Origin: a virus
DNA: 64,000 nucleotides
Direction: 5' to 3' (one strand)
IMG/VR virus record: IMGVR_UViG_3300042380_000637
Location: 1-64,000 of that record
This document shows, one piece after another, positions 1-64,000 of this stretch (position 1 is its first letter; each line of letters starts with the position of its first letter). The notes beneath the pieces are model-generated. The model searched no databases. It saw only the letters and a program-made list of their open reading frames with translations, and had not been told where the DNA came from. The translations under genes were made by a program, and so were the position numbers.

Positions 1-393
1 ATAAAAATATTTTCCAGCAAAGTATAACAAAGTGCCGGATTTTAATGCCGGATAGCGCTCCCATTCTACTTGGTCAAGTCTTACGCCCTCGGCCATAATT
101 GAGACAACGCCTTTGTTTTTAGGAAGAACAATAAAATCTTTTGGCAAATTAGCCGTATAATATCCGTACACAGAATCCATTGCAATAGCTAATGGAAGCG
201 TTGTTTGCCATGCTCCATTGATTGTAGTGCTTTGGTTTTCATGTTTATAATTTATATAATAATCCTCCACCGCTACAGCGGCCAATGCCTCACGCACCAG
301 CGCTTCCACCTCTTCTTTATATATGCCCTCAACGGTGGGTCTTCCAGCCGTGAACATTAATATTAACTGGTCTGCTAAATATCCGGCGGTCAT
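1..393 (-). CDS. Putative virion (neck/head-completion) protein, partial
   Basis: The open frame begins at an ATG read leftwards from 393 and continues without a stop to position 1, so the C-terminus lies outside the window. The visible 131 residues start MTAGYLADQL and continue with an acidic helix (EGIYKEEVEALVREAL) and a region rich in aromatic residues. Its ATG overlaps the TGA of the upstream gene (ATGA), which indicates translational coupling and supports the start. It lies directly downstream of the large terminase and another virion-type gene, so a role in head completion or the neck is inferred from position only; no family was recognised. Confidence 0.6.
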   Translation of the reverse strand, partial: MTAGYLADQLILMFTAGRPTVEGIYKEEVEALVREALAAVAVEDYYINYKHENQSTTINGAWQTTLPLAIAMDSVYGYYTANLPKDFIVLPKNKGVVSIMAEGVRLDQVEWERYPALKSGTLLYFAGKYFY

Positions 394-1097
394 AGTTCTT
401 TAAATTCTTTTTGAGCTGCACCCTGCACCAACAATCCGTTGCTTATATTAAAGCCTAAGCTATTAAGCGTAAGAAACAAAAGATTATTAAACTTATCTTC
501 CGTAAAGTCTGTATCTATATAATTTGGAGCCAAATCTGGGATTGGCGATATATTGTTATCAATAAGGTCAAACTCCACATTTGTGGGCAAGGTTAGAACT
601 CTGGCTTTTGCTATATAATATACGCTTGGGAATATTTCATATTGCAAGAATCCCAACATACGGCCAAGTGGTCTTTGTATATCACCAGTGCTATTTTTAG
701 GATATAACACCTCGTTTTGCTGAATTAAAAGATATTGATTATCAGGCACTATGTTCACCGGATAATATACCTCTTTTTTATCATAGCAGATTTCAATGAT
801 TTGAACAACATCTACATCTCTATTATCTGTAGAGAATATTGTTGTTACTGCACTACCAGCATACGGCAGGTCATACACCCTATACAATTCCGATAGCGCA
901 TCCGCCGTAGTGTTTGTTTCCTGAAAGTTTATCTGAGCTTTTGGTCTGGACGGCCCGTATTCAGCCATGTTGCCCCGTAGTTTTTTGTATAGCTGTATTT
1001 GTGCTGTATTTATGGCGTTTTGAATCTCTGTGGCTGTTTTGTAATAACCGCCAGCGTTCAAATATGTGAAAATTGTGGATATTAATCTTGGCAACAT
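390..1097 (-). CDS. Putative virion structural protein
   Basis: This 235-residue protein starts MLPRLISTIF. An N-terminal helical part (YKTATEIQNAINTAQIQLYKKL) is followed by a beta-rich part with many Y, V and I residues. There is no signal peptide or membrane segment. It sits between the large terminase and a second virion-type gene, all leftward, and its stop overlaps the next start by 4 nt. The order suggests a connector or neck protein of the head-tail junction. That is an inference from synteny; no domain was recognised. Confidence 0.6.
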   Translation of the reverse strand: MLPRLISTIFTYLNAGGYYKTATEIQNAINTAQIQLYKKLRGNMAEYGPSRPKAQINFQETNTTADALSELYRVYDLPYAGSAVTTIFSTDNRDVDVVQIIEICYDKKEVYYPVNIVPDNQYLLIQQNEVLYPKNSTGDIQRPLGRMLGFLQYEIFPSVYYIAKARVLTLPTNVEFDLIDNNISPIPDLAPNYIDTDFTEDKFNNLLFLTLNSLGFNISNGLLVQGAAQKEFKEL

Positions 1098-1177
1098 AAC
1101 GCCTGCAGAATCAATTACAAATTAACACAACTTTTCCCATTATAAAAAGACATGTTTTTTGTTTACTTTCGCGCCAT

Positions 1178-1381
1178 ATGGTTTCTCACTTTTACAACAC
1201 ATCATTATTTTCGGACGAGGAGATACATTTTGTATATCACCTTAAACCAACACAAAACAAACAATGTACGGCCAAATCAGTCCCCGAAGAGAGCGAGGTT
1301 GAACGCCTTTTGAATAACCTTGAAGTTATTCTGCGGGCTGCGAGGCCGGATATTTTTAATATGGATGCGCAAATTTTCTAA
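1178..1381 (+). CDS. Small acidic hypothetical protein on the opposite strand
   Basis: This 67-residue frame (MVSHFYNTSLFSDEEIHFVYHL) fills the gap between two leftward late genes but runs rightwards, converging on the 3' end of the terminase gene and overlapping it by 26 nt. A near-consensus -7 box (TACTTTCG, against TAnnTTTG) ends about 10 nt before the ATG. The C-terminal half looks like a real protein (EESEVERLLNNLEVILRAARP, an amphipathic helix). No family was recognised. It could be chance, but the gap and promoter-like sequence favour a gene. Confidence 0.4.
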   Translation: MVSHFYNTSLFSDEEIHFVYHLKPTQNKQCTAKSVPEESEVERLLNNLEVILRAARPDIFNMDAQIF

Positions 1382-3596
1382 CAATATATCCACGCGGGAA
1401 GAATCTTCTTATCCTGCTTTTTTGGGCTTCAACATATTTTAAAGGATTTCCGTAATCGTTCATATTAAACTCGGCAATACTCATAATTAACTGGCTCATA
1501 GTGCTATCATATTGCGTTCTATCGGCTATGTTAAAGTTGAGGTTGTCCTGTATACTTTCCAAAAATGGATACCTTCTTGGCTGCTCCCATATATTATACG
1601 AAAACTCACGCAAGTATATGCCTGTTCCGCGCAAAAAGTCATTGTGATAGCTGCTTCCTAATCTTGGAACGTCATTCCCCATGCTGTCTACACCAGTGAA
1701 TATACCAATCGTTTCAATCTCGCTGTTGTTTGGGCTTTCAATATTCATTATCTCTGCCTCTGTGAGCAAATAGCCGCTCATAGTTCTTTGAATGAAATGA
1801 TTCTTTAGGTTTTCTGCCGTGTTGTTTTCAATAGCAATAGGCATAGAATAATAATGGGCCGCCATCAATAGCTGGTCAAGGTCATAGGTCATATCCGTGC
1901 TTCTGTATACATACCTCAGAAAAACGCTTGGCGTAGGCCAATATCCCGGCATGTCCACCTTAAACTTATCCCGATGCGTCTGGTTAAGCTGTTCGTAGTC
2001 GTAATTAAAAAATAGCTTGCCATGCACAGCCATTTTTGAACCCTTGCTCTTGATGTTTGCTTTATTATACGGGTCCACACCTATAACGCCCACTTTGTTA
2101 TTAATTGGATGCTTAATACCCCGCACAAACTTCACTTTGTTGATTGTTTCTGCCTGCGGCTCCCATGTGCGCTCTATTGGCCCGTTTTTATCGTCTCTCC
2201 ACGCCACTTGGGTTTTGGTTTTTATATCCAACCAATAAAAATATCCCTTACGAATAAGCCCTTGCACCTCTGGTGTGTCAGCCATCATCTTTAAATTCTG
2301 CAAGATTGTTGTATCAAAGGGGCAGTTTTGGTTAAGGCTGCTAAATGCTTCGCTTGGGGTGAATGGATTTTGGCGCTTGATTTCCCAATATGCCTGTTCG
2401 TCTCCCGTTTCCAGACATTGATTTGCTTCTCGCTCTAAATACTCCCGCGCTCCTATACGCTCGGCATCGCGTGGGTTTTCGCTCTTCATCCACTCCCACT
2501 GCTCGTCATCCGGATAATCTATAATAGATTCTCCATACGGACCCACCCATCCCGGCAAGCCATCGTATGCCGGAATAAAAAGCTGCCGGAGCTTAGAAAA
2601 TGTTGTAGGATACTTCCCTTCCTTTTTTGTAGCGTTATCGCTGTTGTCCCAAAGCTTTTTAAACTCCTTTCCGCCTTCTTCAATCTCTTCTGTTGTTGTC
2701 GGGAAAACAGAGAAGCCTATGCGCTTTCCCTTAGACATCAATGTGCGCTGCTGTTTTAGCCACCAGTTCCACACATTTACACTTGTCCATTTACCAGATT
2801 CATCCGGGAACAGGAAATTTACACGCTTTCCGTCAAATCCCCTACGCGTAAGAGCGCGTAGCCTGACACGCCCTCCTTTTCCCGCCTCAAGCGTGCTTAC
2901 AGCCCCCACCGCTGCTTCTTTCTTCCGAAGCGTTAGGTCTGTTTTGTTAAGCGTGTATAACGGAAGCAGCCAATCGGGCAATCTCTTAATGGGGTCTGCA
3001 AGAAACTCGTCAAAGTTTTCTTCCGATAAACGCAAATCAGAGGCAGACAAACCAACAAACTGGTCATTACTCCGGCTCACAAACCAAAATGCCATTAGGT
3101 GCATCCACATTGTAGCTCCATCACGCCTTCCTTTTAGATATACAACGCCAAGTTCTTTGTGGTGTTGAAAGATGTTCCACATATACATTAATATGCGGCG
3201 TTGCCTATCTCTGTACTCCAGATGGCCCGTAGCTGTTTCAGATGCCGGAAACCAATAATTCAACCCAAAATACATCCATGGCGTTATCCATGTAAGCTCG
3301 CCCCGTATGTAGCACCAATGCCCGTCTTGATATATTTTCTGAAATTCATTTAATGCATATTGCTTTTGCAGTTCGGTCCAATCAACTATGGGCAGGTCAT
3401 TACCCTTTTCATCTTTTTTGTATCTGCGCTCCAACATGAAGCCGGGAAGCTTTGTGCGCTCAAATTTTGCTTTGGGGTTGCTGTATCCATCAACTTCCTC
3501 CAGATTTTTAGGGATGGGCGGGCTTATACATTCAATCCCGTATATCGTTTCCACGATGCGTCCGTCCCGTATCACTTTGTTTTCAGATAGCGTCAT
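1356..3596 (-). CDS. terL: Large terminase subunit (TerL)
   Basis: This 746-residue DNA-packaging motor couples ATP hydrolysis to DNA translocation into the prohead and cuts the concatemer. The ATPase part shows a deviant Walker A (LKGRRDGATMW, near residue 155) and a Walker B VNFLFPDESGKW near residue 265. The motif PFTPSEAF near residue 400 is typical of terminases. The C-terminal RNase H-like nuclease shows VIGVDPYNKA and AIENNTAENL, and a late Asp (YHNDFLRG) fits its third acidic residue. The length suits TerL of Bacteroidetes phages. The start overlaps the stop of the preceding gene by 14 nt. Walker A has Ala where Lys is usual, as in several terminases that use an upstream basic residue instead. 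Confidence 0.93.
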   Translation of the reverse strand: MTLSENKVIRDGRIVETIYGIECISPPIPKNLEEVDGYSNPKAKFERTKLPGFMLERRYKKDEKGNDLPIVDWTELQKQYALNEFQKIYQDGHWCYIRGELTWITPWMYFGLNYWFPASETATGHLEYRDRQRRILMYMWNIFQHHKELGVVYLKGRRDGATMWMHLMAFWFVSRSNDQFVGLSASDLRLSEENFDEFLADPIKRLPDWLLPLYTLNKTDLTLRKKEAAVGAVSTLEAGKGGRVRLRALTRRGFDGKRVNFLFPDESGKWTSVNVWNWWLKQQRTLMSKGKRIGFSVFPTTTEEIEEGGKEFKKLWDNSDNATKKEGKYPTTFSKLRQLFIPAYDGLPGWVGPYGESIIDYPDDEQWEWMKSENPRDAERIGAREYLEREANQCLETGDEQAYWEIKRQNPFTPSEAFSSLNQNCPFDTTILQNLKMMADTPEVQGLIRKGYFYWLDIKTKTQVAWRDDKNGPIERTWEPQAETINKVKFVRGIKHPINNKVGVIGVDPYNKANIKSKGSKMAVHGKLFFNYDYEQLNQTHRDKFKVDMPGYWPTPSVFLRYVYRSTDMTYDLDQLLMAAHYYSMPIAIENNTAENLKNHFIQRTMSGYLLTEAEIMNIESPNNSEIETIGIFTGVDSMGNDVPRLGSSYHNDFLRGTGIYLREFSYNIWEQPRRYPFLESIQDNLNFNIADRTQYDSTMSQLIMSIAEFNMNDYGNPLKYVEAQKSRIRRFFPRGYIVRKFAHPY

Positions 3597-4023
3597 AACT
3601 TGTTTTTATTCGTCTGTCAATCTTTGCGGCTTCTATTATCATGTTATCACACAACAAAGACAGGGCAAACATCTTGTTGGGGCTTAAACCATTTGCTCGT
3701 TCCATAATTTTGGAGATTTTCTTTAGCTTAGTATGCAGATTATGCCTAACAAGATATGAAATATATTTTTTTTCTATTGCAGCGGAGTGCATATATATTC
3801 GATAACCATGTTTGTACAGCGTATCTCCTTCAAAGAATTCTTCTTTTTTTGTTGTAAAATAGCTTGTTCTTCCATGCTCTCCCACCACTTGCAATTTATA
3901 CCAATGTTTAGTTCCGCACTTAGATGTGACGAGAGAAACGGCATACTTCACTACAGATTTTAATCCAACGCCATACAGGATTATGCAATCCTTGAGGGCC
4001 ACTTTTCTCTTTTTTGTAGGCAT
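3583..4023 (-). CDS. Hypothetical basic protein upstream of terL
   Basis: This 146-residue protein starts MPTKKRKVALKDC. It is Lys-rich (about one residue in seven), has no membrane segment, and ends with a helical region (SPNKMFALSLLCDNMIIEAAKIDRRIK). It overlaps terL by 14 nt and the preceding gene by 43 nt, so it belongs to the packaging operon. Charge and place suggest DNA binding, possibly in packaging. No family was recognised. Confidence 0.6.
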   Translation of the reverse strand: MPTKKRKVALKDCIILYGVGLKSVVKYAVSLVTSKCGTKHWYKLQVVGEHGRTSYFTTKKEEFFEGDTLYKHGYRIYMHSAAIEKKYISYLVRHNLHTKLKKISKIMERANGLSPNKMFALSLLCDNMIIEAAKIDRRIKTSYDAI

Positions 4024-4259
4024 ATCACCGTAAAACCTTTTGCGTCCGTCTCTAATACTTTATACAAATCCTTATAAACTCTATGAATGTATTGCTTCGG
4101 GGGCGTGTTACACCGGGCATTCCAATTATATATACTCACCCGTGAAATCTGCCCCCTTTGCAATTGCCACCATCGATTTCTATACATAGGAGATGGCTTC
4201 CGTCTGGGCCTTTTGCGCTTGCCCTCTACGACAATGGAAATATATTTTTCGCTATTCAT
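3981..4259 (-). CDS. Hypothetical basic protein, possible helix-turn-helix
   Basis: I place the start at MNSEKYISIV, whose ATG overlaps the TAG of the preceding gene by 8 nt; an ATG 12 nt upstream (MEGDMNSEK) is also possible. The product is 92 residues with a strongly basic N-terminal stretch (EGKRKRPRRKPSP) and a segment RGQISRVSIYNWNARCNTPP that could be a helix-turn-helix. It lies in the packaging operon. A DNA-binding role is inferred from charge and that segment only. Confidence 0.55.
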   Translation of the reverse strand: MNSEKYISIVVEGKRKRPRRKPSPMYRNRWWQLQRGQISRVSIYNWNARCNTPPKQYIHRVYKDLYKVLETDAKGFTVICLQKREKWPSRIA

Positions 4260-4782
4260 ATCCCCTTCCATTAATCAACTGGTCGTGCAGGCTTGCGCCG
4301 TCATATTTTGACTTCCCTTTTCCAGCAACACGAAGAAGCTCGTCTTTTATTTCATTGTTGCCTTTAAACAGCTCAACTTCTCTTTTTTCAATCTCCAGCT
4401 CAATGGCAGAAAGCTTCATGGCATTTTCAAGTTTGGCCTTATAGCTGGTGTTTTCATTGGATGCTCCCTCTTCTGAGGCTTCCACCTCGCGCAAGCTGTT
4501 GCATACATTGTGCTTCATCACCACCAAACTCCAATATGTCTCATACTTTCTGTTTATGCGGAAATAAGCTATGCTCAAATCCCGCACTTCCATTTCATCA
4601 GGGCAATAATTCAGCATCCTCGTAGCTTCCTCCACCCGTTTGCTCCAGCTCATTGTCGGAGAAAGGGAGTTGCTGTAAATCAACTCTATCCATTTTTCCG
4701 CTTTGTTTTTTGCGTTGGTTGGTTCTTGTGCTAACGGGCTGCTGTTTTCGCCATTCCCTGATGAGATTTTTTGCTTCTTCAT
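4252..4782 (-). CDS. Hypothetical protein, small-terminase candidate by position
   Basis: This is a 176-residue, mostly helical protein. The central part (MSWSKRVEEATRMLNYCPDE, then RDLSIAYFRINRKYETYWSL) and the acidic helix ENAMKLSAIELEIEKREVELF could form an oligomer. It lies two genes upstream of terL, where small terminase subunits are often found, but I see no clear helix-turn-helix. The first 61 codons overlap the preceding frame by 185 nt, which is unusually long; an internal start at TMSW would shorten the overlap. Function is unproven. Confidence 0.5.
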   Translation of the reverse strand: MKKQKISSGNGENSSPLAQEPTNAKNKAEKWIELIYSNSLSPTMSWSKRVEEATRMLNYCPDEMEVRDLSIAYFRINRKYETYWSLVVMKHNVCNSLREVEASEEGASNENTSYKAKLENAMKLSAIELEIEKREVELFKGNNEIKDELLRVAGKGKSKYDGASLHDQLINGRGYE

Positions 4783-5077
4783 ATGTTTCTACATCTATTT
4801 TTCCATTTGTACACCCCCTGCAAAAGCTGTGCAAAAGTTTCACCATCAACGGAATCGTGCCAACAAGGAAGCTATCGCTCTTGTCTGTCAGACCCGTAGC
4901 TACAAGGTAATTACTGTTTGCGACATAAATTTCGTAACAGCCAATGCGTTTATTAAAGACGCGTCTCCAAATCTTTTTGAACGCCTGTATATCATCACTC
5001 CCGTTACGCCATTCATCTCTGCTGTTCTCACATGCACTTTTGCGCGTATCCTCTTGAACTTTCTTAGGATTTTCCAT
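4598..5077 (-). CDS. Hypothetical protein in overlapping chain
   Basis: This 159-residue frame starts MENPKKVQED. Its first two thirds look like a folded protein (FKKIWRRVFNKRIGCYEIYV, then a Cys-containing helix LLHSFCRGCTNGK and IDVETYEEAKNLIREW). The last 60 residues overlap the next gene in another frame and are of low complexity. The first 59 codons overlap the preceding frame by 178 nt. Either both frames are used or a frameshift joins parts of neighbouring frames. No family was recognised. Confidence 0.45.
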   Translation of the reverse strand: MENPKKVQEDTRKSACENSRDEWRNGSDDIQAFKKIWRRVFNKRIGCYEIYVANSNYLVATGLTDKSDSFLVGTIPLMVKLLHSFCRGCTNGKIDVETYEEAKNLIREWRKQQPVSTRTNQRKKQSGKMDRVDLQQLPFSDNELEQTGGGSYEDAELLP

Positions 5078-5244
5078 GACCGTACAACAACATTAGTGTG
5101 AGCTTTTGGATAGAATTGCCAGCCATGCTGGAGATAGTGTTCAATCCCGTAAAAGGGCAACCTGCCAGATTTGCTTTCCCCAACTCGTAAAAAGTAATCA
5201 TTTGTCAGGGCGTGATGATGTTTTCTCTTGGGAGCCTCCTCCAT
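4900..5244 (-). CDS. Hypothetical protein in overlapping chain
   Basis: This 114-residue frame starts MEEAPKRKHHHALTND. The first half (DYFLRVGESKSGRLPFYGIEH) reads like a folded domain. The second half is Arg- and Lys-rich and lies entirely over the start of the following gene, so it may be only a read-through tail. It overlaps the preceding gene by 40 nt. No family was recognised; the real C-terminus is uncertain. Confidence 0.45.
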   Translation of the reverse strand: MEEAPKRKHHHALTNDYFLRVGESKSGRLPFYGIEHYLQHGWQFYPKAHTNVVVRSWKILRKFKRIRAKVHVRTAEMNGVTGVMIYRRSKRFGDASLINALAVTKFMSQTVITL

Positions 5245-5486
5245 ATTGTTATATTGTCTTCGTATATATCAAACACAAAGCCAGAGGGAATATTGTTGCG
5301 CTTCCTCCAACGAGAAAAACTGCTCTTGATGCTGTTGTATAGATTCTCTGTTGGAACGCACTCAATCACCAAAGCCATATACCCGGCATTCTTAAACGGG
5401 GAAAAATCATATCTGCATGGCCTGCCTTTTGATTTTGTATACAAAGGCACGAATTTTAATGGAGGCATATCAACTTCCTTTGACAT
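5205..5486 (-). CDS. Small hypothetical protein
   Basis: This 93-residue protein starts MSKEVDMPPLKF; an internal Met at position 7 is an alternative start. It contains TKSKGRPCRYDFSPF and a basic helix SSFSRWRKRNNIPSGF, then IYEDNITIWRRLP. The basic, compact composition is compatible with nucleic acid binding. It overlaps both neighbours (17 and 40 nt), which places it within the same leftward operon. Function unknown. Confidence 0.55.
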   Translation of the reverse strand: MSKEVDMPPLKFVPLYTKSKGRPCRYDFSPFKNAGYMALVIECVPTENLYNSIKSSFSRWRKRNNIPSGFVFDIYEDNITIWRRLPRENIITP

Positions 5487-6099
5487 ATTCTATATAATGT
5501 ACGCCCTCCCCCGTAGCCTCAATATACTTGGCCTTTAAAAGGAATCCGCCCTCCCAGTTTTGCCGCGCTTTGTTAGGATTGCCCCAGAATACAGGAGTTC
5601 CTTCGGGGAAATGGCTATTTTTTCGGGCAATAATCCCTTTATCAATATGCCAATCACACCACTCCTGTTTTGGTTTTTGCATGCTGTCGTGGCTGATTTC
5701 CTGTATTGTGGGCAAGTAGAGCAGCCCCTGCCGTTTCTCTATGGGTTTGCAATAAATATACTCGCCAAACATCTCGTCTTCCACCTGCACAATGTCGTAT
5801 TCCGGCACAAGGACATGTCCTTTAATACTCACCCCGCTTTTCATCGTGAACTCCGTATTTGTAAACCAAAACTTTATTTTTTTGTCAAGTAGCTCTGGCT
5901 TCCCGTCTCTGGGGATGTTCTTCACCACCCCATGTTCTGTAAGTCCGCTTACAGGGTCATTCCGCGTGATTGGCACTTTTAGCGTTATCCGCTCTCCATT
6001 TGCCCCTTTAATGTCCACTTCATCCTCCTGCATGCCATCCACTTTAACAATGTAATACTTGGGCATAACAAGGTTTTCGCTCCATTCAATTTCTGTCAT
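5470..6099 (-). CDS. Putative co-chaperonin (GroES)-like protein
   Basis: I place the start at MTEIEWSENLVM, giving 209 residues; the longer frame to 6195 would add an implausible Cys-rich tail. The protein is beta-rich. HGVVKNIPRDGKPELLDKKI followed by VSIKGHVLVPEYDIVQVED resembles the GroES fold pattern of GTVVAVG, a mobile loop and YLIVRESDILA. Phages often encode a co-chaperonin to fold capsid protein. The resemblance is by eye and weak, and an unrelated beta-barrel is possible. Confidence 0.4.
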   Translation of the reverse strand: MTEIEWSENLVMPKYYIVKVDGMQEDEVDIKGANGERITLKVPITRNDPVSGLTEHGVVKNIPRDGKPELLDKKIKFWFTNTEFTMKSGVSIKGHVLVPEYDIVQVEDEMFGEYIYCKPIEKRQGLLYLPTIQEISHDSMQKPKQEWCDWHIDKGIIARKNSHFPEGTPVFWGNPNKARQNWEGGFLLKAKYIEATGEGVHYIEYVKGS

Positions 6100-6223
6100 A
6101 TGTGTTTTTATATTTATTGGGCAAATGTATATTTTTACTAATTGTAAACAAAATAGGGGCTTAAAAAGCCCCCAATTTGTGCAATTGTTACACACTAAAA
6201 CACATTGAAAAAAATACTAACTT

Positions 6224-6532
6224 TTACTTATCATCTCGTCTGAGAAATATAGCCCCAAATATAGCCCCTATTGCAGCCATTGCAACAGAAATTGTTTGCC
6301 AAACGCTTTTAGAAGATTTATTTTCTATTTTCACCTGTTCCAAAGCGGACATTTGATTAATTAAATTCCTCACATCCGCCTCCAGATTTTTTATTTTTTC
6401 ACGCAATTGCTTGTTTTCGTTATACAACTCAAGTACTTCGTACTCGTTTGCACGCATAACGCCCTCCAGCTGCTCCCGGCTCATGCCCATTATGGCATCC
6501 ATGTCGTAAGAATATGGCCTAAGATGTTTCAT
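6224..6532 (-). CDS. Coiled-coil protein with C-terminal membrane anchor
   Basis: This 102-residue protein has a long heptad-rich helix at about residues 30-72 (LYNENKQLREKIKNLEADVRNLINQM) and one hydrophobic segment near the C-terminus (ISVAMAAIGAIFGAIFL) closed by the positive tail RRDDK. This is a tail-anchored membrane topology with the coiled coil in the cytoplasm. It lies in the leftward operon after the RepL-like gene. Holin accessory or superinfection roles are possible, but nothing in the sequence decides. Confidence 0.55.
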   Translation of the reverse strand: MKHLRPYSYDMDAIMGMSREQLEGVMRANEYEVLELYNENKQLREKIKNLEADVRNLINQMSALEQVKIENKSSKSVWQTISVAMAAIGAIFGAIFLRRDDK

Positions 6533-6547
6533 TATACAAATATCGCA

Positions 6548-7051
6548 TTATTCTTCGGAAAATGTTGTCTTCAAATAATCTGGCATCTCCTCCCCATCAT
6601 CTGTCACTTTACGAAAATCCAACACAACACGCCTCCCCTCGTCCGTTTCAAAGAAATCTACGCGGTCTTTATTGCTTCCACGCCAAAATACCACAGGGCT
6701 TAACACATAATCATTCCTGCTCCCGTATATCAACCCCAGATTACCAAGGCTCTTCAAATGCTTGGGAAGATTATTCAACGAAATGCCTGTTACATGGGCT
6801 ATGTGCTTGCGCCTCTCTGGAGACAACACCACAACCCCTGTCCCAAACTCCGCATACTGCGTAAGCTGCCACAACACCTTTACATCGTGCAAGCTCTTTA
6901 TCCGGAACAGCGGAGCCATATACTTATAATATGTCATGTAAAACTCATCCCCCTTAAAAGGAATGCTGTAATACTGCGTCTCTGTCTGGAATCTCTTGTT
7001 CCCACTCTCGTCCTCATAGGACACAATCTTTAAGTTTTTCTTTGTAGCCAT
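6548..7051 (-). CDS. RepL-like winged-helix DNA-binding protein
   Basis: I start at MATKKNLKIV (167 residues), since the longer frame to 7105 covers the promoter. The core reads VLWQLTQYAEFGTGVVVLSP, RRKHIAHVTGISLNNLPKHLKSLGNLGLI, then YVLSPVVFWRGSNKD. This is the winged helix-turn-helix pattern of firmicute-type RepL and related replication or regulatory proteins. It heads the leftward operon, 90 bp from two palindromic sites (7142-7176) that may be its own operators. Role: replication control or transcription regulation. Confidence 0.65.
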   Translation of the reverse strand: MATKKNLKIVSYEDESGNKRFQTETQYYSIPFKGDEFYMTYYKYMAPLFRIKSLHDVKVLWQLTQYAEFGTGVVVLSPERRKHIAHVTGISLNNLPKHLKSLGNLGLIYGSRNDYVLSPVVFWRGSNKDRVDFFETDEGRRVVLDFRKVTDDGEEMPDYLKTTFSEE

Positions 7052-7070
7052 TTGTATTAAAAATTTACGA

Positions 7071-7078
7071 CAAAAATA
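7071..7078 (-). promoter_or_regulatory. Candidate -7 box for the RepL-like gene
   Basis: On the minus strand this reads TATTTTTG, a match to the Bacteroidetes TAnnTTTG box, 19 nt before the ATG at 7051. No clear -33 TTTG stands at the standard distance, so the assignment is moderate. Confidence 0.4.
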
Positions 7079-7141
7079 TTGACCCTTTCCAAAAAATACT
7101 AACAAGAAAAGTAGAAACTACTATCCTGTTAGACCACACTA

Positions 7142-7176
7142 CTCGTACACGAGCGTTTTCTACTCGTATACGAGTA
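7142..7176. promoter_or_regulatory. Paired palindromic operator-like sites
   Basis: CTCGTACACGAG at 7142-7153 and CTCGTATACGAG at 7163-7174 share the half-site CTCGT with ACGAG. The second extends to a perfect 16-bp palindrome, TACTCGTATACGAGTA (7161-7176). The centres are 21 bp apart, two helical turns, so dimers would bind on one face. They stand just upstream of the RepL-like gene and beside the non-coding region. The binding protein is inferred, not known. Confidence 0.55.
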
Positions 7177-7889
7177 CTTTTTTTGGTACAAGTCCTTCAC
7201 AACCACATCGTTAAGAACCCCTTTTCTATCTATTCTTTCATACTGAATTTTTCTTCACTTTTTGCCTGCTTTAACACCCCTTTTGTACACACCCCTCCCC
7301 CGGCCATTTCCCTACAAGCAAACTGTTTTGCCTATCCCGTCTCCCCCCCCTTATAAAAATGTAATGTTGGTGAGGCTGGCGGCTACACAATTCCCCTGTA
7401 AATATATTTAATGAGGGTTCCCCCCCCGCGCGCCCCCGCGCGTGCGTGCGTGCCGGAACGCGAACCCGCGACCCGTGTACCCGTATACATCCCGTTTACG
7501 CAGCACAGCACACACGACAGCTACGCTGCAACGCGTATACACAAACGGAAACCCGAAACCGAAACCGCTAAGAATCAACACTTTAGCCGTATACTGGGTG
7601 GCGTATACAACGCAAAGCACACCCCGCATACAGCCCGTTGCACAGCACACGCAGCACACATCGCACAGCACACCTGTTGCGCATAACCTGTATAGCGTAT
7701 ACATCACCCGTATATGCTATGTGCATAACGCCTGCGAGGCCGTTTTTTGGCTATCGGGAAAGGGAATTACCTTACATGCCATTCATTTTTTTTCGGCTCC
7801 CACAGCAGAAATTTTCCGCCCTTATACTATGTATACCTTTAAACCTCGTCTAAAAAACGATGCACTTTATCGGAAAAACTTACATGGCA

Positions 7890-7923
7890 TTTGGAATACA
7901 GCACCGGACTCGCCGTATATTTG
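7890..7923 (+). promoter_or_regulatory. Bacteroidetes-type promoter for the early rightward operon
   Basis: TTTG at 7890-7893 is followed after 22 nt by TATATTTG at 7916-7923, matching the Bacteroidetes -33/-7 consensus. The ATG of the AAA+ gene lies 43 nt downstream. The promoter would drive the AAA+ gene and the small-gene operon that carries the tRNA-like elements, using host RNA polymerase. Confidence 0.65.
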
Positions 7924-7966
7924 CAGCGGCTTCCGAAGGTCGGATTGCCTCAAACACACACAACAC

Positions 7967-9145
7967 ATGTCCAACACAACACAAGTCCGCTTAGGGATGC
8001 TGCGTATCCCAACAACAACTCAAACAGCTCAGCAATGGGCAGATGATAATAAATTATCAGGCGATTTTGCAGATTACAGAGTAATCTGTTCGCACCTTGA
8101 AATCGTGTGCCACAAAACCCAATCCGGCAAGGTGGCCTTGACGCAAGCAATCATGCAAGCACGCAAGAAGAACAGCGTAGCTGTTCCTGAAACCGAAAAT
8201 TCTTCACACACAGATATGACACACACACCTTCCTTGACCAGCGTGAGCAGCGGAGCTGCCACAACGGAATCTGCTGTAACGGCAGCCACCTTGATGCAGC
8301 AAGCTATAAGCTTGTTAGGCGTATCGGGGCAATCTTCAAACGAGTTGTCTCCGGAGCAGGAGCAGCAGGTGATAACGCTTGTGCAGAGATATGCACCCAA
8401 GTCATCCCCGCGTGAGATTGTTGTAAAGTTGCCGGATGGCGCTTCAAACTCCGTAGGAGTTGCACACGAGGTTTTTGACGATGTTTTAGCCCTTGTGAGT
8501 ATCCGCAGGAATGTATACCTACACGGCCCGGCTGGCACGGGGAAGTCGCACATAGCGAAGCAAGTGGCCGATGCTTTGGGGCTTCCTTTTAGCGCCATGA
8601 GCTTTACAGCTCAGTCGCAAGAGAGCAAGCTTTTCGGCTATATCAGCCCAATATCGGGGGAGTATATTCCTACGGAATTTTTCGCCCGATTTTCAGAGGG
8701 CGGTGTTTTTTGCCTTGATGAGGCGGACGCAGCCAACCCGAACCTGCTCAACGGGCTTAACATGGCGATTGCACAGGGCTACGCCCCGTTCCCGCATGGC
8801 ATGGTGCAAAAGCATCCCGATTTCATTTGTATAGCCTCCGCAAACACCTTCGGTGATGGCGCAACCGAAGAATATATAGGGCGCAACCCTTTGGACAAGG
8901 CGACCAAAGATAGGTTTCAGTCGCTTTTTGTTGGATATGACAAAGCGCTTGAGGCAGCACGATTCAGCGAAGCAGCGTGTAACATGGTGTGGCATGAGCG
9001 TGAGCGCTTACAAGGCCGCAAGGGGTGGGTGCTTAGCATGAGAGCGCTTGAGCGTGTGGATGCTTACCTTTCGTTGGGTTGGTCAGCTGAAAAGGTGTAT
9101 AAAATGGCTATTGAGGCCAATTTGCCACAAAATTGCCGCAAATAA
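7967..9145 (+). CDS. MoxR/CbbQ-like AAA+ ATPase
   Basis: I start at MSNTTQVRLG (392 residues); the frame is open upstream to 7442, but that part is low-complexity and lies before the promoter. The N-terminal 150 residues are variable and Ser/Thr-rich. The ATPase core has Walker A GPAGTGKS near residue 185, Walker B GVFCLDEADAANPN near residue 245, a sensor-type segment CIASANTFGDG and arginines in DKATKDRFQSL. This pattern fits the MoxR/CbbQ (AAA_5) group, chaperone-like remodelling ATPases usually paired with a VWA-type protein. The next gene may be that partner. Translation starts from an A/C-rich leader without Shine-Dalgarno sequence. Confidence 0.85.
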   Translation: MSNTTQVRLGMLRIPTTTQTAQQWADDNKLSGDFADYRVICSHLEIVCHKTQSGKVALTQAIMQARKKNSVAVPETENSSHTDMTHTPSLTSVSSGAATTESAVTAATLMQQAISLLGVSGQSSNELSPEQEQQVITLVQRYAPKSSPREIVVKLPDGASNSVGVAHEVFDDVLALVSIRRNVYLHGPAGTGKSHIAKQVADALGLPFSAMSFTAQSQESKLFGYISPISGEYIPTEFFARFSEGGVFCLDEADAANPNLLNGLNMAIAQGYAPFPHGMVQKHPDFICIASANTFGDGATEEYIGRNPLDKATKDRFQSLFVGYDKALEAARFSEAACNMVWHERERLQGRKGWVLSMRALERVDAYLSLGWSAEKVYKMAIEANLPQNCRK

Positions 9146-9177
9146 TTTGTTTCACACACATATAAACACACACATAT

Positions 9178-10023
9178 ATGGCTATCCGCAGAACCCGTCG
9201 CAAGTCTACGACTTCATCCGCGAAGCGCACACAGGATGTACGCAGCTTCACATACAGAGATTTTAATCGTGAAATGCTCCCGCTTATAGAGGACAAGATG
9301 CACACCTATTGGAGCAAAGATTGGGTGGGTGCAGGGCTGTATACAACAGCCGAAGAATTCATTTCCGAATACAAAAATTACGATGGCAACTTGCGCAAGG
9401 TGGCTGAGTTATACGAGGCTCGTGATATGTATATCCCCGCAAGCTCATCCGTAGAATGCACATTCATGCACGATGTGTGGGGAACCGACCTTGACTTCGC
9501 TGCATATATGCAGGGTGAGCCGGAGTGCTTCATCAATATACACCCCGCAGAGGTGATAAAAAGCAACCTGACAATCCGTGTGATGCACGGGATGTCTCAA
9601 GGGGTGAATGCCCGTGAGGCCACGGAAAAATACCTCAAAATTGCCGACTTGTATACGGCAGCTTTGTCAAAGTATAATGTTCGTGTAGTCCTTGAGTGGG
9701 CGGGCGTGTCAAGAAACGGCTCGGTGGACTTCACATATAAATATGAGGTGGAGCTTTGCGGATTTGGCGAGGTGCTTTCCCCGCTCACACTCGTAAGCGC
9801 CCTGAGCGCCCCCACATACAGGGCTGTAATGTTGGGTGTTTGCGCCACCTTCGGAGCAACAAGCTGTGAGTGGCATCCAGACCAACAAGCCTACCTAAAC
9901 AAGCCCGCTGTTATACGGGAGGGTGATTCAATTATCATCCCGCCTATATACAACCAAAGCAAGTCTGAATGGGAGCTTGAGAACATGATGCGGGCTGCAG
10001 GATTGACAGAGGAGGGCGCGTAA
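9178..10023 (+). CDS. Putative partner protein of the AAA+ ATPase (VWA-partner-like, uncertain)
   Basis: This 281-residue protein starts with a basic tail (MAIRRTRRKSTTSSAKR). The core has VWGTDLDFAAYMQGEPECFINI, HPAEVIKSNLTIRVMHGMSQG and RVVLEWAGVSRNG, a pattern I associate with phage proteins paired with MoxR-like ATPases (DUF7192-like). That assignment is from memory and uncertain. It follows the AAA+ gene after 32 nt in the same operon. The gene ends in EEGA and its stop codon lies in the loop of a 7-bp hairpin directly before the first tRNA-like element. Confidence 0.55.
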   Translation: MAIRRTRRKSTTSSAKRTQDVRSFTYRDFNREMLPLIEDKMHTYWSKDWVGAGLYTTAEEFISEYKNYDGNLRKVAELYEARDMYIPASSSVECTFMHDVWGTDLDFAAYMQGEPECFINIHPAEVIKSNLTIRVMHGMSQGVNAREATEKYLKIADLYTAALSKYNVRVVLEWAGVSRNGSVDFTYKYEVELCGFGEVLSPLTLVSALSAPTYRAVMLGVCATFGATSCEWHPDQQAYLNKPAVIREGDSIIIPPIYNQSKSEWELENMMRAAGLTEEGA

Positions 10024-10030
10024 GCCCTCC
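10012..10030 (+). other. Hairpin enclosing the stop codon of the partner gene
   Basis: The arms GGAGGGC and GCCCTCC enclose a loop GCGTAA that contains the TAA stop. The stem is 7 bp and lies 4 nt before the first tRNA-like element. The same arms recur at the end of the gene at 10391-10720. It may protect the 3' end of the upstream message or shape the element's 5' flank. Confidence 0.55.
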
Positions 10031-10034
10031 GCCC

Positions 10035-10109
10035 TCCGGAGCAGGGCTTGTATACAGCAACGCTGTATAGGCGGTTCGATTCCGCCCTCCGGAGCAATGC
10101 CATATGGCA
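10035..10109 (+). ncRNA. tRNA-like element 1 plus trailing hairpin
   Basis: Acceptor stem TCCGGAG (10035-10041) pairs with CTCCGGA (10087-10093). T-arm GGCGG/CCGCC (10070-10074 with 10082-10086) encloses loop TTCGATT. The 28-nt insert holds GGG and an 8-bp hairpin TATACAGC/GCTGTATA with loop AAC, too small for a true anticodon loop. GCA follows, then the palindrome TGCCATATGGCA (10098-10109). It precedes the lipoprotein gene (ATG 10133). The body is 59 nt, against 72-90 for tRNA. Confidence 0.8.
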
Positions 10110-10132
10110 GATTATACACAAACCAATTTATT

Positions 10133-10360
10133 ATGTTCAAAGCACTTGCCCTCGTTACACTGTCCGCCCTTGCATCATGCATCAGCAGCCCCAAGCCCGT
10201 AAGCACAATCAAGCGCTCACACAATACAAAGCGTGTTGTGCGCCCCTTGTCCGAAGGTGTTGTATACGCCATGTATATCGACACAAGCTATCGTGTAGGC
10301 GACACCATCCGCATCGAATACACACACGAAGAAACCCGTGCAGCCGTAGTTATCCGTTAA
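10133..10360 (+). CDS. Small lipoprotein
   Basis: This 75-residue protein starts MFKALALVTLSALASC, a short type II signal peptide with lipobox LASC; Cys16 would be acylated and anchored to a membrane. The mature part is basic and polar (KRSHNTKRVVRP), followed by a beta-strand-like segment (DTIRIEYTHEETRAAVVIR). The ATG lies 23 nt after the trailing hairpin of tRNA-like element 1; a longer in-frame reading would run back into that element. Phage lipoproteins are often superinfection-exclusion factors, but that role is only a possibility here. Confidence 0.7.
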   Translation: MFKALALVTLSALASCISSPKPVSTIKRSHNTKRVVRPLSEGVVYAMYIDTSYRVGDTIRIEYTHEETRAAVVIR

Positions 10361-10390
10361 TCATTCTCACAAATAAAATCGTATACAATT

Positions 10391-10720
10391 ATGCTACAAA
10401 TCAAAGTTCAGGGCTTGACCCTCGGAGACCTCCGCACCAACCCGATTACAGAAATCATGCAGCTGTTCTTCAAATACCAATCGGAGGAGCGCGAAGAGGT
10501 GTTACACGGATACAGCCGTATACTCGCACTTGCATCAGATGCAGCCGCTGTGTTGCAGGATACGGATTATGATTACAACATCCGTTATATAAACAGACAT
10601 GCCACTTTTCAAATGTATAAAAAGGTGGACTACTATTGCGGGATAACCGCAGACGAATATAGGGACATGATGCACCCGCTTGAGGTGGTGCGCATCATGG
10701 AGACAGAGGAGGGCGCATAA
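10391..10720 (+). CDS. Hypothetical early protein
   Basis: This 109-residue protein starts MLQIKVQGLTLGDLRTN. It has an acidic-basic helix (QLFFKYQSEEREEVLHGYSRI) and many aromatic residues later (DYDYNIRYINRHATFQMYKK). It has no signal or membrane segment. It follows the lipoprotein gene by 30 nt without a tRNA-like element, so the two probably share one message. It ends EEGA like the gene at 9178. Function unknown. Confidence 0.6.
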   Translation: MLQIKVQGLTLGDLRTNPITEIMQLFFKYQSEEREEVLHGYSRILALASDAAAVLQDTDYDYNIRYINRHATFQMYKKVDYYCGITADEYRDMMHPLEVVRIMETEEGA

Positions 10721-10727
10721 GCCCTCC
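10710..10727 (+). other. Hairpin enclosing a stop codon
   Basis: The same 7-bp arms as at 10012 (GGAGGGC with GCCCTCC) enclose the loop GCATAA, which contains the TAA stop. tRNA-like element 2 begins 5 nt after it. Confidence 0.55.
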
Positions 10728-10731
10728 ACAA

Positions 10732-10813
10732 TCCGGAGCGAGGCGTATACAGCCTGTGTGTGTGCTGTATAGCGGGTTCGAATCCCGCCTCCGGGGCAAT
10801 GCCAATATCGGCA
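10732..10813 (+). ncRNA. tRNA-like element 2 plus trailing hairpin
   Basis: Acceptor TCCGGAG (10732-10738) pairs with CTCCGGG (10789-10795), the last pair being a wobble in RNA. T-arm GCGGG/CCCGC (10772-10776 with 10784-10788) encloses TTCGAAT. The 33-nt insert has GGCG and the 8-bp hairpin TATACAGC/GCTGTATA with a 10-nt TG-repeat loop. GCA follows, then TGCC/GGCA with a 6-nt loop (10800-10813). It is nearly identical to element 7. It precedes the gene at 10831. Confidence 0.8.
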
Positions 10814-10830
10814 GATTATTCAAAACCAAA

Positions 10831-11307
10831 ATGTATATGTTTGAAGAAATGTATAACCAAGAAATTCGTAATCGTAATGTGTTGCGAGGCATATGTAACG
10901 CAAATGATTTGTTCTTTGCCCGCTTGCAGCCTATGGCCGACAGCGCTGCAAAGTGGTTGCAGAATCAGTATAACAACATGAAGCTAAACCTAAAGGTTAA
11001 GGTGGGTGAAATCCAATTTGGTAACGGGATGCGTATACTGATTAGTATACACGATGAACTTACCAAGAAAAATTATCCCTTCTGCTTTGCAGAGATAGAG
11101 ATGCAAGCCGAAGCCGTTGGCGATATAGAGGTGGCCGTATACAAATCACCCGTGTACACTATACACAAGCACGACAAAATAGTGGCTCGATACAACAACA
11201 TCATAGATGTAGTTGGCAATAGCGATGTGGATGCTCTTGGTCGCAAAATTATGCGGGAACACCTTAATGCGAAATTTGGCAAGATAGGTGTAAGCGTATT
11301 GCACTAA
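10831..11307 (+). CDS. Hypothetical early protein
   Basis: I start at MYMFEEMYNQ (158 residues), 17 nt after the trailing hairpin of element 2. An in-frame start at 10756 lies inside the tRNA-like element and is rejected. The protein has a helical N-terminus (FARLQPMADSAAKWLQNQYNNMKLNL) and a beta-rich centre (RILISIHDELTKKNYPFCFAEIEM). It is soluble by composition. It occupies its own punctuated unit between elements 2 and 3. Function unknown. Confidence 0.6.
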   Translation: MYMFEEMYNQEIRNRNVLRGICNANDLFFARLQPMADSAAKWLQNQYNNMKLNLKVKVGEIQFGNGMRILISIHDELTKKNYPFCFAEIEMQAEAVGDIEVAVYKSPVYTIHKHDKIVARYNNIIDVVGNSDVDALGRKIMREHLNAKFGKIGVSVLH

Positions 11308-11317
11308 CACACATACA

Positions 11318-11387
11318 TCCGGAGGGCGCAGGGCGTATACACGGGAGGTTCGATTCCTCCCTCCGGAGCAATGCACAATGGTGTGCA
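11318..11387 (+). ncRNA. tRNA-like element 3 plus trailing hairpin
   Basis: Acceptor TCCGGAG (11318-11324) pairs with CTCCGGA (11361-11367). T-arm GGAGG/CCTCC (11344-11348 with 11356-11360) encloses TTCGATT. The insert is only 19 nt and can form GCGC/GCGT with loop AGG, so there is no anticodon-type arm. The trailing hairpin TGCACA/TGTGCA (11372-11387, loop ATGG) differs from the others by paired changes. It precedes the gene at 11408. Confidence 0.78.
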
Positions 11388-11407
11388 GATATATATACAC
11401 TTATCAT

Positions 11408-11578
11408 ATGCCTAAATTACTTCGTAATTCTCTCGCTCTCCTGTGCGCCTTCTGCATGATGGCTGCGTTCCTGCTCATGTTTCTCGACCCTGCCCATATA
11501 GAGGCAGAGTGCTTCTTCTTCTGTGTATACGGAGGAATGGCTGCCTTGTTGCTGTACCATGAAAGGGATGCGGATTAG
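11408..11578 (+). CDS. Small membrane protein
   Basis: This 56-residue protein starts MPKLLRNSLALLCAFCMMAA. It has two hydrophobic segments (about residues 8-25 and 36-50) with a short acidic linker (LDPAHIEAE) and an acidic C-terminus (HERDAD). The first segment has a positive N-terminus and could be a signal anchor. It forms a unit behind tRNA-like element 3. Small two-helix phage membrane proteins may modify the host envelope; no family was recognised. Confidence 0.55.
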   Translation: MPKLLRNSLALLCAFCMMAAFLLMFLDPAHIEAECFFFCVYGGMAALLLYHERDAD

Positions 11579-11635
11579 GGTAGGGCGTGAAAAACAAATT
11601 TGAAAAAAAATTTTGCGCTTCTTTATCATAGATAA

Positions 11636-11702
11636 GTGGCGGGATGTCGAAACTTTTTCCGGCTTTTGTCGAAAAAAAATTTGGATTTGATTTTCCCGCC
11701 AC
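11636..11702 (+). repeat. Inverted repeat in an A/T-rich gap
   Basis: GTGGCGGGA (11636-11644) and TCCCGCCAC (11694-11702) are perfect 9-bp inverted repeats with a 49-nt loop. The loop holds a direct repeat of TGTCGAAA. The right arm lies inside the promoter spacer before the gene at 11757. It could be a terminator-like structure for the upstream unit or a regulator site. The rest of the gap 11579-11756 is A/T-rich and empty apart from the promoter. Confidence 0.45.
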
Positions 11703-11712
11703 ATTACATTTG
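11680..11712 (+). promoter_or_regulatory. Bacteroidetes-type promoter
   Basis: TTTG at 11680-11683 and TACATTTG at 11705-11712 are spaced by 21 nt, an excellent match to the Bacteroidetes consensus. The ATG at 11757 lies 44 nt downstream. It gives the second half of the small-gene operon an internal transcription start. Confidence 0.65.
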
Positions 11713-11756
11713 CCTCATCGTTTCATCTCTCACACTCTATTACACACACTACACAC

Positions 11757-11987
11757 ATGTTACACATCTCTAACGGCTTGCTCACCTCCGAATCGGTGGC
11801 ACTATTACGCAAACATTCTTTATCAAAGGATGCCAATCCTGTGCATAAAATCGCTGAGGGCATGGCCTTCGCTGATGTCGTGCAAGAAATCCCGCTGCCC
11901 GCACTCATACAAGTGGTGGGCTTGCGTGTGAACATCAGCAAGGTGGCGGCCATCACAATTGTGCATTTTCACTGCTCTCCCAACTGA
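11757..11987 (+). CDS. Hypothetical early protein
   Basis: This 76-residue protein starts MLHISNGLLTSESVALLRKH. It is mostly helical, with EGMAFADVVQEIPLPALIQVVGLRV in the middle. It is the first gene after an internal promoter and is followed 7 nt later by tRNA-like element 4. No family was recognised, and composition is the only evidence besides its place. Confidence 0.55.
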   Translation: MLHISNGLLTSESVALLRKHSLSKDANPVHKIAEGMAFADVVQEIPLPALIQVVGLRVNISKVAAITIVHFHCSPN

Positions 11988-11994
11988 GGGCGCA

Positions 11995-12060
11995 TCCGGA
12001 AACGCAAGGGCGTATACAAGGCGGGTTCGAATCCCGCTTCCGGAGCAATGCCATATGGCA
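11995..12060 (+). ncRNA. tRNA-like element 4 plus trailing hairpin
   Basis: Acceptor TCCGGAA (11995-12001) pairs with TTCCGGA (12038-12044): base pair 7 is A-T instead of the G-C of element 1, a compensatory change. T-arm GCGGG/CCCGC (12021-12025 with 12033-12037) encloses TTCGAAT. The 19-nt insert forms ACGC/GCGT with loop AAGG. GCA and the palindrome TGCCATATGGCA (12049-12060) follow. It precedes the gene at 12087. Confidence 0.8.
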
Positions 12061-12086
12061 GATTATACACAAACCAATTACACTAT

Positions 12087-12323
12087 ATGACAACGCAAGA
12101 GAAATTGCAAGCACAGATTAACTATTACGCTGATGTTGTTGAGCGCAGAGGCAGCGCAAGGTGGGATGTATCACCATCAGCCGGATATGGGTGGGATGCG
12201 GATGAGTGGAATTACAGGTATGACATCATGGCTGCGCTTCGTGAGCGGGGATATTCGGTGCGCTCCGAAGTCAATCACGGGGTAACGGATATTTTTATCA
12301 CCAAACCAATTTCATTATCCTAA
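12087..12323 (+). CDS. Hypothetical early protein
   Basis: This 78-residue protein starts MTTQEKLQAQINYYADVVER. A long N-terminal helix is followed by a Trp- and Tyr-rich stretch (GYGWDADEWNYRYDIMAALRERGY) and a short beta region (VRSEVNHGVTDIFITKP). Its last codons and stop lie inside the first copy of a duplicated leader. The ATG lies 26 nt after the hairpin of element 4. Function unknown. Confidence 0.6.
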   Translation: MTTQEKLQAQINYYADVVERRGSARWDVSPSAGYGWDADEWNYRYDIMAALRERGYSVRSEVNHGVTDIFITKPISLS

Positions 12324-12388
12324 TCAATATACACATGGAATTTCATCACCAAACCAATTCTATTATTTTAACCAATATACACATGGAA
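12297..12388 (+). repeat. Tandem duplication of a gene leader and start codon
   Basis: Segments 12297-12340 and 12345-12388 are imperfect copies 48 nt apart; both end with the same ATACACATGGAA. The duplication supplies two in-frame start codons (12335 and 12383) for the next gene and resembles the leaders that follow the tRNA-like elements. Confidence 0.65.
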
Positions 12389-12673
12389 ACCAAACCAATT
12401 GTTTTGTGCAGAGAGATAAATGGATATACACCCGCGGTATGGAACGCTTCGGGCGAACTTATAGGTGTTATATGCCCGCAAAGCGGTGTGGTAAACATTG
12501 CCAATCAAATCAATGAATTATTGACCAGCTACTTCCCAGATGGTACATTGCTGCCAAATGAAACAAACGCATCTTTTGGATGGGCGGATGGGTATTTAGA
12601 TTTATATACAAACTATACATACGATGGGGAAAAAGAACATGTAAGATTAACATGGGTGCGTATGTATAGATAA
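12383..12673 (+). CDS. Hypothetical early protein
   Basis: I start at METKPIVLCR (96 residues). The ATG at 12335 is in frame and would add 16 residues that derive from a duplicated leader, so the shorter form is preferred. The protein is beta-rich (AVWNASGELIGVICPQSGVVNIAN) with a polar aromatic C-terminus (DLYTNYTYDGEKEHVRLTWVRM). It ends 13 nt before element 5. Function unknown. Confidence 0.55.
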   Translation: METKPIVLCREINGYTPAVWNASGELIGVICPQSGVVNIANQINELLTSYFPDGTLLPNETNASFGWADGYLDLYTNYTYDGEKEHVRLTWVRMYR

Positions 12674-12686
12674 CACACACACCACA

Positions 12687-12761
12687 TCCGGATGCCGAGA
12701 GGCGGGCGTGTTATACGCAGGGTTCGATTCCCTCATCCGGAGCAATGCGAAATAGTTCGCA
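12687..12761 (+). ncRNA. tRNA-like element 5 plus trailing hairpin
   Basis: Acceptor TCCGGAT (12687-12693) pairs with ATCCGGA (12735-12741); pair 7 is T-A. The T-arm has four pairs (AGGG/CCCT) and loop TTCGATT (12723-12729). The insert has a mini D-arm GCC-GAGA-GGC with a GNRA loop and an arm GCGTG/TACGC with loop TTA. The trailing hairpin TGCGAA/TTCGCA (12746-12761) has six pairs and different bases from the other copies. It precedes the gene at 12783. Confidence 0.78.
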
Positions 12762-12782
12762 GATTTTTAAACCAATATACAA

Positions 12783-12992
12783 ATGGAAAAATTGTTTGAG
12801 TTTCGTGTCAATCCGATTATCAAAGGCGAGGTGTATATCGTCAATTACATCGGGCAAATTATCTGTCGTCTATACGAGAACGACTACATCGACCATGACG
12901 ACCCGAAACAGGCACAGCTGCTGCAAGCGCAGCGTGTATGTGATGCACTCATTGCTCAACACATCCTTAACACGAACAGCCATGAAGCTTGA
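12783..12992 (+). CDS. Small hypothetical early protein
   Basis: This 69-residue protein starts MEKLFEFRVNPIIKGEVYIV. The N-terminal half is beta-rich and the C-terminal half helical (DDPKQAQLLQAQRVCDALIAQ). The ATG lies 21 nt after the hairpin of element 5, and the stop overlaps the next start by 11 nt. Function unknown. Confidence 0.6.
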   Translation: MEKLFEFRVNPIIKGEVYIVNYIGQIICRLYENDYIDHDDPKQAQLLQAQRVCDALIAQHILNTNSHEA

Positions 12993-13230
12993 GTTGGTGA
13001 GCGCAGAACTGCAGAGTTGTAGCAAAAAAATCAGCGTTGAACTTATGCTGTATATTGGCGGAAGGGAGATTGAACTCTCCCTTAACGCCATCTACTACAT
13101 CGAATATGGCCGCAACTATGTAGATTGGGAAAGTGTATACACAGACGATGACGAGGCGCTGGATATAGATGAGGTGCAGCAAGCAATTCAGGAATTTTTA
13201 GACGATTATATAAACACACATTTCGCATGA
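12982..13230 (+). CDS. Small acidic hypothetical protein
   Basis: This 82-residue protein starts MKLELVSAELQSCSKKISVE. It is beta-rich at first (ELMLYIGGREIELSLNAIYYI) and very acidic towards the end (YTDDDEALDIDEVQQAIQEFLDDY). The start overlaps the preceding gene by 11 nt and the end overlaps the following gene by 4 nt (ATGA), so the three form a coupled unit behind element 5. Its charge would suit a protein that mimics DNA or binds a basic host factor, which is speculation. Confidence 0.55.
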   Translation: MKLELVSAELQSCSKKISVELMLYIGGREIELSLNAIYYIEYGRNYVDWESVYTDDDEALDIDEVQQAIQEFLDDYINTHFA

Positions 13231-13619
13231 TTAAATGTATTGTTATCGACAGCGCAAAGCGCGAAGTTTATGAGGCCGAAATCAGCGGCAGCAACCATCG
13301 GGATATATATCCCCTGCTTGGCGAGGGCGTAAGCACCTTCGCATGTCCCGTGCAGTTCAACGAGAGCGACACGCTCTTCGTGGATGACGAGGGATTGTAT
13401 AACACCTTTGAGGGCGGATATATAATGACTGATTGGTCGTATCCAATCTGCGGGAATGGAGTTGTTATCGGCAGCGACACCAATGGCAATAGCGCTCCGG
13501 TGCAGATATCATTGGACGAGGTGCGCAAGCAGGTGAGGTGGGTGAGCAAGGCTGTGTGTGAGCAGTGGCGCGACCATGTGTTAGGCACAGGAGCAGGATT
13601 CCGTATGTACGAAATATAA
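13227..13619 (+). CDS. Hypothetical early protein
   Basis: This 130-residue protein starts MIKCIVIDSAKREVYEAEIS. Alternating beta strands and loops (DTLFVDDEGLYNTFEGGYIM, NGVVIGSDTNGNSAPVQISL) resemble small phage proteins often annotated DUF3846-like, with a conserved C-terminal helix; that link is only a suggestion. It is coupled to the preceding gene by ATGA. It ends 8 nt before tRNA-like element 6. Confidence 0.55.
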   Translation: MIKCIVIDSAKREVYEAEISGSNHRDIYPLLGEGVSTFACPVQFNESDTLFVDDEGLYNTFEGGYIMTDWSYPICGNGVVIGSDTNGNSAPVQISLDEVRKQVRWVSKAVCEQWRDHVLGTGAGFRMYEI

Positions 13620-13627
13620 GCACTCCA

Positions 13628-13700
13628 TCCGGATGCCGAAAGGCGGGCGCTGTATAAGCGCAGGGTTCGATTCCCTCATCCGGAGCAATGCCATAAGGCA
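13628..13700 (+). ncRNA. tRNA-like element 6 plus trailing hairpin
   Basis: Acceptor TCCGGAT (13628-13634) pairs with ATCCGGA (13678-13684). The T-arm AGGG/CCCT encloses TTCGATT (13666-13672). The insert carries the mini D-arm GCC-GAAA-GGC (13635-13644; GAAA against GAGA in element 5) and an anticodon-like arm GCGCT/AGCGC with loop GTATA (13647-13661). This copy is the most tRNA-like, yet its loop is 5 nt. The trailing hairpin is TGCC/GGCA with loop ATAA (13689-13700). Confidence 0.8.
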
Positions 13701-13724
13701 GATTATTTAAAACAAAGTTTATAT

Positions 13725-14237
13725 ATGCACAATTTACATTTCGTAGTGATTCACGGCAAAAGCGGAGCGGATGCTTGCAAAAATGCCGAAAACATGTTGT
13801 CCGATTTTGGCAACGAAAACAATTGGAGAGAATTCTCCGGCGCTATATCCGAACACGGACAAGTGTATATCAGCGGAGAGGGGCGATTCTCTCCCACACC
13901 CGACATGACTATACACGACTGCAATCTGTGGATACGGCAGGTGCGAACCGAAATCACAGCCTCCTACGGGAACACCGCCTTAGCAAAACTGCAGAGCGGA
14001 AATACGGATGTAACAGACCAAAGCAAGTGGAGCAAGCACGATTTATGGCTTCTCAAACGCCTTGCAGAACACTTATACGAAATTCATGGCGGAGTAAAGA
14101 CAGAAGACTTCGATGTGCTTCAGCATGGCTTTTACGATTGGCAATTTGACCAAGAAGGCGTAACGCACTGCGATGATTATGCTTGTGGCGAAGAGGGCGA
14201 GTGCAGGTGGGTGGTGTTTGTAGACATGCACAGCTAA
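13725..14237 (+). CDS. Hypothetical early protein
   Basis: This is one of the largest products of the small-gene operon, 170 residues, starting MHNLHFVVIHGKSGADACKN. The beginning resembles a Rossmann-like strand and loop (FVVIHGKSG). A long central region is helical (SKHDLWLLKRLAEHLYEIHG), and the C-terminus is acidic with two Cys (DDYACGEEGECRWVVFVDMH). The start lies 25 nt after the hairpin of element 6. No family was recognised. Confidence 0.6.
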   Translation: MHNLHFVVIHGKSGADACKNAENMLSDFGNENNWREFSGAISEHGQVYISGEGRFSPTPDMTIHDCNLWIRQVRTEITASYGNTALAKLQSGNTDVTDQSKWSKHDLWLLKRLAEHLYEIHGGVKTEDFDVLQHGFYDWQFDQEGVTHCDDYACGEEGECRWVVFVDMHS

Positions 14238-14253
14238 TCGTGTAACACGAACA

Positions 14254-14335
14254 TCCGGAGCGAGGCGTATACAGCCTGTGTGTGTGCTGTATAGCGGGTT
14301 CGAATCCCGCCTCCGGAACAATGCCAATATCGGCA
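14254..14335 (+). ncRNA. tRNA-like element 7 plus trailing hairpin
   Basis: Acceptor TCCGGAG (14254-14260) pairs fully with CTCCGGA (14311-14317), and the T-arm GCGGG/CCCGC encloses TTCGAAT. The insert is identical to element 2, with the 8-bp hairpin and TG-repeat loop. The base after the acceptor is A (ACA) instead of G (GCA). The trailing hairpin TGCC/GGCA spans 14322-14335. A short hairpin TCGTG-TAA-CACGA (14238-14250) stands just upstream. It precedes the gene at 14356. Confidence 0.8.
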
Positions 14336-14355
14336 GATTACTTAATATCATCTAT

Positions 14356-14610
14356 ATGAAAAACGAAAAGGAATTATCCGAACACTGGAACGGCAAAGCC
14401 GCCACACTTGTTGGCAAAACCATTGCAAGCGCAAGGTATATGACGCAGGACGAGGCAGATGCATTTGGGTGGAGCAAGCGGGCGCTGTTTATTAAGTTTA
14501 CCGATGGCTCATACATCATACCCACAAGAGATGACGAGGGGAATGATGGCGGCTCTATACAAGGCCACAATGGCAAGAATAATTTAAACATGTCTTTTCC
14601 AACACTTTAA
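14356..14610 (+). CDS. Small hypothetical protein
   Basis: This 84-residue protein starts MKNEKELSEHWNGKAATLVG. The segment KTIASARYMTQDEADAFGWSKRALFIKFTDGSYIIPTRDDEGNDGG is a pattern seen in many phages and bacteria: a small beta-barrel protein with GW..R and a DG.....P.RD.EGND-type C-terminus. The function of that family is unknown to me. The ATG lies 20 nt after element 7's hairpin; a longer frame would run into the element and is rejected. Confidence 0.65.
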   Translation: MKNEKELSEHWNGKAATLVGKTIASARYMTQDEADAFGWSKRALFIKFTDGSYIIPTRDDEGNDGGSIQGHNGKNNLNMSFPTL

Positions 14611-14621
14611 ATCATATACAA

Positions 14622-14798
14622 ATGACTGCTGAAAATTTAAAAGCACTTATGGAATTAATCACTATCCGCGAAAACCTCGTGGTGCTACAAAATAATCTTG
14701 CACCGGATGGCGGAATGGTGGAGGAGAACACACCGGATGCACACCTGTGGGATGCGATTATACATGTGCAAAGGGCAATCATGGCATTGAAATCCTAA
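14622..14798 (+). CDS. Short hypothetical protein
   Basis: The frame encodes 58 residues beginning MTAENLKALMELITIREN and ending HVQRAIMALKS. It is helical at both ends with a polar centre (APDGGMVEENTPDAHLWDAI). It follows the gene at 14356 by 11 nt with the leader ATCATATACAA, so the two are probably co-translated. Function unknown. Confidence 0.55.
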   Translation: MTAENLKALMELITIRENLVVLQNNLAPDGGMVEENTPDAHLWDAIIHVQRAIMALKS

Positions 14799-14820
14799 AT
14801 TATACACATAGATTATGGTA

Positions 14821-14857
14821 GGGGGCAGATTTTTTCTTCGCAAAAAAATTTGCTCCC
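14821..14857 (+). terminator. Long hairpin, candidate terminator
   Basis: Positions 14821-14835 pair with 14843-14857 to give a 15-bp stem. Two of the pairs are G-T in DNA, so the structure exists at RNA level on the plus strand. The loop is CTTCGCA. A short T tract follows. It ends the unit 14356-14798. The rest of the gap to 14979 is A/T-rich without another clear signal. Confidence 0.5.
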
Positions 14858-14979
14858 TTTCCTGTTTGCGCATTATTGATTTTCGGCAAACCATTTTATT
14901 TTTGGGATGAACAAATATTTTTTTTTGATTATTGGTTTTTATTTCGGACATTTACGATTCACACTTTAACATTTATTTT

Positions 14980-15339
14980 ATGGAAAAACAAGATGAGTTT
15001 ACTTATGGGATAGCTTACTATCCAACGACATTGGCTGATATTAAGTTCTCGTATAGCGGGAAGGAGATTAAATCCAAGCTGGAATTGTATACGCTCTTAC
15101 TTACTCTTCGTGCAGAGGTGAGCGGGTATTTCATTGGAACGATAATCAAAAACGAAGGCCATTTGGTTGAAATTTTTGAAGTGGTGGTGGAAGTGGGTGA
15201 TGATGCTAAGCCGGAGTGGTGGCAGCACTCGTTGTTGCGCATATCCAAAGATGTATACAATGGCATGAGCGAACAGGACAGAACTAAATGGCTTCACGAC
15301 TGCCAAGCAAAAAAGTTTATTGGGGATATACAGGGCTAA
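14980..15339 (+). CDS. Hypothetical early protein
   Basis: I start at MEKQDEFTYG (119 residues), after an A/T-rich leader; the frame is open 48 nt further upstream. It has two beta-alpha segments (LYTLLLTLRAEVSGYFIGTI, EIFEVVVEVGDDAKPEWWQH) and ends DIQG. The stop TAA lies in the loop of a small hairpin GGGC-TAA-GCCC (15333-15343), 3 nt before element 8. Function unknown. Confidence 0.6.
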   Translation: MEKQDEFTYGIAYYPTTLADIKFSYSGKEIKSKLELYTLLLTLRAEVSGYFIGTIIKNEGHLVEIFEVVVEVGDDAKPEWWQHSLLRISKDVYNGMSEQDRTKWLHDCQAKKFIGDIQG

Positions 15340-15346
15340 GCCCGCA

Positions 15347-15430
15347 TCCGGAATGCATGGCTGTGTCAGATACGCTAAATGCGTATTTGAGAGGGTTCGA
15401 TTCCCTCTTCCGGAGCAATGCCATATGGCA
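15347..15430 (+). ncRNA. tRNA-like element 8 plus trailing hairpin
   Basis: Acceptor TCCGGAA (15347-15353) pairs with TTCCGGA (15408-15414). T-arm GAGGG/CCCTC (15391-15395 with 15403-15407) encloses TTCGATT. The 37-nt insert is the longest: a 13-nt single strand with GG, then a 9-bp arm (15367-15375 with 15381-15389, one wobble) with a 5-nt loop TAAAT. GCA and TGCCATATGGCA (15419-15430) follow. It precedes the gene at 15452. Confidence 0.8.
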
Positions 15431-15451
15431 GATTATTTAAACAATTCTTAT

Positions 15452-15637
15452 ATGCTAAAACTCAAATGGGGAGAAATCCCGCTCGGTTCAATGGTGTTTC
15501 TTCCGGATGGCAAGCCGCAGATGGTGATTGCCCGCAGCAAAAAATCTATAAGCGTACTCGACATGTACGACAACAAGCTTGTGCGCCACAGGCACAGCAG
15601 CATCGCCAGTGTATCATTTAAACGCGAAGACATATGA
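15452..15637 (+). CDS. Small hypothetical protein
   Basis: I start at MLKLKWGEIPLG (61 residues), 21 nt after the hairpin of element 8. The longer frame to 15320 would read through the element. It is beta-rich and basic (SMVFLPDGKPQMVIARSKKS, NKLVRHRHSS) and looks like a small SH3-like barrel. It overlaps the next gene by 4 nt. Function unknown. Confidence 0.55.
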   Translation: MLKLKWGEIPLGSMVFLPDGKPQMVIARSKKSISVLDMYDNKLVRHRHSSIASVSFKREDI

Positions 15638-15912
15638 TGAACGAGACAGTGCGCACACATACACGCCTTGCCCGTAAGTGTATATATAAAATGCTCAATG
15701 ACATGCTACCTGATGTTGGCACGGACAACAACAAACTTGACGAAGCAGAATCCCTGTTACAGGATGCTGTTCTGTATACCAAACAGGCAGATTTGCTTGC
15801 GCAGAAATACTACATAGATGTGCGAGACATGAGCGCATGGATTGTAACACACTACGGACATGTCGAACTGCGCAAGTTGATGCGGATGTATAACGAATAT
15901 AGAAACCAATAA
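15634..15912 (+). CDS. Hypothetical helical protein
   Basis: This 92-residue protein starts MMNETVRTHTRLARKCIYKM. It is helical throughout (EAESLLQDAVLYTKQADLLAQKYY, then GHVELRKLMRMYNEYRNQ). It has no membrane segment. The ATGA overlap with the previous gene indicates coupled translation. Function unknown. Confidence 0.55.
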   Translation: MMNETVRTHTRLARKCIYKMLNDMLPDVGTDNNKLDEAESLLQDAVLYTKQADLLAQKYYIDVRDMSAWIVTHYGHVELRKLMRMYNEYRNQ

Positions 15913-15913
15913 C

Positions 15914-16168
15914 ATGGAGACACAAATTATTATTAGCCCTAATGATAGCATGAAGCACATCAAGAGGATGAGCGTGCATTCGCGTGGAAGGTGGTGGTAT
16001 GCCATGCCCGATAACCCAAATAAGCTGTTGCCCATCAAGCGCCGTGGGCGCTATTGGGAATACTCGGTTCCATCCATATCCGGAATCGAACTGCAACGCG
16101 AGGACTTTCTGTATAACGCTCTCGTAGACATTCACCTATGTAAGGCCACTATCTACAACACCAAATGA
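15914..16168 (+). CDS. Small basic hypothetical protein
   Basis: This 84-residue protein starts METQIIISPNDSMKHIKRMS. It is basic and aromatic (HSRGRWWYAMPDNPNKLLPIKRRGRYWEY) and could bind nucleic acid. It follows the previous stop by 1 nt and overlaps the next start by 4 nt. Function unknown. Confidence 0.55.
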   Translation: METQIIISPNDSMKHIKRMSVHSRGRWWYAMPDNPNKLLPIKRRGRYWEYSVPSISGIELQREDFLYNALVDIHLCKATIYNTK

Positions 16169-16371
16169 GCATGTATACAACAGACAATGTAAGCATCGGA
16201 GATGTTGTGCATTTTAGAATTCTAATTGCCTACCGCCCGCACCGGAGCAAGAGTATAGTGTACGGATATGAGCGGACAGGCAGAGGGGTTCTCGTATCTT
16301 GCAATGGTGTGCGCAAGTCGTTCTTCTTGCGTTGGGAAGAAATCACCCGTGTATCCCCCGCAATCAAATGA
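16165..16371 (+). CDS. Small basic hypothetical protein
   Basis: This 68-residue protein starts MSMYTTDNVSIGDVVHFRIL. It has a beta-rich, basic core (AYRPHRSKSIVYGYERTGRGVLV, VRKSFFLRWEEITRV), again like a small SH3-like or KOW-like barrel. It is coupled at both ends by ATGA overlaps. Function unknown. Confidence 0.55.
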   Translation: MSMYTTDNVSIGDVVHFRILIAYRPHRSKSIVYGYERTGRGVLVSCNGVRKSFFLRWEEITRVSPAIK

Positions 16372-16508
16372 AGTTGTATATATTTCTGTTGCTTTTTCTG
16401 GTGTTTATTTTCTGGGGCAACACATATGCAATAGTGTGGGTGTGCGGAATCAGCGTATTCATTCCAATCAAGTATGCAAAAGACTTTATTGACAAAAGAT
16501 TAGGCTGA
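16368..16508 (+). CDS. Small membrane protein
   Basis: This 46-residue product starts MKLYIFLLLFLVFIFW, overlapping the previous stop by 4 nt. One or two hydrophobic segments span residues 2-33, and a short positive tail follows (KYAKDFIDKRLG). Other frame choices here give longer but less coherent proteins. It is probably an inner-membrane phage peptide of unknown role. Confidence 0.5.
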   Translation: MKLYIFLLLFLVFIFWGNTYAIVWVCGISVFIPIKYAKDFIDKRLG

Positions 16509-16582
16509 TTTACATACAGATAGGTGATGCCATTTTCTTGTAAAAAGCATCACCTATAATTTATTCACCTATATTTACATAA

Positions 16583-16828
16583 ATGTTTACTACTATGCTA
16601 AAATTTTACAGAATCGTATCTATTGCATCTGCCGTGATTGCCACGATTGGATATGGCGTTTTACTTTACCTGCATGGCACAAACAACATGCTTTTGCGTG
16701 AGCCTGTATGGGAGGGCAGCGGAATAGATGTCCATATTTCTTTAATGGCAGGAGGCTTTGTGTGGGTGTTAGTGTGTGCGTTTACGCATAGCCTCTACCT
16801 GTACGAAAAAAGTATGCGTTGTTATTGA
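16583..16828 (+). CDS. Two-helix membrane protein
   Basis: This 81-residue protein starts MFTTMLKFYRIVSIASAVIA. Hydrophobic segments at about residues 10-30 and 52-72 are joined by a polar loop (GTNNMLLREPVWEGSGIDVHI). It is the last gene of the rightward operon and is followed by a strong bidirectional terminator. Holin-like or envelope-modifying roles are possible; nothing decides. Confidence 0.55.
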   Translation: MFTTMLKFYRIVSIASAVIATIGYGVLLYLHGTNNMLLREPVWEGSGIDVHISLMAGGFVWVLVCAFTHSLYLYEKSMRCY

Positions 16829-16841
16829 CAGGTGTATTAAA

Positions 16842-16882
16842 CAAAAACAAGACGGGCGGCATATGGCTGCCCGTTTTTGTTT
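16842..16882. terminator. Bidirectional terminator between convergent operons
   Basis: ACGGGCGGC (16852-16860) pairs with GCTGCCCGT (16866-16874) around a 5-nt loop. The A-rich 5' flank and T-rich 3' flank give a U tract in both directions. It separates the rightward small-gene operon from the leftward replication operon. Confidence 0.8.
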
Positions 16883-16887
16883 ATACG

Positions 16888-17286
16888 CTATTTAATGTGG
16901 GCATCCCCCCACACAATGTCTTTTAGCTGGGGCGGTGTATATAAATTACTTTTCAGCACCTTCCCGTCCTCCCGATATACGGGCTTGCCATCTTCATCAA
17001 GCTTGCTCATGTTGCTGCGATGCACTTCTGCAAAGACATCTACCAGTTTGTCTCCCAGTCCCCATTCGTGAGCCGTTCCGAATAGGATGTATAGGCAATC
17101 AGCAATTGCGTCTGCTACGCCCACAACATCTCCTGCTACGCTTGCGGCCATCAGCTCGTTTACTTCCTCCTGCAGGAGTGAATGGCGCAGCACCATGCGT
17201 TCTGTGGATATGTGTTTGATTGTGGTGTTTACGGGATGCCCGAAGGCTCGGTGGAACTCTGCCACCTGTTTGATTTGCGTTTCCAT
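16888..17286 (-). CDS. MazG-like nucleotide pyrophosphohydrolase
   Basis: This 132-residue protein starts METQIKQVAEFHRAFGHPVN, the typical beginning of phage MazG/PRA-PH-like hydrolases, which remove pyrophosphate from (d)NTPs or alarmone-like nucleotides. The metal site is in LLQEEVNELMAASVAGDVVGVADAIADCLYI, giving the EExxE...D pattern. The tail SNMSKLDEDGKPVYREDGKVLKS is typical of this phage family. I chose the short start because its ATG overlaps the stop of the upstream HNH gene (TAATG). It may clean or adjust the nucleotide pool during replication. Confidence 0.85.
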   Translation of the reverse strand: METQIKQVAEFHRAFGHPVNTTIKHISTERMVLRHSLLQEEVNELMAASVAGDVVGVADAIADCLYILFGTAHEWGLGDKLVDVFAEVHRSNMSKLDEDGKPVYREDGKVLKSNLYTPPQLKDIVWGDAHIK

Positions 17287-17666
17287 TATTCTTCTCGTTG
17301 TTTCTTGGTTACACGGGCGTGGCACTCTTTGCACAGCACCTCCAAAAGATTTATATCTTCCACAAAAAGCTTTTCGCAAAACGCCGGGAGGTCTGTATAC
17401 GATTTCAGTGTCCCGGCGGGTATAATATGGTTTACCTCTACAGACTTGAGCGAAAACCATTGCGTGCAATGCTTGCACATGTAGCGTGTAGCTTTAACGC
17501 CATTGACGATTGTTCGTTTGCTTACAGCTTCCAGAGCCATCTTTTTCGGTTTCCAGAATCGGGTCATGCGCCTAAGCACACCGCGTATATTGCCCATGTG
17601 TTTGGCTTGTGTTTCTGTTCCTCCGTTCCGCGTGCGCTCTTTCAGGGTTCTTTTTTTTACTGCCAT
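17286..17666 (-). CDS. HNH endonuclease
   Basis: This 126-residue protein has a zinc-binding CKHC near residue 64, VEVNHIIPAG near residue 77 (the first H of HNH), and NLLEVLCKECHARVTKKQ near the end with the second Cys pair and final His. Such small phage HNH enzymes nick DNA in packaging, recombination or mobility. It lies in the replication operon, not next to the terminase, so packaging is less likely. The basic N-terminus (KKRTLKERTRN) supports DNA binding. Confidence 0.88.
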   Translation of the reverse strand: MAVKKRTLKERTRNGGTETQAKHMGNIRGVLRRMTRFWKPKKMALEAVSKRTIVNGVKATRYMCKHCTQWFSLKSVEVNHIIPAGTLKSYTDLPAFCEKLFVEDINLLEVLCKECHARVTKKQREE

Positions 17667-18055
17667 TCGCCCAATATCTCATTTGGAAGCGGCAAGTATA
17701 CACTAAATTCAGCCAAAGCCCAAGTTCGTATACTTTCCAAATACACTTCCATCTCAGCGGTGCTAAGCTTAGTTGTACTCTGAGCGAACATTTCCATTTC
17801 TCCCGTGTGAGGATTGGCCTTTGTATAAGCCAAAAACTTCTTGCGCAGGAGTTCGTGCATCTCGTCTTTGAAATACCCAAACTCGCTGGCAAGAATAGGG
17901 ACGATAACGCCCCAATAATATTTATTCTGTGCTTGACTGCGGGTTTGCTTTACACGCTCAAAGGATAGCGTGTGCTTTCCTCGCATCTGCTTGAGCAAAT
18001 CAAATAGCTTGCGCTTGTCTGATTCCTCGTCAAAGTCTATTGTAATAAAAGCCAT
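17657..18055 (-). CDS. NinB-like recombination protein (tentative)
   Basis: I start at MAFITIDFDE (132 residues); a start at 18106 (MEIGCVYDHM) is also open. The core TRSQAQNKYYWGVIVPILASEFG followed by DEMHELLRKKFLAY and the tail STAEMEVYLESIRTWALAEF recalls phage NinB proteins, which bind single-stranded DNA in recombination. It overlaps the HNH gene by 10 nt within the replication operon. The match is by eye. Confidence 0.5.
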   Translation of the reverse strand: MAFITIDFDEESDKRKLFDLLKQMRGKHTLSFERVKQTRSQAQNKYYWGVIVPILASEFGYFKDEMHELLRKKFLAYTKANPHTGEMEMFAQSTTKLSTAEMEVYLESIRTWALAEFSVYLPLPNEILGEWQ

Positions 18056-18195
18056 GCAATCAGTCCCAATACCAGACATATGGTCGTATACGCAGCCAAT
18101 CTCCACCTGCGCTCATCCGTTTCGGTTGTCAATACCCCCCAAAACGCAACTACACCAAGCATAAGAATAGTATATTTTACCAGCATCTCGCACAT
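18037..18195 (-). CDS. Short two-helix membrane protein
   Basis: The 52-residue frame starts MCEMLVKYTILMLGVVAFWG and ends LVLGLIAWLLLQ. Two hydrophobic segments (about residues 5-22 and 38-51) flank a charged loop TTETDERRWR. It overlaps the next gene's chosen start by 19 nt and fills a gap in the replication operon. Start at Met4 is also possible. Function unknown; the hairpin topology is clear. Confidence 0.5.
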   Translation of the reverse strand: MCEMLVKYTILMLGVVAFWGVLTTETDERRWRLAAYTTICLVLGLIAWLLLQ

Positions 18196-18207
18196 AAGCC
18201 CTATATA

Positions 18208-18444
18208 TTATTCGCCCCACTTCTCCCAGATAGCCATTGTGCGTATGTTTTCTATACACTGTTGGGCAATCTCCTTGTCGGCATCGTCTATTTCACTGAC
18301 AGTGTTGTTCTCAAATGCTTGCACCACCATGTTGCAAACTTTGATAGAGTTAAACTTCCCATGTTTCAGCAGATATTCCGCTATACGATTGATGATTATT
18401 GCCTCCGGCGTACTGGGCGTAATCAGTTCTTTTTTATTTTCCAT
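18208..18444 (-). CDS. Small hypothetical protein
   Basis: I start at MENKKELITP (78 residues), since the frame upstream reads like chance sequence. It is helical (EAIIINRIAEYLLKHGKFNSIKV, then ADKEIAQQCIENIRTMAIWEKW). It lies in the replication operon, 105 nt after the primase-helicase gene. Function unknown. Confidence 0.55.
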   Translation of the reverse strand: MENKKELITPSTPEAIIINRIAEYLLKHGKFNSIKVCNMVVQAFENNTVSEIDDADKEIAQQCIENIRTMAIWEKWGE

Positions 18445-18549
18445 GTGTTTAAAAATTGTTGTTTGGCAAATGTACGATAGTTTTGATAAATTAAAGAATC
18501 CATACGATGAATTTGTGCAATTAATAGACAAGCCTCCTGTCCCCTTTTT

Positions 18550-20463
18550 TTAGAAGGGAACCTCGTCATCGTTGGCCGGGAGAGGGGTGTGAACAACTTC
18601 TTCATGTTTTGTATAATTTTTTTCAGGACTTTTCCATATAGCCCATTGCATTCGGGCGGCCACCGCTTCCGCCATCGGGTCGCGATTGTTTTCAAATATA
18701 TACCTCCGCGTGGGAAGGTCGTATCTAAACTCGCTATAACCAAGCTTGCCCACCACCTTCTGCTTCTTAATCTTCTTTGCGTGAAACTCACACACGGGAC
18801 TGTTCATGTCGCTCCGGTTAAACGGACGGTGATATATGAGGATGTTGTGGCACTTGTTGTTCCACATCGCGCCACCAGCAAGGTCAAAGACATCCGGACA
18901 GGGATAGTCATCACCCACTTTCTTCAACCCTCGCGGGTGTGAGACGATAATCATAAAAACCTCGTTCTGCAGGGCGAAGCGGGAAAACTCCGCAAGCTGC
19001 ACCTCCAGATACTTGTCATCACGCCCGCCAAAAAGTTCGTAGTTGTTGGTGAGCTGATTCCACGGGTCAATAATACAGCCATCCACACGCTTCTTGATGA
19101 TAAGTTCCAGAAACCGTTCCCGTATATACTCCGGCGTAGGGGCGCTCTTCTCTGGATGGATGAAAATGAAATGCTTATTCACCCACTCGCGCACAAGCAT
19201 GTATAGCCCCAGTGTTGGGCGGGGTTTGTCAGGGAATATGGGATTGTATACGCAGTCGGCTCCAAGTATAATTTCTATAAGGTCGTTATAGAATTCCTCT
19301 GCCGGGTTGTCCTCCGGGGCGAAGATGGCGAACTTGCGTTTGTGCAGAACGGCATGCATTAACAGCATCCACTTGTTGATTTGGCTTTTGCCCATGTTCC
19401 CTATACCAGACAATAGCGTAAGTTCTCCGCGCTTCATCTTGTAATGGTTGTCTATCTCGCGCACGCCTATTTTTTCAAGCTGCTCATATCCGTTTTGGTA
19501 TAGGCCAGCAATGCTATCCTGAACATCGTCTGCAAATATCACATCTGCGGGACGAATGCTCTCATCGTATATATCCTGCGGGGTTTCCAATTTCACCTCC
19601 TCCAAGCTCTTCTTCTCAACGAGAACATCCTTGTCGAATGTCGCGCTCCCGCTCTTGCTCGCATTGGCTCTATACGCGGAAGCAATCACAATCTTGCACT
19701 CGCGCTTAGTGAAATCGCTCTGACCGCTAATGAAGTTGCTGTCGCAATGATAGAAGCAGTTTTCCTCTGATATACCAAATCGGCAACACGCACTGGCAAG
19801 ACGAAACAGGAAGTTGTTTCGCTCTCCGGAAGCAAATGATTTGCCCTTGTTTGTGAGCCATGTCAGCAGCCTCTTGAATGTATCATCTCCATCCACAATC
19901 TCCCGATTCACCTCCTGCTTTGTTACAAGCACATCCGTAAACGCGACATGTGATTCGTTGATGATGATGTCTGCGTCCCATGATTCAAAACACACACGCG
20001 ATTGGTTCACGCTGCTTGTATCCCACTTTCCATATGCCCCCTCAAAGTATTGTGATAGGGCGGCAAAGTGTTCTCTGTGCCTTTCGGGAGCGGCAATCTT
20101 CACCAAGAATTTAAGACCGTTCCCGCGAGGACTAATCCACACAGCGTATACATACGACAGGGATGCTATCTGCTGCTTCATCTCCAACAAGTTCTCTGCT
20201 GGGATGTCGTCTATATCACAGCAGATATATCCACTGTGCTGTATAAGCTTGTTGTCAAATCGCTCCTCAAATGTGCCGCTGAAACAGATTGAGGGCAGGG
20301 ATTTCTTTAACTGGTCTACGGCATGTGCATCTGATGTACTTCGTATAGCGAGAATCTTCTCCCGGCTCTTGCCATCCCGTATCCGGGAGAGCGCTGCGCC
20401 TATGTGGATGTGATGCCCATTGCGCTTTTCGTAGATGTCTTTGTATGCAGTAACTTTAGTCAT
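18550..20463 (-). CDS. Primase-helicase (BT4734/VirE-like N-terminus, DnaB/RepA-like ATPase)
   Basis: This replisome protein of 637 residues starts MTKVTAYKDIYEKRNG, whose ATG overlaps the preceding stop by 8 nt. Residues 60-220 hold YICCDIDDIP and WISPRGNGLKFLVKI, the pattern of the BT4734/VirE N-terminal primase-like domain common in Bacteroidetes elements. From about residue 340 comes a RecA-like ATPase: LTLLSGIGNMGKSQINKW (Walker A), VDGCIIDPWNQLTN (Walker B), FMIIVSHPRG and NKCHNILIYHRP. It would unwind and prime the phage DNA. The C-terminus ends NDDEVPF, an acidic tail like that of SSB. Confidence 0.85.
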   Translation of the reverse strand: MTKVTAYKDIYEKRNGHHIHIGAALSRIRDGKSREKILAIRSTSDAHAVDQLKKSLPSICFSGTFEERFDNKLIQHSGYICCDIDDIPAENLLEMKQQIASLSYVYAVWISPRGNGLKFLVKIAAPERHREHFAALSQYFEGAYGKWDTSSVNQSRVCFESWDADIIINESHVAFTDVLVTKQEVNREIVDGDDTFKRLLTWLTNKGKSFASGERNNFLFRLASACCRFGISEENCFYHCDSNFISGQSDFTKRECKIVIASAYRANASKSGSATFDKDVLVEKKSLEEVKLETPQDIYDESIRPADVIFADDVQDSIAGLYQNGYEQLEKIGVREIDNHYKMKRGELTLLSGIGNMGKSQINKWMLLMHAVLHKRKFAIFAPEDNPAEEFYNDLIEIILGADCVYNPIFPDKPRPTLGLYMLVREWVNKHFIFIHPEKSAPTPEYIRERFLELIIKKRVDGCIIDPWNQLTNNYELFGGRDDKYLEVQLAEFSRFALQNEVFMIIVSHPRGLKKVGDDYPCPDVFDLAGGAMWNNKCHNILIYHRPFNRSDMNSPVCEFHAKKIKKQKVVGKLGYSEFRYDLPTRRYIFENNRDPMAEAVAARMQWAIWKSPEKNYTKHEEVVHTPLPANDDEVPF

Positions 20464-21355
20464 GGCCTTCTTGTTTTGGTGTGTGTCCGTATTCATTGCA
20501 ATTTTTTAGATATTGTGTGTAACTTCCAAATTCAGATTGTGTGCGGTAACGCATCTTGCCCCATTTATAGTCTGTGCTGTTTACATGCTCTCCGTGTTGC
20601 GTTGTAGTAGTGTTGGCATGTTGCAGATACTTTTCAAAATTGCTTTCTCTAAACAGCGTAACAGGCGTATAGTATTGTTTCATGTCTGTCTTCAGCCACT
20701 TCACCGCCATCGCATCCACTACACGCAATGCTTCTTCCAGTGAATAAGTTTTCAGTCGTGCAGATATTAACTTGCTTGTCTCCCTCGTTTCGGCTCTAAA
20801 ACTTGTACCCGCATGCTCGTTGATGCGGCCAATAATTGCTTGAATTTTTTCTTGCAATTCAATTTTAATTTCCTTTATATCTATATGTTTATCTATATGT
20901 TTATCTATATGTATATCTTGAGTATAAATTTTAGACGGTGGTAGTCTAAATTTTAGACTGTCACCGTCTAAATTTTGTACGGTGGTAGTATAATTTTTAG
21001 ACTGTCCGTCTAAGAGTTGTTCCACCTTTTTTGTAATAAAAATAAGGTCTCCCTTTTGAATGTACAATCCTATTTCTTCTTGGCACATATCAAGGTCGTA
21101 AATAAATTTAGTACACCGGACACCCTTGTCTGTCCGCTCAATGTAGCCGCGTGTCTCTAATGCTTTAATGGCATTAAAAACCGTTGCCCTTGATAGGTCT
21201 AACCATTCGGCTATCTTGTCTTTACTCTTAATGCAGGTGTAGCCATACTCCGGATTCTGACTCATTTGCTTTATGTCGCAAAGCACCGCCATTTCGTTCA
21301 AGGAAAGACACAATGCTTTCCGAACTATGTGATTGTTTAAATTAACAATTTGCAT
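20456..21355 (-). CDS. Winged-helix replication initiator (O/DnaD-like)
   Basis: This 299-residue protein begins MQIVNLNNHIVRKALCLSLN. A winged helix spans about residues 15-95, with CIKSKDKIAEWLDLSRATVFNAIKALETRGYIERT as recognition helix and wing. A variable linker and a C-terminal helical part (SLEEALRVVDAMAVKWLKTDMKQYYTPVTLF) follow, a layout known from phage O and DnaD-type helicase loaders. Its place directly before the primase-helicase supports origin binding and helicase loading. A structured leader with a terminator stands immediately upstream. Confidence 0.78.
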   Translation of the reverse strand: MQIVNLNNHIVRKALCLSLNEMAVLCDIKQMSQNPEYGYTCIKSKDKIAEWLDLSRATVFNAIKALETRGYIERTDKGVRCTKFIYDLDMCQEEIGLYIQKGDLIFITKKVEQLLDGQSKNYTTTVQNLDGDSLKFRLPPSKIYTQDIHIDKHIDKHIDIKEIKIELQEKIQAIIGRINEHAGTSFRAETRETSKLISARLKTYSLEEALRVVDAMAVKWLKTDMKQYYTPVTLFRESNFEKYLQHANTTTTQHGEHVNSTDYKWGKMRYRTQSEFGSYTQYLKNCNEYGHTPKQEGHD

Positions 21356-21480
21356 GAAAATAAAAACCCCTTTGTTCGCCTTTCGAGGTAGGAGTCTCTA
21401 CTCAGCGGACAAAGGGGGGTAATATCTTAACAACTCGCTGCTCCTACCCAGCGGCCTTTCGGCAGACACAAAGGTAAGGA
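21356..21480 (-). promoter_or_regulatory. Structured leader, candidate attenuator
   Basis: On the minus strand the last 60 nt form a strong hairpin (CCCCTTTGT at 21417-21409 pairs with ACAAAGGGG at 21375-21367, extended inwards), followed by TTTTTATTTT directly before the ATG: an intrinsic terminator in the leader. Upstream lie GCC-GAAA-GGC and the hairpin CGCTG/CAGCG whose loop is GGTAGGAG. That loop is complementary over 8 nt to CTCCTACC (21395-21388) inside the terminator hairpin. Alternative pairing would change termination, so this is a candidate attenuator or ligand-sensing RNA. A plain terminator for the gene upstream is the alternative. Confidence 0.55.
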
Positions 21481-21514
21481 CAAGCGCTCACACATATGCA
21501 AGAATGAAACGAAA

Positions 21515-22057
21515 TTATTTTTCCCAATAAACCTTATCGCCTCTACGATAGTGTTTTATATTTGGTACAGCCTCTGCGCTTACAAAGTGTTTCTCTTTAT
21601 AAACTACATAGTTGTTGGGCATGAGGGCAAATTGGCCTGTGTTTAAAGCTATTAACGAAAGCGGTTTGTGTTCTTCCGGATAGCGGCTATACCCATCCTT
21701 CCAATCTATAATAATTCCCGTGTGTCTGCCTTCTTCAGAAACTGGCTTTATAAGATTTGCCTCCAGTCCTTCCAGAAAAGGCATATATACGGCTTCTATA
21801 TCTTCGCCCATCCCTCCCCAAGGCATCAGGATTTCCGGGCTATATGAAAAATCACTGGTAGATGACATGGCGTGTAGCGGCAATCCACTCCAATGCGCAC
21901 CAGATTCAAGCATCACATGACAGGACAGTATTTGGTACTCCCTGCAATATACACCATGCCATACGGCTCGTGTTACCCCATCTGGCATCGAAGGGCCAAG
22001 AAAAGAGTTTTTAACATTTACATATAAATGAAACGGGAGGCTGCCGTGCTTTGACAT
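21515..22057 (-). CDS. Hypothetical protein
   Basis: This 180-residue protein starts MSKHGSLPFHLYVNVKNSFL. It is aromatic- and Pro-rich (GAHWSGLPLHAM, EILMPWGGMGEDIEAVYMPF) and beta-rich, with YSRYPEEHKPLSLIALNTGQFALMPNN later. It has no membrane segment. It starts the leftward replication operon and its ATG is only 4 nt from a TAnnTTTG box, so the message may be leaderless. No family was recognised. Confidence 0.6.
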   Translation of the reverse strand: MSKHGSLPFHLYVNVKNSFLGPSMPDGVTRAVWHGVYCREYQILSCHVMLESGAHWSGLPLHAMSSTSDFSYSPEILMPWGGMGEDIEAVYMPFLEGLEANLIKPVSEEGRHTGIIIDWKDGYSRYPEEHKPLSLIALNTGQFALMPNNYVVYKEKHFVSAEAVPNIKHYRRGDKVYWEK

Positions 22058-22061
22058 ACCA

Positions 22062-22069
22062 CAAATTTA
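22062..22069 (-). promoter_or_regulatory. Candidate -7 box, leaderless arrangement
   Basis: The minus strand reads TAAATTTG, then 4 nt, then the ATG of the gene 21515-22057. With transcription starting a few bases after the box, the mRNA would begin at or next to the start codon. No strong -33 element was seen. Confidence 0.45.
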
Positions 22070-22143
22070 CACAATAAAAACCTAAATCATTTCCCAAGGT
22101 TTTTATATGTTTATCAAAATATTTAAGAAATTTATCGAATATG

Positions 22144-22175
22144 TTTGGTAAACAAAATAGCCCTCCCTACATTTG
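22144..22175 (+). promoter_or_regulatory. Bacteroidetes-type promoter for the SSB operon
   Basis: TTTG at 22144-22147 is followed after 20 nt by TACATTTG at 22168-22175. The ATG at 22204 lies 28 nt downstream. This is one of the best consensus matches in the window. Confidence 0.7.
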
Positions 22176-22203
22176 TTCCATGTTTAATTTATTCACATAA
22201 TTT

Positions 22204-22959
22204 ATGTCACGCAAAGACGAATTCAAATCAGTAAGCCTAAATCCAGCTACCAAATTTCTGGAATGGGACAGCAACAGCGGCCAGTTTAAGTTTTACGACA
22301 AAGAGGCCAAGCAAAACAAGTTTATCAAGTCGCCATTTAAGTTTGTTGTTCTAAAAGAACTGCATACAATTAAAGGATGGCACGGCGCAAGCGAATCAGG
22401 AATCTACTCCAACGAGGTAAATAATCTTACGGAGGTGATTAATGTAAAATCGTTCAAAGGCGGTTCTATCGCAACGGGTTTATATAGAGATATAAAAGAC
22501 AAACTGCAGGGTGGCTCGTATCACAAGTCGTTATATGTGATGCTTGGCGATGGCACGATTGCAAACATCTCAATGAAAGGCGCTGTTGTAGCCCGTTGGG
22601 GAGACTTCACAAACAAGTGCAAGAACAGATTGCCGGACGAGTGGGTGGCTGTCACCGGACACAATGACGAGAAGAACGGAGCAGTGAAATATACAACGCC
22701 TAAGTTTGAATGGAAGAGCAGCCTTACAGCAGCAGATGGAGAAATGGCTGACAAAGCATATGATACCATCAAGGACTACCTTGCCGGATACTTTGCTAAA
22801 GAGGTGGAAGAAGAAGTGGTGACAGCGGTGACGCAGACGCAGCAAGATACCACAGCACATATATCTCCATCCACTCCCACTAATGTTGCCATGCGGAACG
22901 AAGAAGCGTATCACTACGCAAACAAGCAAGAGGATGCTTACGATGACTTACCATTTTAA
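22204..22959 (+). CDS. Single-stranded DNA-binding protein (phage type)
   Basis: This 251-residue protein starts MSRKDEFKSVSLNPATKFLE. The first 185 residues are beta-rich and basic, compatible with an OB fold (KFVVLKELHTIKGWHGASES, YVMLGDGTIANISMKGAVVA). A disordered Gln/Thr-rich linker follows, and the protein ends AYDDLPF, the acidic aromatic tail typical of SSB proteins, which docks replication partners. Its own strong promoter and place at the head of the rightward replication module fit early abundant expression. The fold is inferred, since I see no classic SSB signature in the core. Confidence 0.7.
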   Translation: MSRKDEFKSVSLNPATKFLEWDSNSGQFKFYDKEAKQNKFIKSPFKFVVLKELHTIKGWHGASESGIYSNEVNNLTEVINVKSFKGGSIATGLYRDIKDKLQGGSYHKSLYVMLGDGTIANISMKGAVVARWGDFTNKCKNRLPDEWVAVTGHNDEKNGAVKYTTPKFEWKSSLTAADGEMADKAYDTIKDYLAGYFAKEVEEEVVTAVTQTQQDTTAHISPSTPTNVAMRNEEAYHYANKQEDAYDDLPF

Positions 22960-22970
22960 TTTATACAAAT

Positions 22971-23471
22971 ATGAACCTATATCAAATTACAGCAGACCAA
23001 TCTTCCATCATTGCATTGTTGGAAGAAAACGGAGGGGAGGCCACAGACGATGTATTAAACGCTTTAGAAATAACTCGTGAGGCTTTCTCAAAGAAAGCAG
23101 AAGCGTACGCCCATGTAATCATCAAGCTTGATGGCGAGGTGGATATTATTGCGGCAGAAATCAAACGCTTGCAATCTTTGAAAAAAACCAAAGAAAACAG
23201 CGTAACCCGCCTAAAAGAATCTCTCACGCAAGCAATGCTTGTATTTGGGGAGCAAGACGACAAGGGAATCCGTAGGTATAAAACCCCAACCCTATCGCTT
23301 TCCACGCGCAAAAGCGAAGCCGTATCTATAGACGATGAAAAGGCTATTGACAGCCGCTTTATTGTGACCAAACACGAAATCAGTAAGTCGCTTATCAGCG
23401 AAGCCATCAAAAACGGAATCGAAGTGGATGGCGCTTCGTTGGTCGTGAAATATAGCGTGCAAATTAAATGA
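22971..23471 (+). CDS. Siphovirus Gp157-like protein
   Basis: This 166-residue protein starts MNLYQITADQSSIIALLEEN. The long coiled coil KKAEAYAHVIIKLDGEVDIIAAEIKRLQSLKK, the segment FGEQDDKGIRRYKTPTLSLSTRKSEAV, and the tail DGASLVVKYSVQIK match the layout of Gp157 proteins, first described in Streptococcus thermophilus phage Sfi and often found next to SSB or recombination genes. It follows the SSB gene by 11 nt. The molecular role is not established. Confidence 0.78.
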   Translation: MNLYQITADQSSIIALLEENGGEATDDVLNALEITREAFSKKAEAYAHVIIKLDGEVDIIAAEIKRLQSLKKTKENSVTRLKESLTQAMLVFGEQDDKGIRRYKTPTLSLSTRKSEAVSIDDEKAIDSRFIVTKHEISKSLISEAIKNGIEVDGASLVVKYSVQIK

Positions 23472-23533
23472 CATATCTTTGCGGTTAGTGTGTGTATATT
23501 AACTTTGTTTACTTGAAATGTTGCATAGCAAAC

Positions 23534-23557
23534 AACCGGGGCAATGCTCCGGTTTTT
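23534..23557 (+). terminator. Intrinsic terminator after the SSB operon
   Basis: AACCGGGGC pairs with GCTCCGGTT around a short AAT loop (one wobble pair), followed by a run of T. It lies 62 nt after the Gp157-like gene. Confidence 0.75.
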
Positions 23558-23576
23558 TGTTTTATAACTTTGTATA

Positions 23577-23584
23577 TATATTTG
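23577..23584 (+). promoter_or_regulatory. Candidate -7 box, leaderless arrangement
   Basis: TATATTTG is followed by 4 nt and the ATG at 23589. Another TAnnTTTG match (TAACTTTG, 23564-23571) lies just upstream and could be the true box, giving a leader of about 12 nt. Confidence 0.4.
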
Positions 23585-23588
23585 AATT

Positions 23589-23783
23589 ATGAATTTGAAA
23601 GTGACATTCACCTACATCGTTACCGAAGACGATTGGGATGTATCACATCTTCTTCAGGATTGTAATGGGCATACTACCAGTGAAGCAAAAGATATATTAA
23701 AAAATGCCTTTCTGGAAGACGCGTCATATGTTATAAAAAATGCCGAAATAATTTTAATCAAAGAGGATAGGCAATCTTTATAA
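23589..23783 (+). CDS. Small hypothetical protein
   Basis: This 64-residue protein starts MNLKVTFTYIVTEDDWDVSH. It has a beta-alpha-beta look (NLKVTFTYIV, SEAKDILKNAFLEDASYV, NAEIILIKEDR). It is acidic and soluble. It stands between a terminator and the metallophosphoesterase gene with its own promoter-like box. Function unknown. Confidence 0.55.
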   Translation: MNLKVTFTYIVTEDDWDVSHLLQDCNGHTTSEAKDILKNAFLEDASYVIKNAEIILIKEDRQSL

Positions 23784-23815
23784 AAAAACAATAATTGCAT
23801 GACGGCACTACAGAC

Positions 23816-24820
23816 ATGGATAAAGCCGAAATAGCAAAAGAGTATAGAGAAAAATACGGCATGGAAATGCCTACGCAAGCCCTTGCACGGGTGATGCACA
23901 AAAAAAATCCTACAATTTTTTACTCTGTTGAAAACGCCCGAAGCACCCTTCGATATATAGAAGGTAAAAGCGGTGAACAAAATAGAGGCTACACATCAAT
24001 AAAAAATTCTCCTCACTACATGGCTACTGAACGGTATAAAAATCCATACGGCCTACCAAAGTCGTATCAGACACACCGCAAAACATATGTGCTACCAAAG
24101 GAATGTACAGAGATTCTTTTATTGAGCGACATACACATCCCCTATCATTGCACAAAAAGCCTTACAATAGCGCTTGACTACGGACGGGACAAGGAAAATA
24201 AAATCAACTGTATCCTGCTTAATGGAGATGTTATTGACTTCCACAGAATCAGTAGGCACGAGACAGACATGCGAAAGCGAAGCACCGTTCAGGAGTTTGA
24301 GGCAGCTGATTTGTTTTTATACAAACTGCGTCTTGCATTCCCAGACATTCATATATACTGGCTCAAAGGCAACCATGATATGCGCTGGGAAAAGTATCTG
24401 CAACAATATGCCACGCAAATATGGGATGATAACTATTTTTCACTTGAATCCCGGCTGAAGCTTAAAGAGAAAAACATATCCATTATTCCAGACAATGTTC
24501 TTGTAATGGCTGGAAAGCTTCTCATTACACACGGGCATCACCTAATCAAAGGCGGGATGCATCCAGCAAAACGAGCATTGGCAAAGGCGGGGCAAAGCGT
24601 AATCATGTCCCATCTGCACCGGAGAGACTACTACAAAAAACGCAACGCAACAAAGACCGAGGAAGAAGAAGGATATGTCACAGGATGCCTGTGCGAACTC
24701 AGCCCCGACTACAATGTAATCAGTGATAGCGAAAATGGATTTGCCCACATATCGATTGACAAGGGCGGAATTTTTTCTGTAAAAAATTACGAAATAAGCA
24801 AGGACAGATGCAGGCTATAG
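23816..24820 (+). CDS. Calcineurin-like metallophosphoesterase
   Basis: I start at MDKAEIAKEYREKYG (334 residues). The N-terminal 100 residues are polar with a helix-turn-helix-like part (EMPTQALARVMHKKNPTIFY). The catalytic domain shows the full set: LLLSDIHIPYH (DxH), LLNGDVIDF (GD), LKGNHDMRWEK (GNHD), LLITHGHHL and MSHLHRRD, which bind two metal ions. The group includes Mre11/SbcD-like nucleases and Lambda-type phosphatases. The basic context and replication neighbours favour a DNA-directed enzyme, but substrate is not decided. Confidence 0.9.
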   Translation: MDKAEIAKEYREKYGMEMPTQALARVMHKKNPTIFYSVENARSTLRYIEGKSGEQNRGYTSIKNSPHYMATERYKNPYGLPKSYQTHRKTYVLPKECTEILLLSDIHIPYHCTKSLTIALDYGRDKENKINCILLNGDVIDFHRISRHETDMRKRSTVQEFEAADLFLYKLRLAFPDIHIYWLKGNHDMRWEKYLQQYATQIWDDNYFSLESRLKLKEKNISIIPDNVLVMAGKLLITHGHHLIKGGMHPAKRALAKAGQSVIMSHLHRRDYYKKRNATKTEEEEGYVTGCLCELSPDYNVISDSENGFAHISIDKGGIFSVKNYEISKDRCRL

Positions 24821-24868
24821 TTTAATTTTGCGCCCATTGAACATTTAATATTGGTAGTGTAATAAAAG

Positions 24869-24898
24869 TCCGGTGATAATTTCATCGGATTTTTTTTT
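24869..24898 (+). terminator. Intrinsic terminator
   Basis: TCCGGTGA pairs with TCATCGGA (one wobble) around a 5-nt loop, followed by nine T. It ends the metallophosphoesterase unit, 48 nt after its stop. Confidence 0.75.
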
Positions 24899-24941
24899 GA
24901 ATTTATCTTGTTTATGCATACATAGTTCCAATAAATCAAAA

Positions 24942-24949
24942 TACATTTG
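24942..24949 (+). promoter_or_regulatory. Candidate -7 box, leaderless arrangement
   Basis: TACATTTG is followed by 4 nt and the ATG at 24954. The spacing is the same as at 23577 and 22062. No good -33 element is seen at 19-22 nt. Confidence 0.45.
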
Positions 24950-24953
24950 TCAC

Positions 24954-25481
24954 ATGATAGAACACAAGGAGTTGTATGTGACAGATGGGAAGAACAAAAA
25001 CCTTCGCATCCGGCTAATGTACGATGATATAATTTTGATTAAAACATCCAGCAAAAACACCGCTATGGTTTGTCTTGCATCTGGTAAAGAAATCACACTA
25101 AACAATCCGTTACCCCTGCTGTATGAGTTTTATTTTAAAAAACGCCCCAGCTTTATACACGGGAGCGAGCATCACATAATCAACACCTCATACATACTTT
25201 CCGCAGAAGGAAATGTATACGACACAGAGCTAAAAATAAACCTTTGTAATAACCTTGTTGCAAGACTTCGCAAGTCACACCCATATGCATATTTCATTAT
25301 CAATGGTGTTATGAAAAAACACAAAAGCGCCACAACAGATTGCGAGAAAAAAGATGCGATTATTATGTCGAGCCTTCACTATACAAAAGATATAGTAGCA
25401 GAAATATTGCGCGTTACAGGGGAGAAAGTAAGTCCAAGATATGTAATCAAACGATATAAAGAACTTAAAATCAATTCATAA
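24954..25481 (+). CDS. LytTR-like DNA-binding protein, degenerate
   Basis: This 175-residue protein starts MIEHKELYVTDGKNKNLRIR. The first 95 residues follow the LytTR pattern loosely: DDIILIKTSSKNTAMVCLASGKEITLNNPL, then SFIHGSEHHIINTSYILSAEG, where LytTR domains have an (F)xRxHRSYxVNxxxI segment. The C-terminal part (SLHYTKDIVAEILRVTGEKVSPRYVIKRY) could be a second DNA-binding helix pair. It lies directly before a clearer LytTR gene. A transcription regulator of phage genes is likely; the LytTR call is tentative here. Confidence 0.5.
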   Translation: MIEHKELYVTDGKNKNLRIRLMYDDIILIKTSSKNTAMVCLASGKEITLNNPLPLLYEFYFKKRPSFIHGSEHHIINTSYILSAEGNVYDTELKINLCNNLVARLRKSHPYAYFIINGVMKKHKSATTDCEKKDAIIMSSLHYTKDIVAEILRVTGEKVSPRYVIKRYKELKINS

Positions 25482-25832
25482 ATGTTATTAAAAGCAAATT
25501 ACAAACAACACAAGGGAGCTATGTTTAATATTACGAAAGAGATGGTGGTGTATGTTTCTCAGGATGGGGACTATCACAATGTCTATCTTGAGGGCCGCCC
25601 GTTCTTTATATCGTTTCACGGTAGCAGTGCAGTGGTAATAGAGCGATTCCCCAATCTTATACGCGCACATCGCGGGTATTATATAAATCCAGACCAAGTG
25701 TTTAGCATTAACAGCGTTGCTGATAACATGGTTGAAATAGTGTTTAAGGACGGCAAACAATTGGAGTTCTCCAAAAGCAAAATGCTTCATCAATCACTAA
25801 TTGATTCTCTTGAAAAAAATGGGCAAAAATGA
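25482..25832 (+). CDS. LytTR-family transcription regulator
   Basis: This 116-residue protein is essentially one LytTR domain: MVVYVSQDGDYHNVYLEGRP, then RFPNLIRAHRGYYINPDQVFSIN and NMVEIVFKDGKQLEFSKS. LytTR domains bind direct repeats of short imperfect motifs and usually sit behind a response-regulator receiver; this one has none. The start codon follows the preceding stop with no gap. It probably controls middle or late phage promoters. Confidence 0.75.
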   Translation: MLLKANYKQHKGAMFNITKEMVVYVSQDGDYHNVYLEGRPFFISFHGSSAVVIERFPNLIRAHRGYYINPDQVFSINSVADNMVEIVFKDGKQLEFSKSKMLHQSLIDSLEKNGQK

Positions 25833-26148
25833 TTTCTTAAAACTATTCTGCTTTATTAAGGGTGCATTGATAACGGCAGAGGTTATAAACCACAGCAAGA
25901 CAAAGCTTACGCACGAGGCAAAGTATCACTTCAATCAAGTGTATAACGCATGCAGATTGTTTGAAAAGTTTGTGCATAACCTTGTAGGCAAAGAACAGAC
26001 AGAAATGGAAGACGAGGTGAATAGCACCTTGATTGGTATCGTGTGGAGCATATACGAAATGAAAGACGAAGAGCGCGAGGCGTTCATCACACACATGGAA
26101 AAGTTTGATTACACCCCAACAAACAATGAAAGCGACACTACAATTTAA
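25819..26148 (+). CDS. Hypothetical helical protein
   Basis: This 109-residue protein starts MGKNDFLKLFCFIKGALITA. It is helical and Lys/Glu-rich (EAKYHFNQVYNACRLFEKFV, TLIGIVWSIYEMKDEEREAF). It overlaps the LytTR gene by 14 nt and the next gene by 23 nt. Function unknown. Confidence 0.55.
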   Translation: MGKNDFLKLFCFIKGALITAEVINHSKTKLTHEAKYHFNQVYNACRLFEKFVHNLVGKEQTEMEDEVNSTLIGIVWSIYEMKDEEREAFITHMEKFDYTPTNNESDTTI

Positions 26149-26356
26149 TTTGGACGACAGAGATGATTCCGTAGCGCATCAGAGATGTATAAAAGCTTTA
26201 GACATGGCTCTTGCCTTGTTTGACTTTTCAGCCAAGCTTAGACGCATAATCGATATAAGCGAAGACGGAAAATGGTTGGACGAAGATGTTGTTAGCAAGG
26301 CGTTTTACGAAACGCTGGAGGAGCATAACATAATTATAGATAGACTACTTTTATAA
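26126..26356 (+). CDS. Small hypothetical protein
   Basis: I start at MKATLQFNLDDRDDSVAHQR (76 residues). The pattern FNLDDRDDSVAHQRCIKALDMALALFDF recalls small phage proteins with a conserved FxLxxExxD-type start and a helical body. It ends with an acidic helix (KAFYETLEEHNIIIDRL). It overlaps the preceding gene by 23 nt. Function unknown. Confidence 0.6.
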   Translation: MKATLQFNLDDRDDSVAHQRCIKALDMALALFDFSAKLRRIIDISEDGKWLDEDVVSKAFYETLEEHNIIIDRLLL

Positions 26357-26357
26357 A

Positions 26358-26612
26358 ATGAAGAACATGTATAACAAAGAAACAGTGGTACAATGGATGC
26401 TGGATAAAATCATTGAGCATAATGGCATCCTCCCGATGAATGACATTAGAACGGCAATGGGAATGCACAATGAGGAGATGTCCCGTGCCTACACAGAAGG
26501 ATTTAAACGATGCAAGTATATTAGGGAGTTAAGCACCGGAGTAATTCCTGATGCTTCCGAGCCAATTCCTGATGACTTTGACACTTATTATGAGAAATCC
26601 TATGGGGAATAA
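26358..26612 (+). CDS. YGE-family tandem paralogue 1
   Basis: This 84-residue protein starts MKNMYNKETVVQWMLDKIIE and ends DDFDTYYEKSYGE. It is the most divergent of four neighbouring paralogues that share an N-terminal (T/V)AVxWL helix and a C-terminal YYxxxYG(E/N). The gene's last codons (TATGGGGAATAA) contain the start codon of paralogue 2, giving an 11-nt overlap. The family is common in Bacteroidetes phages; its role is unknown. Confidence 0.6.
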   Translation: MKNMYNKETVVQWMLDKIIEHNGILPMNDIRTAMGMHNEEMSRAYTEGFKRCKYIRELSTGVIPDASEPIPDDFDTYYEKSYGE

Positions 26613-26850
26613 AAAGCAGACGGCAGTAGAGTGGCTTGTGGAGCAGATTGAGGCACATAAGATTGAAATAATTTATTCTGACAAGATTGATTCAATCAAA
26701 TGTTTGCCTTCCATTGTTGCCCAAGCCAAAGCAATGGAGAAGGAGCAGATAAAAAATGCCTATGGTCAAGGTGTTGCAGATGAAGCAGGTGAGATACTTG
26801 ATTCAACAAAAGATGCAGAAGAATATTACAACAAAAACTATGGAGAATAA
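26602..26850 (+). CDS. YGE-family tandem paralogue 2
   Basis: The 82-residue product starts MGNKKQTAVEWLVEQIEAHK. The family core is TAVEWL, then QAKAMEKEQIKNAYGQG, then EEYYNKNYGE at the end. It is acidic and helical. Its ATG lies inside the YGE codons of paralogue 1, and its own YGE codons contain the start of paralogue 3 (11-nt overlap). Function unknown. Confidence 0.7.
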   Translation: MGNKKQTAVEWLVEQIEAHKIEIIYSDKIDSIKCLPSIVAQAKAMEKEQIKNAYGQGVADEAGEILDSTKDAEEYYNKNYGE

Positions 26851-27073
26851 AATAACGGCAGTAGAGTGGCTAAAAGAAAACCTACCATCCTTGTTTACAG
26901 ATGATTCAGGTTATTATCGGAAACTATTTGAACAAGCCAAAGCAATGGAGAAGGAGCAGATAATTGATTCATTTGATGAAGCAAGAACTTATGTGCTTAA
27001 AAATGTGTGGAAGCACGATGACGGAATACGATATTATGAAAATAAATATGGAGAAGACCCAAACCGCAGTTAG
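26840..27073 (+). CDS. YGE-family tandem paralogue 3
   Basis: The 77-residue product starts MENKITAVEWLKENLPSLFT. It keeps QAKAMEKEQIIDSFDEA and YYENKYGE, followed by a short extra tail DPNRS before the stop. As a result its overlap with paralogue 4 is 26 nt rather than 11. The first half of the MEKEQ segment is nearly identical at DNA level to paralogue 2, which points to recent duplication. Function unknown. Confidence 0.7.
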   Translation: MENKITAVEWLKENLPSLFTDDSGYYRKLFEQAKAMEKEQIIDSFDEARTYVLKNVWKHDDGIRYYENKYGEDPNRS

Positions 27074-27269
27074 ATGGCTACAAGAGGCATTGAGCCTCCA
27101 CCTATCCGATGAGCAGAAGGTTCAATTTGAGGGCTTGTTCCAGCAGGCTATGGAAATGGAGAAGGACCAAATTATTGATGCCCACGATGATGCCTACATT
27201 TCCATGAACCTTGCGTTCCGGGGCTTTGATAGGTCGGTGGAGTATTACGAGAAAACATATGGGAACTAA
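27048..27269 (+). CDS. YGE-family tandem paralogue 4
   Basis: The 73-residue product starts MEKTQTAVRWLQEALSLHLS. It keeps FQQAMEMEKDQIIDAHDDAY and ends YYEKTYGN. It is the last intact member of the array; the downstream gene at 27379 has only a partial likeness (YAKNIYGEEGEIW). The start is the ATG inside the YGE codons of paralogue 3. Function unknown. Confidence 0.7.
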   Translation: MEKTQTAVRWLQEALSLHLSDEQKVQFEGLFQQAMEMEKDQIIDAHDDAYISMNLAFRGFDRSVEYYEKTYGN

Positions 27270-27378
27270 TGTACCAAATGGTATAATACCGAATGGTATC
27301 AATTGCTTATAACGTGATGCGTATTGCTGACGTTGCCAATTTAAAAAACAAATGTTAAATACTTAAATAAGGGTTGAT

Positions 27379-27591
27379 ATGAAAATCGAAGTTACAATTA
27401 CAGATGATGCTGGCAATGTTCAGCAATACGTTGTTAGCGGTTCGTTGCTTTCTGATGAAGAAATAGAAGAATATGCTAAAAACATTTATGGTGAAGAAGG
27501 TGAAATTTGGAAGCGAATTACTAATAGTTTTATAGTTGGTGCTAAATGGGCAAGAGATGTGTTGAAAGCACGTCAAAGCAATGACCGCTAA
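27379..27591 (+). CDS. Small hypothetical protein
   Basis: This 70-residue protein starts MKIEVTITDDAGNVQQYVVS. A short beta hairpin is followed by an acidic helix (SDEEIEEYAKNIYGEEGEIW) and a basic tail (GAKWARDVLKARQSNDR). It stands 109 nt after the tandem array; that gap holds two short inverted repeats (near 27271-27300) and A/T-rich sequence. Function unknown. Confidence 0.55.
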   Translation: MKIEVTITDDAGNVQQYVVSGSLLSDEEIEEYAKNIYGEEGEIWKRITNSFIVGAKWARDVLKARQSNDR

Positions 27592-27685
27592 CTACAATAT
27601 TTCCGCAATATTGCGTGATATATCAATTTCCCGACATCAAGAAGATGATAATGCACACAACTAAGGCAAAATCAAACAATTGCCG

Positions 27686-27693
27686 TAGATTTG
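27686..27693 (+). promoter_or_regulatory. Candidate -7 box
   Basis: TAGATTTG matches TAnnTTTG 31 nt before the ATG at 27725. The 130-nt gap before it has an imperfect inverted repeat (AATATTTCCGCAATATT) near 27596 that could mark the end of the previous unit. Confidence 0.45.
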
Positions 27694-27724
27694 TGTCGCA
27701 AAAGTTGGCTATAATTGAGACAAG

Positions 27725-27934
27725 ATGGAATTGATTCTTAAATTTGGAGACGAGGACGGCGAAGAGCAATACATGAATGCTCTGAACGGATGGAAGTATA
27801 AAGCCATTCTGTATGAGCTTACGCAGTTGCTAAGGTCTTACGAAAAGGGGTGGAATATTGAATCAGAGTTTAGCACGGAAACCGTAAGGGACTTCCTTTC
27901 GGAAAAAATGGATAAATACGCAGTGGGATTATAA
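27725..27934 (+). CDS. Small acidic hypothetical protein
   Basis: This 69-residue protein starts MELILKFGDEDGEEQYMNAL. The pattern FxxxDEDGEEQYMNALNGWKYKAILYELTQLLRS is seen in small phage proteins of unknown function. It is a single compact acidic helical domain. It precedes the DUF3310 gene by 1 nt. Function unknown. Confidence 0.6.
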   Translation: MELILKFGDEDGEEQYMNALNGWKYKAILYELTQLLRSYEKGWNIESEFSTETVRDFLSEKMDKYAVGL

Positions 27935-27935
27935 T

Positions 27936-28298
27936 ATGGGAAATTTAAGACAGTCCATGACAACAGAGGAATGGGAAGAAATGGGGAAAAGGCTTTCAAG
28001 CATGGGTGGCGATGTCACCGATTACGGCGGAGCTACGCCTTTAAATCACGAAATAAATAATGTTAATCATCCAGCTCACTATGGCGGCGAAGACAATCCA
28101 TACGAGGTGATTAAAATTATTAACGCTCAGGGATGGGGATGGTCGTTTTGCTTAGGTAACGCTTTAAAATACATTATGCGTGCCGGAAAGAAAACTCCGG
28201 ACGCTACAGAGGATTTGCAAAAAGCTATATGGTATATACAGCACGCACTTAAACAAATACAAACCGATGAGCAAAAAAAGAATAACACACTCGGATAA
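27936..28298 (+). CDS. DUF3310 (SaV-like) protein
   Basis: This 120-residue protein holds VNHPAHYGGEDNPYEVIKII, FCLGNALKYIMRAGKK and EDLQKAIWYIQHAL. These are the signature blocks of DUF3310, a small domain found in many phages and often annotated as nucleotide kinase-like without proof. The His-rich HPAHY and the LGNALKYIMRAGKK helix are well conserved. It overlaps the next gene by 32 nt. A role in nucleotide metabolism is inferred from family lore. Confidence 0.88.
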   Translation: MGNLRQSMTTEEWEEMGKRLSSMGGDVTDYGGATPLNHEINNVNHPAHYGGEDNPYEVIKIINAQGWGWSFCLGNALKYIMRAGKKTPDATEDLQKAIWYIQHALKQIQTDEQKKNNTLG

Positions 28299-28671
28299 AG
28301 ACGGAAACTACTTTATTGTTGAAGAGTCTTCCAACAAAACTCTTACCATCTACCTGCATCTTGCAAGTGAAAAGAAAAATCGCGAGCTGGGTGTTGTAAC
28401 AGAAGCGCAAAGCGTATTCCGCACAAACAGGAACCCAGACAAGCATTTGTTTCGGAAAAACAACTCCTACGGATTCAACGAATATGTTATACGTACAGCC
28501 AAAAAGTTTGACAAAATACATTTGGTGGAAACAGCCGGAAATGAATACCTGTTTCCAAAGGACTTAGTGCTTGAAAAGGGAGACTACCTCCATTTTAAAA
28601 CAGAAGGATTTGAAAGGCAATTATTCCTTAAATTGTCTGATATTTATCCATACAAAATTTCATCTCTATAA
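28267..28671 (+). CDS. Hypothetical protein
   Basis: This 134-residue protein starts MSKKRITHSDKDGNYFIVEE. It is basic and beta-rich (KTLTIYLHLASEKKNRELGVV, FDKIHLVETAGNEYLFPKDL). It overlaps the DUF3310 gene in another frame by 32 nt, which is long for coupling but supported by good composition. Function unknown. Confidence 0.55.
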   Translation: MSKKRITHSDKDGNYFIVEESSNKTLTIYLHLASEKKNRELGVVTEAQSVFRTNRNPDKHLFRKNNSYGFNEYVIRTAKKFDKIHLVETAGNEYLFPKDLVLEKGDYLHFKTEGFERQLFLKLSDIYPYKISSL

Positions 28672-28672
28672 C

Positions 28673-28990
28673 ATGGAAATTTCTCAAAATAAAAATATCC
28701 CAATCGGCGCAAGAGTGAAGCCGCTTTTGATGATTATAGAAAATGCTATCTGGGAATACGAGGTGAGCAACCCTAATCCTCCCGGATTCGATGACGAAGC
28801 TTTTCGCGCAATTATAAAGCTTTTTGGCGCATCCGTTATAGAACGCGTCTGGGACTTGCAAGAATCAGAAGGTATGTCAGACGATGACCGCTTAGCAATG
28901 GGTCTGGCCGTAGCCAACGAAATACGCAAGCTTATTAAAGTGTTTACAAATATAGATACACATAAACTTACAGAAGAAATACTCCGATGA
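28673..28990 (+). CDS. Hypothetical acidic protein
   Basis: This 105-residue protein starts MEISQNKNIPIGARVKPLLM. It is helical (IENAIWEYEVSNPNPPGFDD, AFRAIIKLFGASVIERVWDLQ, ANEIRKLIKVFTNIDTHKL). Its start follows the previous stop by 1 nt and its end overlaps the next start by 4 nt. Function unknown. Confidence 0.6.
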   Translation: MEISQNKNIPIGARVKPLLMIIENAIWEYEVSNPNPPGFDDEAFRAIIKLFGASVIERVWDLQESEGMSDDDRLAMGLAVANEIRKLIKVFTNIDTHKLTEEILR

Positions 28991-29301
28991 ATAGAATTCC
29001 GTATACAGAGGGCGGTAATACACGCCCTTACGACCCACCATTTGCTGTTCGCTTTAAGGTGATGATTCCCAAGTTTAAAATCTCTTATGAAGAAGAGCTA
29101 AAAACATATATTATCAAGATGGCTAAGTCCGACAAGATTATGCTATTCCCGCCAGAAGGGGCGGCCAAAGATTTTTATATTGTTGTAGATGGCGAACAGG
29201 AGGTTCTGGATATGATTGACTTTATAGACCTACCGGAATACAATCTCACCTCATGGAATCCACCTGAAGATTCCGGAACAGATGTCGTATTGCCGTATTA
29301 A
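28987..29301 (+). CDS. Hypothetical protein at operon end
   Basis: This 104-residue protein starts MNRIPYTEGGNTRPYDPPFA. It is beta-rich with a basic first half (VRFKVMIPKFKISYEEELKT) and an acidic end (DMIDFIDLPEYNLTSWNPPED). It is the last gene of the rightward operon, and its last 51 nt overlap the 3' end of the leftward endolysin gene, so transcripts converge here without an evident terminator. Confidence 0.6.
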   Translation: MNRIPYTEGGNTRPYDPPFAVRFKVMIPKFKISYEEELKTYIIKMAKSDKIMLFPPEGAAKDFYIVVDGEQEVLDMIDFIDLPEYNLTSWNPPEDSGTDVVLPY

Positions 29302-29760
29302 ACAGCCAGCCATACTGCGGCGAGATTCGCGATGTCCGCGAGCGTTTACATTTCCCTCAAAACTTTGGAAGAACGATTCTTCTGGATACACCGTATACAC
29401 CATCCCGACATGGCCTATTCTACCTAACTGTTTATTGTAAACCGTAAACAAGTCGGTGGCTCTTACGGGACGTAAGCCTATACGCCGGGATTGTTTTGCC
29501 CATGACATAGCCATTCCGTTTGCCCCATTATACGGTAGGCCACATTTCTTCCACAAGTATATCATTGTATAGCTGCACCACGCTTGTCCGGGTATGCCTC
29601 CTGCATAACGAATGATGCTGTCCACGCGAGGCCCACGGTTGTTTATCGGGCCTTCACGCGTTCCAATTAAACGCTTTGCTTGCTCTTTAACACAAGCTAT
29701 TTGAGCGCCACTAAAGCCGCTATAAGCAAGTGCAAGCCATAAGAAAATAATGCGAGCCAC
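29251..29760 (-). CDS. Secreted CHAP-type endolysin
   Basis: This 169-residue enzyme would cleave the peptidoglycan peptide or amide bond. It starts MARIIFLWLALAYSGFSGAQ, a signal peptide that would send it through the Sec system. The CHAP core shows GQAWCSYTMIYLWKKCG with the catalytic Cys, RIGHVGMVYTV with the His, and FQSFEGNVNARGHRE with the acidic and Asn residues. A putative holin gene overlaps its start by 64 nt. Secretion before lysis resembles endolysins that do not need a large-hole holin. Confidence 0.82.
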   Translation of the reverse strand: MARIIFLWLALAYSGFSGAQIACVKEQAKRLIGTREGPINNRGPRVDSIIRYAGGIPGQAWCSYTMIYLWKKCGLPYNGANGMAMSWAKQSRRIGLRPVRATDLFTVYNKQLGRIGHVGMVYTVYPEESFFQSFEGNVNARGHRESRRSMAGCLIRQYDICSGIFRWIP

Positions 29761-30065
29761 AGTGTCTGAAAGTGGTTGTCTTTTATTATGTTTGAACGTA
29801 GCTTGCCTGCTGCACGGTCTCCAAATATAGCCTTAAACAACGCTGGCGTGTTGATGCGAAAACCAAGCGTCCCAAGCACTATTACAATGTAATACCGAGA
29901 AGGAGTGGACAGCATATCAACATATCTTCCTATTGGATATAGTGCTGCGGCCTCATCGTGAAGCCAAACGCTTGTGTAGTTGTATAACAGGAGAAACCCT
30001 AAAAAATATACAGGAGCAAGCAGGGCTTCATGCCACTCGACCAAAAAGTCTTTTATCTTGTTCAT
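29697..30065 (-). CDS. Membrane protein, holin candidate
   Basis: This 122-residue protein starts MNKIKDFLVEWHEALLAPVY. Three hydrophobic segments lie at about residues 14-30, 58-68 and 100-120, with a basic loop (FGDRAAGKLRSNIIKDN) before the last. It stands directly before and overlapping the endolysin gene, where holins usually are. The number of helices and the position support a holin or antiholin; this is not proven. Confidence 0.6.
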   Translation of the reverse strand: MNKIKDFLVEWHEALLAPVYFLGFLLLYNYTSVWLHDEAAALYPIGRYVDMLSTPSRYYIVIVLGTLGFRINTPALFKAIFGDRAAGKLRSNIIKDNHFQTLWLALFSYGLHLLIAALVALK

Positions 30066-30193
30066 CGTCCTTGACCTTTATACTTTTTAATGCCCTTATG
30101 CTTTGGGCCAAATGATTTTTGATGCTTCCCTTCACGGCGCTTGCCGAATGTAAGCTTTATGTTTGCTGTTGCTTTACCTGATGCCTTCTTCAT
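30062..30193 (-). CDS. Very small basic protein
   Basis: The 43-residue frame starts MKKASGKATANIKLTFGKRR and ends KHKGIKKYKGQGR. More than a third of its residues are Lys, Arg or His, with many Gly and no acidic residue except one Glu. Its ATG is tied to the next small gene by ATGA, and its TGA overlaps the ATG of the holin candidate in the same way, which strongly supports reality. The composition is protamine-like and suggests nucleic acid binding, perhaps inside the capsid. Confidence 0.6.
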   Translation of the reverse strand: MKKASGKATANIKLTFGKRREGKHQKSFGPKHKGIKKYKGQGR

Positions 30194-30390
30194 TTCTTAG
30201 CTGTTTTAGCTGCCTGTTTAAATTGCTCTGAAGTAGGTGCGCCTTTTTCTCCGGGCTTTCGCATACGCTCCCCGCTGCCAGCAGCAATGCGTTCACGTTT
30301 TGCGTGTATATTATAGTATAAGCCGTTCTTAGCTTTCATCTTCCTGCTTGCGTACACTTCAGCAAGCTTGTCCTTCCCGCAGCTTTTCAT
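30190..30390 (-). CDS. Small conserved basic phage protein
   Basis: This 66-residue protein starts MKSCGKDKLAEVYASRKMKA. The segment KNGLYYNIHAKRERIAAGSGERMRKPGEKGAPTSEQFKQAAKTAKK follows a pattern widespread in phages of Bacteroidetes and cyanobacteria (LWxNIHxKRxRI..GSGExMRKPG.KGAP). It is basic and probably binds DNA or is a minor virion component. It is coupled to both neighbours by ATGA overlaps. Confidence 0.72.
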   Translation of the reverse strand: MKSCGKDKLAEVYASRKMKAKNGLYYNIHAKRERIAAGSGERMRKPGEKGAPTSEQFKQAAKTAKK

Positions 30391-30749
30391 TTTGTTTGTT
30401 TTTTATAGATTTTGTCTTTTTCTGCAATCCTCTGAGCTATCATATAATTCAAATGCGCAATGCCCGGAGTCGCAATAACTGTTGTATCTTGTTCTACTGG
30501 TATTACATCCACTTGTTTTTTTCCAATCATTACCCCTTCCTCCGCCTTCTCGGCATCTGGATTGCGCTTCAATGGCTGCAGTTTCTCAACAAATCTATCA
30601 ACAGCTTTGTAGTCTTTCTTCTGTATAAGCTCGCGCACATGCGCTGTGTGAGATTTTGGGATTACGGCCATTATGCCTTTGCTACTTTTTATAAGTAGCT
30701 CTCCGCCTTCGACTTCTAACTTAGTCTTTTCTGCCATATCCTTATACAT
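30387..30749 (-). CDS. Hypothetical protein of the virion operon
   Basis: This 120-residue protein starts MYKDMAEKTKLEVEGGELLI. It contains GELLIKSSKGIMAVIPKSHTAHVRELIQ, a block I have seen in proteins encoded beside virion genes in Bacteroidetes phages, and a helical C-terminus (LNYMIAQRIAEKDKIYKKQ). It overlaps the next upstream gene by 8 nt. Its role is unknown; a minor structural role is inferred from context. Confidence 0.6.
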   Translation of the reverse strand: MYKDMAEKTKLEVEGGELLIKSSKGIMAVIPKSHTAHVRELIQKKDYKAVDRFVEKLQPLKRNPDAEKAEEGVMIGKKQVDVIPVEQDTTVIATPGIAHLNYMIAQRIAEKDKIYKKQTK

Positions 30750-31749
30750 TTACATTGTAACGAGCCAGCCGCGCCATAGTTTCTTCCCGCATGGGGACTT
30801 GAGCGTAGAACAAATCTTCTTGAGGCGTGTCTGCCGGGCCTTCATTACTTCCTCCACTTGCCCCGCCAAATGCTATAGGACCACCACCACCTCCTTGTAC
30901 AGCCGCCTCCGTTGATTTTGTATTAAACATCCCCGAAGGCATTCCTCCTCTGGAAGGTGGTGTATATGTGGGCATTTGAGGAGCGCGTTGATTAAGCACA
31001 GGGCTAAGAATGCTATATCCCCTTCCTGCATATGCCCCCACTTTTGCAAGCGTTTGAAGGGCTTGATAGTTTTTGGCCGCTCCTCCACTTTTTCCGGTCA
31101 TGGATAGGCCAGCCTTACTCATGCCCGGAGTTTTTGCACCATACCCCTTATTACCAAAAAACATCCCAGCTACAGCTCCAGCGGCGGGGAGCCACACACC
31201 AACTTGCTGGGCAAGTTTGCTATCTGGGCTTCCTTTAGATACACCCGCACCAACACCTTTTGCGCCTTGTTGTATAGCACTGCCCGTGGTTGCACCTCCA
31301 GTTAGCACGCCTCCAGTGACAGCGCCCGCAGTAGTGCCGTATCCACGCAAGCTGTCTTGCTCGCGCTTTTCATCCTCCGTGCTTCCGCCAACATCCTGTA
31401 AAGCTTTATATCCCCAATCCGTAAGCGGGTCTGTAGCGCCAAATGTAAGAGTGTCAAGTAAGCCCTCTCCAATACCATATGCCGTAGCTCCAAGATTTTT
31501 CCAAAACCTGCCCCAACTTGCAATATCATCAGCATCGTCTACGCCAGAAATTCTACGGACATAACCATCATTCACCTCCAAATCTATTCCCCCCTTCTCA
31601 TGGCTCTTGCCTTTGAATGTCGTTACTATTTCCCACTCTCCTCCGCCAACGAATTTGTCACCCTCGTTTTTATATATCGCTTTTCCGCGCATAGCTGCCT
31701 GCATGCCGCGAATGTGCCTCATCTTATCAACTAATGGTGTTGCGTTCAT
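30742..31749 (-). CDS. Gly/Ala-rich virion protein, possible ejection protein
   Basis: This 335-residue protein starts MNATPLVDKMRHIRGMQAAM. The segment TTFKGKSHEKGGIDLEVNDG carries the SHEKGGI-type motif found in many Bacteroidetes phage virion proteins. The middle is Gly/Ala/Thr-rich with hydrophobic stretches (YGTTAGAVTGGVLTGGATTG, VWLPAAGAVAGMFFGN) typical of proteins that insert into membranes or are ejected with DNA. The C-terminus is Pro/Gly-rich. It is coupled by overlaps to the genes on both sides. Confidence 0.6.
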   Translation of the reverse strand: MNATPLVDKMRHIRGMQAAMRGKAIYKNEGDKFVGGGEWEIVTTFKGKSHEKGGIDLEVNDGYVRRISGVDDADDIASWGRFWKNLGATAYGIGEGLLDTLTFGATDPLTDWGYKALQDVGGSTEDEKREQDSLRGYGTTAGAVTGGVLTGGATTGSAIQQGAKGVGAGVSKGSPDSKLAQQVGVWLPAAGAVAGMFFGNKGYGAKTPGMSKAGLSMTGKSGGAAKNYQALQTLAKVGAYAGRGYSILSPVLNQRAPQMPTYTPPSRGGMPSGMFNTKSTEAAVQGGGGGPIAFGGASGGSNEGPADTPQEDLFYAQVPMREETMARLARYNVNV

Positions 31750-32333
31750 TTAACGATGATGGAATTAAGTGATATAACAGCTCCAGATGGATTGCTCATA
31801 AAAGCATTTGTAACAAGCGGCCTCTTGGTCCAAAACTTCCACCACCTATTTCTTTTTCCTTTGCTAACAGATATTCTTATTGTATCGCTAAGGGTGATGC
31901 CACCAAACAAACTGTCTCCTCTGGTGTATAGCTTGCCCGTGCCAAAGGCAGAGGACATAGTATACACCTTTTCCAGCTTATTAATAATGATTGTGTCACG
32001 GGACTTTAAAACAACAGGCACAGCGTATTTTAATCCAGCCTTTGTATACGATTCAATCCCGCTAAGCTTTACGCCAAAGTTGTTTTTAATTTGCTTGATT
32101 TCTTTTTCAAGCACCTTGGTTGTAACATCTTCAGACAACACAATCGTGCCAACTGTTGCACGGATTTGTTTTAGTTCATTCCTGCTTGTGTCTATTGACG
32201 CATCAAGAGCGGTTTGAAGCCCAGACACATCTTGCTTTAAAATGCGATTTTCTTCCCGTATAGCGCAGTAACTATATATCATGCCGCATATTACTACGGC
32301 AATCATTCCTATAATTATTGCGTTTGTATTCAT
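31746..32333 (-). CDS. Membrane-anchored coiled-coil protein (DUF6549-like, spanin-type candidate)
   Basis: This 195-residue protein has one N-terminal membrane helix (AIIIGMIAVVICGMIYSYCA) followed by a coiled coil (REENRILKQDVSGLQTALDA, then EKEIKQIKNNFGVKLSGIES) and a beta-rich periplasmic end with LYTRGDSLFGGITLSDTIRI and WWKFWTKRPLVTNAFMSNPS. The layout matches the DUF6549-type proteins of Bacteroidetes phages that I regard as i-spanin analogues. It lies amid small membrane proteins, which fits a lysis cassette. The role is inferred. Confidence 0.6.
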   Translation of the reverse strand: MNTNAIIIGMIAVVICGMIYSYCAIREENRILKQDVSGLQTALDASIDTSRNELKQIRATVGTIVLSEDVTTKVLEKEIKQIKNNFGVKLSGIESYTKAGLKYAVPVVLKSRDTIIINKLEKVYTMSSAFGTGKLYTRGDSLFGGITLSDTIRISVSKGKRNRWWKFWTKRPLVTNAFMSNPSGAVISLNSIIVK

Positions 32334-32578
32334 CGCAGGTCATCGCTGGTTACAGGCTCGCCCTTTATCCATTTTTTAAATACTGGGATGAGGCGCGATA
32401 CGCCCCATATGATTGCTATAATGTTAAGCACAAACTGAAGAATCGGATTCCAGTCGCGTGCAATAGTAGATAGCCATTCGTGTATTGGCTCGTAAAATGT
32501 GATGTACAATATCAAAGGACTGTCCTTTACTATATCGTATACATGCATCTTAGCTTTGATGATTTCGTCAAGTTTCAT
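32330..32578 (-). CDS. Small membrane protein, holin candidate
   Basis: This 82-residue protein starts MKLDEIIKAKMHVYDIVKDS. One clear hydrophobic helix (PILQFVLNIIAIIWGVSRLI) and a weaker one (LILYITFYEPIHEWL) precede a basic and acidic tail (KKWIKGEPVTSDDLR). ATGA overlaps tie it to the spanin-like gene and the next membrane gene. A holin role is possible from context. Confidence 0.55.
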   Translation of the reverse strand: MKLDEIIKAKMHVYDIVKDSPLILYITFYEPIHEWLSTIARDWNPILQFVLNIIAIIWGVSRLIPVFKKWIKGEPVTSDDLR

Positions 32579-32787
32579 TTTTTATAATAAAAGCGATAAA
32601 AGCAAAGCCAATAATTGATGGTAAACAGGGCGCTAATCCAAATTACGGTGGGAATTTGTTTGTGAGTAATTCCCGTATATAATCCGTATACACCAGCGAT
32701 TGCGCTAAGGATGCTTAAAAACACCGTCATGCATTCTTGGAAAATAACGCCCCGTTTTCCCATTGCTAATTTAAGAAATGTATACAA
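32575..32787 (-). CDS. Two-helix membrane protein
   Basis: This 70-residue protein starts MYTFLKLAMGKRGVIFQECM. Hydrophobic helices lie at about residues 19-40 (VFLSILSAIAGVYGLYTGI) and 46-65 (VIWISALFTINYWLCFYRF), ending with KK. It overlaps both neighbours. It belongs to the same putative lysis cassette; a holin or antiholin role is inferred. Confidence 0.55.
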   Translation of the reverse strand: MYTFLKLAMGKRGVIFQECMTVFLSILSAIAGVYGLYTGITHKQIPTVIWISALFTINYWLCFYRFYYKK

Positions 32788-33181
32788 AAAAATCTCCGAG
32801 ATTTTCTTTTACATCTTCCCATTCGGCAACCTGCCCTTTTGGAAGTAAGGCAATAATATCTGCATAGTTAATTTGGTTAAAGTCATCAAGCTCCACCTCC
32901 TTTTCCATAAGATTTTTATACGCCTTTCTAAAAGCTCTTTCTCCGTCTACGGTCCATTGCAACTGTCCGTTTTCGCGCAGGATTTTTTGTCCTTCTTTCA
33001 TGCAAAAATCAAGGCGCAGGTCTTCAATCATTTCCTGCAACTCTTCCATTTTCGCATTCATTTTTTTTGAAAGCTTTGACAATCTTCCAATTACAGCAAA
33101 ATCCTCTGTAGAGAGATTGAGCTTGCCCACTGCCTCATTAAAATTTTGAAGCACCACGATGTTTTTATACTTAACCTTCAT
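32771..33181 (-). CDS. Helical protein, DUF1617-like (tentative)
   Basis: This 136-residue protein starts MKVKYKNIVVLQNFNEAVGK. Its long helix (GRLSKLSKKMNAKMEELQEMIEDLRLDFC) and acidic repeat (AYKNLMEKEVELDDFNQINY) recall small phage proteins of the DUF1617 type that lie near tail or lysis genes. The -7 box TATATTTG lies in its upstream gap (minus strand, near 33205-33212), so it may start a transcript. The family call is by eye. Confidence 0.5.
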   Translation of the reverse strand: MKVKYKNIVVLQNFNEAVGKLNLSTEDFAVIGRLSKLSKKMNAKMEELQEMIEDLRLDFCMKEGQKILRENGQLQWTVDGERAFRKAYKNLMEKEVELDDFNQINYADIIALLPKGQVAEWEDVKENLGDFFVYIS

Positions 33182-33204
33182 ATATATATATATTGATTTG
33201 TTTG

Positions 33205-33212
33205 CAAATATA
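33205..33212 (-). promoter_or_regulatory. Candidate -7 box before the lysis cassette
   Basis: The minus strand reads TATATTTG in the 48-nt gap between 33181 and 33230, about 23 nt before the ATG. No clear TTTG at -33 was seen. Confidence 0.4.
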
Positions 33213-33229
33213 AAACAGCACAGGAATAT

Positions 33230-33460
33230 TTACAGCCTTTTAAAGCTTACGGCTAAGCTTTTTATACTTTTTTTGCCACGACATCCCCACGCCTTGCGTG
33301 AGAGGTCATTGGCGCAGGGAGGGTTGGCGCATTTCTTTATGCCCGAAGAACGGGCGCAGTAGTTGTCTCCCTTTGGCGTTCCGGGGGAGATGCTGTAGCC
33401 CTTCGCTCCGAAGGAACGGGTCTTGCCATTAATCGTTGCTGTGTACTTTTTTTCTGCCAT
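33230..33460 (-). CDS. Small Cys-containing basic protein
   Basis: This 76-residue protein starts MAEKKYTATINGKTRSFGAK. It has YSISPGTPKGDNYCARSSGIKKCANPPCANDLSRKAWGCRGKKS, with four Cys that could bind a metal, within a very basic chain. This block recurs in Bacteroidetes phages near virion genes. It overlaps the next upstream gene by 32 nt. A minor virion or DNA-binding role is likely. Confidence 0.6.
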   Translation of the reverse strand: MAEKKYTATINGKTRSFGAKGYSISPGTPKGDNYCARSSGIKKCANPPCANDLSRKAWGCRGKKSIKSLAVSFKRL

Positions 33461-33881
33461 GATTTAAAAAGGTGTTAGCCGTAGCGAGCCACGGACGTGG
33501 AAAGTTAAAGATGTAAGCAAGGCTTTGAAAGCAATTGGTGGAGTCCATGCTGCTATAGCATTTTGTGAGGTATGTCCAATAGCCAGCGTCATATTTGTTG
33601 CCTAAAAGGCTGTTGAACCTCTGCTCCGTATACCCGTATATGTTAATGACAACGAACTTGCGCTGCAGAGCCATCTGCTCTTCCTGCCACTTCTGTAATG
33701 TCTTAGTTACACGGAAGCCGGACACATCGCTCTCGCAGATGTATAGCTTGCCGTTGAAGTTGCGCACGAGTTGGCAATGGTTGTATTGACTCTTTGTAGC
33801 CCATCTGATAGCTTGCCAATACAGACGTTGGAGCAATGTCCCATTCTCGTTTCTCACAAGTATGATGCTCCAGTCTTGCAT
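33429..33881 (-). CDS. Permuted NlpC/P60 (YiiX-like) papain-fold hydrolase
   Basis: This 150-residue protein starts MQDWSIILVRNENGTLLQRL. The catalytic residues come in the permuted order: His in WATKSQYNHCQLVRNFNG, an acidic residue in LYICESDVSGF, and Cys in SSMDSTNCFQSLAYIF, followed by RPWLATANTFLNH. That is the YiiX/YebB arrangement of NlpC/P60 enzymes, which cleave peptide or lipid amide bonds. Its place beside the tail fibre suggests local cell-wall digestion at infection, separate from the CHAP endolysin. Confidence 0.65.
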   Translation of the reverse strand: MQDWSIILVRNENGTLLQRLYWQAIRWATKSQYNHCQLVRNFNGKLYICESDVSGFRVTKTLQKWQEEQMALQRKFVVINIYGYTEQRFNSLLGNKYDAGYWTYLTKCYSSMDSTNCFQSLAYIFNFPRPWLATANTFLNHGRKKVHSND

Positions 33882-33883
33882 CG

Positions 33884-34255
33884 CTAATTAAACCTACCTT
33901 GTGAGTCTGCCCAAAGAATCTTTTGCTCCGCCATTGTGGCTATAACGACAGGCACCGTAAGCATTTGTATAAAATACTCATACTCTGTCATAGCCGCTTC
34001 AGGAGAGCCGCAAGGCACAATCACCCCGCTGGCATCCACGCAAGTGGTGTTGTCGGCAATTAGATTCACCATCTTTGGCGGAATAATATTAATAGGAACA
34101 TCCTTGTCGTCAAAGTAATTCACTTGAACGGCCAAAACAACCACCTCCCCAAGAAAGGGAAGGCAATTGATTTGCAATGCGGCCATTGTTGCTGTGCGCT
34201 TGAAGCCGTATGTAGGCTCGTTGCTGATTGGTACTATGATTAAGTTGTTGCTCAT
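33884..34255 (-). CDS. Hypothetical protein beside tail fibre
   Basis: This 123-residue protein starts MSNNLIIVPISNEPTYGFKR. It is beta-rich and hydrophobic without a membrane helix (VVVLAVQVNYFDDKDVPINII, YFIQMLTVPVVIATMAEQ). It lies 4 nt after the tail-fibre gene in the leftward late operon. A small structural or fibre-assembly role is inferred from position only. Confidence 0.6.
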   Translation of the reverse strand: MSNNLIIVPISNEPTYGFKRTATMAALQINCLPFLGEVVVLAVQVNYFDDKDVPINIIPPKMVNLIADNTTCVDASGVIVPCGSPEAAMTEYEYFIQMLTVPVVIATMAEQKILWADSQGRFN

Positions 34256-34259
34256 ATTA

Positions 34260-37200
34260 TTAATTAATTAGTCCGTGTCCTACTGAACTTGCAAGGTCTT
34301 GATATAATGCAGCACAAAATTCTGATAGCTGCTGCACCGTAGGAGCTGCAGGCAATGCCGCCCTGCTTGGAACAGCTGCTGGCGCAGTCCATCCTGTTCT
34401 TCTCGGCCCAACCACCTGCGTTCCTTGTATCTGAAACCTTCCCGTTGAAAGGGGCAGGTTAAGCACTGCCGTCCCTGAAAGTTTTAACACATTGTTTTGT
34501 GTGTTTTGGGTTACATTATTTGACCAAAATGAAAAATTATTAATACTTGAAAGCCACACTGTTGATACGTCTGTTGCAGAAATGCCAATTGCGTTATCAT
34601 AGAAATTATTTGGGCTGCTTCCAGATTGTTGTAAAACAATTCGTGTTCCCAAACTTTTTGTTGTAGAATTTATAGATGGGTCAGCAGAGCCAGCGGTAGC
34701 AAACCTAATGTATTGATGACTGTTAGCAGTGCTGGAAAAAAGCAAAGAAGCAATACTTGTAGTTCCAGTAACGGGTATATTTAAGCCATAACAAGAAATG
34801 CTATTTTCAAATTGTCCAACGCTTGCAACAGCCAAGTTTGTGCTACTTTGCACATAAAATTTGATAGAAAACCCATTATTTAAACTACTACCTGATGTAA
34901 ACCACATTGCGCCAGTTTCCACGCCTATGGCCGTATCTAAAGAACTTGCAAGTGATGCCCCGGCATATAGAACTATTTTAGTTCCTGCGCTTCTATTTGC
35001 TCCTGTCACCCCAAGATTTTGGGGAGAAGCGAATCCGTGAGCACCAAAACTCATCCAAGTGATATTTAAACCTGAGTTGGTAATTAATAACTGAGGAGCT
35101 TGTACGTTTGCGGTGGTTGGATTTATTGTAACGGAACCTGTTGCAACATTAGACACAAATGTTGGGTTTGCGGTAAATGTCGCAGCACTTGCCACAGAGA
35201 GGGCTGTGGTGTTTATTGTAACGCCTCCGGTGAATATTTGTGCCGCCGTAAATGATTGACCCAACCCAATGTAGGCCACAGTTCCCGAAGCATTCGGGAA
35301 TGTTGCGGTCCATGTACCTGTTGAAGCTCCTGCCGAAAGTGTGGTTGAAAATGTGGCCGCCGGGTTCCTTATTAAAAGCGTTCCGTCAGCATATATTTTA
35401 CTCCCCGTCACCACTTGATTTGCCGTAGCAAGCACCATATTCCCCGCACCTGCCGTAGTCCAAGAAAGGTTCCCGCTTGCATCACTACTCAATATATTCC
35501 CTGCTACCGGAGCGGTGGTGGGCCATGTATAACTAAGATTGACAGACTGTGATGTAGAAGCAAGTAGCGTTGTTGTGGCAGATGTAGTTCCATTTGTAAA
35601 CACAAGTGTTCCTGTTGTTGCACTTGCTGCCACCCCAATGTTTACGCCCCCATTAAATGTGGCACGGCCAGTGGAATCGTTAAACAAGGCTTTTGTTGGC
35701 TGGGCAATTATCTTCCCCGTTGCGCCAAACACGGCAAAGTTGCCTGTTGTAACCGAGCCAGCTGGCCCTACAACATCTCCTCCTCCTATAATTTCAACCC
35801 AATTAAGCGTTCCTGTGTCTGTTGATGTGAGATAGTAGCCGCTTGATGCTAATGGATAGGCATCAGGAAGCGTGTATGTTCCCGTTCCTGTCACCGATGC
35901 TGGGGCTTGCAATGTAATCGTTCCTGTAGTGCCACCTCCAAGAGCCAATGCCCCAGATGTAGTGCCGTCTTTAGGAACGCTAAGGATATTGCTTGTGTTA
36001 ATTAACGCAACAGTTCCTGTGGCATCGGGAAAGGTGTAGGTTTTGTCTGTTGTGGCGCTGAATTGGAAATAACTCTCAAAGCCATCTGTTTCAAACAAGA
36101 ATCCCAATTTCTTGTTAGGGCCCTTTTCCCCAAACACTGTTATATAATCTGTAAGCCCTGTCGGAACACTATTAGTAGAGTGCATATAGAAATGACCTTG
36201 CTCACTTGTGCTCCCTATCTTCGGGCCGTTAAGAGTTTTATTCGTAAAGGTTTCCGTTCCCGCAAGCGTAGCAAGAGTTCCTATTGTTGGAAGCGTAAGC
36301 GTGGTGGGGGCTGTTACTGTCAGCGTTGTGCTAAACGCTCCTATTGTGGCAAGCGTAGAGTTATTGGCAAGGGTTAGTGTAGCACTTGTTGCAGGAGCCG
36401 TTATTGTCACATTGTTAATGGAAGTGGCTGATGCCGCTCCTAATGTGGGCGTAACAAGTGATGGGCTATTAGCCAACACCACATTCCCTGTTCCTGTTGG
36501 GGCTTGCCAATTAGGTTCGCCAGCCGTGCCGCCTGATTTTAAAAAGTACCCAGCCGTTCCTGCACCAAGCCCATCCACAGTGGTTCCTGTGGCCGGATAA
36601 TAGGCAAGTTGATATTGGTCTCCTGAGTCCACCGTACCGCTCCCGGTTCCAGCAGTACCCCATACAAGCCCATCGTTTGTAGCATTTGTTTTTAGTACGA
36701 ATCCAGCACCTGCAAAAGCAAGACCATCCACCGTAGTGGCCCCTGTATAATACGCTACTCTTCCCGCTGTAGAACTACTAACTGTTCCGCTTCCACTTCC
36801 TGCATCATCCCATGTGAATACAGAACCATCCCATTTTAAGAATTTATTGGGTGTGTTTGGCGCAGTGATTTGGTCCACAACATTGTTTGCGCTGCTAAAC
36901 AATATCCTATTAATACTTGTAGTGGAAGGATATGTAGCTGCGGTCCATGATGGCTGTGCTGTCGTGCCATTGCTTGTGAGCATTGCTCCTACAGTGGCGC
37001 TGTTGTCAATTGTTGTTGGAGGGCTTCCTGCTCCTCCTCCCATCATAAGTTCGTTTTGACCTAATGTTCCTGAAGAGGCCCATGTAGTTGTGTTTGAAAA
37101 GTAGACTACACCCCCCGTATTACCCGATACGGCAAGGACGGGGAGTTCAGGCGTTCCTGAATTAAAAATTAGTCCTTGCGTTCCAAAGCCCAAACTTGCG

Positions 37201-39884
37201 ACACCAGTAATATTGTCCCATACTAAATCTCCTGCTGTATTTAGAAGTTTTAAATAATTGCCCGCAGTTCCGATTGTTCCGGGCAATGTATATGTTTTGT
37301 TATCTGCTGTAGCGCTTACCTTTAATATTGTATATCCGCCTGTGCCTCCAACAAACTTTACAGCACCAGATGCGCCAGATAATTCACCCACAACAATGTT
37401 GTCTTGAAATGTCTGTTCTGCGGTGAATGTATTACTATATGCTGGGTTGATGGAAATTGTTACTGCAGCGTTTCCATTATATTGTGTTCCGCTGTTTAAT
37501 TGCAATCCATTACCCACCGTAAGAGGATTTGATACAAATGCAGCTCCTCCCGGAATGTTTCCCGTAATTTTACTGCCAGCTAATCCTGTTATCCAAGATG
37601 GATTGGAATACGCTCCGTCGCTATATACGCCATTTGTAACCGTAGCGGCGTTTCCAGTAACACTTATAGGCCATATTCCTGTTGCACTGGTTCCATCAGC
37701 CTTTGGCGCTCCAATAGTGTTATAGCTAATTGTAAAGGCAGCGCTGCCATCGTATACAACCGGACTTGTATCTCCTGCTCCGCCACTATTAAAGGTGAGG
37801 TCTGACAAGCTTACTCCGGCGTTTACTAATGCCCATCCATTATTGGCATTTAGAAAATAGTCATCTTTTGTTTTGCCCGATGCTGGCGCGAAATTAGATG
37901 CTGGCACAACTCCTTGTGTTGTTCCTGTTGCTGCATCTTGCAATGGCAGCATTTCAATAACATCTGCCATAGAAAGCTCCGCAACATCATCAGTATTGCC
38001 GCTATTGTTGCCAAGAATTATCTGGTCTGCAACTTGAGCAATCTTACCAAGGCCCACTTTGTTGTCTCCTATAGTAAACGAACCAAATGGTGTGCCGGGC
38101 GTTGTGGTGCTATCCACCGTATATGATATATCTCCAAGAACCTCGCCCCATATAAGTCCACACGCAGGAGATGTTGCTGCAGCAAAAGGCATAAGTAAAT
38201 AGCCATCATTGGGACTTGGGAGGTCAAGAGCAACCAAGTTGTTTGAGCCAGTAGATGTAATTAACCCGCCTACAGCATTTAACACAGGAGGATTGGGGCT
38301 AAGCAACCCTATAACGCCAGTTTGGCTTAGTGTAAAATCTGAACTAAGCGTAATTTCCTCCATATCACCAGAACTGGCCGACCACCTTCCAAGCAAAATT
38401 GGCCTCGTTGTATTAGAGGTGAGTGTTGGAACATTTTGAAACTTACTATATGTAACACTATCGGGCTGTATAGTAAAAACAGCAGTGTTATTCCCGGATA
38501 TTTTTTGATATGTAGCACTTAGGTCGCCCCCAACAATAGATTGTTCTGCTATGCTGGAACCATTGCCTATATACATCTGGTCTCTTCCAAGACCAATCCC
38601 AAGCTTACCGTCTAATAAACCTTTTAGCCCAGCTACTCTATCACTTGGAATGTCAAATGTTATATCATCAATTGTTATTTGACGAAATACCGGAATGCCA
38701 TTTGCCCCGGTTTGAGGGCCAGCCCAAAATGTATTTTTAATTTGTGTTGCTAAACCAAATCCAACATTCACCGTAGATGCACTACCGCCCCCCGCAGCAG
38801 TAAATATTGTTGGATTTGTAGATGGTACGGTTACATTCACCGTATTTACAATACCTCCAGAAGCGGCTGTAGCAGATGTTAAACTTGTTACGCGCCCTTT
38901 TGCATCTATCTGTATTACGGGAATTGTAGTGGGGCCGCCTATAGTTGTGGCCGAATTGCCTGTATTTGGCAAGTCATCAACTTGAATAGCCCTGAACGCA
39001 GGAGTTTGTCCATTAGCGGTGGCGCTTGATGCCAAGAACAAATTCTTATTCTGCGTATTTAGGCTTATGTTGAGCGATGCGTTTGGTCCTCCTACTGCCG
39101 TATTGGTTGTTGTAAAAACGCTTAATGCATTATTTGTTAATGCGACAGTAGAAACCCCTGCCGGATTAGTATACAAATTTGCTATATTATTATTAAGCTT
39201 TTGTATAGCTACTAATATAGAATCTGTTTGACTAATGGGCGTAATTGCCATTGCCGTGCCAGTGAAACCTGTCAGCGCTTTTGTGATTACGGAAAGTCCA
39301 TTAAGGGTGGGATTAGGATAATTACCTTCCAGCTCTCCCCCCGCAGAAGCATTTGCTTGTAGTCCTGTTAAATTAGTGAGGAATACGCTATTGTCATAGG
39401 TGATGCTTGTTCCGCTTATCTTTACATATCCTGTGCCAGATAGTGCTTCTTGTTTTCCATCCACCACCGCAGTAAACTGGACATTATCTGTATAAACTCC
39501 TTGCAGATTTGCCCATGTTATATCGGCTAAGCTTGCCTTATTTAAAATATCGGCCTTTTCCGCCTCTGTTAAATGTTGATAGTTGCCAACATTAAGACCC
39601 AGCAAATCATTGTGTATACCACTATATGTAAGGGCATTTGCATAAGTTTGCGTTAGTGGGAAATATGGAGGAATGGGAGCATCAAGCAAATTCCCCGTAT
39701 TGATTAATGTTGTAAGGGCTTTAAGCCTTACATCCTCCTCAAGTGTTGTATCATTAGCAACCGTTTTAAGGCTGCTCATCATGTTAGCTATTTCAGAATT
39801 ACCAGCAGCAACGGCATTAGCTATTGCAAGAGATGCTTTAGCATTATACTCTAATAAGTTATCAAGAAAAGTTGGCGTTGGCAT
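34260..39884 (-). CDS. Large tail fibre/receptor-binding protein
   Basis: This 1874-residue protein is built of Thr-, Gly-, Ser- and Asn-rich repeats characteristic of long fibres: repeated units such as TLPDAYPLASSGYYL, TFPDATGTVALI, and many GTTTVDGLGAG-like turns. The N-terminus (MPTPTFLDNLLEYNAKASLA) is helical and probably attaches to the particle, and the C-terminus ends DLASSVGHGLIN without a visible intramolecular chaperone. It would bind the host surface. The DNA repeats make it a likely site of recombination and host-range change. Confidence 0.85.
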   Translation of the reverse strand: MPTPTFLDNLLEYNAKASLAIANAVAAGNSEIANMMSSLKTVANDTTLEEDVRLKALTTLINTGNLLDAPIPPYFPLTQTYANALTYSGIHNDLLGLNVGNYQHLTEAEKADILNKASLADITWANLQGVYTDNVQFTAVVDGKQEALSGTGYVKISGTSITYDNSVFLTNLTGLQANASAGGELEGNYPNPTLNGLSVITKALTGFTGTAMAITPISQTDSILVAIQKLNNNIANLYTNPAGVSTVALTNNALSVFTTTNTAVGGPNASLNISLNTQNKNLFLASSATANGQTPAFRAIQVDDLPNTGNSATTIGGPTTIPVIQIDAKGRVTSLTSATAASGGIVNTVNVTVPSTNPTIFTAAGGGSASTVNVGFGLATQIKNTFWAGPQTGANGIPVFRQITIDDITFDIPSDRVAGLKGLLDGKLGIGLGRDQMYIGNGSSIAEQSIVGGDLSATYQKISGNNTAVFTIQPDSVTYSKFQNVPTLTSNTTRPILLGRWSASSGDMEEITLSSDFTLSQTGVIGLLSPNPPVLNAVGGLITSTGSNNLVALDLPSPNDGYLLMPFAAATSPACGLIWGEVLGDISYTVDSTTTPGTPFGSFTIGDNKVGLGKIAQVADQIILGNNSGNTDDVAELSMADVIEMLPLQDAATGTTQGVVPASNFAPASGKTKDDYFLNANNGWALVNAGVSLSDLTFNSGGAGDTSPVVYDGSAAFTISYNTIGAPKADGTSATGIWPISVTGNAATVTNGVYSDGAYSNPSWITGLAGSKITGNIPGGAAFVSNPLTVGNGLQLNSGTQYNGNAAVTISINPAYSNTFTAEQTFQDNIVVGELSGASGAVKFVGGTGGYTILKVSATADNKTYTLPGTIGTAGNYLKLLNTAGDLVWDNITGVASLGFGTQGLIFNSGTPELPVLAVSGNTGGVVYFSNTTTWASSGTLGQNELMMGGGAGSPPTTIDNSATVGAMLTSNGTTAQPSWTAATYPSTTSINRILFSSANNVVDQITAPNTPNKFLKWDGSVFTWDDAGSGSGTVSSSTAGRVAYYTGATTVDGLAFAGAGFVLKTNATNDGLVWGTAGTGSGTVDSGDQYQLAYYPATGTTVDGLGAGTAGYFLKSGGTAGEPNWQAPTGTGNVVLANSPSLVTPTLGAASATSINNVTITAPATSATLTLANNSTLATIGAFSTTLTVTAPTTLTLPTIGTLATLAGTETFTNKTLNGPKIGSTSEQGHFYMHSTNSVPTGLTDYITVFGEKGPNKKLGFLFETDGFESYFQFSATTDKTYTFPDATGTVALINTSNILSVPKDGTTSGALALGGGTTGTITLQAPASVTGTGTYTLPDAYPLASSGYYLTSTDTGTLNWVEIIGGGDVVGPAGSVTTGNFAVFGATGKIIAQPTKALFNDSTGRATFNGGVNIGVAASATTGTLVFTNGTTSATTTLLASTSQSVNLSYTWPTTAPVAGNILSSDASGNLSWTTAGAGNMVLATANQVVTGSKIYADGTLLIRNPAATFSTTLSAGASTGTWTATFPNASGTVAYIGLGQSFTAAQIFTGGVTINTTALSVASAATFTANPTFVSNVATGSVTINPTTANVQAPQLLITNSGLNITWMSFGAHGFASPQNLGVTGANRSAGTKIVLYAGASLASSLDTAIGVETGAMWFTSGSSLNNGFSIKFYVQSSTNLAVASVGQFENSISCYGLNIPVTGTTSIASLLFSSTANSHQYIRFATAGSADPSINSTTKSLGTRIVLQQSGSSPNNFYDNAIGISATDVSTVWLSSINNFSFWSNNVTQNTQNNVLKLSGTAVLNLPLSTGRFQIQGTQVVGPRRTGWTAPAAVPSRAALPAAPTVQQLSEFCAALYQDLASSVGHGLIN

Positions 39885-39896
39885 ATTATAATCTAA

Positions 39897-40829
39897 TTAA
39901 CAATTGCATGAACATGTTCCACATCCCTCTTCCGCACATGTTGCGAGAAGCGTTTTATAATATTCGTTGGCTTTATCCCACTCACCCGCCTGCATTGCGT
40001 TTAACAATCCAACATATACAGCGTACACCTCTGTATATTTTTCATCACATCTGCCACACATCACGCTTTGTATATATCTATATCTAAGCTGATTCAGGCA
40101 ATTGATTAAAGAAGCGTCTATAATTATTGGGCTGTTGACAACATAATAATCCGGGAATGTTGCCGCCTGCGTAGCAAGATTTACATCGCCATATGGATAC
40201 GATGCTCCAAATGGAGCCACTATCATTATTATTTCATACAATCCTTGTATAACAGTAGTGACATCGTTTTCCGTCTTTGTAGGCAGCGATAAAACATATT
40301 CGTATGGAATATCGGCTTGCTCGCTTTGTGAAACAGGAGTTTGTGTGTTGTTTCCAAATCCCAAATTGTCTGGCAAACTCCTAAGCTTATACACCGTCCA
40401 TATATACACGGCATCCCTGTACGGCCTGTATGGATTAAAATCTTCTTCTATAGGATTGAATCCTCCGGGATTAAGGTCTGGGTCATTGGGGTCATAAAAT
40501 CCTGTTTCATCCGTCACCGTAATTTGAGTTTGCGCAGCATTTACTTCTAATAAAATCTGCGGCCTTAAAAGCTTAGGTAAATTAGGGTCGGGTGTTACGG
40601 CAAAGGATATACTTTTATTAGCCGTGATAAACATCGGCGTAACGCCTAATGTATTAAAAAAAGACTGGCTTTTATTCCCAGTAAGAAATATGCTTGTTGT
40701 TTGAAGTGTGGTAAAAAAACTTCGGGATACGCCACCTGTTAAAAACAATGGCATATCCCGAAGCGTGTTTATAAATGACGAAGCCCTGCTTTGCGTCCTG
40801 AAAAAGGATATTTTTTTTGGTGTAGACAC
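39897..40829 (-). CDS. Virion protein with N-terminal repeats and Cys-rich tail
   Basis: This 310-residue protein starts MSTPKKISFFRTQSRASSFI. Residues 10-80 hold three to four copies of a unit of about 22 residues (SSFINTLRDMPLFLTGG, RSFFTTLQTTSIFLTGN, QSFFNTLGVTPMFITAN). A beta-rich middle follows. The C-terminus is CAEEGCGTCSCNC, with five Cys in thirteen residues, which could bind metal or cross-link. It lies next to the tail fibre and is probably a fibre-attachment or decoration protein. Confidence 0.6.
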   Translation of the reverse strand: MSTPKKISFFRTQSRASSFINTLRDMPLFLTGGVSRSFFTTLQTTSIFLTGNKSQSFFNTLGVTPMFITANKSISFAVTPDPNLPKLLRPQILLEVNAAQTQITVTDETGFYDPNDPDLNPGGFNPIEEDFNPYRPYRDAVYIWTVYKLRSLPDNLGFGNNTQTPVSQSEQADIPYEYVLSLPTKTENDVTTVIQGLYEIIMIVAPFGASYPYGDVNLATQAATFPDYYVVNSPIIIDASLINCLNQLRYRYIQSVMCGRCDEKYTEVYAVYVGLLNAMQAGEWDKANEYYKTLLATCAEEGCGTCSCNC

Positions 40830-40844
40830 ATTAAAAAAAATTAA

Positions 40845-41711
40845 TTACCCAGTTGACCCCGGATTATCATTACCTCCACTAACTCCGCCTCCCACTGTTA
40901 CATTAAAATACCCGCTATCTCTTAGTGTTTGATTAGAGAAGCCGGATGTAACAACCAGTGCAGGAATTGTTTCTTCGGTTGTTATACGATACATTGTTTG
41001 ACCGCTAAGGCTTGATGTGCCGCTTCTTACAACCGCTCTGAGCCAAACATAATCAGGAATGTCATCTCTGCTATTCCAGCTCCTTGAAATAGAAGTGCTT
41101 CCCGTAAAAGCAGGAAACTGATTCATAACCTCAAGAGTAAATGATATTGGCTGCGGAGTTCCTGTGATGCTTGATGGGGTTCCCACATTGCTATATTGCT
41201 CCAGCCTTGTAATGTTCGGCTCATTTGCTCCGTTAGGGTTATTCGACACCCTCCACGATGTTAAAAGCGGAATATTTGCCTGAGACGCACTAAGGGTGGT
41301 GCTTGTTTTTTCCGTAGCAACACGAATATAAAATGATTCTGCTGTCGTAATTAAGCTATAACTTGCCGTAATGGCATTGCCAGTTGATGGCGTAACTCCC
41401 GTAAAACTGCCCACGGCCAATGTTAATTGTGTTGCTCCTTGAATGGATAAAATTTGACCAAGCAAAACATATATACCACTGTTGTTAATAAAGTATATAT
41501 ATTGGCCGGGGTCAAACAAATTAAAATTTGTCCCATTCCCATTAATTACATCTCCGGCTTTATTTAAAAAGCCGCTGCCGCCACTTGAAAGCGGAGGAGC
41601 GATTTCTTCGTTAGGACTTCCCGATGCACCACTTGCGCTCACCGCAATGTTGGTGTTATTTGCATTGATGCGGTAGTAATTTACCTCCGTGTTATATGTA
41701 TTTTCTGGCAT
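40845..41711 (-). CDS. Virion protein, paralogue of the upstream gene
   Basis: This 288-residue protein starts MPENTYNTEVNYYRINANNT. It aligns by eye with the 277-residue neighbour at 41727: AGDVINGNGTNFNLFDPGQYIYFI, LLGQILSIQGATQLTLAVG, PNITRLEQYSNVGTPSS, and a C-terminal RDSGYFNV block. It is beta-rich and polar, as in capsid-decorating or fibre proteins. A Gly- and Asn-rich tail closes it. Function is inferred from the late operon. Confidence 0.6.
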   Translation of the reverse strand: MPENTYNTEVNYYRINANNTNIAVSASGASGSPNEEIAPPLSSGGSGFLNKAGDVINGNGTNFNLFDPGQYIYFINNSGIYVLLGQILSIQGATQLTLAVGSFTGVTPSTGNAITASYSLITTAESFYIRVATEKTSTTLSASQANIPLLTSWRVSNNPNGANEPNITRLEQYSNVGTPSSITGTPQPISFTLEVMNQFPAFTGSTSISRSWNSRDDIPDYVWLRAVVRSGTSSLSGQTMYRITTEETIPALVVTSGFSNQTLRDSGYFNVTVGGGVSGGNDNPGSTG

Positions 41712-41726
41712 TGCTTATAATATTAA

Positions 41727-42560
41727 TTATGGAAAATATCCTGCTGATTGCAAATCTGTAGCCGGATAATCAATCCCAGCAACAATGCAATTTTGATTAA
41801 AATCTGAATTTACAAATAGTCTAAACAACGTATTACTTGGCAAATTTTCTGCAGCGGTTCCAAATGGATTAATTTTCGCATAGACAAAATTTGGGAAAAC
41901 AGCTGAAGATGGGAAATAAAGAGTTGAGCGGCTACCTCCAGCTCCTATAGCAACTCTTGAAGGCCAAGGGTAATATGGAGTGATTGTATATTGTATATTT
42001 TGCGGAGCAGGCGCTTCCTCGGTTGGAACGCCTACCAAACTAAATCTTTCCAATCTGTTTGTGGCCTCTTGATTAAACGAGCCAAACACCCTGCTTCCTT
42101 TAAGCCATTCTCTCCAGTTTGGGATGTATAGCGTTTGACCCTGAATCACCGTGGGTACACGCATAATAATATCCTCCTGTGTGCTAAGCAATACATTTGT
42201 TTTCCCAGCATACTTCCCCGGAGCAGCAATAGTGCTTGGCGCTCCTGTCGATAAAATCATTGTGCTGGGACTTATGGATACAATTTTACCAATAAGAGTT
42301 GGTGTTGTATCAATTACATCAAACGCATATAAATAGTCTCCCACTTGAAAATCTACATCAAACTCCACCCCAATTCCTACCACGGAAGTGTTGCCCTGTA
42401 CTGTAGTAATCTTGCCAGTGGCAAGTGTAATAGGATTGATTATATCGTTCAAATCTGATGCCAAGCCTCCCGTTGGATTATTGGCTACGGCTTCATTTTC
42501 CGGTGTTGCCTTTGCGTATGTGATTCCCGGAAGATTAAGTCTAAATGGTATTGTTGGCAT
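41727..42560 (-). CDS. Virion protein, paralogue of the downstream gene
   Basis: This 277-residue protein starts MPTIPFRLNLPGITYAKATP. It shares with its neighbour the blocks TGKITTVQGNTSVVGIG, LIGKIVSISPSTMILSTGAP, TNRLERFSLVGVPTEEAPAPQ, and the end LQSAGYFP. The two probably arose by tandem duplication. A -7 box (TAAATTTG, minus strand near 42594-42601) stands upstream, suggesting its own promoter. It is probably a surface or fibre component. Confidence 0.6.
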   Translation of the reverse strand: MPTIPFRLNLPGITYAKATPENEAVANNPTGGLASDLNDIINPITLATGKITTVQGNTSVVGIGVEFDVDFQVGDYLYAFDVIDTTPTLIGKIVSISPSTMILSTGAPSTIAAPGKYAGKTNVLLSTQEDIIMRVPTVIQGQTLYIPNWREWLKGSRVFGSFNQEATNRLERFSLVGVPTEEAPAPQNIQYTITPYYPWPSRVAIGAGGSRSTLYFPSSAVFPNFVYAKINPFGTAAENLPSNTLFRLFVNSDFNQNCIVAGIDYPATDLQSAGYFP

Positions 42561-42593
42561 AGATGGCGCGTTTGGTTCTATACTGCACTTGCA

Positions 42594-42601
42594 AATTTAC
42601 A
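42594..42601 (-). promoter_or_regulatory. Candidate -7 box
   Basis: The minus strand reads TAAATTTG about 33 nt before the ATG at 42560. A clear TTTG at -33 is not evident. Confidence 0.4.
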
Positions 42602-42616
42602 AATAAAATCTATATA

Positions 42617-42817
42617 CTATTCATAGTTTTGATATGTATACTCAAGCAGTTGGTCGGCTGTCACTGTATCATTTACCTGTGCGCTTTGCCTATACTGCAC
42701 CTCCTGATAAAAAGCTAAAAGCTGTTGTGTTTTTTCGCTTAATGTAGCACATCCCCTTTGTATATCGTTTTGCAGGCTGTGTACGTATTTTTGGTAAAGA
42801 GTTTGCACCGTGTCCAT
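42617..42817 (-). CDS. Small helical protein
   Basis: This 66-residue protein starts MDTVQTLYQKYVHSLQNDIQ. It is a single amphipathic helical chain rich in Gln and Tyr (KTQQLLAFYQEVQYRQSAQV, LLEYTYQNYE). Its start shares one base with the stop of the upstream gene (TAATG), so the two are co-translated. Function unknown; a small head or assembly factor is possible. Confidence 0.55.
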   Translation of the reverse strand: MDTVQTLYQKYVHSLQNDIQRGCATLSEKTQQLLAFYQEVQYRQSAQVNDTVTADQLLEYTYQNYE

Positions 42818-43221
42818 TATATTGAGTTTTTTGCGTTTTCTTTCTCAATTGCGTCCTGAATCAATTTTTTTATTTCATCTGGAGCTTTGTATACGCTATA
42901 CAAAGTAAATATATTTTCAGAACAATTTTTTAAATTGTTTATAACATCTTCATTTTGAAGCTGCCCGGTTTCCTTTAGATGCGTAATCAAGCCCCACGCA
43001 CTTTCTTCATCATCGCATATGCCAAAGTCTATATACGCCTCATCGAGTTGATTCCGCACAAGAAAATCATATCCTTTTTCCGTACACACCATAATTACAG
43101 GTCCAATTGCATCTGTATACATGTACGCAAGAGTAATCATCTCTTCCAGTTTATCTGTTGGAATGCTATCCTCCATGAAAAACTGAAAAGCGCAGCGGGG
43201 GGTTTCTAATAGGTTTTCCAT
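42817..43221 (-). CDS. Hypothetical acidic protein
   Basis: I start at MENLLETPRCAFQFFMEDSI (134 residues), because the ATG at 43236 lies in the terminator stem of the upstream gene. The protein is acidic and helical (LDEAYIDFGICDDEESAWGL, NEDVINNLKNCSENIFTLYS). It stands between capsid-region genes and the paralogous virion proteins. Function unknown. Confidence 0.55.
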   Translation of the reverse strand: MENLLETPRCAFQFFMEDSIPTDKLEEMITLAYMYTDAIGPVIMVCTEKGYDFLVRNQLDEAYIDFGICDDEESAWGLITHLKETGQLQNEDVINNLKNCSENIFTLYSVYKAPDEIKKLIQDAIEKENAKNSI

Positions 43222-43235
43222 CTTATTACAAAACA

Positions 43236-43260
43236 AAGCCCCATGCAGAACACGGGGCTT
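43236..43260 (-). terminator. Intrinsic terminator of the 43289 gene
   Basis: AAGCCCC (43236-43242) and GGGGCTT (43254-43260) form the stem; on the minus strand a T-rich TTTGTTTTGT follows. It lies 28 nt after the stop of the gene at 43289. Confidence 0.7.
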
Positions 43261-43288
43261 GTTAATTTAATTTTTAAACCATGACCAA

Positions 43289-44263
43289 TTATAGTTCTTC
43301 TTTATCTGTTGTTAGCCCAACGGGTCTTCCACGCTTTGCTCCTGCTGGCGTTTTAGACGCTTCTTCTCGCAGCCATTCCAAAATGTCTGTTTTCCACTCT
43401 GGGTTAGACTTGAACATTTCGTATAGCTCGCTTGCTTTCTCTTCCGTGCTGCCCACAATTGGCGAAGTAAGAGTAGCAAGCAAAAAGTTATCATTTCGTT
43501 TTATGTTAGATTCGCTGATTATAATTTTCCCAGCACCAATCGCTTTGATTAGTAAATCAATATCCTCCACCTCTTTCAGATTGCGAAGAATTCTTTCCAC
43601 AGCACTATATCCGCCATCGTTTGTAAGCAATCCCGCAATGTATCCGCGAATGGCTTTGGGCGTTGTATGCGTAGGCTTGTTAAACATGCTTCTGCCATAC
43701 ACCTGCGGAGAGGCCAATCTTTTAAGTTGCTCATCGGTAACGCCAAGAACAGCATTTTGGATTGCCGTCCTCCAAGTAATTTTTTGCAAGCTGTTATCGC
43801 TGGTCTCCTCTGGATTGTCTATATAAAACTTATACATCCCTGTTTGATTTTCCTTTTTTAATTCCGGATGCAACTGCATTGCAAGAAAATCCTGAACATC
43901 AAACATACTATCTCCATAAAAATAATGCTCGCCATCTACAAAAGCACGATGTCTCCAAGTTGGCTGTCCGTTAATATCAAATGATTCAAGAAATCCAACT
44001 TGAATCATTTTATTGCCATCCATAACCGTCCAAGGGCCAGTTCCTAAATAATGTACACCTATTTTTTTTGTGACAATGTTTGCCATTCCGGGCATTGGAG
44101 AGTTGCTGTCCATTGTTGCAAAACGGGTTTCTGTTACTGTAGCCCAATAGCTATCATGTAGTTTTACTTTAACCACTTCGCCGGGCTGCAGAACACGGAG
44201 TTTGCTCCTAAGTTCATCTGAGTAATTATTATACTCTCTTGTAATTAATTGTTGGCCTACCAT
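43289..44263 (-). CDS. Virion-region protein with Gly/Arg-Pro AT-hook-like tail
   Basis: I start at MVGQQLITREYNNYSDELRS (324 residues), after a promoter. The middle includes GVHYLGTGPWTVMDGNKMIQ and FVDGEHYFYGDSMFDVQDFL; the later part is helical with ERILRNLKEVEDIDLLIKAIGAGKIII. The tail AGAKRGRPVGLTTDKEEL has a KRGRP AT-hook-like motif that could bind DNA minor grooves. It lies directly after the major capsid gene but has its own promoter and terminator, so its expression is separate. Function unknown. Confidence 0.6.
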   Translation of the reverse strand: MVGQQLITREYNNYSDELRSKLRVLQPGEVVKVKLHDSYWATVTETRFATMDSNSPMPGMANIVTKKIGVHYLGTGPWTVMDGNKMIQVGFLESFDINGQPTWRHRAFVDGEHYFYGDSMFDVQDFLAMQLHPELKKENQTGMYKFYIDNPEETSDNSLQKITWRTAIQNAVLGVTDEQLKRLASPQVYGRSMFNKPTHTTPKAIRGYIAGLLTNDGGYSAVERILRNLKEVEDIDLLIKAIGAGKIIISESNIKRNDNFLLATLTSPIVGSTEEKASELYEMFKSNPEWKTDILEWLREEASKTPAGAKRGRPVGLTTDKEEL

Positions 44264-44286
44264 ATATATATACTTTTTTGTTAATG

Positions 44287-44319
44287 CAAAGATATAAATA
44301 AAAAAAGAGGGCAAACAAA
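44287..44319 (-). promoter_or_regulatory. Bacteroidetes-type promoter behind the capsid gene
   Basis: On the minus strand TATCTTTG (44294-44287) is preceded after 21 nt by TTTG (44319-44316). It overlaps the terminator of the capsid gene and would restart transcription for the gene at 43289. Confidence 0.55.
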
Positions 44320-44333
44320 CGCCGCCCTCTTTT
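44301..44333 (-). terminator. Intrinsic terminator of the capsid gene
   Basis: AAAAGAGGGC pairs with GCCCTCTTTT (10 bp) around an 11-nt loop; on the minus strand the 3' arm is followed by a T-rich tract. It lies 18 nt after the major capsid gene. Confidence 0.75.
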
Positions 44334-44350
44334 ATTTTATTCCTAAATGA

Positions 44351-45808
44351 TTACACAGTGAATCCTCCAAAGAAACATTTGTAAGCAAGCATCATTTGCA
44401 GAGCAAAATCTTGACGCATGGTTACACGATAGTTTTCTTTGCCGAGTTCAGCACCCGCCTGATTGTATACACGCTTCATAACCTTTGGCCCGCCTACGGT
44501 TACAGGGGCTTCCAGTTGCAGGATGCGCATCATTGGAGCTTCTACGGATTGTGTACGAGAAGAAAGACCATTCTGAATCTTCATCTTAGTTGTTGGAAGA
44601 ATCAAGAAACAGTTTGAATAATACTGATTTGCAAGAGCTGCGGCATTTGCTGGTGCGGCGGTTGCGTTAGAGAAAATGCGAGGATGGCTAAGCTCATTCA
44701 TTCTTTTCAAAGTGTAAGTCACTTCTGATGAAGCAAATTGAGCAAAACCAACACCAAGATTGGTTTGAGCGCTTCCAAGATTACCATCGGCATTTACATA
44801 ACGAAGCGCAAGGCTAAATGTTGAACCAAAGTTCTTTTGAATGGTGTCAAACACTTTAGCACCCACCCACAGGTCACGGTCTGTACCAGCCCCTCTATTA
44901 CGAAGATAATCGTTAATTGAAAGAAATGCGTCCCAAGTCAATCCACCTGCTGCGTTAGCATTTGTGTAGTCAGCAGTTTGACCGTATGTCTGAACGGTTT
45001 TAAAAATACCCATAGTGGTTTGCATAGATTCACCAGCGGCATTCAAATAGGCATCACCAGTCCCTGCAATGATTTGAGCCATCTTTTTCAAATCGTCACG
45101 AACATATGCATCAAGCAGAACACGAGGAGCAAGAACATTTTGTCCATTACCCATAGTAAATTCGAATGTCTGATTGTATGCATTAGTTGGAAGTGGGCCA
45201 GCAACGGTTTCCTGTGTTTGGAATTTTACTCCAAAACGGCTCCAACCGCGAACACTTCCTGACCCGAAAAGACTATCAGCGCTTACCACTCCACCAAGCG
45301 GACGAAGAACATCATTGGCGTTGATAAAATTGGTTAAAGCTGTACCAACGGGTGCGGCAACAACAATATTATAATCATCATTGGCCTGAAGAGTGGTGTT
45401 TACGCTCTCTACGACAATCTGAACATTATTACTGGTTGTAGAAAAAAGCTGACCAACAAGTGCGTAAATAAAAAATTTAGCACCAATAGCTTCGCCATCG
45501 ATTGTCAATGTAAGCTTATGTGCTTGACCGGCTATTGCTGCTTTTGCAATAACTTTAATGTTGCTCACCACAGATTCTTGTTCTGCGTGGTAAACATTTA
45601 CGGTGTCGGACGCAACGCCCAAAAGTCCTCCGCCAGCAATGGTGTCTTCCAGCAAGCCATCTTTAAGATAGTTTGCATCAGGAATACGCTCCATGATTTG
45701 ACGGTGAAACTTACGGGTGAGAGCAACGGTATCCGCAAAAGCGGAGTATGTCATATCGGCGGCGCTAAACGGACTTACCGCATTTCCACCATTAAATTCT
45801 AAAGCCAT
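44351..45808 (-). CDS. Major capsid protein
   Basis: This 485-residue protein starts MALEFNGGNAVSPFSAADMT. It follows portal and scaffold genes in the usual order and is followed by a strong terminator. The length, the helical arm near the N-terminus (ADTVALTRKFHRQIMERIPD), and the segment YVRDDLKKMAQIIAGTGDAYLNAAGESMQT followed by a glycine-rich loop fit an HK97-fold capsid protein of Bacteroidetes phages. The C-terminus (VTMRQDFALQMMLAYKCFFGGFTV) is conserved-looking. The identity rests on context and general pattern. Confidence 0.8.
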   Translation of the reverse strand: MALEFNGGNAVSPFSAADMTYSAFADTVALTRKFHRQIMERIPDANYLKDGLLEDTIAGGGLLGVASDTVNVYHAEQESVVSNIKVIAKAAIAGQAHKLTLTIDGEAIGAKFFIYALVGQLFSTTSNNVQIVVESVNTTLQANDDYNIVVAAPVGTALTNFINANDVLRPLGGVVSADSLFGSGSVRGWSRFGVKFQTQETVAGPLPTNAYNQTFEFTMGNGQNVLAPRVLLDAYVRDDLKKMAQIIAGTGDAYLNAAGESMQTTMGIFKTVQTYGQTADYTNANAAGGLTWDAFLSINDYLRNRGAGTDRDLWVGAKVFDTIQKNFGSTFSLALRYVNADGNLGSAQTNLGVGFAQFASSEVTYTLKRMNELSHPRIFSNATAAPANAAALANQYYSNCFLILPTTKMKIQNGLSSRTQSVEAPMMRILQLEAPVTVGGPKVMKRVYNQAGAELGKENYRVTMRQDFALQMMLAYKCFFGGFTV

Positions 45809-45845
45809 TTTCTGTTAAGTAGATTAAGTTGTGATACAAAATTAA

Positions 45846-46892
45846 TTAAAATTTGAATCCGGTTATAATATTTTGTCCCATGTTTGGCGGACTTATAATA
45901 TCTCCGGTGTATGGATTTGACGGGGCTGTTGATGTATCTGCCTTATTTGCAATCCCTTTCTTGATATTATCGTATGTTTCCGCCACAATTTTTTCTTTAA
46001 ATGAGGACAAAAATTGTGGAAGATTTTTTTGCAACTCACGATATTCTGCAAGTTCTCTTAGTAAAGAAAGGTTGGGATATACATTATTGTCATCGGCGAC
46101 AATCAACGGAAGCTGTTCTGCAGAAAGCGTGTTAATCATATTACGCAATACATCCTCCCCTATAGCCGGAATCTGTATACCATCTGGTAGATTCACAGGC
46201 GCAGACGGACTGATGTTTTTCAGCCCTGTCTCTACATAGGAATTGAGCCTCTGTTCGTATTCGCGCATGGCTTGTTGGAATTCATCCTCGCCATACGGAT
46301 TTTGTTCTCCTTGTTGTGGAGCCGAATCTGTCTCATTAGAAGGAGCGGTGCTTAATGCTGATTGAATACTCGCTTGCTTCTGAATTTTGGCATCCCTTAA
46401 TTCGTCCACCTGTGACTTCAACAGAGCATAATCATACTCATCCAATCCAAAGTTTTCATCAATAGCGGGTTCGATGTCCGCATTGTAATTCTTTTGCAGG
46501 AATCTCCGAAAAGCCATGTCCACATCCAATTCCGGATTGGAGGCAAGCACTTTTTGATTTTTATCCAGAAACTCCTCTTTAAGCAAATCCATTACTGGCA
46601 TGTTCTCATAGTCTTTTGCCAACTCTTTCAATGCGTTCTTGTCTTGCAATATGGCAAGGGCTTGTTCTGGGATTCTCTCCACCACCTGTTGTTGTGAAGA
46701 TTCCAGCTCGGCAATACGCGCCAAAAGCTCTTCCATTGTTTGTGTTTGCTGCTCTAATCCCGCACCCTCTTGGGTGCTATTATTAGCGCCTTCAATCGAT
46801 TCTCCTTGCTGCTGGTCTACAGCTGCTTCTGTTTGCTGCTCTTCCGGAGCAGGATTCTCTCTCAAGTCAAACAGGAAATTATCCTCGTTCAT
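45846..46892 (-). CDS. Scaffolding protein
   Basis: This 348-residue protein starts MNEDNFLFDLRENPAPEEQQ. It is rich in Glu, Gln and Asn, disordered at the N-terminus (residues 10-50), with coiled-coil parts (LLARIAELESSQQQVVERIP, DELRDAKIQKQASIQSA) and a helical C-terminus before the tail NMGQNIITGFKF. It stands between portal and major capsid genes, the usual place of the scaffold. It would assemble with capsid subunits and leave the prohead. Confidence 0.8.
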   Translation of the reverse strand: MNEDNFLFDLRENPAPEEQQTEAAVDQQQGESIEGANNSTQEGAGLEQQTQTMEELLARIAELESSQQQVVERIPEQALAILQDKNALKELAKDYENMPVMDLLKEEFLDKNQKVLASNPELDVDMAFRRFLQKNYNADIEPAIDENFGLDEYDYALLKSQVDELRDAKIQKQASIQSALSTAPSNETDSAPQQGEQNPYGEDEFQQAMREYEQRLNSYVETGLKNISPSAPVNLPDGIQIPAIGEDVLRNMINTLSAEQLPLIVADDNNVYPNLSLLRELAEYRELQKNLPQFLSSFKEKIVAETYDNIKKGIANKADTSTAPSNPYTGDIISPPNMGQNIITGFKF

Positions 46893-46899
46893 ATATATA

Positions 46900-49248
46900 T
46901 TATAAAGTTTGCTGTTCCTGCGGTGGCATTTGTTGTTCCTGCGCCATTTCCTGCGCCATTTGCTGCTCCATCATCGCTTGCTCCTCTGGAGAAACTTGTT
47001 GCTCTTGTGGAGGCATTTGTTGCCCACCTGTTGCCTGTTGCATTTGTGCCGCCATAGCCTGCTGTTGCTCGTTTGTTGCAAACATAAGCATTAATGGCAT
47101 AATTGCCTGCACGGCGCTGGCATTAGCTGGATTTTGTATAAGCGACTTTGCCACCTCTTTTATAATGTCGCCTTGTATCTTTATCTTTTCTAAATTCTCT
47201 TTGCCCTGCTGTGCCACTGCTGCCACATCAGATTGTATCTTAGCATTTGCTTCTGCATTTGCTGTTACATTTTGCATCTGCATCATCTTGCCTTTTTTCT
47301 CCTGCAGAGCAAGGTAGGCATATGCCTGATTGTAGTTGTCAATCATTTTAAGATAGGCAACTTGGTCAAGTGTAATTGTTCCGGCAGCCAAAGCTTGATT
47401 GGCAAGCGCGTATAACTCTCCCCATTGCTGCTCACTTGGAGCAATTTCTACCTTTAGATTCGGGATGATTTCATCAGGATTGCCCTGCTTAATAGAGAAC
47501 ACCTTATTATTCATCACGCCCTGCGCTCCGTTTGCAATCAGGTCATACATGATGTTCTCCCATAGGTTTTGATGCATCTGCAACTTAGCAAACATCAATC
47601 CGCGTAACACATTGTCGCTTCCAGCGAGCTGTGTCTGTGTGACAAATTTACCCTGCTCTGTTCCGGGTGCTGCCCCCAGTTCTACATTTGGTATACCAAT
47701 TATATCACGCAGCATAGCTATGTGCTGCTGCAAAAGGCTGAATAACAATTGCAGATTCGCGCCTCCTTCGTTTGCTATAATTTGTACAATAGACTTGCCG
47801 GATGATGTTGCTATGCCACGCAAGTTGCCGCTATCCACCGTAATAATCCCCTTGGTAAGGGCGGTGGTAATTAGGTCGTCCTGCGTAATATCTTCATCAT
47901 TCTCTTCCGTAGCAAAGTCTGCCAAAGCAGCTTTGTCTATCACCGTCATCCACGGAATAAACTCTTTTGTGTATACATCAATCTTTTCAACAGTTTGTTG
48001 AATGATGTCAATATGTTTTTTTGCCCGGTCAATTACAGATTTGCTCTGCCCTTGCACCATGTTGGCTTGGTATATCACAAAGCTTCCATAGCTTTTTGCA
48101 GGATTAGTTCTGTATACATTTTCCGGATTAGCAGTGATTGGTTGGCGAACTGATTCTTTTACGCCATAGTCGTATATTAAACCAGTTCCACATATATACT
48201 TCCCACCAAACACATTCTGCGTTTTGGTTTTCAGTATCGTTTTGGCCTTGGGGTCTTCAGCATATCCGCTTTTTTGCATTCCCTTTTTGTCTATCATGCC
48301 ATAGAAGTCATCTACGCTGATAAACTCAAAGTACATCACCAACGCATAGTCTACATATGTGCTGCTGTATATTGGCGTGCTTCCCTCGGAAAACGCACTC
48401 CACGTATACAGCCAATTGTACATTAAGTCAAATCTGCCACCGCGTATAAGCTGCATCTCCTCTGAAGAAAGATAACCAGCAGCGTCATACATCACCTTTG
48501 TAATTGGAACTGCTTCAATTGTATATGCAAACACAACATCTCTGGCATCCTCCACCATGCTAAAGCTCCATCCAGAGTTTAACGGGTCAAGTCTTTTTAT
48601 AACACGCTTGCCTCCGGTGCGGTCTATCCAATAACCTCCATTAGATGTAATAATAAGGTCATTGTCCACCATCTTAGCTAACACATCTTGCTTGCTGTCG
48701 TGGCTTACATACTCTATTCCAAGTTCCAGCGCAGATTCCACTTGCAATTGCGGAGCCATCTGCATTTTAAGCTCCAGCTCTGTATTGTCAATAGGGACAT
48801 CATCCGGAGACATGTTGTATATCTTCATTGCCTCCTGTGCATCAAAGCCCATTTTTTTAAGCATCATCACAATCTCAGCCTTAGCCCGTATTTCGTCACG
48901 CTTATTCATGCTAATAGCATCAATCATCGTCACCTTTGGCTTAAACTGCATGCGATTCATTTTGCCATTTATCGCATCAACAATTGCTGGGGCTATATGT
49001 ACATTTCGCAGGTCTGCTCCGGGAAGTGTAAATGCATCATTGCCGGATATATTTTCTATCGGACGAATGGTGCGAAGAATGGATTGGTTGGCAAGAGCGT
49101 ATTGATAATTTTCAGCCCATCTTCTACGAGGACTGTTAAATAAGGCAACTTGTTGAAGGTGCATCATTTCCAGTCCACGGGCAAAGCGTAGTCCATACTC
49201 TTTGTCCTTCTTTTCCTCAAACGGAACAGTTAAATCTGGGCTATACAT
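46900..49248 (-). CDS. Portal protein
   Basis: This 782-residue protein starts MYSPDLTVPFEEKKDKEYGL and would form the ring at the capsid vertex through which DNA passes. It shows the layout of long podovirus/Bacteroidetes phage portals: an N-terminal helical part, AIVDAINGKMNRMQFKPKVT, a central beta-rich part with WSFSMVEDARDVVFAYTIEA, then a long helix TVEKIDVYTKEFIPWMTVID and HIAMLRDIIGIPNVELGAAPGTEQGKFVTQ. The C-terminal 100 residues are Gln/Met-rich (barrel-like coiled coil). Position before the scaffold supports it. Confidence 0.85.
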   Translation of the reverse strand: MYSPDLTVPFEEKKDKEYGLRFARGLEMMHLQQVALFNSPRRRWAENYQYALANQSILRTIRPIENISGNDAFTLPGADLRNVHIAPAIVDAINGKMNRMQFKPKVTMIDAISMNKRDEIRAKAEIVMMLKKMGFDAQEAMKIYNMSPDDVPIDNTELELKMQMAPQLQVESALELGIEYVSHDSKQDVLAKMVDNDLIITSNGGYWIDRTGGKRVIKRLDPLNSGWSFSMVEDARDVVFAYTIEAVPITKVMYDAAGYLSSEEMQLIRGGRFDLMYNWLYTWSAFSEGSTPIYSSTYVDYALVMYFEFISVDDFYGMIDKKGMQKSGYAEDPKAKTILKTKTQNVFGGKYICGTGLIYDYGVKESVRQPITANPENVYRTNPAKSYGSFVIYQANMVQGQSKSVIDRAKKHIDIIQQTVEKIDVYTKEFIPWMTVIDKAALADFATEENDEDITQDDLITTALTKGIITVDSGNLRGIATSSGKSIVQIIANEGGANLQLLFSLLQQHIAMLRDIIGIPNVELGAAPGTEQGKFVTQTQLAGSDNVLRGLMFAKLQMHQNLWENIMYDLIANGAQGVMNNKVFSIKQGNPDEIIPNLKVEIAPSEQQWGELYALANQALAAGTITLDQVAYLKMIDNYNQAYAYLALQEKKGKMMQMQNVTANAEANAKIQSDVAAVAQQGKENLEKIKIQGDIIKEVAKSLIQNPANASAVQAIMPLMLMFATNEQQQAMAAQMQQATGGQQMPPQEQQVSPEEQAMMEQQMAQEMAQEQQMPPQEQQTL

Positions 49249-49250
49249 TC

Positions 49251-50027
49251 TTATTTTAAATATAAGGTCTCCTCGTATGGTATATCTTTACCTCCATAGG
49301 TATTCCCAAGCATTCCAATATAATTTTGTGGCGTAACACTTGAGCCTACATTTTCAGCAGGAGCCACAGGGGCGAAAGGAGCCACAGGAACTTTAGGTTG
49401 TCTTGCCCCCCCTAAAACAAACGAACTCAATAATCCTGAAAGCGCCCCTTGCCAAGCTTTATTAATGTTCTGCATTTTAGCACCCTCCAAAGCCCCAAGT
49501 GTTTGAGCGTATTCTTTTCTTCCCTGCTCTTGGAACATAGCACGCTTCATCATAGCCTCGTTTGCAAGCGCTCTTCTACGGGCTTGGTCACGCGCTCCCG
49601 CCATAGTAAGTTGATTACGAGCTGCCACGCCTTGTTGGTTAAGGGACATAGCTGCACGCAATGCCTGTGCAGGGTTTTGAGACATCCGCTGTATATTGGC
49701 TTGTGTCATTGCCTGCTGACGCGTTATCTCGTCTCTGGCAGTTCCTTCGCCCGGCAGCCTGCTGCTTAACGCCTCTCTGGCTACCTGTGATTCATATCTT
49801 TTAAAAGCTTCCGGAGTGATGTCTTTTACGCCCTCTTTTTTAAGGCGGTCGATTTCCTTGCTCTGTTGGTAGGCTTGATATATACTTGGTATAGTAGATA
49901 GGGCAGCTGCGCCAGCCATATAAGGATTGAGCCTTAACGTCTGACCTGTAAGTCCCGCAATATCTGCGTTTGACAATCCGCTACGACCAAGTAGCGCATA
50001 ATCGGAAGGTGTATACTCAGGAGGCAT
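49251..50027 (-). CDS. Helical virion protein, possible internal/ejection protein
   Basis: This 258-residue protein starts MPPEYTPSDYALLGRSGLSN. It is Ala-, Gln- and Arg-rich and almost wholly helical (QAMTQANIQRMSQNPAQALRAAMSLNQQG, RRRALANEAMMKRAMFQEQGRKEYAQ). Such composition is typical of internal virion proteins ejected with DNA. It stands 2 nt before the portal gene in the late operon. Function is inferred from composition and place. Confidence 0.6.
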   Translation of the reverse strand: MPPEYTPSDYALLGRSGLSNADIAGLTGQTLRLNPYMAGAAALSTIPSIYQAYQQSKEIDRLKKEGVKDITPEAFKRYESQVAREALSSRLPGEGTARDEITRQQAMTQANIQRMSQNPAQALRAAMSLNQQGVAARNQLTMAGARDQARRRALANEAMMKRAMFQEQGRKEYAQTLGALEGAKMQNINKAWQGALSGLLSSFVLGGARQPKVPVAPFAPVAPAENVGSSVTPQNYIGMLGNTYGGKDIPYEETLYLK

Positions 50028-50029
50028 TT

Positions 50030-53000
50030 TTATTGTGTGACTGCTGTGTTAGACTTAATCTCAATAAAATTTAATTTATCAAAATCATTTGCATCGAATA
50101 CAAAGGTAGAATATAAAATCCTACTTTCTATAACTTTTCCATCCATTCCATCACCGCCCCCAACAGTGCTTCTACGCACAGCTGCATTGTACTCCCCTTT
50201 TCTTTTTATCCACCAACTATTTTTAATCTCGGTTTTGTAGTAGAAACCTTCTGCGCTACCCACTTCAAGTTGTGTGTATATGGGCTTTGGGCCAAACACC
50301 CTTACAGAATTCCACTGTTTGATTACGGTGGGGTATTCATTTGTTATAAGCTCAACCACCGGATTATACTTCACTCCAAAAAACTTATTCTCTTCTACAT
50401 TTACGGAAGATGCGTACAGCAATCCATTTAAGAAAAAATATGTTTTTGCGGGAGTTCCAATAATCATTTCGGGTGTAGCCTGTAACCCATCAAAGTATTC
50501 TCTATATCCTTGAAATGTTTTAAACCTTTCACTAAACACAAAAGAATCACCTCCATTAGGGGTCATTATGGCTTCATCCATTAGGAAGTCATATCCAGTA
50601 ACTACGCTCTTCCCTTCTGAGGCTATTCTTGCTTTGTTGGCAAACATGTATGTAAGACCAAGCCTTTCAAGGCCCGCCCTGCTATACCGTATAAAATCAT
50701 TTACTACATCGCTCCACCAGTATACACTTCCAAATGTAGTTTTACTTATGCTTAACTGATTGCTTGTGCCAAACTGTCCTATAAGTGGACGCTGGGAAGC
50801 TAAGTGCTGGTCGGTTGTAGCAAGGTTTGTGGTTCCGTCTACATTTGTAAGCTGTACAGCGTTATAATAAAAACTATTTACGCCAAGCGTCCCTATAGCA
50901 AGCAATACTCCGGGTTGGTCTTGTTGGGCGTTTGTAAGAACTAAACTTATAAGTTCTCCGTTTTCAGCAGGTGTTTGCCGAATATTGAGCGGATTAAAAC
51001 GATTAAGATTATTAATCTTACTGCCAACATTAAAGCTATCGCTAAACGCAATACTATATGGATATTTTATAGGAATCGTTGTCCCTGTGTCGGCGATGTT
51101 TTCTAAACCAAAGTCAGTATTCCATTTTTCGTCATAAATATCCGTTGGATTCATTGAATAAAACCAACCCGTATATGTATACCCTTTATCCGACCATGTG
51201 GTGTTTTCTTGTACAACCCACAACCCTAAACCACTATTATAACTTATAAATTTGTATCTTGGTATATTTTGTGGAAGAATTTCTTTTTGTACATATGCTA
51301 AATAACAATCACCAAAAATTCTATATGATGTGTTTGTTATAGCTTGTGCCGGAACATCGTAAAAAACTACTTCCTGTTCTTTCTTTTTTGTGTATATTTC
51401 TACAGCATGATATACAGGCAGGATTTGGCCCGTAACCCCTGTGTTAGCTACATACCCAGCATAAAACTTAATATCGGAAAAATTTTCTTCTATTAATAGA
51501 ACACTTCCTCCTATTTGCCCTACAATTTTATATTCAATTGGTTCAAACAACTCTTTTTGAAACCGCCCAACAGATACATTTTCATCTCTATGCGCCTGCA
51601 AGGTTTTTGATAATCTTACATATTGTTCTTCTTTTTCATCATATACAAATGGCACATTATCGCACAATTCTAATCCGTATCCTCTAAATACATAATTTGC
51701 GTCTGTATTTGCCCTGCGTATAGTTTTTAAAATATCGCCTTGATTAGTTCCTTGATATGTAAAATTTTTAAAATTTTTAATACTCAATTGCGTTTCTACA
51801 AAAATTGAATCTACTAAATTGTGTTGATACCAGTAATATAATCTTACAATGGTTTTATTAAAAAATTGTACGCTTTGATTTTTTGACATACAAAAACGAA
51901 CATATTTCGCATGCGAAGGAAGTTGTCCTGTTATAGATAGGTCTAAATGATAATAATTATATATATTGGGCCATATTCCCGAAACCCCTATATCATCGGT
52001 TATTACAGTTGCTGAGTTTGCTGGATATGGCGAATCCATTGTTATAGATTGATTTGTAATTTCTCCGGTCCAACATCCTTGTTTTGGCGCTGGGAAAGTA
52101 ACCGTTGTAGTGTTAATTACGGGAGAGCATCTTCCATATTCGTCAATGAGCTGCATGCCAACTGAATATGTAGATGATGGTCGAAAGGTTTTATAATTAT
52201 CTAAATTAAAAAACTTTTCAGATGTCCATCCAGCATTTATGATAGGTCTTAGAGCTGTATCTTGACCTATTGTTGCAGTAAGCTTTACTGTTCCATAGCT
52301 ATCGTAATCTAATTTTACATTCGCATGGTTAAGAATATTATTTGCAATTGTGTTGTTTCTTGACAATAAAGGCACACTATCATATCTTTGCGAATAAACA
52401 TCTGCTGGTGTTGGCAGTTTATCCACGCCATCAACACGTGAAATTGTATATTTTATTGGAAACCAATTAATAGCCCCCGTTGCCGGAGGCCAAGGGACAT
52501 CTGTAAGCTTAAATTTATAAATATTATATATTACACCTTCATTTCCCTGCCTCATTACAAACACCACCTCTTTAACGATTGTATTTGTATAAATATTCAA
52601 ATAATTAAACTCGCTTGATGGAATGCTTATTGTTAGATTAGCAATTTGATATATTGCTTTAGTCCACGGCGCTAATCTACTTTCCTCATTATTGTCGTAT
52701 ACATAATAATAACTGAATTGATATGGAACATCTACAATCCAGTTTCTATTTTTAAATTGTGGCACATTAGCATCTAATGTTATCCAATAAAAATTAAATA
52801 CATTTACTGGTGGTAGAACCACTCCTTCATACTCAATATTCATCACCCCCTGTGGCGTTCTTTTAATTTGGGAATATGCCCAAAGGGATTGATTTGGTGC
52901 GTTTGGAATTATAAGAGGGTAAAATAATAATCCCTTATCAAAAGGGCTTGCAGTTGTGTTGTTATAAGTCTCAATGGCTTTTTTAACATTTACCATACGA

Positions 53001-53455
53001 GGCTCGTTTACATTATCTGTCCAGTATAGTTTGCCATCAATATATGCTATTGATACATTTCCATCTTTTTGAAAGTTAAGCCACTGCCCCATTACCACTG
53101 TAGTGGCAATGTCTGTCCTAATATTAATTTGAATGATTTGATGCCTATTGTCAAATTGACCCGTTACTGGGCTTTCTCTGTATATAGCAACATATATATT
53201 GTTTTCCTCGTAGTCAATAAAATACCCCGTGGCTTTAGGATTGCTGGCAGTGGGCGTAAATCCTTCTGCTTTATATGGATTGACTTGCTCATTTGCCAGT
53301 GTGATTTCTTCAATACCATTTACCAATATACCCCCGCTCAAATTACTATTATCATCAGATGAGCCAAAGCGTAAATTTTTTACACTACGCGCCTGATTTG
53401 GCTTTATTACCCTATCATCCAAATCCGGAGCAACGCTATTAATTCTGTGTATCAT
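50030..53455 (-). CDS. Large tail (stabilisation) protein
   Basis: This 1141-residue protein starts MIHRINSVAPDLDDRVIKPN. The N-terminal block (QARSVKNLRFGSSDDNSNLSGG followed by NGIEEI) resembles the beginning of podovirus tail stabilisation or tubular proteins. The body is beta-rich with many Tyr, Asn and Pro; repeated motifs such as YYYVYDNNEESRLAPW and GYTYTGWFYSMNPTD fit a beta-propeller or beta-barrel tail component. It follows the giant polyvalent gene with a 4-nt overlap. It probably closes or extends the portal after packaging. Confidence 0.6.
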   Translation of the reverse strand: MIHRINSVAPDLDDRVIKPNQARSVKNLRFGSSDDNSNLSGGILVNGIEEITLANEQVNPYKAEGFTPTASNPKATGYFIDYEENNIYVAIYRESPVTGQFDNRHQIIQINIRTDIATTVVMGQWLNFQKDGNVSIAYIDGKLYWTDNVNEPRMVNVKKAIETYNNTTASPFDKGLLFYPLIIPNAPNQSLWAYSQIKRTPQGVMNIEYEGVVLPPVNVFNFYWITLDANVPQFKNRNWIVDVPYQFSYYYVYDNNEESRLAPWTKAIYQIANLTISIPSSEFNYLNIYTNTIVKEVVFVMRQGNEGVIYNIYKFKLTDVPWPPATGAINWFPIKYTISRVDGVDKLPTPADVYSQRYDSVPLLSRNNTIANNILNHANVKLDYDSYGTVKLTATIGQDTALRPIINAGWTSEKFFNLDNYKTFRPSSTYSVGMQLIDEYGRCSPVINTTTVTFPAPKQGCWTGEITNQSITMDSPYPANSATVITDDIGVSGIWPNIYNYYHLDLSITGQLPSHAKYVRFCMSKNQSVQFFNKTIVRLYYWYQHNLVDSIFVETQLSIKNFKNFTYQGTNQGDILKTIRRANTDANYVFRGYGLELCDNVPFVYDEKEEQYVRLSKTLQAHRDENVSVGRFQKELFEPIEYKIVGQIGGSVLLIEENFSDIKFYAGYVANTGVTGQILPVYHAVEIYTKKKEQEVVFYDVPAQAITNTSYRIFGDCYLAYVQKEILPQNIPRYKFISYNSGLGLWVVQENTTWSDKGYTYTGWFYSMNPTDIYDEKWNTDFGLENIADTGTTIPIKYPYSIAFSDSFNVGSKINNLNRFNPLNIRQTPAENGELISLVLTNAQQDQPGVLLAIGTLGVNSFYYNAVQLTNVDGTTNLATTDQHLASQRPLIGQFGTSNQLSISKTTFGSVYWWSDVVNDFIRYSRAGLERLGLTYMFANKARIASEGKSVVTGYDFLMDEAIMTPNGGDSFVFSERFKTFQGYREYFDGLQATPEMIIGTPAKTYFFLNGLLYASSVNVEENKFFGVKYNPVVELITNEYPTVIKQWNSVRVFGPKPIYTQLEVGSAEGFYYKTEIKNSWWIKRKGEYNAAVRRSTVGGGDGMDGKVIESRILYSTFVFDANDFDKLNFIEIKSNTAVTQ

Positions 53456-56400
53456 TTTTTGCTTTTAAGTATTTCTGTCAAGTCAATTTCAATTGGGTCA
53501 AAATCATATTGGGTTGAGGCCGCAGCAGCATTGCGAGCGCTTTGTTTGATTTTCGAATCTGGCATCCCCTCTCTATCCTCCTTTAAATATGCATATTCCT
53601 CATTATAGTTTTTTTGAAATAGCTGATAAAATCTGGCTGCGTTTTTAGCTGGTACATAATAGCCCTTGTCCCCTTCTCTCCACGCCATAAAATGCAGGAC
53701 ATCATCCGGAACGCCAGCGCGTCTTATCTCATCCACATAAGATTTGTACTGCGTAGGGTTGTTATGACGCATAGCTTTAAATACATCTTCATTCCCTTCT
53801 GCGGACAACAAATTCTTTACGGCCTGCATTTTGAGCTTGAGGATATAATATGCATCTCCCATTTTTAAGAACATAGAGGCTGCCATGCCCATAGTGTATG
53901 CCAAATACTCATTGTCTTTTGATTCAGCCGCTTTCCATACATTTTCAAACATTGGGACAACAACGCCTATTGGTCCGGGAAGTTGGTCTGCTCTTTTGAA
54001 TATAAGCTCCACTTTCTTTTTAGCATCCTCCTCTGTTTCCGCGTATTTGTCTTGCATATACTCAACAAACCAATTGGTGCTAAGTTTAATGCTATCGCTG
54101 TATACGGATGGCAACCATCCGGTAGCAATATCCATCAACACTTGAGCAGGGGTTTGATACCAATACTTGTCTCTTCTTTCCTGCTTAGCTTTCGGGTCTT
54201 CTTCTTCAAGCCAATCTAAGTCTCTGCCCATTTCTCGTATGCCTTCGTATATTGCCTTAGACGCTACTTGGAACATGATTTGTTGTACAATGAATCCACC
54301 CGCCTGTGTCCATGCAACACGCTTTTGGTAAGCCGTATAACCGGGGCTGACAATTATTTTAACATTATTAAAAAACTCATTTACGGCCACAAAAGTGTAT
54401 GTTCCCAAGAAGTAGAGGAATTTTTTCATGGCTTTTGCCTCTTTCAGTTCCATAGGCAAAAAATGCCTGTTCGCTGTACTGTTTGCGGCTTCTGCGTTAT
54501 TCTCCGCTGCAGCAAGTGCAGTTGTATCAAACCCGTTCTCCGCATCATTTATAATCTGCATACCATTACCAGAATACTTGCGCTCTGCAAGGTACTCGCT
54601 AAGCAACAGGACGCGTTGTGTAAATCGATTGGCAGCAATCAGCGTTTGAGGCCGGAGAAAATCCAATGCGTTATTCACCCCACGCACATATTTGTTTGGC
54701 TGCACCTGATAGGCTGTCTCTAACTCTATGTGTGCAAGCTGACTGGTATATGGTTCACTTGTATTGTTAAAGAATTTATTTAACGCCGCTTTAAGCTGTG
54801 GATTTGTTGGAGCTAATGCCAATAACTTAATGGCTTCCATAGACGACTTTGGATTTGTTACAAATCCTTGCGTTACGGCCATTGGCTGTTTAATTAGCTG
54901 AGTGAAATTATTTAGAATAGTGGTGGTAGCTGCATCCATCAGAATGCTTGTTGCTTTTTGCCAATCATTTCTTGTGTCTACAAATAGCAATGGGTCTTTT
55001 AGTATTCCGGCTACACTACTAACAATGTATCTCTTCAGGTTTGTGTTTGTTTCCTGATTATCTACCAGCGTAGTTTTATTCACCAGTGCATTTGTATACG
55101 CATATTCTGCAGACATATTGGATGTCGCATTTATATCCCACAATCCATTCACCAGCGTTTCGTATCCGTCCAACACATAAAACGCGCCCATTCTTGGCAT
55201 CAAGCTACGGCCCCTATTCCTGCCCGCAATCTCATTGCTTTGATTAACGCCCTCTTCACCAAGGTTGCCCATTCTTGGCAATTGCGTGGATGGGTCTTCA
55301 AGTGTAGAAACACGCTCTGCTGTCCTTATTAAGTTTCTGGGCCAGTAGGATTGTATTTCATCAAAGTCTCTTCCATGATATGACTGCATAGCTGCTGCGT
55401 ATTCCGGAAACTTGCTTTGCAATATCTCTCTGCTATACTCCCATGCAGCTTTTACCTTGTCGCTCACATTAGCCTCCAAGTCAAAGTTCTCGTTTGCTTT
55501 CCATGTGTTATCCACCATGCTAATTACCCCAAGCTTCACAAGTGCCTGTGTTGCTCCTGTATAATAATGGCGATACATTTCTACTGTTTCACTATCGCTG
55601 CCATACTTTTTTGCATTTTCAATCCGAGACTTCAAATCATTCATTTGGTCTACAAGCACATCCACCTTTAACCCAATTGTTTGATTGCCGCTTAACTCTT
55701 TTAAAAATGCGTATGCGCCAAGAACAAATCTGTCTTCCAGATTGATACCCAGTTTGTCAAACTTTACATCTATCTCTAACCTTTGCTTATTGTTTTCCGC
55801 TGTAGTGGCAGCAGCTTTTCTATCCCATCCGCCAAACAATATGCGCCTTACATCTGCTGCATCAATCCCCTCAAACTGAAGTTTTGCAGAAATGCCGCCA
55901 GCTGCAAGCCTTTTTAGCTTTGCAATTATAGGAGACTTTCTAAGTTTAGCAGCATCATTTAGCGCTCGTACAGTTTCAACAATATTTCCGAGGTCGTATA
56001 CAATACCCGTTTCATCAAATGCTTTTAGAGCGTTTAATATCCTTTGCAGGCTGTCTTTTTGTTTGCCAAGTACAGACAGGTCCATGCGGGACAACTCCGC
56101 AGCAAGCGGTAGTCTGCTGCTAAAATCAGCCAATGCTTGTTCTACAGAAAATTGAAGCATAGCCACTGTTGTGGCTCTTCTTCCCGCAGCAGATGAGCGA
56201 GTTCTTTTTGGCCTGCGTGTTCCCACTTCCTCAAAGAAATCCATCATTTCCTGTGCAGTGTATTTTCCGGCTCTGCTTGACAACCTACTTTCATAAAAGT
56301 CTGTAGCCATAGCAATAACCTTGTCCATCTCCTCTTCGGAAAGTAAATAGAAACGCGGCGTTGCTAATTTCCCGGCAAGTTGTTTGTCGTATATTGTAAG

Positions 56401-59067
56401 CTTCTTACTATTGCGTATGCTCTTTAACTTGCGGAAAGCAACCTTTGCTTTTGCCAGCTTTTCCATCAAGTTCTTCTTTTCGGCAAGATTGTTTACAAAC
56501 TCTATTGCCTCCTGCAGGGCTTCTTCACTTACAAGAAAATTCCTAAAGTGATGCATTAGCTGCTTTGCCTGAGCGGCTGTAAGCTTTTGTGCCGCACGCA
56601 ATTTGTCTATATGGTTGGCAAGAAATTGCGCATCACTCACCGCTTCATATCGCTCGTCAATTTGTGCATTAACAGCATTAATATCTTCTTGAGATATTCC
56701 ATCCTGCTGCATCACATTTGTTGCGGCTTCTTTTGCGTCTGCAATATTAAGTCCTTTGATTGCTTCGTATATACGTTTTCTTGTTGCAATAGGGATGGCA
56801 ACCCCAAACAGTATGGCTTCTACTGGAGGAGCAGAAGGTGTTCCTGTTGGCTTTTCTGTGCTTCTTTGAAACGCCTTTCTTATTTCTGCTCCTATCTGCG
56901 CGAAGCTTTCATTTGCTATAGCCGGAGATAGAATCCCGCTATTAATCAGTTCGGTTTTAACAGAGTTAACCGCAGCTGTAAATGCGCTTGTGTCCATAGC
57001 TTTCATTGTTCCCACAATTCCTGATACGGCTATTGCGGCAATAATGGCTGTTTTCTTTATCTGGTCGCCAAGCGTTTTAATGAAATCTTTTGCTGCGCCC
57101 GTATACTGTTGTATACCAACTCCGCCTTTTGTCAAATAGATTTTTACATCTTCTTTAATGGCTTCCATAAGATTGCCAAACTTTTTAGCAATCTTACCAG
57201 CGGCTTGCGTTCTATAGGCATCTTTACCCAGAAGCATTCTCCTGTTTTCTGGCGTAATCTCTTTATCGGTAAGTGTTGTGCCAAGAACCTCATCAATCTT
57301 TTCGGATATAATAGCATCTGCTTGCTCAGGCGTAAACAGAACATTGCCGGGAGGGGCTATTAATGGAGCCGCCTCCATTTCCGCAATCTCTTGCCCGTAT
57401 ACAATACTGCCAGCAATAAAGTCGGCAAACTCACCCAGCTTCATGTCCTTCAGCTTTTCAGGAGATATATTAATCTTTAATATATCGCCCACTTTCTGCC
57501 ACATTGTTTTAAGCCAGTCCAAGAACTTGTCTTTTGATGAATATGATAGTTTTGCCCCCCTATCCCCCACTGCTTGCGCTAATGCTTCTGCATATGTTTC
57601 TTCTTTTGTTTTAAAAGCATAGCCCAATGATTTTAGGCGTTTTTCGTATTCACTACCCTTCACCAACTCAATGCCGCGATTGTATACATCAGGAGCTACT
57701 TCTTTAAGCATTGGCAAGAATATATGCCCGGCTATTTCGTGTATAGGAGTTTCGCTACCAACGGCTGTTGGGTCAATGTATATTTTATATGTTCCGTCTT
57801 TTTCTTTTGCAACAAATCCAAGAACTTTTCCATCTGTAGATTTGAGATAGTCGTAATCCATATAATCGCTGTCCAACTCTTTCCAGTTGAACTCTTTCAT
57901 CATTTTCTCATATGCTTCAGACGACCCGCTTAGTATTTCTCCGTTAGACCCAATGTAAAAATCTTTTCCTTCAACAAGTATGCGTCTTGTTTTTGAAACT
58001 ATTTGATTGATGCGAGGGACATCTTCTGTGCTTTCCAAAAGCGTTCTTAACTTTGTGGCTGGCGACATAGACATCCTTTCCTGCACATTTCTTGCTTCGG
58101 TTTCGCCCGCTAAATGTTTATATAATGTATACGACCAATCTATATCTTCATTTTCTGCAATAAATGCTTCTAAATTTGCTCCTAATGCAAAACCCTCTTT
58201 ATATTGTATATAATGTTGTATTTCGTGGTTTAATGTGGAATTAATATCGTCTATATTAATATCCTCAACATCCATTCCCTGTAGATATATTTCAATTATA
58301 TTGTTTTCATAATTAAAATTTCCATTCTTGTTTGTACCTTCTTGTCCAGCAAGCGGATAAACAATAACATCAATCTGTTTTGCCTCTGGATATTTTTTTA
58401 AAACTTCGCTATTTGAATTTATTAAATCCCCTAACTTAAAATAAGTGTTAAATTGTTCTGTATCCTCCTCTGCCGCCTCTAAATCCATAAGCATCATTTC
58501 ATTGTTTTGAACAATCATATTAAATGCTGATTTCTTTATTTGGGCATCTCCAATTTCATATTTCCAATCGCCATCGGCTCCACGCTCCCATCCCGTTTGA
58601 AGTTTAATGTCTAATGGAGCAGTTCCCTTTTGTTCAAGCTCATTTGCAATACCAAACTTTACGGCAGCGCGTAAGTCATTTCTGGTCATGTTGAATCCTG
58701 CAATAAGTTTGCTAAGGTCGTTTCTTGTTGCAAGCATTTGCTTTGCCTGCTCTACAGATAAAAACTCCACCTTCGGCCTTAACCCCATTGCCTTTGTGAT
58801 TGCGTCAAATCCGGCTTTGATTCGTTGTGTGGCCTTAGACAACACCACCTTATTCTTTTCGGTTTGCTTTGTTGTAGCTGCTGTTGCAGGCTTAGCTTCT
58901 GTTGTCGCTACGGGCGTGACAGCAGTGGCCTTATACGCAAGAACCGAAGGAGCAAGGTCTTTTGCAACGCTGCTCCACCAAGAATGGTTTCTTAATAAAT
59001 AAGCGCGGAACTCATCATAAGAATAATCTTTTTTTGAGTTCTGGGGGGTGTATAAACAATCTTTCAT
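53452..59067 (-). CDS. Giant polyvalent virion protein with two zincin motifs
   Basis: This 1871-residue protein starts MKDCLYTPQNSKKDYSYDEF. Near residue 150-180 it shows LQTGWERGADGDWKYEIGD, the LPD23-type domain of large polyvalent proteins. HEIQHYIQYKEGFALGAN near residue 280 and IHEIAGHIFLPM near residue 430 carry HExxH-type metallopeptidase motifs. The remainder is long helical sequence with one hydrophobic segment near residue 690 (IKKTAIIAAIAVSGIVGTMK) and a C-terminal part resembling internal core proteins. Such proteins enter the host with phage DNA and act early. Two of its motifs look active; substrates are unknown. Confidence 0.75.
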   Translation of the reverse strand: MKDCLYTPQNSKKDYSYDEFRAYLLRNHSWWSSVAKDLAPSVLAYKATAVTPVATTEAKPATAATTKQTEKNKVVLSKATQRIKAGFDAITKAMGLRPKVEFLSVEQAKQMLATRNDLSKLIAGFNMTRNDLRAAVKFGIANELEQKGTAPLDIKLQTGWERGADGDWKYEIGDAQIKKSAFNMIVQNNEMMLMDLEAAEEDTEQFNTYFKLGDLINSNSEVLKKYPEAKQIDVIVYPLAGQEGTNKNGNFNYENNIIEIYLQGMDVEDINIDDINSTLNHEIQHYIQYKEGFALGANLEAFIAENEDIDWSYTLYKHLAGETEARNVQERMSMSPATKLRTLLESTEDVPRINQIVSKTRRILVEGKDFYIGSNGEILSGSSEAYEKMMKEFNWKELDSDYMDYDYLKSTDGKVLGFVAKEKDGTYKIYIDPTAVGSETPIHEIAGHIFLPMLKEVAPDVYNRGIELVKGSEYEKRLKSLGYAFKTKEETYAEALAQAVGDRGAKLSYSSKDKFLDWLKTMWQKVGDILKINISPEKLKDMKLGEFADFIAGSIVYGQEIAEMEAAPLIAPPGNVLFTPEQADAIISEKIDEVLGTTLTDKEITPENRRMLLGKDAYRTQAAGKIAKKFGNLMEAIKEDVKIYLTKGGVGIQQYTGAAKDFIKTLGDQIKKTAIIAAIAVSGIVGTMKAMDTSAFTAAVNSVKTELINSGILSPAIANESFAQIGAEIRKAFQRSTEKPTGTPSAPPVEAILFGVAIPIATRKRIYEAIKGLNIADAKEAATNVMQQDGISQEDINAVNAQIDERYEAVSDAQFLANHIDKLRAAQKLTAAQAKQLMHHFRNFLVSEEALQEAIEFVNNLAEKKNLMEKLAKAKVAFRKLKSIRNSKKLTIYDKQLAGKLATPRFYLLSEEEMDKVIAMATDFYESRLSSRAGKYTAQEMMDFFEEVGTRRPKRTRSSAAGRRATTVAMLQFSVEQALADFSSRLPLAAELSRMDLSVLGKQKDSLQRILNALKAFDETGIVYDLGNIVETVRALNDAAKLRKSPIIAKLKRLAAGGISAKLQFEGIDAADVRRILFGGWDRKAAATTAENNKQRLEIDVKFDKLGINLEDRFVLGAYAFLKELSGNQTIGLKVDVLVDQMNDLKSRIENAKKYGSDSETVEMYRHYYTGATQALVKLGVISMVDNTWKANENFDLEANVSDKVKAAWEYSREILQSKFPEYAAAMQSYHGRDFDEIQSYWPRNLIRTAERVSTLEDPSTQLPRMGNLGEEGVNQSNEIAGRNRGRSLMPRMGAFYVLDGYETLVNGLWDINATSNMSAEYAYTNALVNKTTLVDNQETNTNLKRYIVSSVAGILKDPLLFVDTRNDWQKATSILMDAATTTILNNFTQLIKQPMAVTQGFVTNPKSSMEAIKLLALAPTNPQLKAALNKFFNNTSEPYTSQLAHIELETAYQVQPNKYVRGVNNALDFLRPQTLIAANRFTQRVLLLSEYLAERKYSGNGMQIINDAENGFDTTALAAAENNAEAANSTANRHFLPMELKEAKAMKKFLYFLGTYTFVAVNEFFNNVKIIVSPGYTAYQKRVAWTQAGGFIVQQIMFQVASKAIYEGIREMGRDLDWLEEEDPKAKQERRDKYWYQTPAQVLMDIATGWLPSVYSDSIKLSTNWFVEYMQDKYAETEEDAKKKVELIFKRADQLPGPIGVVVPMFENVWKAAESKDNEYLAYTMGMAASMFLKMGDAYYILKLKMQAVKNLLSAEGNEDVFKAMRHNNPTQYKSYVDEIRRAGVPDDVLHFMAWREGDKGYYVPAKNAARFYQLFQKNYNEEYAYLKEDREGMPDSKIKQSARNAAAASTQYDFDPIEIDLTEILKSKK

Positions 59068-59564
59068 TTTGCAAGCTCACCGAGTTCTTTGTCAAAAATC
59101 AATATATCCGATGCTTTAGAAAACCTTGCAATAAGGTCGCCGTATTCCCCAACAGACTTGCGTTGTATATTGACAAAATCAATAAGCGCCACCTGCACTG
59201 CTGGAGCTTTTGCGTTGGTATAAAATTTTGAATAGAATTCGTATAGCTCCAACTCCAGTTGGTAGGCCGCCTCCAATACGCATTTCAGGCAATCGTCTTC
59301 CTTTAATGGCTGTGGCTCGTCAATAGCAGGAGTTTCAATCTCGCACCCCATATCATTTACAAAATCGCGCAGCATATAATAATGCTCAATCTCGTCCCCG
59401 CTTTCTTTTTCGAAAAACTTCTGTGCGCCAAACAGTCCGGATTTTTGCATGCAAGCTGCGACATACTTATAGTAGTTGCTTGCATATAGTTCGTGTTGAG
59501 CTGCCTCGTTTAACAGCTCTTTGTCGGATGATGAGAGAAGAGATTTAGGATTCATGCTTAACAC
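59064..59564 (-). CDS. Ferritin-like protein
   Basis: This 166-residue protein starts MLSMNPKSLLSSSDKELLNE. The pattern is that of prokaryotic ferritin: HELYASNYYKYVAACMQKSGLFGAQKFFEKESGDEIEHYYMLRDFVNDMGCEIETPAIDEP, with iron ligands Glu25, Glu58 and His61, and later QLELELYEFYSKFY and RKSVGEYGDL for the second pair of helices. Ferritins store or oxidise iron. The gene is embedded between two giant virion genes with 4-7 nt overlaps, so it is expressed late. A virion or iron-scavenging role is inferred. Confidence 0.85.
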   Translation of the reverse strand: MLSMNPKSLLSSSDKELLNEAAQHELYASNYYKYVAACMQKSGLFGAQKFFEKESGDEIEHYYMLRDFVNDMGCEIETPAIDEPQPLKEDDCLKCVLEAAYQLELELYEFYSKFYTNAKAPAVQVALIDFVNIQRKSVGEYGDLIARFSKASDILIFDKELGELAK

Positions 59565-62500
59565 TTTTTAGTAAGAATTTCCTTTTCCTGAAGGGCTTTT
59601 GTAATTTTCGTAAAGTTAGCAGATATTTCTTTCATAGCATCATAGGCAAGTTGCCCGTGCTTCTCTATAAAAGCCGCCTTTGCTTCTTTCATTTTTCCAC
59701 GGTCTGCGGATATAGCATCAAACTCTGAAAACGTGGGAGCAACCTTTGCAGATGGGGTTGGCGTTTCGGCCTTCACTTCGGTTTTTACCTCGGTTTTTAC
59801 CTCTTGCTTCCCAGTCGTTTTTGTTTCTTCCGCACCAAGCATTTGCGCATAAATCTTGCGCATCTCCTTATTAAGCTTGACATCTATTGGGCTACCCTTA
59901 ATCCCTTTATAAATATCCCCAAGCCACTGCTTGAACTTTTCAAAAACTTTGGAAAGAGCCTCGTTTGGCGACTTGCCCTCCGCAAGATACTTTTCAAATC
60001 CTCTTGCAAAATATTCGCTTGTCTCTGTGTTCCACTCTTTAGTTCCAGCGCTTTTTAATACAGTGTCTTTTTCAGCATCGCTAAGATAGTGTTCGTATAC
60101 ATGAGCCAGTTCGTGAAGAGGGGTTGAAACATTTGGGTTGGTAAGGGCGTATATAACCGCCTGTCCATCCATGCCCACCATAACAGCACCCCTTGCTTTG
60201 TTTGCATCCTTTTGAAATTTAATTACATCCTCAATGTTTATAGCGTTTTCATCAAAGATTACATAGTTAAAGCCACGAGCATTATCACTGGTTCTTCCTG
60301 CTGCTATACTTTCGGCAGGATATTTTATACCATCTATACCGGCTCTTAATAAAAACTTTGATGTTTGCTCGGCAGATGCAATAGCATTTTTTAGTTCATT
60401 ATAAAAGGCTCCTGCATCAGAATATAAACCATTAACCCCATTAAGAGTTTCTTTAAGTCTTCCCTCAATATTTGGAAAATTATTTATACCCTCTTTTGCA
60501 GCTTGATTTTTTATCTTTTTAAGGTTGGCTATACTTATTGGTTTATCCCATTCAAGGAATGTATATTCATTATTGTCATTTATCCAAGATAACGCTTCCT
60601 CTTTAGAGTTAAACCTTTTTTCGGGTGTAACTCTTTCAAGGTCGTCTAACATCCCTTGCGTTCCAGTTCCAACAGTTTTTTCTACTTCTCCTATAATAGG
60701 AGCATTATCTCCTTTTGCTTTGGCTTCGTGATATTTTTTTGCTTTATGTTGTGAATTTGCAGCTATCCATGCATTTACGCCATCTTCACTAACCTCCAAA
60801 AATGCTTCCTTCATTTGATTTATAGATTTGCTGTTTTCTTCCAAAGAATCAAACAGTTCTCTAATTTCATCAAACTTAGATTTAAACTTTTTTAGCTCTT
60901 GTTTAAAATTTATTTCACTCCTTATATTAGTCTTATTTATGCGCTCCATTTCCTCTGTAATTGAGGCTTGGAGAGGTTTTATTTTTTTTGCAATATCTAA
61001 ATCGTTTTCACTTTCTACTAAATATTGCAAATCATTTAAGTTTTGCCTTAAAGCTCCAGTGATATGTTTTAATACAAGAAACTTTTCGCCATCATCAAAT
61101 GAATCTCGCAATGCTTTGGCGGTTGCCTCAACAGACGATAATGGATAGGGGTTTCTATGTACTTGCTCCCATGTCTGAGAATCGTATACATTCCATTTTT
61201 GGTCAAGCGATTGTATAGGGGCAACAACATAACGCTTCTTTCCAGCAAAAAGGTTCGCCTTGTAAACCGCCTTTTTGCCTATATCCCCAAGAACATCTTT
61301 GTTGTTTATAATTGCTTTTATAATTGATGGCGGGAATAATTTACTTGATGGTTTAACTCCCGGAAAACGAGCTACATTGCCTAACACATCTGCAATGTGA
61401 GCAAGAATCTGCCTATCAGTTTTTTGAAACTCATTGGCAGTGGCTTCATACATTGCATCTATAAGATTTTCGCTTTTGCCATTATCATAAAAATCTTCAA
61501 CTATTACTGATTTTGCTTTAGCAATGTCGCTGTCAAGATTTTGATTGCTTACGCTGTTTGCATAATATGTAGCAATATCTTGCAAGTCAGTAAAATACAA
61601 TCCCCATCCAAATGCTTGCGCTCCTTCGCCCGTATCTATGTTTTCAAGCAAGAACTTTGCAAACTGATAGGGCGAACCATGCCACGCATCTAATTGGAGT
61701 TTTACGCCTTTAGGAAGCCCCTTTGCTGTTGCTTTGCGGAACTCCAGTTTAGCATACATTTCTTCTTTTGTCACTCCGGCTCGCTTTGCCATCTGCCCAA
61801 TCATGGAATCCATAACAGTAGCAGCGGCACTTGCCTTCTCTTTATCTAATCCAAATAGCTCTTCATTAACTTTTGTCAAAGACTTGACATCGTTTGCAGA
61901 AACGCTTTCGGATTTTGTTTCGGTTTTTGTTTCCGCTTTTTCTTGAGCATTCCTAAATGCATCTCGTATATCGGCATATCCGGTTGGTTGTTTGTCAGAT
62001 GGAAGCATATTAACTAACACATCTTCTAAAAATGAATTAGCCTTGCTTGCCGTTTTATTTTTATTTACATCGTTCCATCCATCAACATAAATCTGACGAG
62101 ACTTTTCTCCTTCCGGGTCTCTTGAAACCAACTCGTTTATTAGATAGTTGCCGTATGCAATTTCTTTTTCAGTGCCACCACTTATTGTTGTTGGCTGCTT
62201 TTGTTCTTTTTTTGCTTCCGGTTTTTTCTCCTCAGCTTTAGCTTTTTCGGATTCCGCTCTTTGCCTTGCGCGTTCTTTTTCAAAAGCGTTGATAAGATTG
62301 TCCAGCTTTTGAATCTCCGCATTTACACCATCAAGTTCTTTTTGAGCTTTGCCAGAAAGTTTCTTGCCACCCATTTGTTTAACAAGGGCATCGGCGGTAA
62401 TTCTTAATGTTGCACGCTTTGCATATGCATCTTGTATAGCAGTTGGCATTTTAGCAGCGCCCTTATTCTCTGATTCTGGTTTTACTTCAGCTTTTGTTTC

Positions 62501-64000
62501 CGGTTTTGTTTCTGATTGTTTTTTTGTTTCGGCTGGCTTAGTTGATGTCGCAGTCTTGCCCTCTTCCATCATATTATACCTAAGAACAAACTTTTCTACT
62601 GCATCTTTCTTTTGGGCAAACTTATCTCCGGCAGCATCCACCCACACCTTCTCCTTCTTGTCAAAGGTCATCTTGCCAATCACTTTACCTTTGTATACGG
62701 CTTCGTATACGCCATCTGTGGCGTGCGTTTTGCCTTTGCGTATTTCTACATCCGCCGCCTTCACTTCTTTCGCTGCAGGCTTTGTAGCTGCTGTTGTTGT
62801 AGATTTCGCCTTTTTATCTGGTTTAGAGGTAGCGGGCTGTTGTGAAGCTGCGGTTTCAGTCACCACTTCCGCTTGTTCAACAACTGGAGCAGCTTCTGTT
62901 GCAGGAGCATTTGCAGGAGCAACCACTTGAGCCGGAGCCGCTGCTGGTGTAGCTCCTGTAGATAGTCCTGTAGTGGGCGCAACTTGTGGCCCAGCTATGG
63001 TTTCTCTTTCCTTTATAAGGTCTTGCCTTTCCTCTGGGCTAAGAAGCCTATCATTATTCTGCGCGAAAAATGCGTCATCATCTGCAAGCAGCTCGTCTAT
63101 TTCGGCTAACCTTTCCTCCCCTTCCGCCTCTTGAAATACTCCACCATCGCCAGCCGCTTCTTGGCCTGCTCCTTGCTGAGATTCGGTTGGCTCAGATTCT
63201 TTCCCGCCTCCGACTTCACTTGATACCCCTGCTGCGTCTTGACTATCATTTTGTGCTTTCTCTCTGTATTGTTTTTGTAAAACATTAAAACTATTCCGAA
63301 AATCGTCTGCAATCTTTTGATTGAATTCGGGTGCGTTTGGTGTAATAGCCATGCGCACCTCCTCTGCAGATATGCCATTCAATTCTGCTACATCATCAAG
63401 GGCTACATTATATAGCTTCTGATTTTCAACGGCTACAATATGCTTGTTAAAAGCATCTGTCACCATCTCTGCGTATAATGGGTTTGTGCCTTTAAGTTTC
63501 TCTAAATGGCTTGGGTCTTCAATCGCTATATCAACATCCGTAACAATATCGCTTGCGCGTGTGGGGGTGATAACTCCTTTTTTATAATTGTCAAACTCCT
63601 CTTGTGTCACTTCGCTGAACATCGCTTCTGGACCGCTTGGAAGAGCCTCCGGCGTGCGTGCTTGTGGCAAGCCTAATAGCTCTTGTTTTTTATTCCCGAT
63701 GTCTCCAAGCGCACGCAGAGCTTTTATATAGCTTCCTTCTGCTCCCCCTTCTAAGGTTACTTCTTTCCAGTCTATCTTGCCCTCTGTCTTCAACTGTGCC
63801 AATGCTTCTCCTCCAGCCCCGGCGGTTATATCCATTGCATCTATAACATCCAGTGACTTGCCCAGTTTTGTTTTAGAGAATGCGCTTCCCACCTGCGCTG
63901 CTCGTTCAGCCATTTTTACGGCTGCTCTTGCAGGGGCCGTTTGTGCTGCTGCTCTTGCCGATTGTTGTAGAACGCGTCCTATAGCTGTTTTGGCAACAGG
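59558..64000 (-). CDS. Giant polyvalent protein, ART-like and zincin domains, 5' end outside window
   Basis: The frame runs off the right edge: before the first ATG (63913) it stays open for 29 more codons, so at least 1480 residues are encoded. A long low-complexity stretch (Lys/Glu/Ala-rich, about residues 220-560) separates domains. Near residue 740 comes LDAWHGSPYQFAKFLLENIDTGEGAQAFGWGLYFTD, the ADP-ribosyltransferase-like block of polyvalent proteins. Near residue 1250 STPLHELAHVYEHYL carries an HExxH zincin motif. Repeats of KTEVKTEVKAE lie near the C-terminus. It is probably packaged and delivered into the host to disable defence. Confidence 0.72.
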   Translation of the reverse strand, partial: PVAKTAIGRVLQQSARAAAQTAPARAAVKMAERAAQVGSAFSKTKLGKSLDVIDAMDITAGAGGEALAQLKTEGKIDWKEVTLEGGAEGSYIKALRALGDIGNKKQELLGLPQARTPEALPSGPEAMFSEVTQEEFDNYKKGVITPTRASDIVTDVDIAIEDPSHLEKLKGTNPLYAEMVTDAFNKHIVAVENQKLYNVALDDVAELNGISAEEVRMAITPNAPEFNQKIADDFRNSFNVLQKQYREKAQNDSQDAAGVSSEVGGGKESEPTESQQGAGQEAAGDGGVFQEAEGEERLAEIDELLADDDAFFAQNNDRLLSPEERQDLIKERETIAGPQVAPTTGLSTGATPAAAPAQVVAPANAPATEAAPVVEQAEVVTETAASQQPATSKPDKKAKSTTTAATKPAAKEVKAADVEIRKGKTHATDGVYEAVYKGKVIGKMTFDKKEKVWVDAAGDKFAQKKDAVEKFVLRYNMMEEGKTATSTKPAETKKQSETKPETKAEVKPESENKGAAKMPTAIQDAYAKRATLRITADALVKQMGGKKLSGKAQKELDGVNAEIQKLDNLINAFEKERARQRAESEKAKAEEKKPEAKKEQKQPTTISGGTEKEIAYGNYLINELVSRDPEGEKSRQIYVDGWNDVNKNKTASKANSFLEDVLVNMLPSDKQPTGYADIRDAFRNAQEKAETKTETKSESVSANDVKSLTKVNEELFGLDKEKASAAATVMDSMIGQMAKRAGVTKEEMYAKLEFRKATAKGLPKGVKLQLDAWHGSPYQFAKFLLENIDTGEGAQAFGWGLYFTDLQDIATYYANSVSNQNLDSDIAKAKSVIVEDFYDNGKSENLIDAMYEATANEFQKTDRQILAHIADVLGNVARFPGVKPSSKLFPPSIIKAIINNKDVLGDIGKKAVYKANLFAGKKRYVVAPIQSLDQKWNVYDSQTWEQVHRNPYPLSSVEATAKALRDSFDDGEKFLVLKHITGALRQNLNDLQYLVESENDLDIAKKIKPLQASITEEMERINKTNIRSEINFKQELKKFKSKFDEIRELFDSLEENSKSINQMKEAFLEVSEDGVNAWIAANSQHKAKKYHEAKAKGDNAPIIGEVEKTVGTGTQGMLDDLERVTPEKRFNSKEEALSWINDNNEYTFLEWDKPISIANLKKIKNQAAKEGINNFPNIEGRLKETLNGVNGLYSDAGAFYNELKNAIASAEQTSKFLLRAGIDGIKYPAESIAAGRTSDNARGFNYVIFDENAINIEDVIKFQKDANKARGAVMVGMDGQAVIYALTNPNVSTPLHELAHVYEHYLSDAEKDTVLKSAGTKEWNTETSEYFARGFEKYLAEGKSPNEALSKVFEKFKQWLGDIYKGIKGSPIDVKLNKEMRKIYAQMLGAEETKTTGKQEVKTEVKTEVKAETPTPSAKVAPTFSEFDAISADRGKMKEAKAAFIEKHGQLAYDAMKEISANFTKITKALQEKEILTKKC

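Follow-up and report, generated by a model that had tools for sequence, protein, structure and literature searches.

Eight short elements in a virus-derived stretch of DNA (the window; 64,000 nucleotides of the IMG/VR record IMGVR_UViG_3300042380_000637) are probably degenerate, non-decoding tRNAs that punctuate a polycistronic phage transcript and that host RNase P and RNase Z would excise. From acceptor to discriminator they occupy positions 10035-10094, 10732-10796, 11318-11368, 11995-12045, 12687-12742, 13628-13685, 14254-14318, and 15347-15415 (elements 1 to 8), all on the + strand, which confirms each of the eight copies listed in a preliminary description of this DNA. A search for the 3' half of the element gave eight matches in the window and none in any of 100 shuffles. 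The occurrence of the eight copies is far above chance; all share the orientation of the genes and lie between rightward ORFs in gaps free of promoter boxes. This is the arrangement of tRNA punctuation, with tRNA structures between codirectional ORFs of a putative single transcript.

The T-loop (TTCGATT or TTCGAAT), the inserts of 19 to 37 nt, and the bodies of 50 to 68 nt were as first described. So was the acceptor stem, TCCGGAN/NTCCGGA, except in the copy at 10732, which ends in CTCCGGG and closes with a U-G pair; in the copies at 12687 and 13628, the outer T-stem pair is a C x C mismatch. The elements have the 11- to 12-bp coaxial stack and TTCRANN loop of an acceptor/T-arm module, the substrate type of RNase P and RNase Z, and lack the complete cloverleaf with 7-nt anticodon loop of a functional tRNA gene. 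In all window copies, the discriminator is followed by CAA rather than CCA, as at an RNase Z-type 3' end. Element 4 also contains a mini D-arm-like hairpin (ACGC-AAGG-GCGT). Most copies have no anticodon arm, but the copy at 15347 comes closest to a full cloverleaf, with a 5-bp/7-nt anticodon-like arm (CUAAAUG). It is the only window copy found by ARAGORN, which calls it an atypical tRNA-Phe(AAA) at 15347-15416 and likewise calls tRNA-Phe(AAA) at its counterpart in a sister phage. Given this arm and this call, the earlier statement that a usable anticodon loop is missing from every copy was slightly too strong.

The flanks of the elements hold three features that had been overlooked. Directly 3' of every copy stands a second, covarying hairpin, CAAUGC...GCAGAU with the loop AUNN, located at 10098-10109 (TGCC-ATAT-GGCA), 10800-10813, 11372-11387 (TGCACA-ATGG-TGTGCA, against TGCGTA-ATGG-TGCGCA in the sister phage), 12049-12060, 12746-12761 (TGCGAA-ATAG-TTCGCA), 13689-13700, 14322-14335, and 15419-15430. 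The leader is near-constant at 34 to 41 nt and ends at the start codons of the ORFs beginning at 10133, 10831, 11408, 12087, 12783, 13725, 14356, and 15452, respectively. The ATG within CAATGC was rejected as a start codon, because not all copies have it in the reading frame of the ORF that follows. Directly 5' of most copies, a further hairpin spans the stop codon of the preceding gene: at 10011-10030, around the stop of the ORF at 9178-10023, and at 10708-10727 (both GGAGGGC/GCCCTCC), at 11974-11991 (GCTCTC/GAGGGC), and at 15333-15343 (GGGC-TAA-GCCC; GGGGAT-ATATA-ATCCCC in the sister phage). At 14238-14250 the hairpin TCGTG-TAA-CACGA lies immediately 3' of the stop codon, and no clear upstream hairpin was seen at the copies at 12687 and 13628. 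Strong stop-codon hairpins occur at 13 of 17 junctions compared to 17% of other gene ends (p=1e-5). We rejected them as intrinsic terminators, since no T-run follows them in the window.

Together, the flanking hairpins and the leader give each junction the order 3' hairpin, tRNA-like element, 5' hairpin, leader, and ORF. When the whole junction of the copy at 11318 is folded, the minimum-energy structure gives the 3' hairpin other pairing partners and does not favor this model. Promoter-like boxes of the Bacteroidetes -7 type were confined to gaps without an element: TACATTTG at 11705-11712, before the ORF at 11757 and conserved in the sister phage, and TATTTTTG at 14897-14904, before the ORF at 14980. 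A search for relatives of the 281-aa protein encoded before element 1 found none.

Covariation in other phages gives strong support to the proposed tRNA-like fold, so that one refuting condition named in the preliminary description, a lack of covariation among homologues, did not come about. Across 22 elements, double changes were found at 10 of the 12 pairs of the 12-bp stack, an unfiltered test gave 91% paired versus 45%, and RNAalifold recovered the same fold. Between phages, constancy is limited to the T-loop and the two pairs that close it; the stems vary freely, with compensation, and other phages combine an identical anatomy with different acceptor sequences. The sister phage carries nine elements. 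Gene content between consecutive elements differs between it and the window (the ORF at 10831 has no sister homologue, and the ORF at 12783 is relocated), but six of eight downstream genes have retained their element, and the relocated gene keeps its own. Real tRNAs also occur in other phages. Phage L162 has a tRNA-Arg(TCT) in the identical slot, accompanied by the same hairpin and the same gene start, and in the early operon of the isolated Cellulophaga phage phi38:1, two tRNA-Glu genes stand between genes, about 20 nt upstream of a gene. An additional form, with the D-arm intact and the anticodon arm absent, is present in L034.

A scan independent of acceptor sequence delimited a "micro-tRNA" core of ~42 nt. 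Among the 94 matches listed, 44 have a perfect 11- to 12-bp acceptor/T stack, compared to 0.3% expected in the unfiltered test; among these 44, C74 is present in 37 and CCA in 2, neither of which was imposed by the search. The micro forms have a D-loop-like GG and are enriched directly before ORFs. They are present in isolated Streptococcus and Mycobacterium phages, with about 12 in Mycobacterium phage MrMiyagi, and since elements turn up in many unrelated phages, spread over several bacterial phyla, the original framing as one phage's system was too narrow. Upstream hairpins are not general among the micro-element phages with class-1 hairpins. We set aside matches in Enterococcus phage 47, E. 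coli phage ECO1230-10, and Arthrobacter phage Persistence as unconvincing, and most of what a pattern scan of a genome collection matched was coding DNA hit by chance, so that only the tRNA-based L179 and L191 were retained.

The elements are recorded neither in Rfam nor in phage annotation. Strict and permissive searches of Rfam 15 matched only true tRNAs and gave no family at or above its gathering threshold for the elements, and the threshold of the Rfam tRNA model was not reached within the window. When single elements were compared with sequenced phages by BLAST, there was no full-length match; unannotated partial matches were later recognized as micro-elements by structure. In the large-sample model searches, which used stricter filters that lose weak matches, model R1 had no match in 395 Bacteroidota genomes (the hairpin pattern had two) and model R2 had one in 296, although both models derive from the ~42-nt form and capture just part of the longer window copies, so that this result says little on the long form. 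Being almost absent from the sampled Bacteroidota genomes, the element is no ordinary feature of hosts. We found no description of phage elements of this kind in the open-access literature.

How might such elements work? Each element preserves features by which enzymes that trim tRNA ends are known to recognize their substrates: an 11- to 12-bp coaxial acceptor/T helix, a canonical T-loop, C74 in the absence of a full CCA, and, in micro forms, a D-loop-like GG. Host RNase P would then cut at the 5' end of the acceptor and RNase Z 3' of the discriminator, leaving an upstream mRNA that ends a few nucleotides past its stop-codon hairpin and a downstream mRNA that starts with C-A-A and a hairpin, followed by a short leader and the start codon. 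The presumed benefit would be stabilized, separately tuned mRNAs. Bacterial RNase P is assisted by CCA at positions 74 to 76, and as these positions differ from CCA in the elements, its cutting could be weak. Known substrates of RNase P do include tRNA-like structures, phage RNAs, and polycistronic mRNAs (PMC11143913). Punctuation is supported in part by the flanking hairpins, by real tRNAs in the slot, by C74 without CCA, and by the restriction of promoter-like boxes to element-free gaps.

The consistent placement in the downstream gene's leader, at a near-constant distance from its start, would also suit an element that remains uncut and affects translation or mRNA stability in cis, whether as a roadblock, an insulator, or a binding site for ribosomes or tRNA factors. 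Shine-Dalgarno sites lie 3' of the element in several contigs, as this reading would have it. We consider it fairly unlikely, because excision is favored by the conserved tRNA elbow, C74, and the exchange with real tRNAs, whose function depends on being cut out, and because stop-codon hairpins just 5' of the element fit a 3' end and not a plain leader. Also unlikely is that the micro-tRNAs, excised or intact, accumulate as decoys that occupy RNase P, the CCA-adding enzyme, modification enzymes, or tRNA-cleaving defense nucleases, with the location before genes a mere means of transcription. A tRNA-like shape whose stem sequence is little constrained, in up to about 12 copies per phage, is consistent with such a sponge, but it leaves unexplained the near-constant start-codon distance, the enrichment before ORFs, the flanking hairpins, and the gene linkage, and most elements have no anticodon loop to offer anticodon nucleases. 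The gene differences between window and sister phage could point to intergenic DNA sites for homologous or site-specific module exchange. That explanation is very improbable: beyond the T-loop and two closing pairs, the phages share no conserved DNA core such as a recombinase would need (mobile repeats were rejected on the same ground), the stems covary, T-loop and tRNA context point to RNA, and most downstream genes have kept their element. Decaying tRNA genes with no present role, which the nearly complete copy 8, its sister counterpart, and the L034 form might suggest, can practically be dismissed, because remnants would not retain pairing through compensatory changes at 10 of 12 pairs, nor be expected to show near-constant leaders and added hairpins.

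Extending the punctuation reading, we see an even chance that tailed phages of Bacteroidota, Bacillota, and Actinomycetota carry an unrecognized class of dedicated non-decoding micro-tRNAs, portable start-of-gene modules at which host tRNA-maturation enzymes cut operons into hairpin-flanked mRNAs, much as in mitochondria. If true, this would name a widespread RNA class undetected by the tRNA and RNA-family searches run here, establish the minimal substrates that RNase P and RNase Z have in nature, and provide a mechanism for separating gene expression within tightly packed phage operons. The punctuation idea is directly testable in isolated phages, namely, Cellulophaga phi38:1 and the Mycobacterium smegmatis phage MrMiyagi/Fowlmouth.

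Parallels exist in several known systems. The TMERs of gammaherpesvirus MHV68 consist of a tRNA-like element with downstream hairpins, cut by tRNase Z; they are noncoding RNAs made by Pol III, and their hairpins give rise to miRNAs (PMC4838037). Both systems have eight copies of a viral tRNA-like element followed directly by a hairpin, but the phage hairpin sits in the 5' UTR of a phage gene. Non-tRNA substrates of RNase P include plant-virus tRNA-like ends, the C4 antisense RNA of phages P1 and P7, M3 RNA, and polycistronic mRNAs (PMC11143913). There, too, bacterial RNase P recognizes a tRNA-like fold within a viral or operon RNA, but these are single cases of unrelated structure, unlike a gene-start module that recurs with a covarying acceptor/T stack. 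The SAS/ESAS of cluster K mycobacteriophages, a 13-bp GGGATAGGAGCCC and 17-bp inverted repeats, are likewise repeated, gene-linked elements close upstream of start codons, about half of them including inverted repeats, with no tRNA-like fold reported (PMC3203893). We rejected identity with them, as the GGGATAGGAGCCC motif is absent from the window junctions and R2 has no match in TM4. The tRNA genes of phage operons (tRNA-Glu in phi38:1, tRNA-Arg in L162) share the slot and the distance class to the next start codon but are complete tRNAs, whereas the window elements mostly lack an anticodon arm. A further parallel is with mitochondria, where tRNAs punctuate polycistronic transcripts. As there, tRNA structures lie between the ORFs of one (here putative) transcript, and mRNAs would be released by 5' and 3' tRNA processing. 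Mitochondrial punctuating tRNAs also decode, whereas the phage elements are mostly non-decoding, true tRNAs standing only in some relatives; they further differ in having their own flanking hairpins and in belonging to bacteriophages, and their cleavage is one that we infer. If the parallel holds, host tRNA-processing enzymes would serve, as in mitochondria, as an mRNA-maturation system for the phage, acting through RNA elements of ~42 nt.

All eight tRNA-like copies listed in the preliminary description are present on the + strand of the window (starts 10035, 10732, 11318, 11995, 12687, 13628, 14254 and 15347). The 3' half of the element (T-loop, acceptor, GCAATG) gave eight matches in the window and none in 100 shuffles, and the full 67.9-kb virus contig held no copies beyond the eight. 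What that description had omitted was the 3' hairpin, the stop-codon hairpins, the leader spacing and the promoter-like boxes. Directly 3' of the discriminator, each copy carries a CAATGC...GCAGAT hairpin of 4 to 6 bp, mostly with an AUNN loop; within the window this pattern is confined to the eight element sites, and its inner pairs covary (A-U, C-G, G-C) around an invariant UGC/GCA. Right 5' of the element there is usually a hairpin holding the stop codon of the upstream ORF (GGAGGGC-GCGTAA-GCCCTCC and GGGC-TAA-GCCC are examples). Taking the window together with its sister phage, IMGVR_3300008110_000072, 13 of 17 junctions reach the score set for such hairpins, versus 17% of 159 other gene ends (p=1e-5), and none of the scored junctions had a T-run after the hairpin. 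Folding of whole junctions gave the tRNA-like element and then the hairpin in seven of the eight, junction 11318 being the sole exception, and the upstream hairpin also formed in five. Start codons lie 34 to 41 nt from the discriminator in the window and 29 to 43 nt in the sister phage. The two promoter-like boxes that have a -33 element, at 11705 (kept in the sister phage) and at 14897, both fall in element-free gaps.

Judged from its sequence, the window phage looks like a Bacteroidetes phage: the terminase matches a phage family, the portal protein comes closest, with about 23% identity, to those of Cellulophaga phages, phi38:1 among them, and TAnnTTTG promoter boxes were found. The sister phage carries nine element copies and a third phage, 3300008267_000030, two. 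An element precedes eight window genes; six of them have an identifiable sister homologue, every one itself preceded by an element, and for the remaining two no sister homologue was found. The window gene at 12783-12992 differs in operon position from the sister phage and retains its element, and the gene at 10831-11307, without a sister homologue, occupies a slot between two elements. Between counterparts, acceptor and T-stem letters change in compensated fashion. Transfer between paralogous copies could also be the source of these differences; pairing is maintained in both cases.

The acceptor/T stack also covaries more widely. In 22 distinct elements, whose 5' acceptor strand was picked by complementarity and is biased accordingly, double changes occurred at 10 of 12 pairs, 96% of cells were paired versus 64% when shuffled, and the covariation score was 0.86 versus 0.21 (at most 0.21 with partners slid). 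The first of three less biased tests used the linker/T-loop pattern ATGGTNGNA...GGTTCRATTCC; because the linker letters belonged to the pattern, linker conservation carries no evidential weight. A perfect 11-12 bp stack was found in 44 of 94 distinct listed matches, versus 0.3% (maximum 2.2%) with 3' flanks swapped. In the second test, on 39 fixed-spacing, unfiltered matches, the ten free positions were paired at 91% versus 45% (maximum 52%). The pattern imposed neither the C seen at position 74 in 37 of the 44 perfect-stack matches nor the scarcity of CCA (2 of 44). In the third test, on 26 diverse sequences selected for good pairing, RNAalifold predicted exactly the same fold (covariation score 1.03 versus 0.21). 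Shuffle controls leave relatedness in, but the stems are unrelated and the sequences are spread over many contigs.

An acceptor-free search reached further phages whose acceptors differ completely but whose hairpin is the same as in the window, and then revealed a second hairpin class, GAC-AUAA-GUC. On contig L162, two ~42-nt "micro-tRNA" cores (micro-elements) share hairpin and gene-start context with a true tRNA-Arg(TCT). Cellulophaga phage phi38:1 (L336, NC_021796) has, upstream of early genes and in place of micro-elements, two identical tRNA-Glu genes (28605-28676 and 30575-30646, lying in the early operon some 20 nt upstream of gp046 and gp050) and an unannotated degenerate tRNA (about 15699, - strand) preceding gp023. 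T-arms also stand upstream of its gp030 (RtcB-like ligase) and gp040. A tRNA-Leu-like gene with a long variable arm and the same CAATGCAATATTGCAGAT hairpin was seen at L161:4428, where tRNA-Asn follows, at L179:6973 (Bacteroides ihuae) and in G264. A longer tRNA-like form that lacks the 3' hairpin occurs twice apiece in phages L056 (7588 and 10319) and L071 (6527 and 9421) and also in L086, L034 and L123, 20-35 nt upstream of a start codon; in most cases the discriminator is followed by C(T/A)A. At locus L046 the element ends CTCCGGC, then TTTTTTTT, a T-run directly after the tRNA-like stem, as though the acceptor/T stack were acting as a terminator.

Micro-elements were intergenic in 32 of 43 cases (41% for random positions) and had an ORF within 80 nt downstream in 33 of 43 (35% random); a downstream hairpin was enriched (p=0.006), and several of their contigs have Shine-Dalgarno sites. 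Unannotated micro-elements lie in isolated or named phages, namely Streptococcus P738, Javan207 and Javan128, Mycobacterium SWU2 and MrMiyagi, and crAss-like cr131_1. Phage records matching the SWU2 element, mostly partially, number 41 for Mycobacterium and 4 for Gordonia; structure was checked for the SWU2 copy only. MrMiyagi (L518, MT776806) gave seven matches to R2, a model built on the ~42-nt form, and phage TM4 none. By inspection, about 12 of the 14 gaps >70 nt at 33.8-41.6 kb of MrMiyagi (33860-41530) hold the unit itself or a variant still recognisable as such. After nearly all of these comes ACG or GCG, then in most a hairpin, then a GGATGGA...ATG start. GGATGGA is there a repeated start-associated motif, and the unit after 35868 has a variant T-loop. 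In Javan128 (L493), a weak tmRNA 3'-end match at 1-35, about 200 nt upstream of the micro-element, is possibly an attachment-site remnant. The element is nearly absent from the Bacteroidota chromosomes sampled; the single R2 match in 296 genomes (G135 C119:41067-41111, - strand, locus L517, 44.6 bits) is perhaps a prophage.

The fold, its covariation, the element's position, the flanking hairpins, the linkage to genes and the true tRNAs occupying the same slot are direct observations here. We infer cleavage at these elements by RNase P and RNase Z, with stabilisation and a benefit: the element has the parts that the two enzymes would require, and the 3' and 5' mRNA ends left by such cuts would require hairpins like those that flank it. 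No Rfam family matches the elements, and no description of such phage elements was found in the open-access literature (subscription literature may differ); as an RNA family in phages, the element appears undescribed. The action of RNase P on tRNA-like structures, phage C4 antisense RNA and mRNAs is established (PMC11143913), and in a herpesvirus tRNase Z cuts viral units made of a tRNA-like element and a hairpin (PMC4838037). The principle proposed here is itself a known one, the tRNA punctuation of mitochondria, in which tRNA structures stand between the ORFs of one transcript and mRNAs are released by tRNA end-processing.
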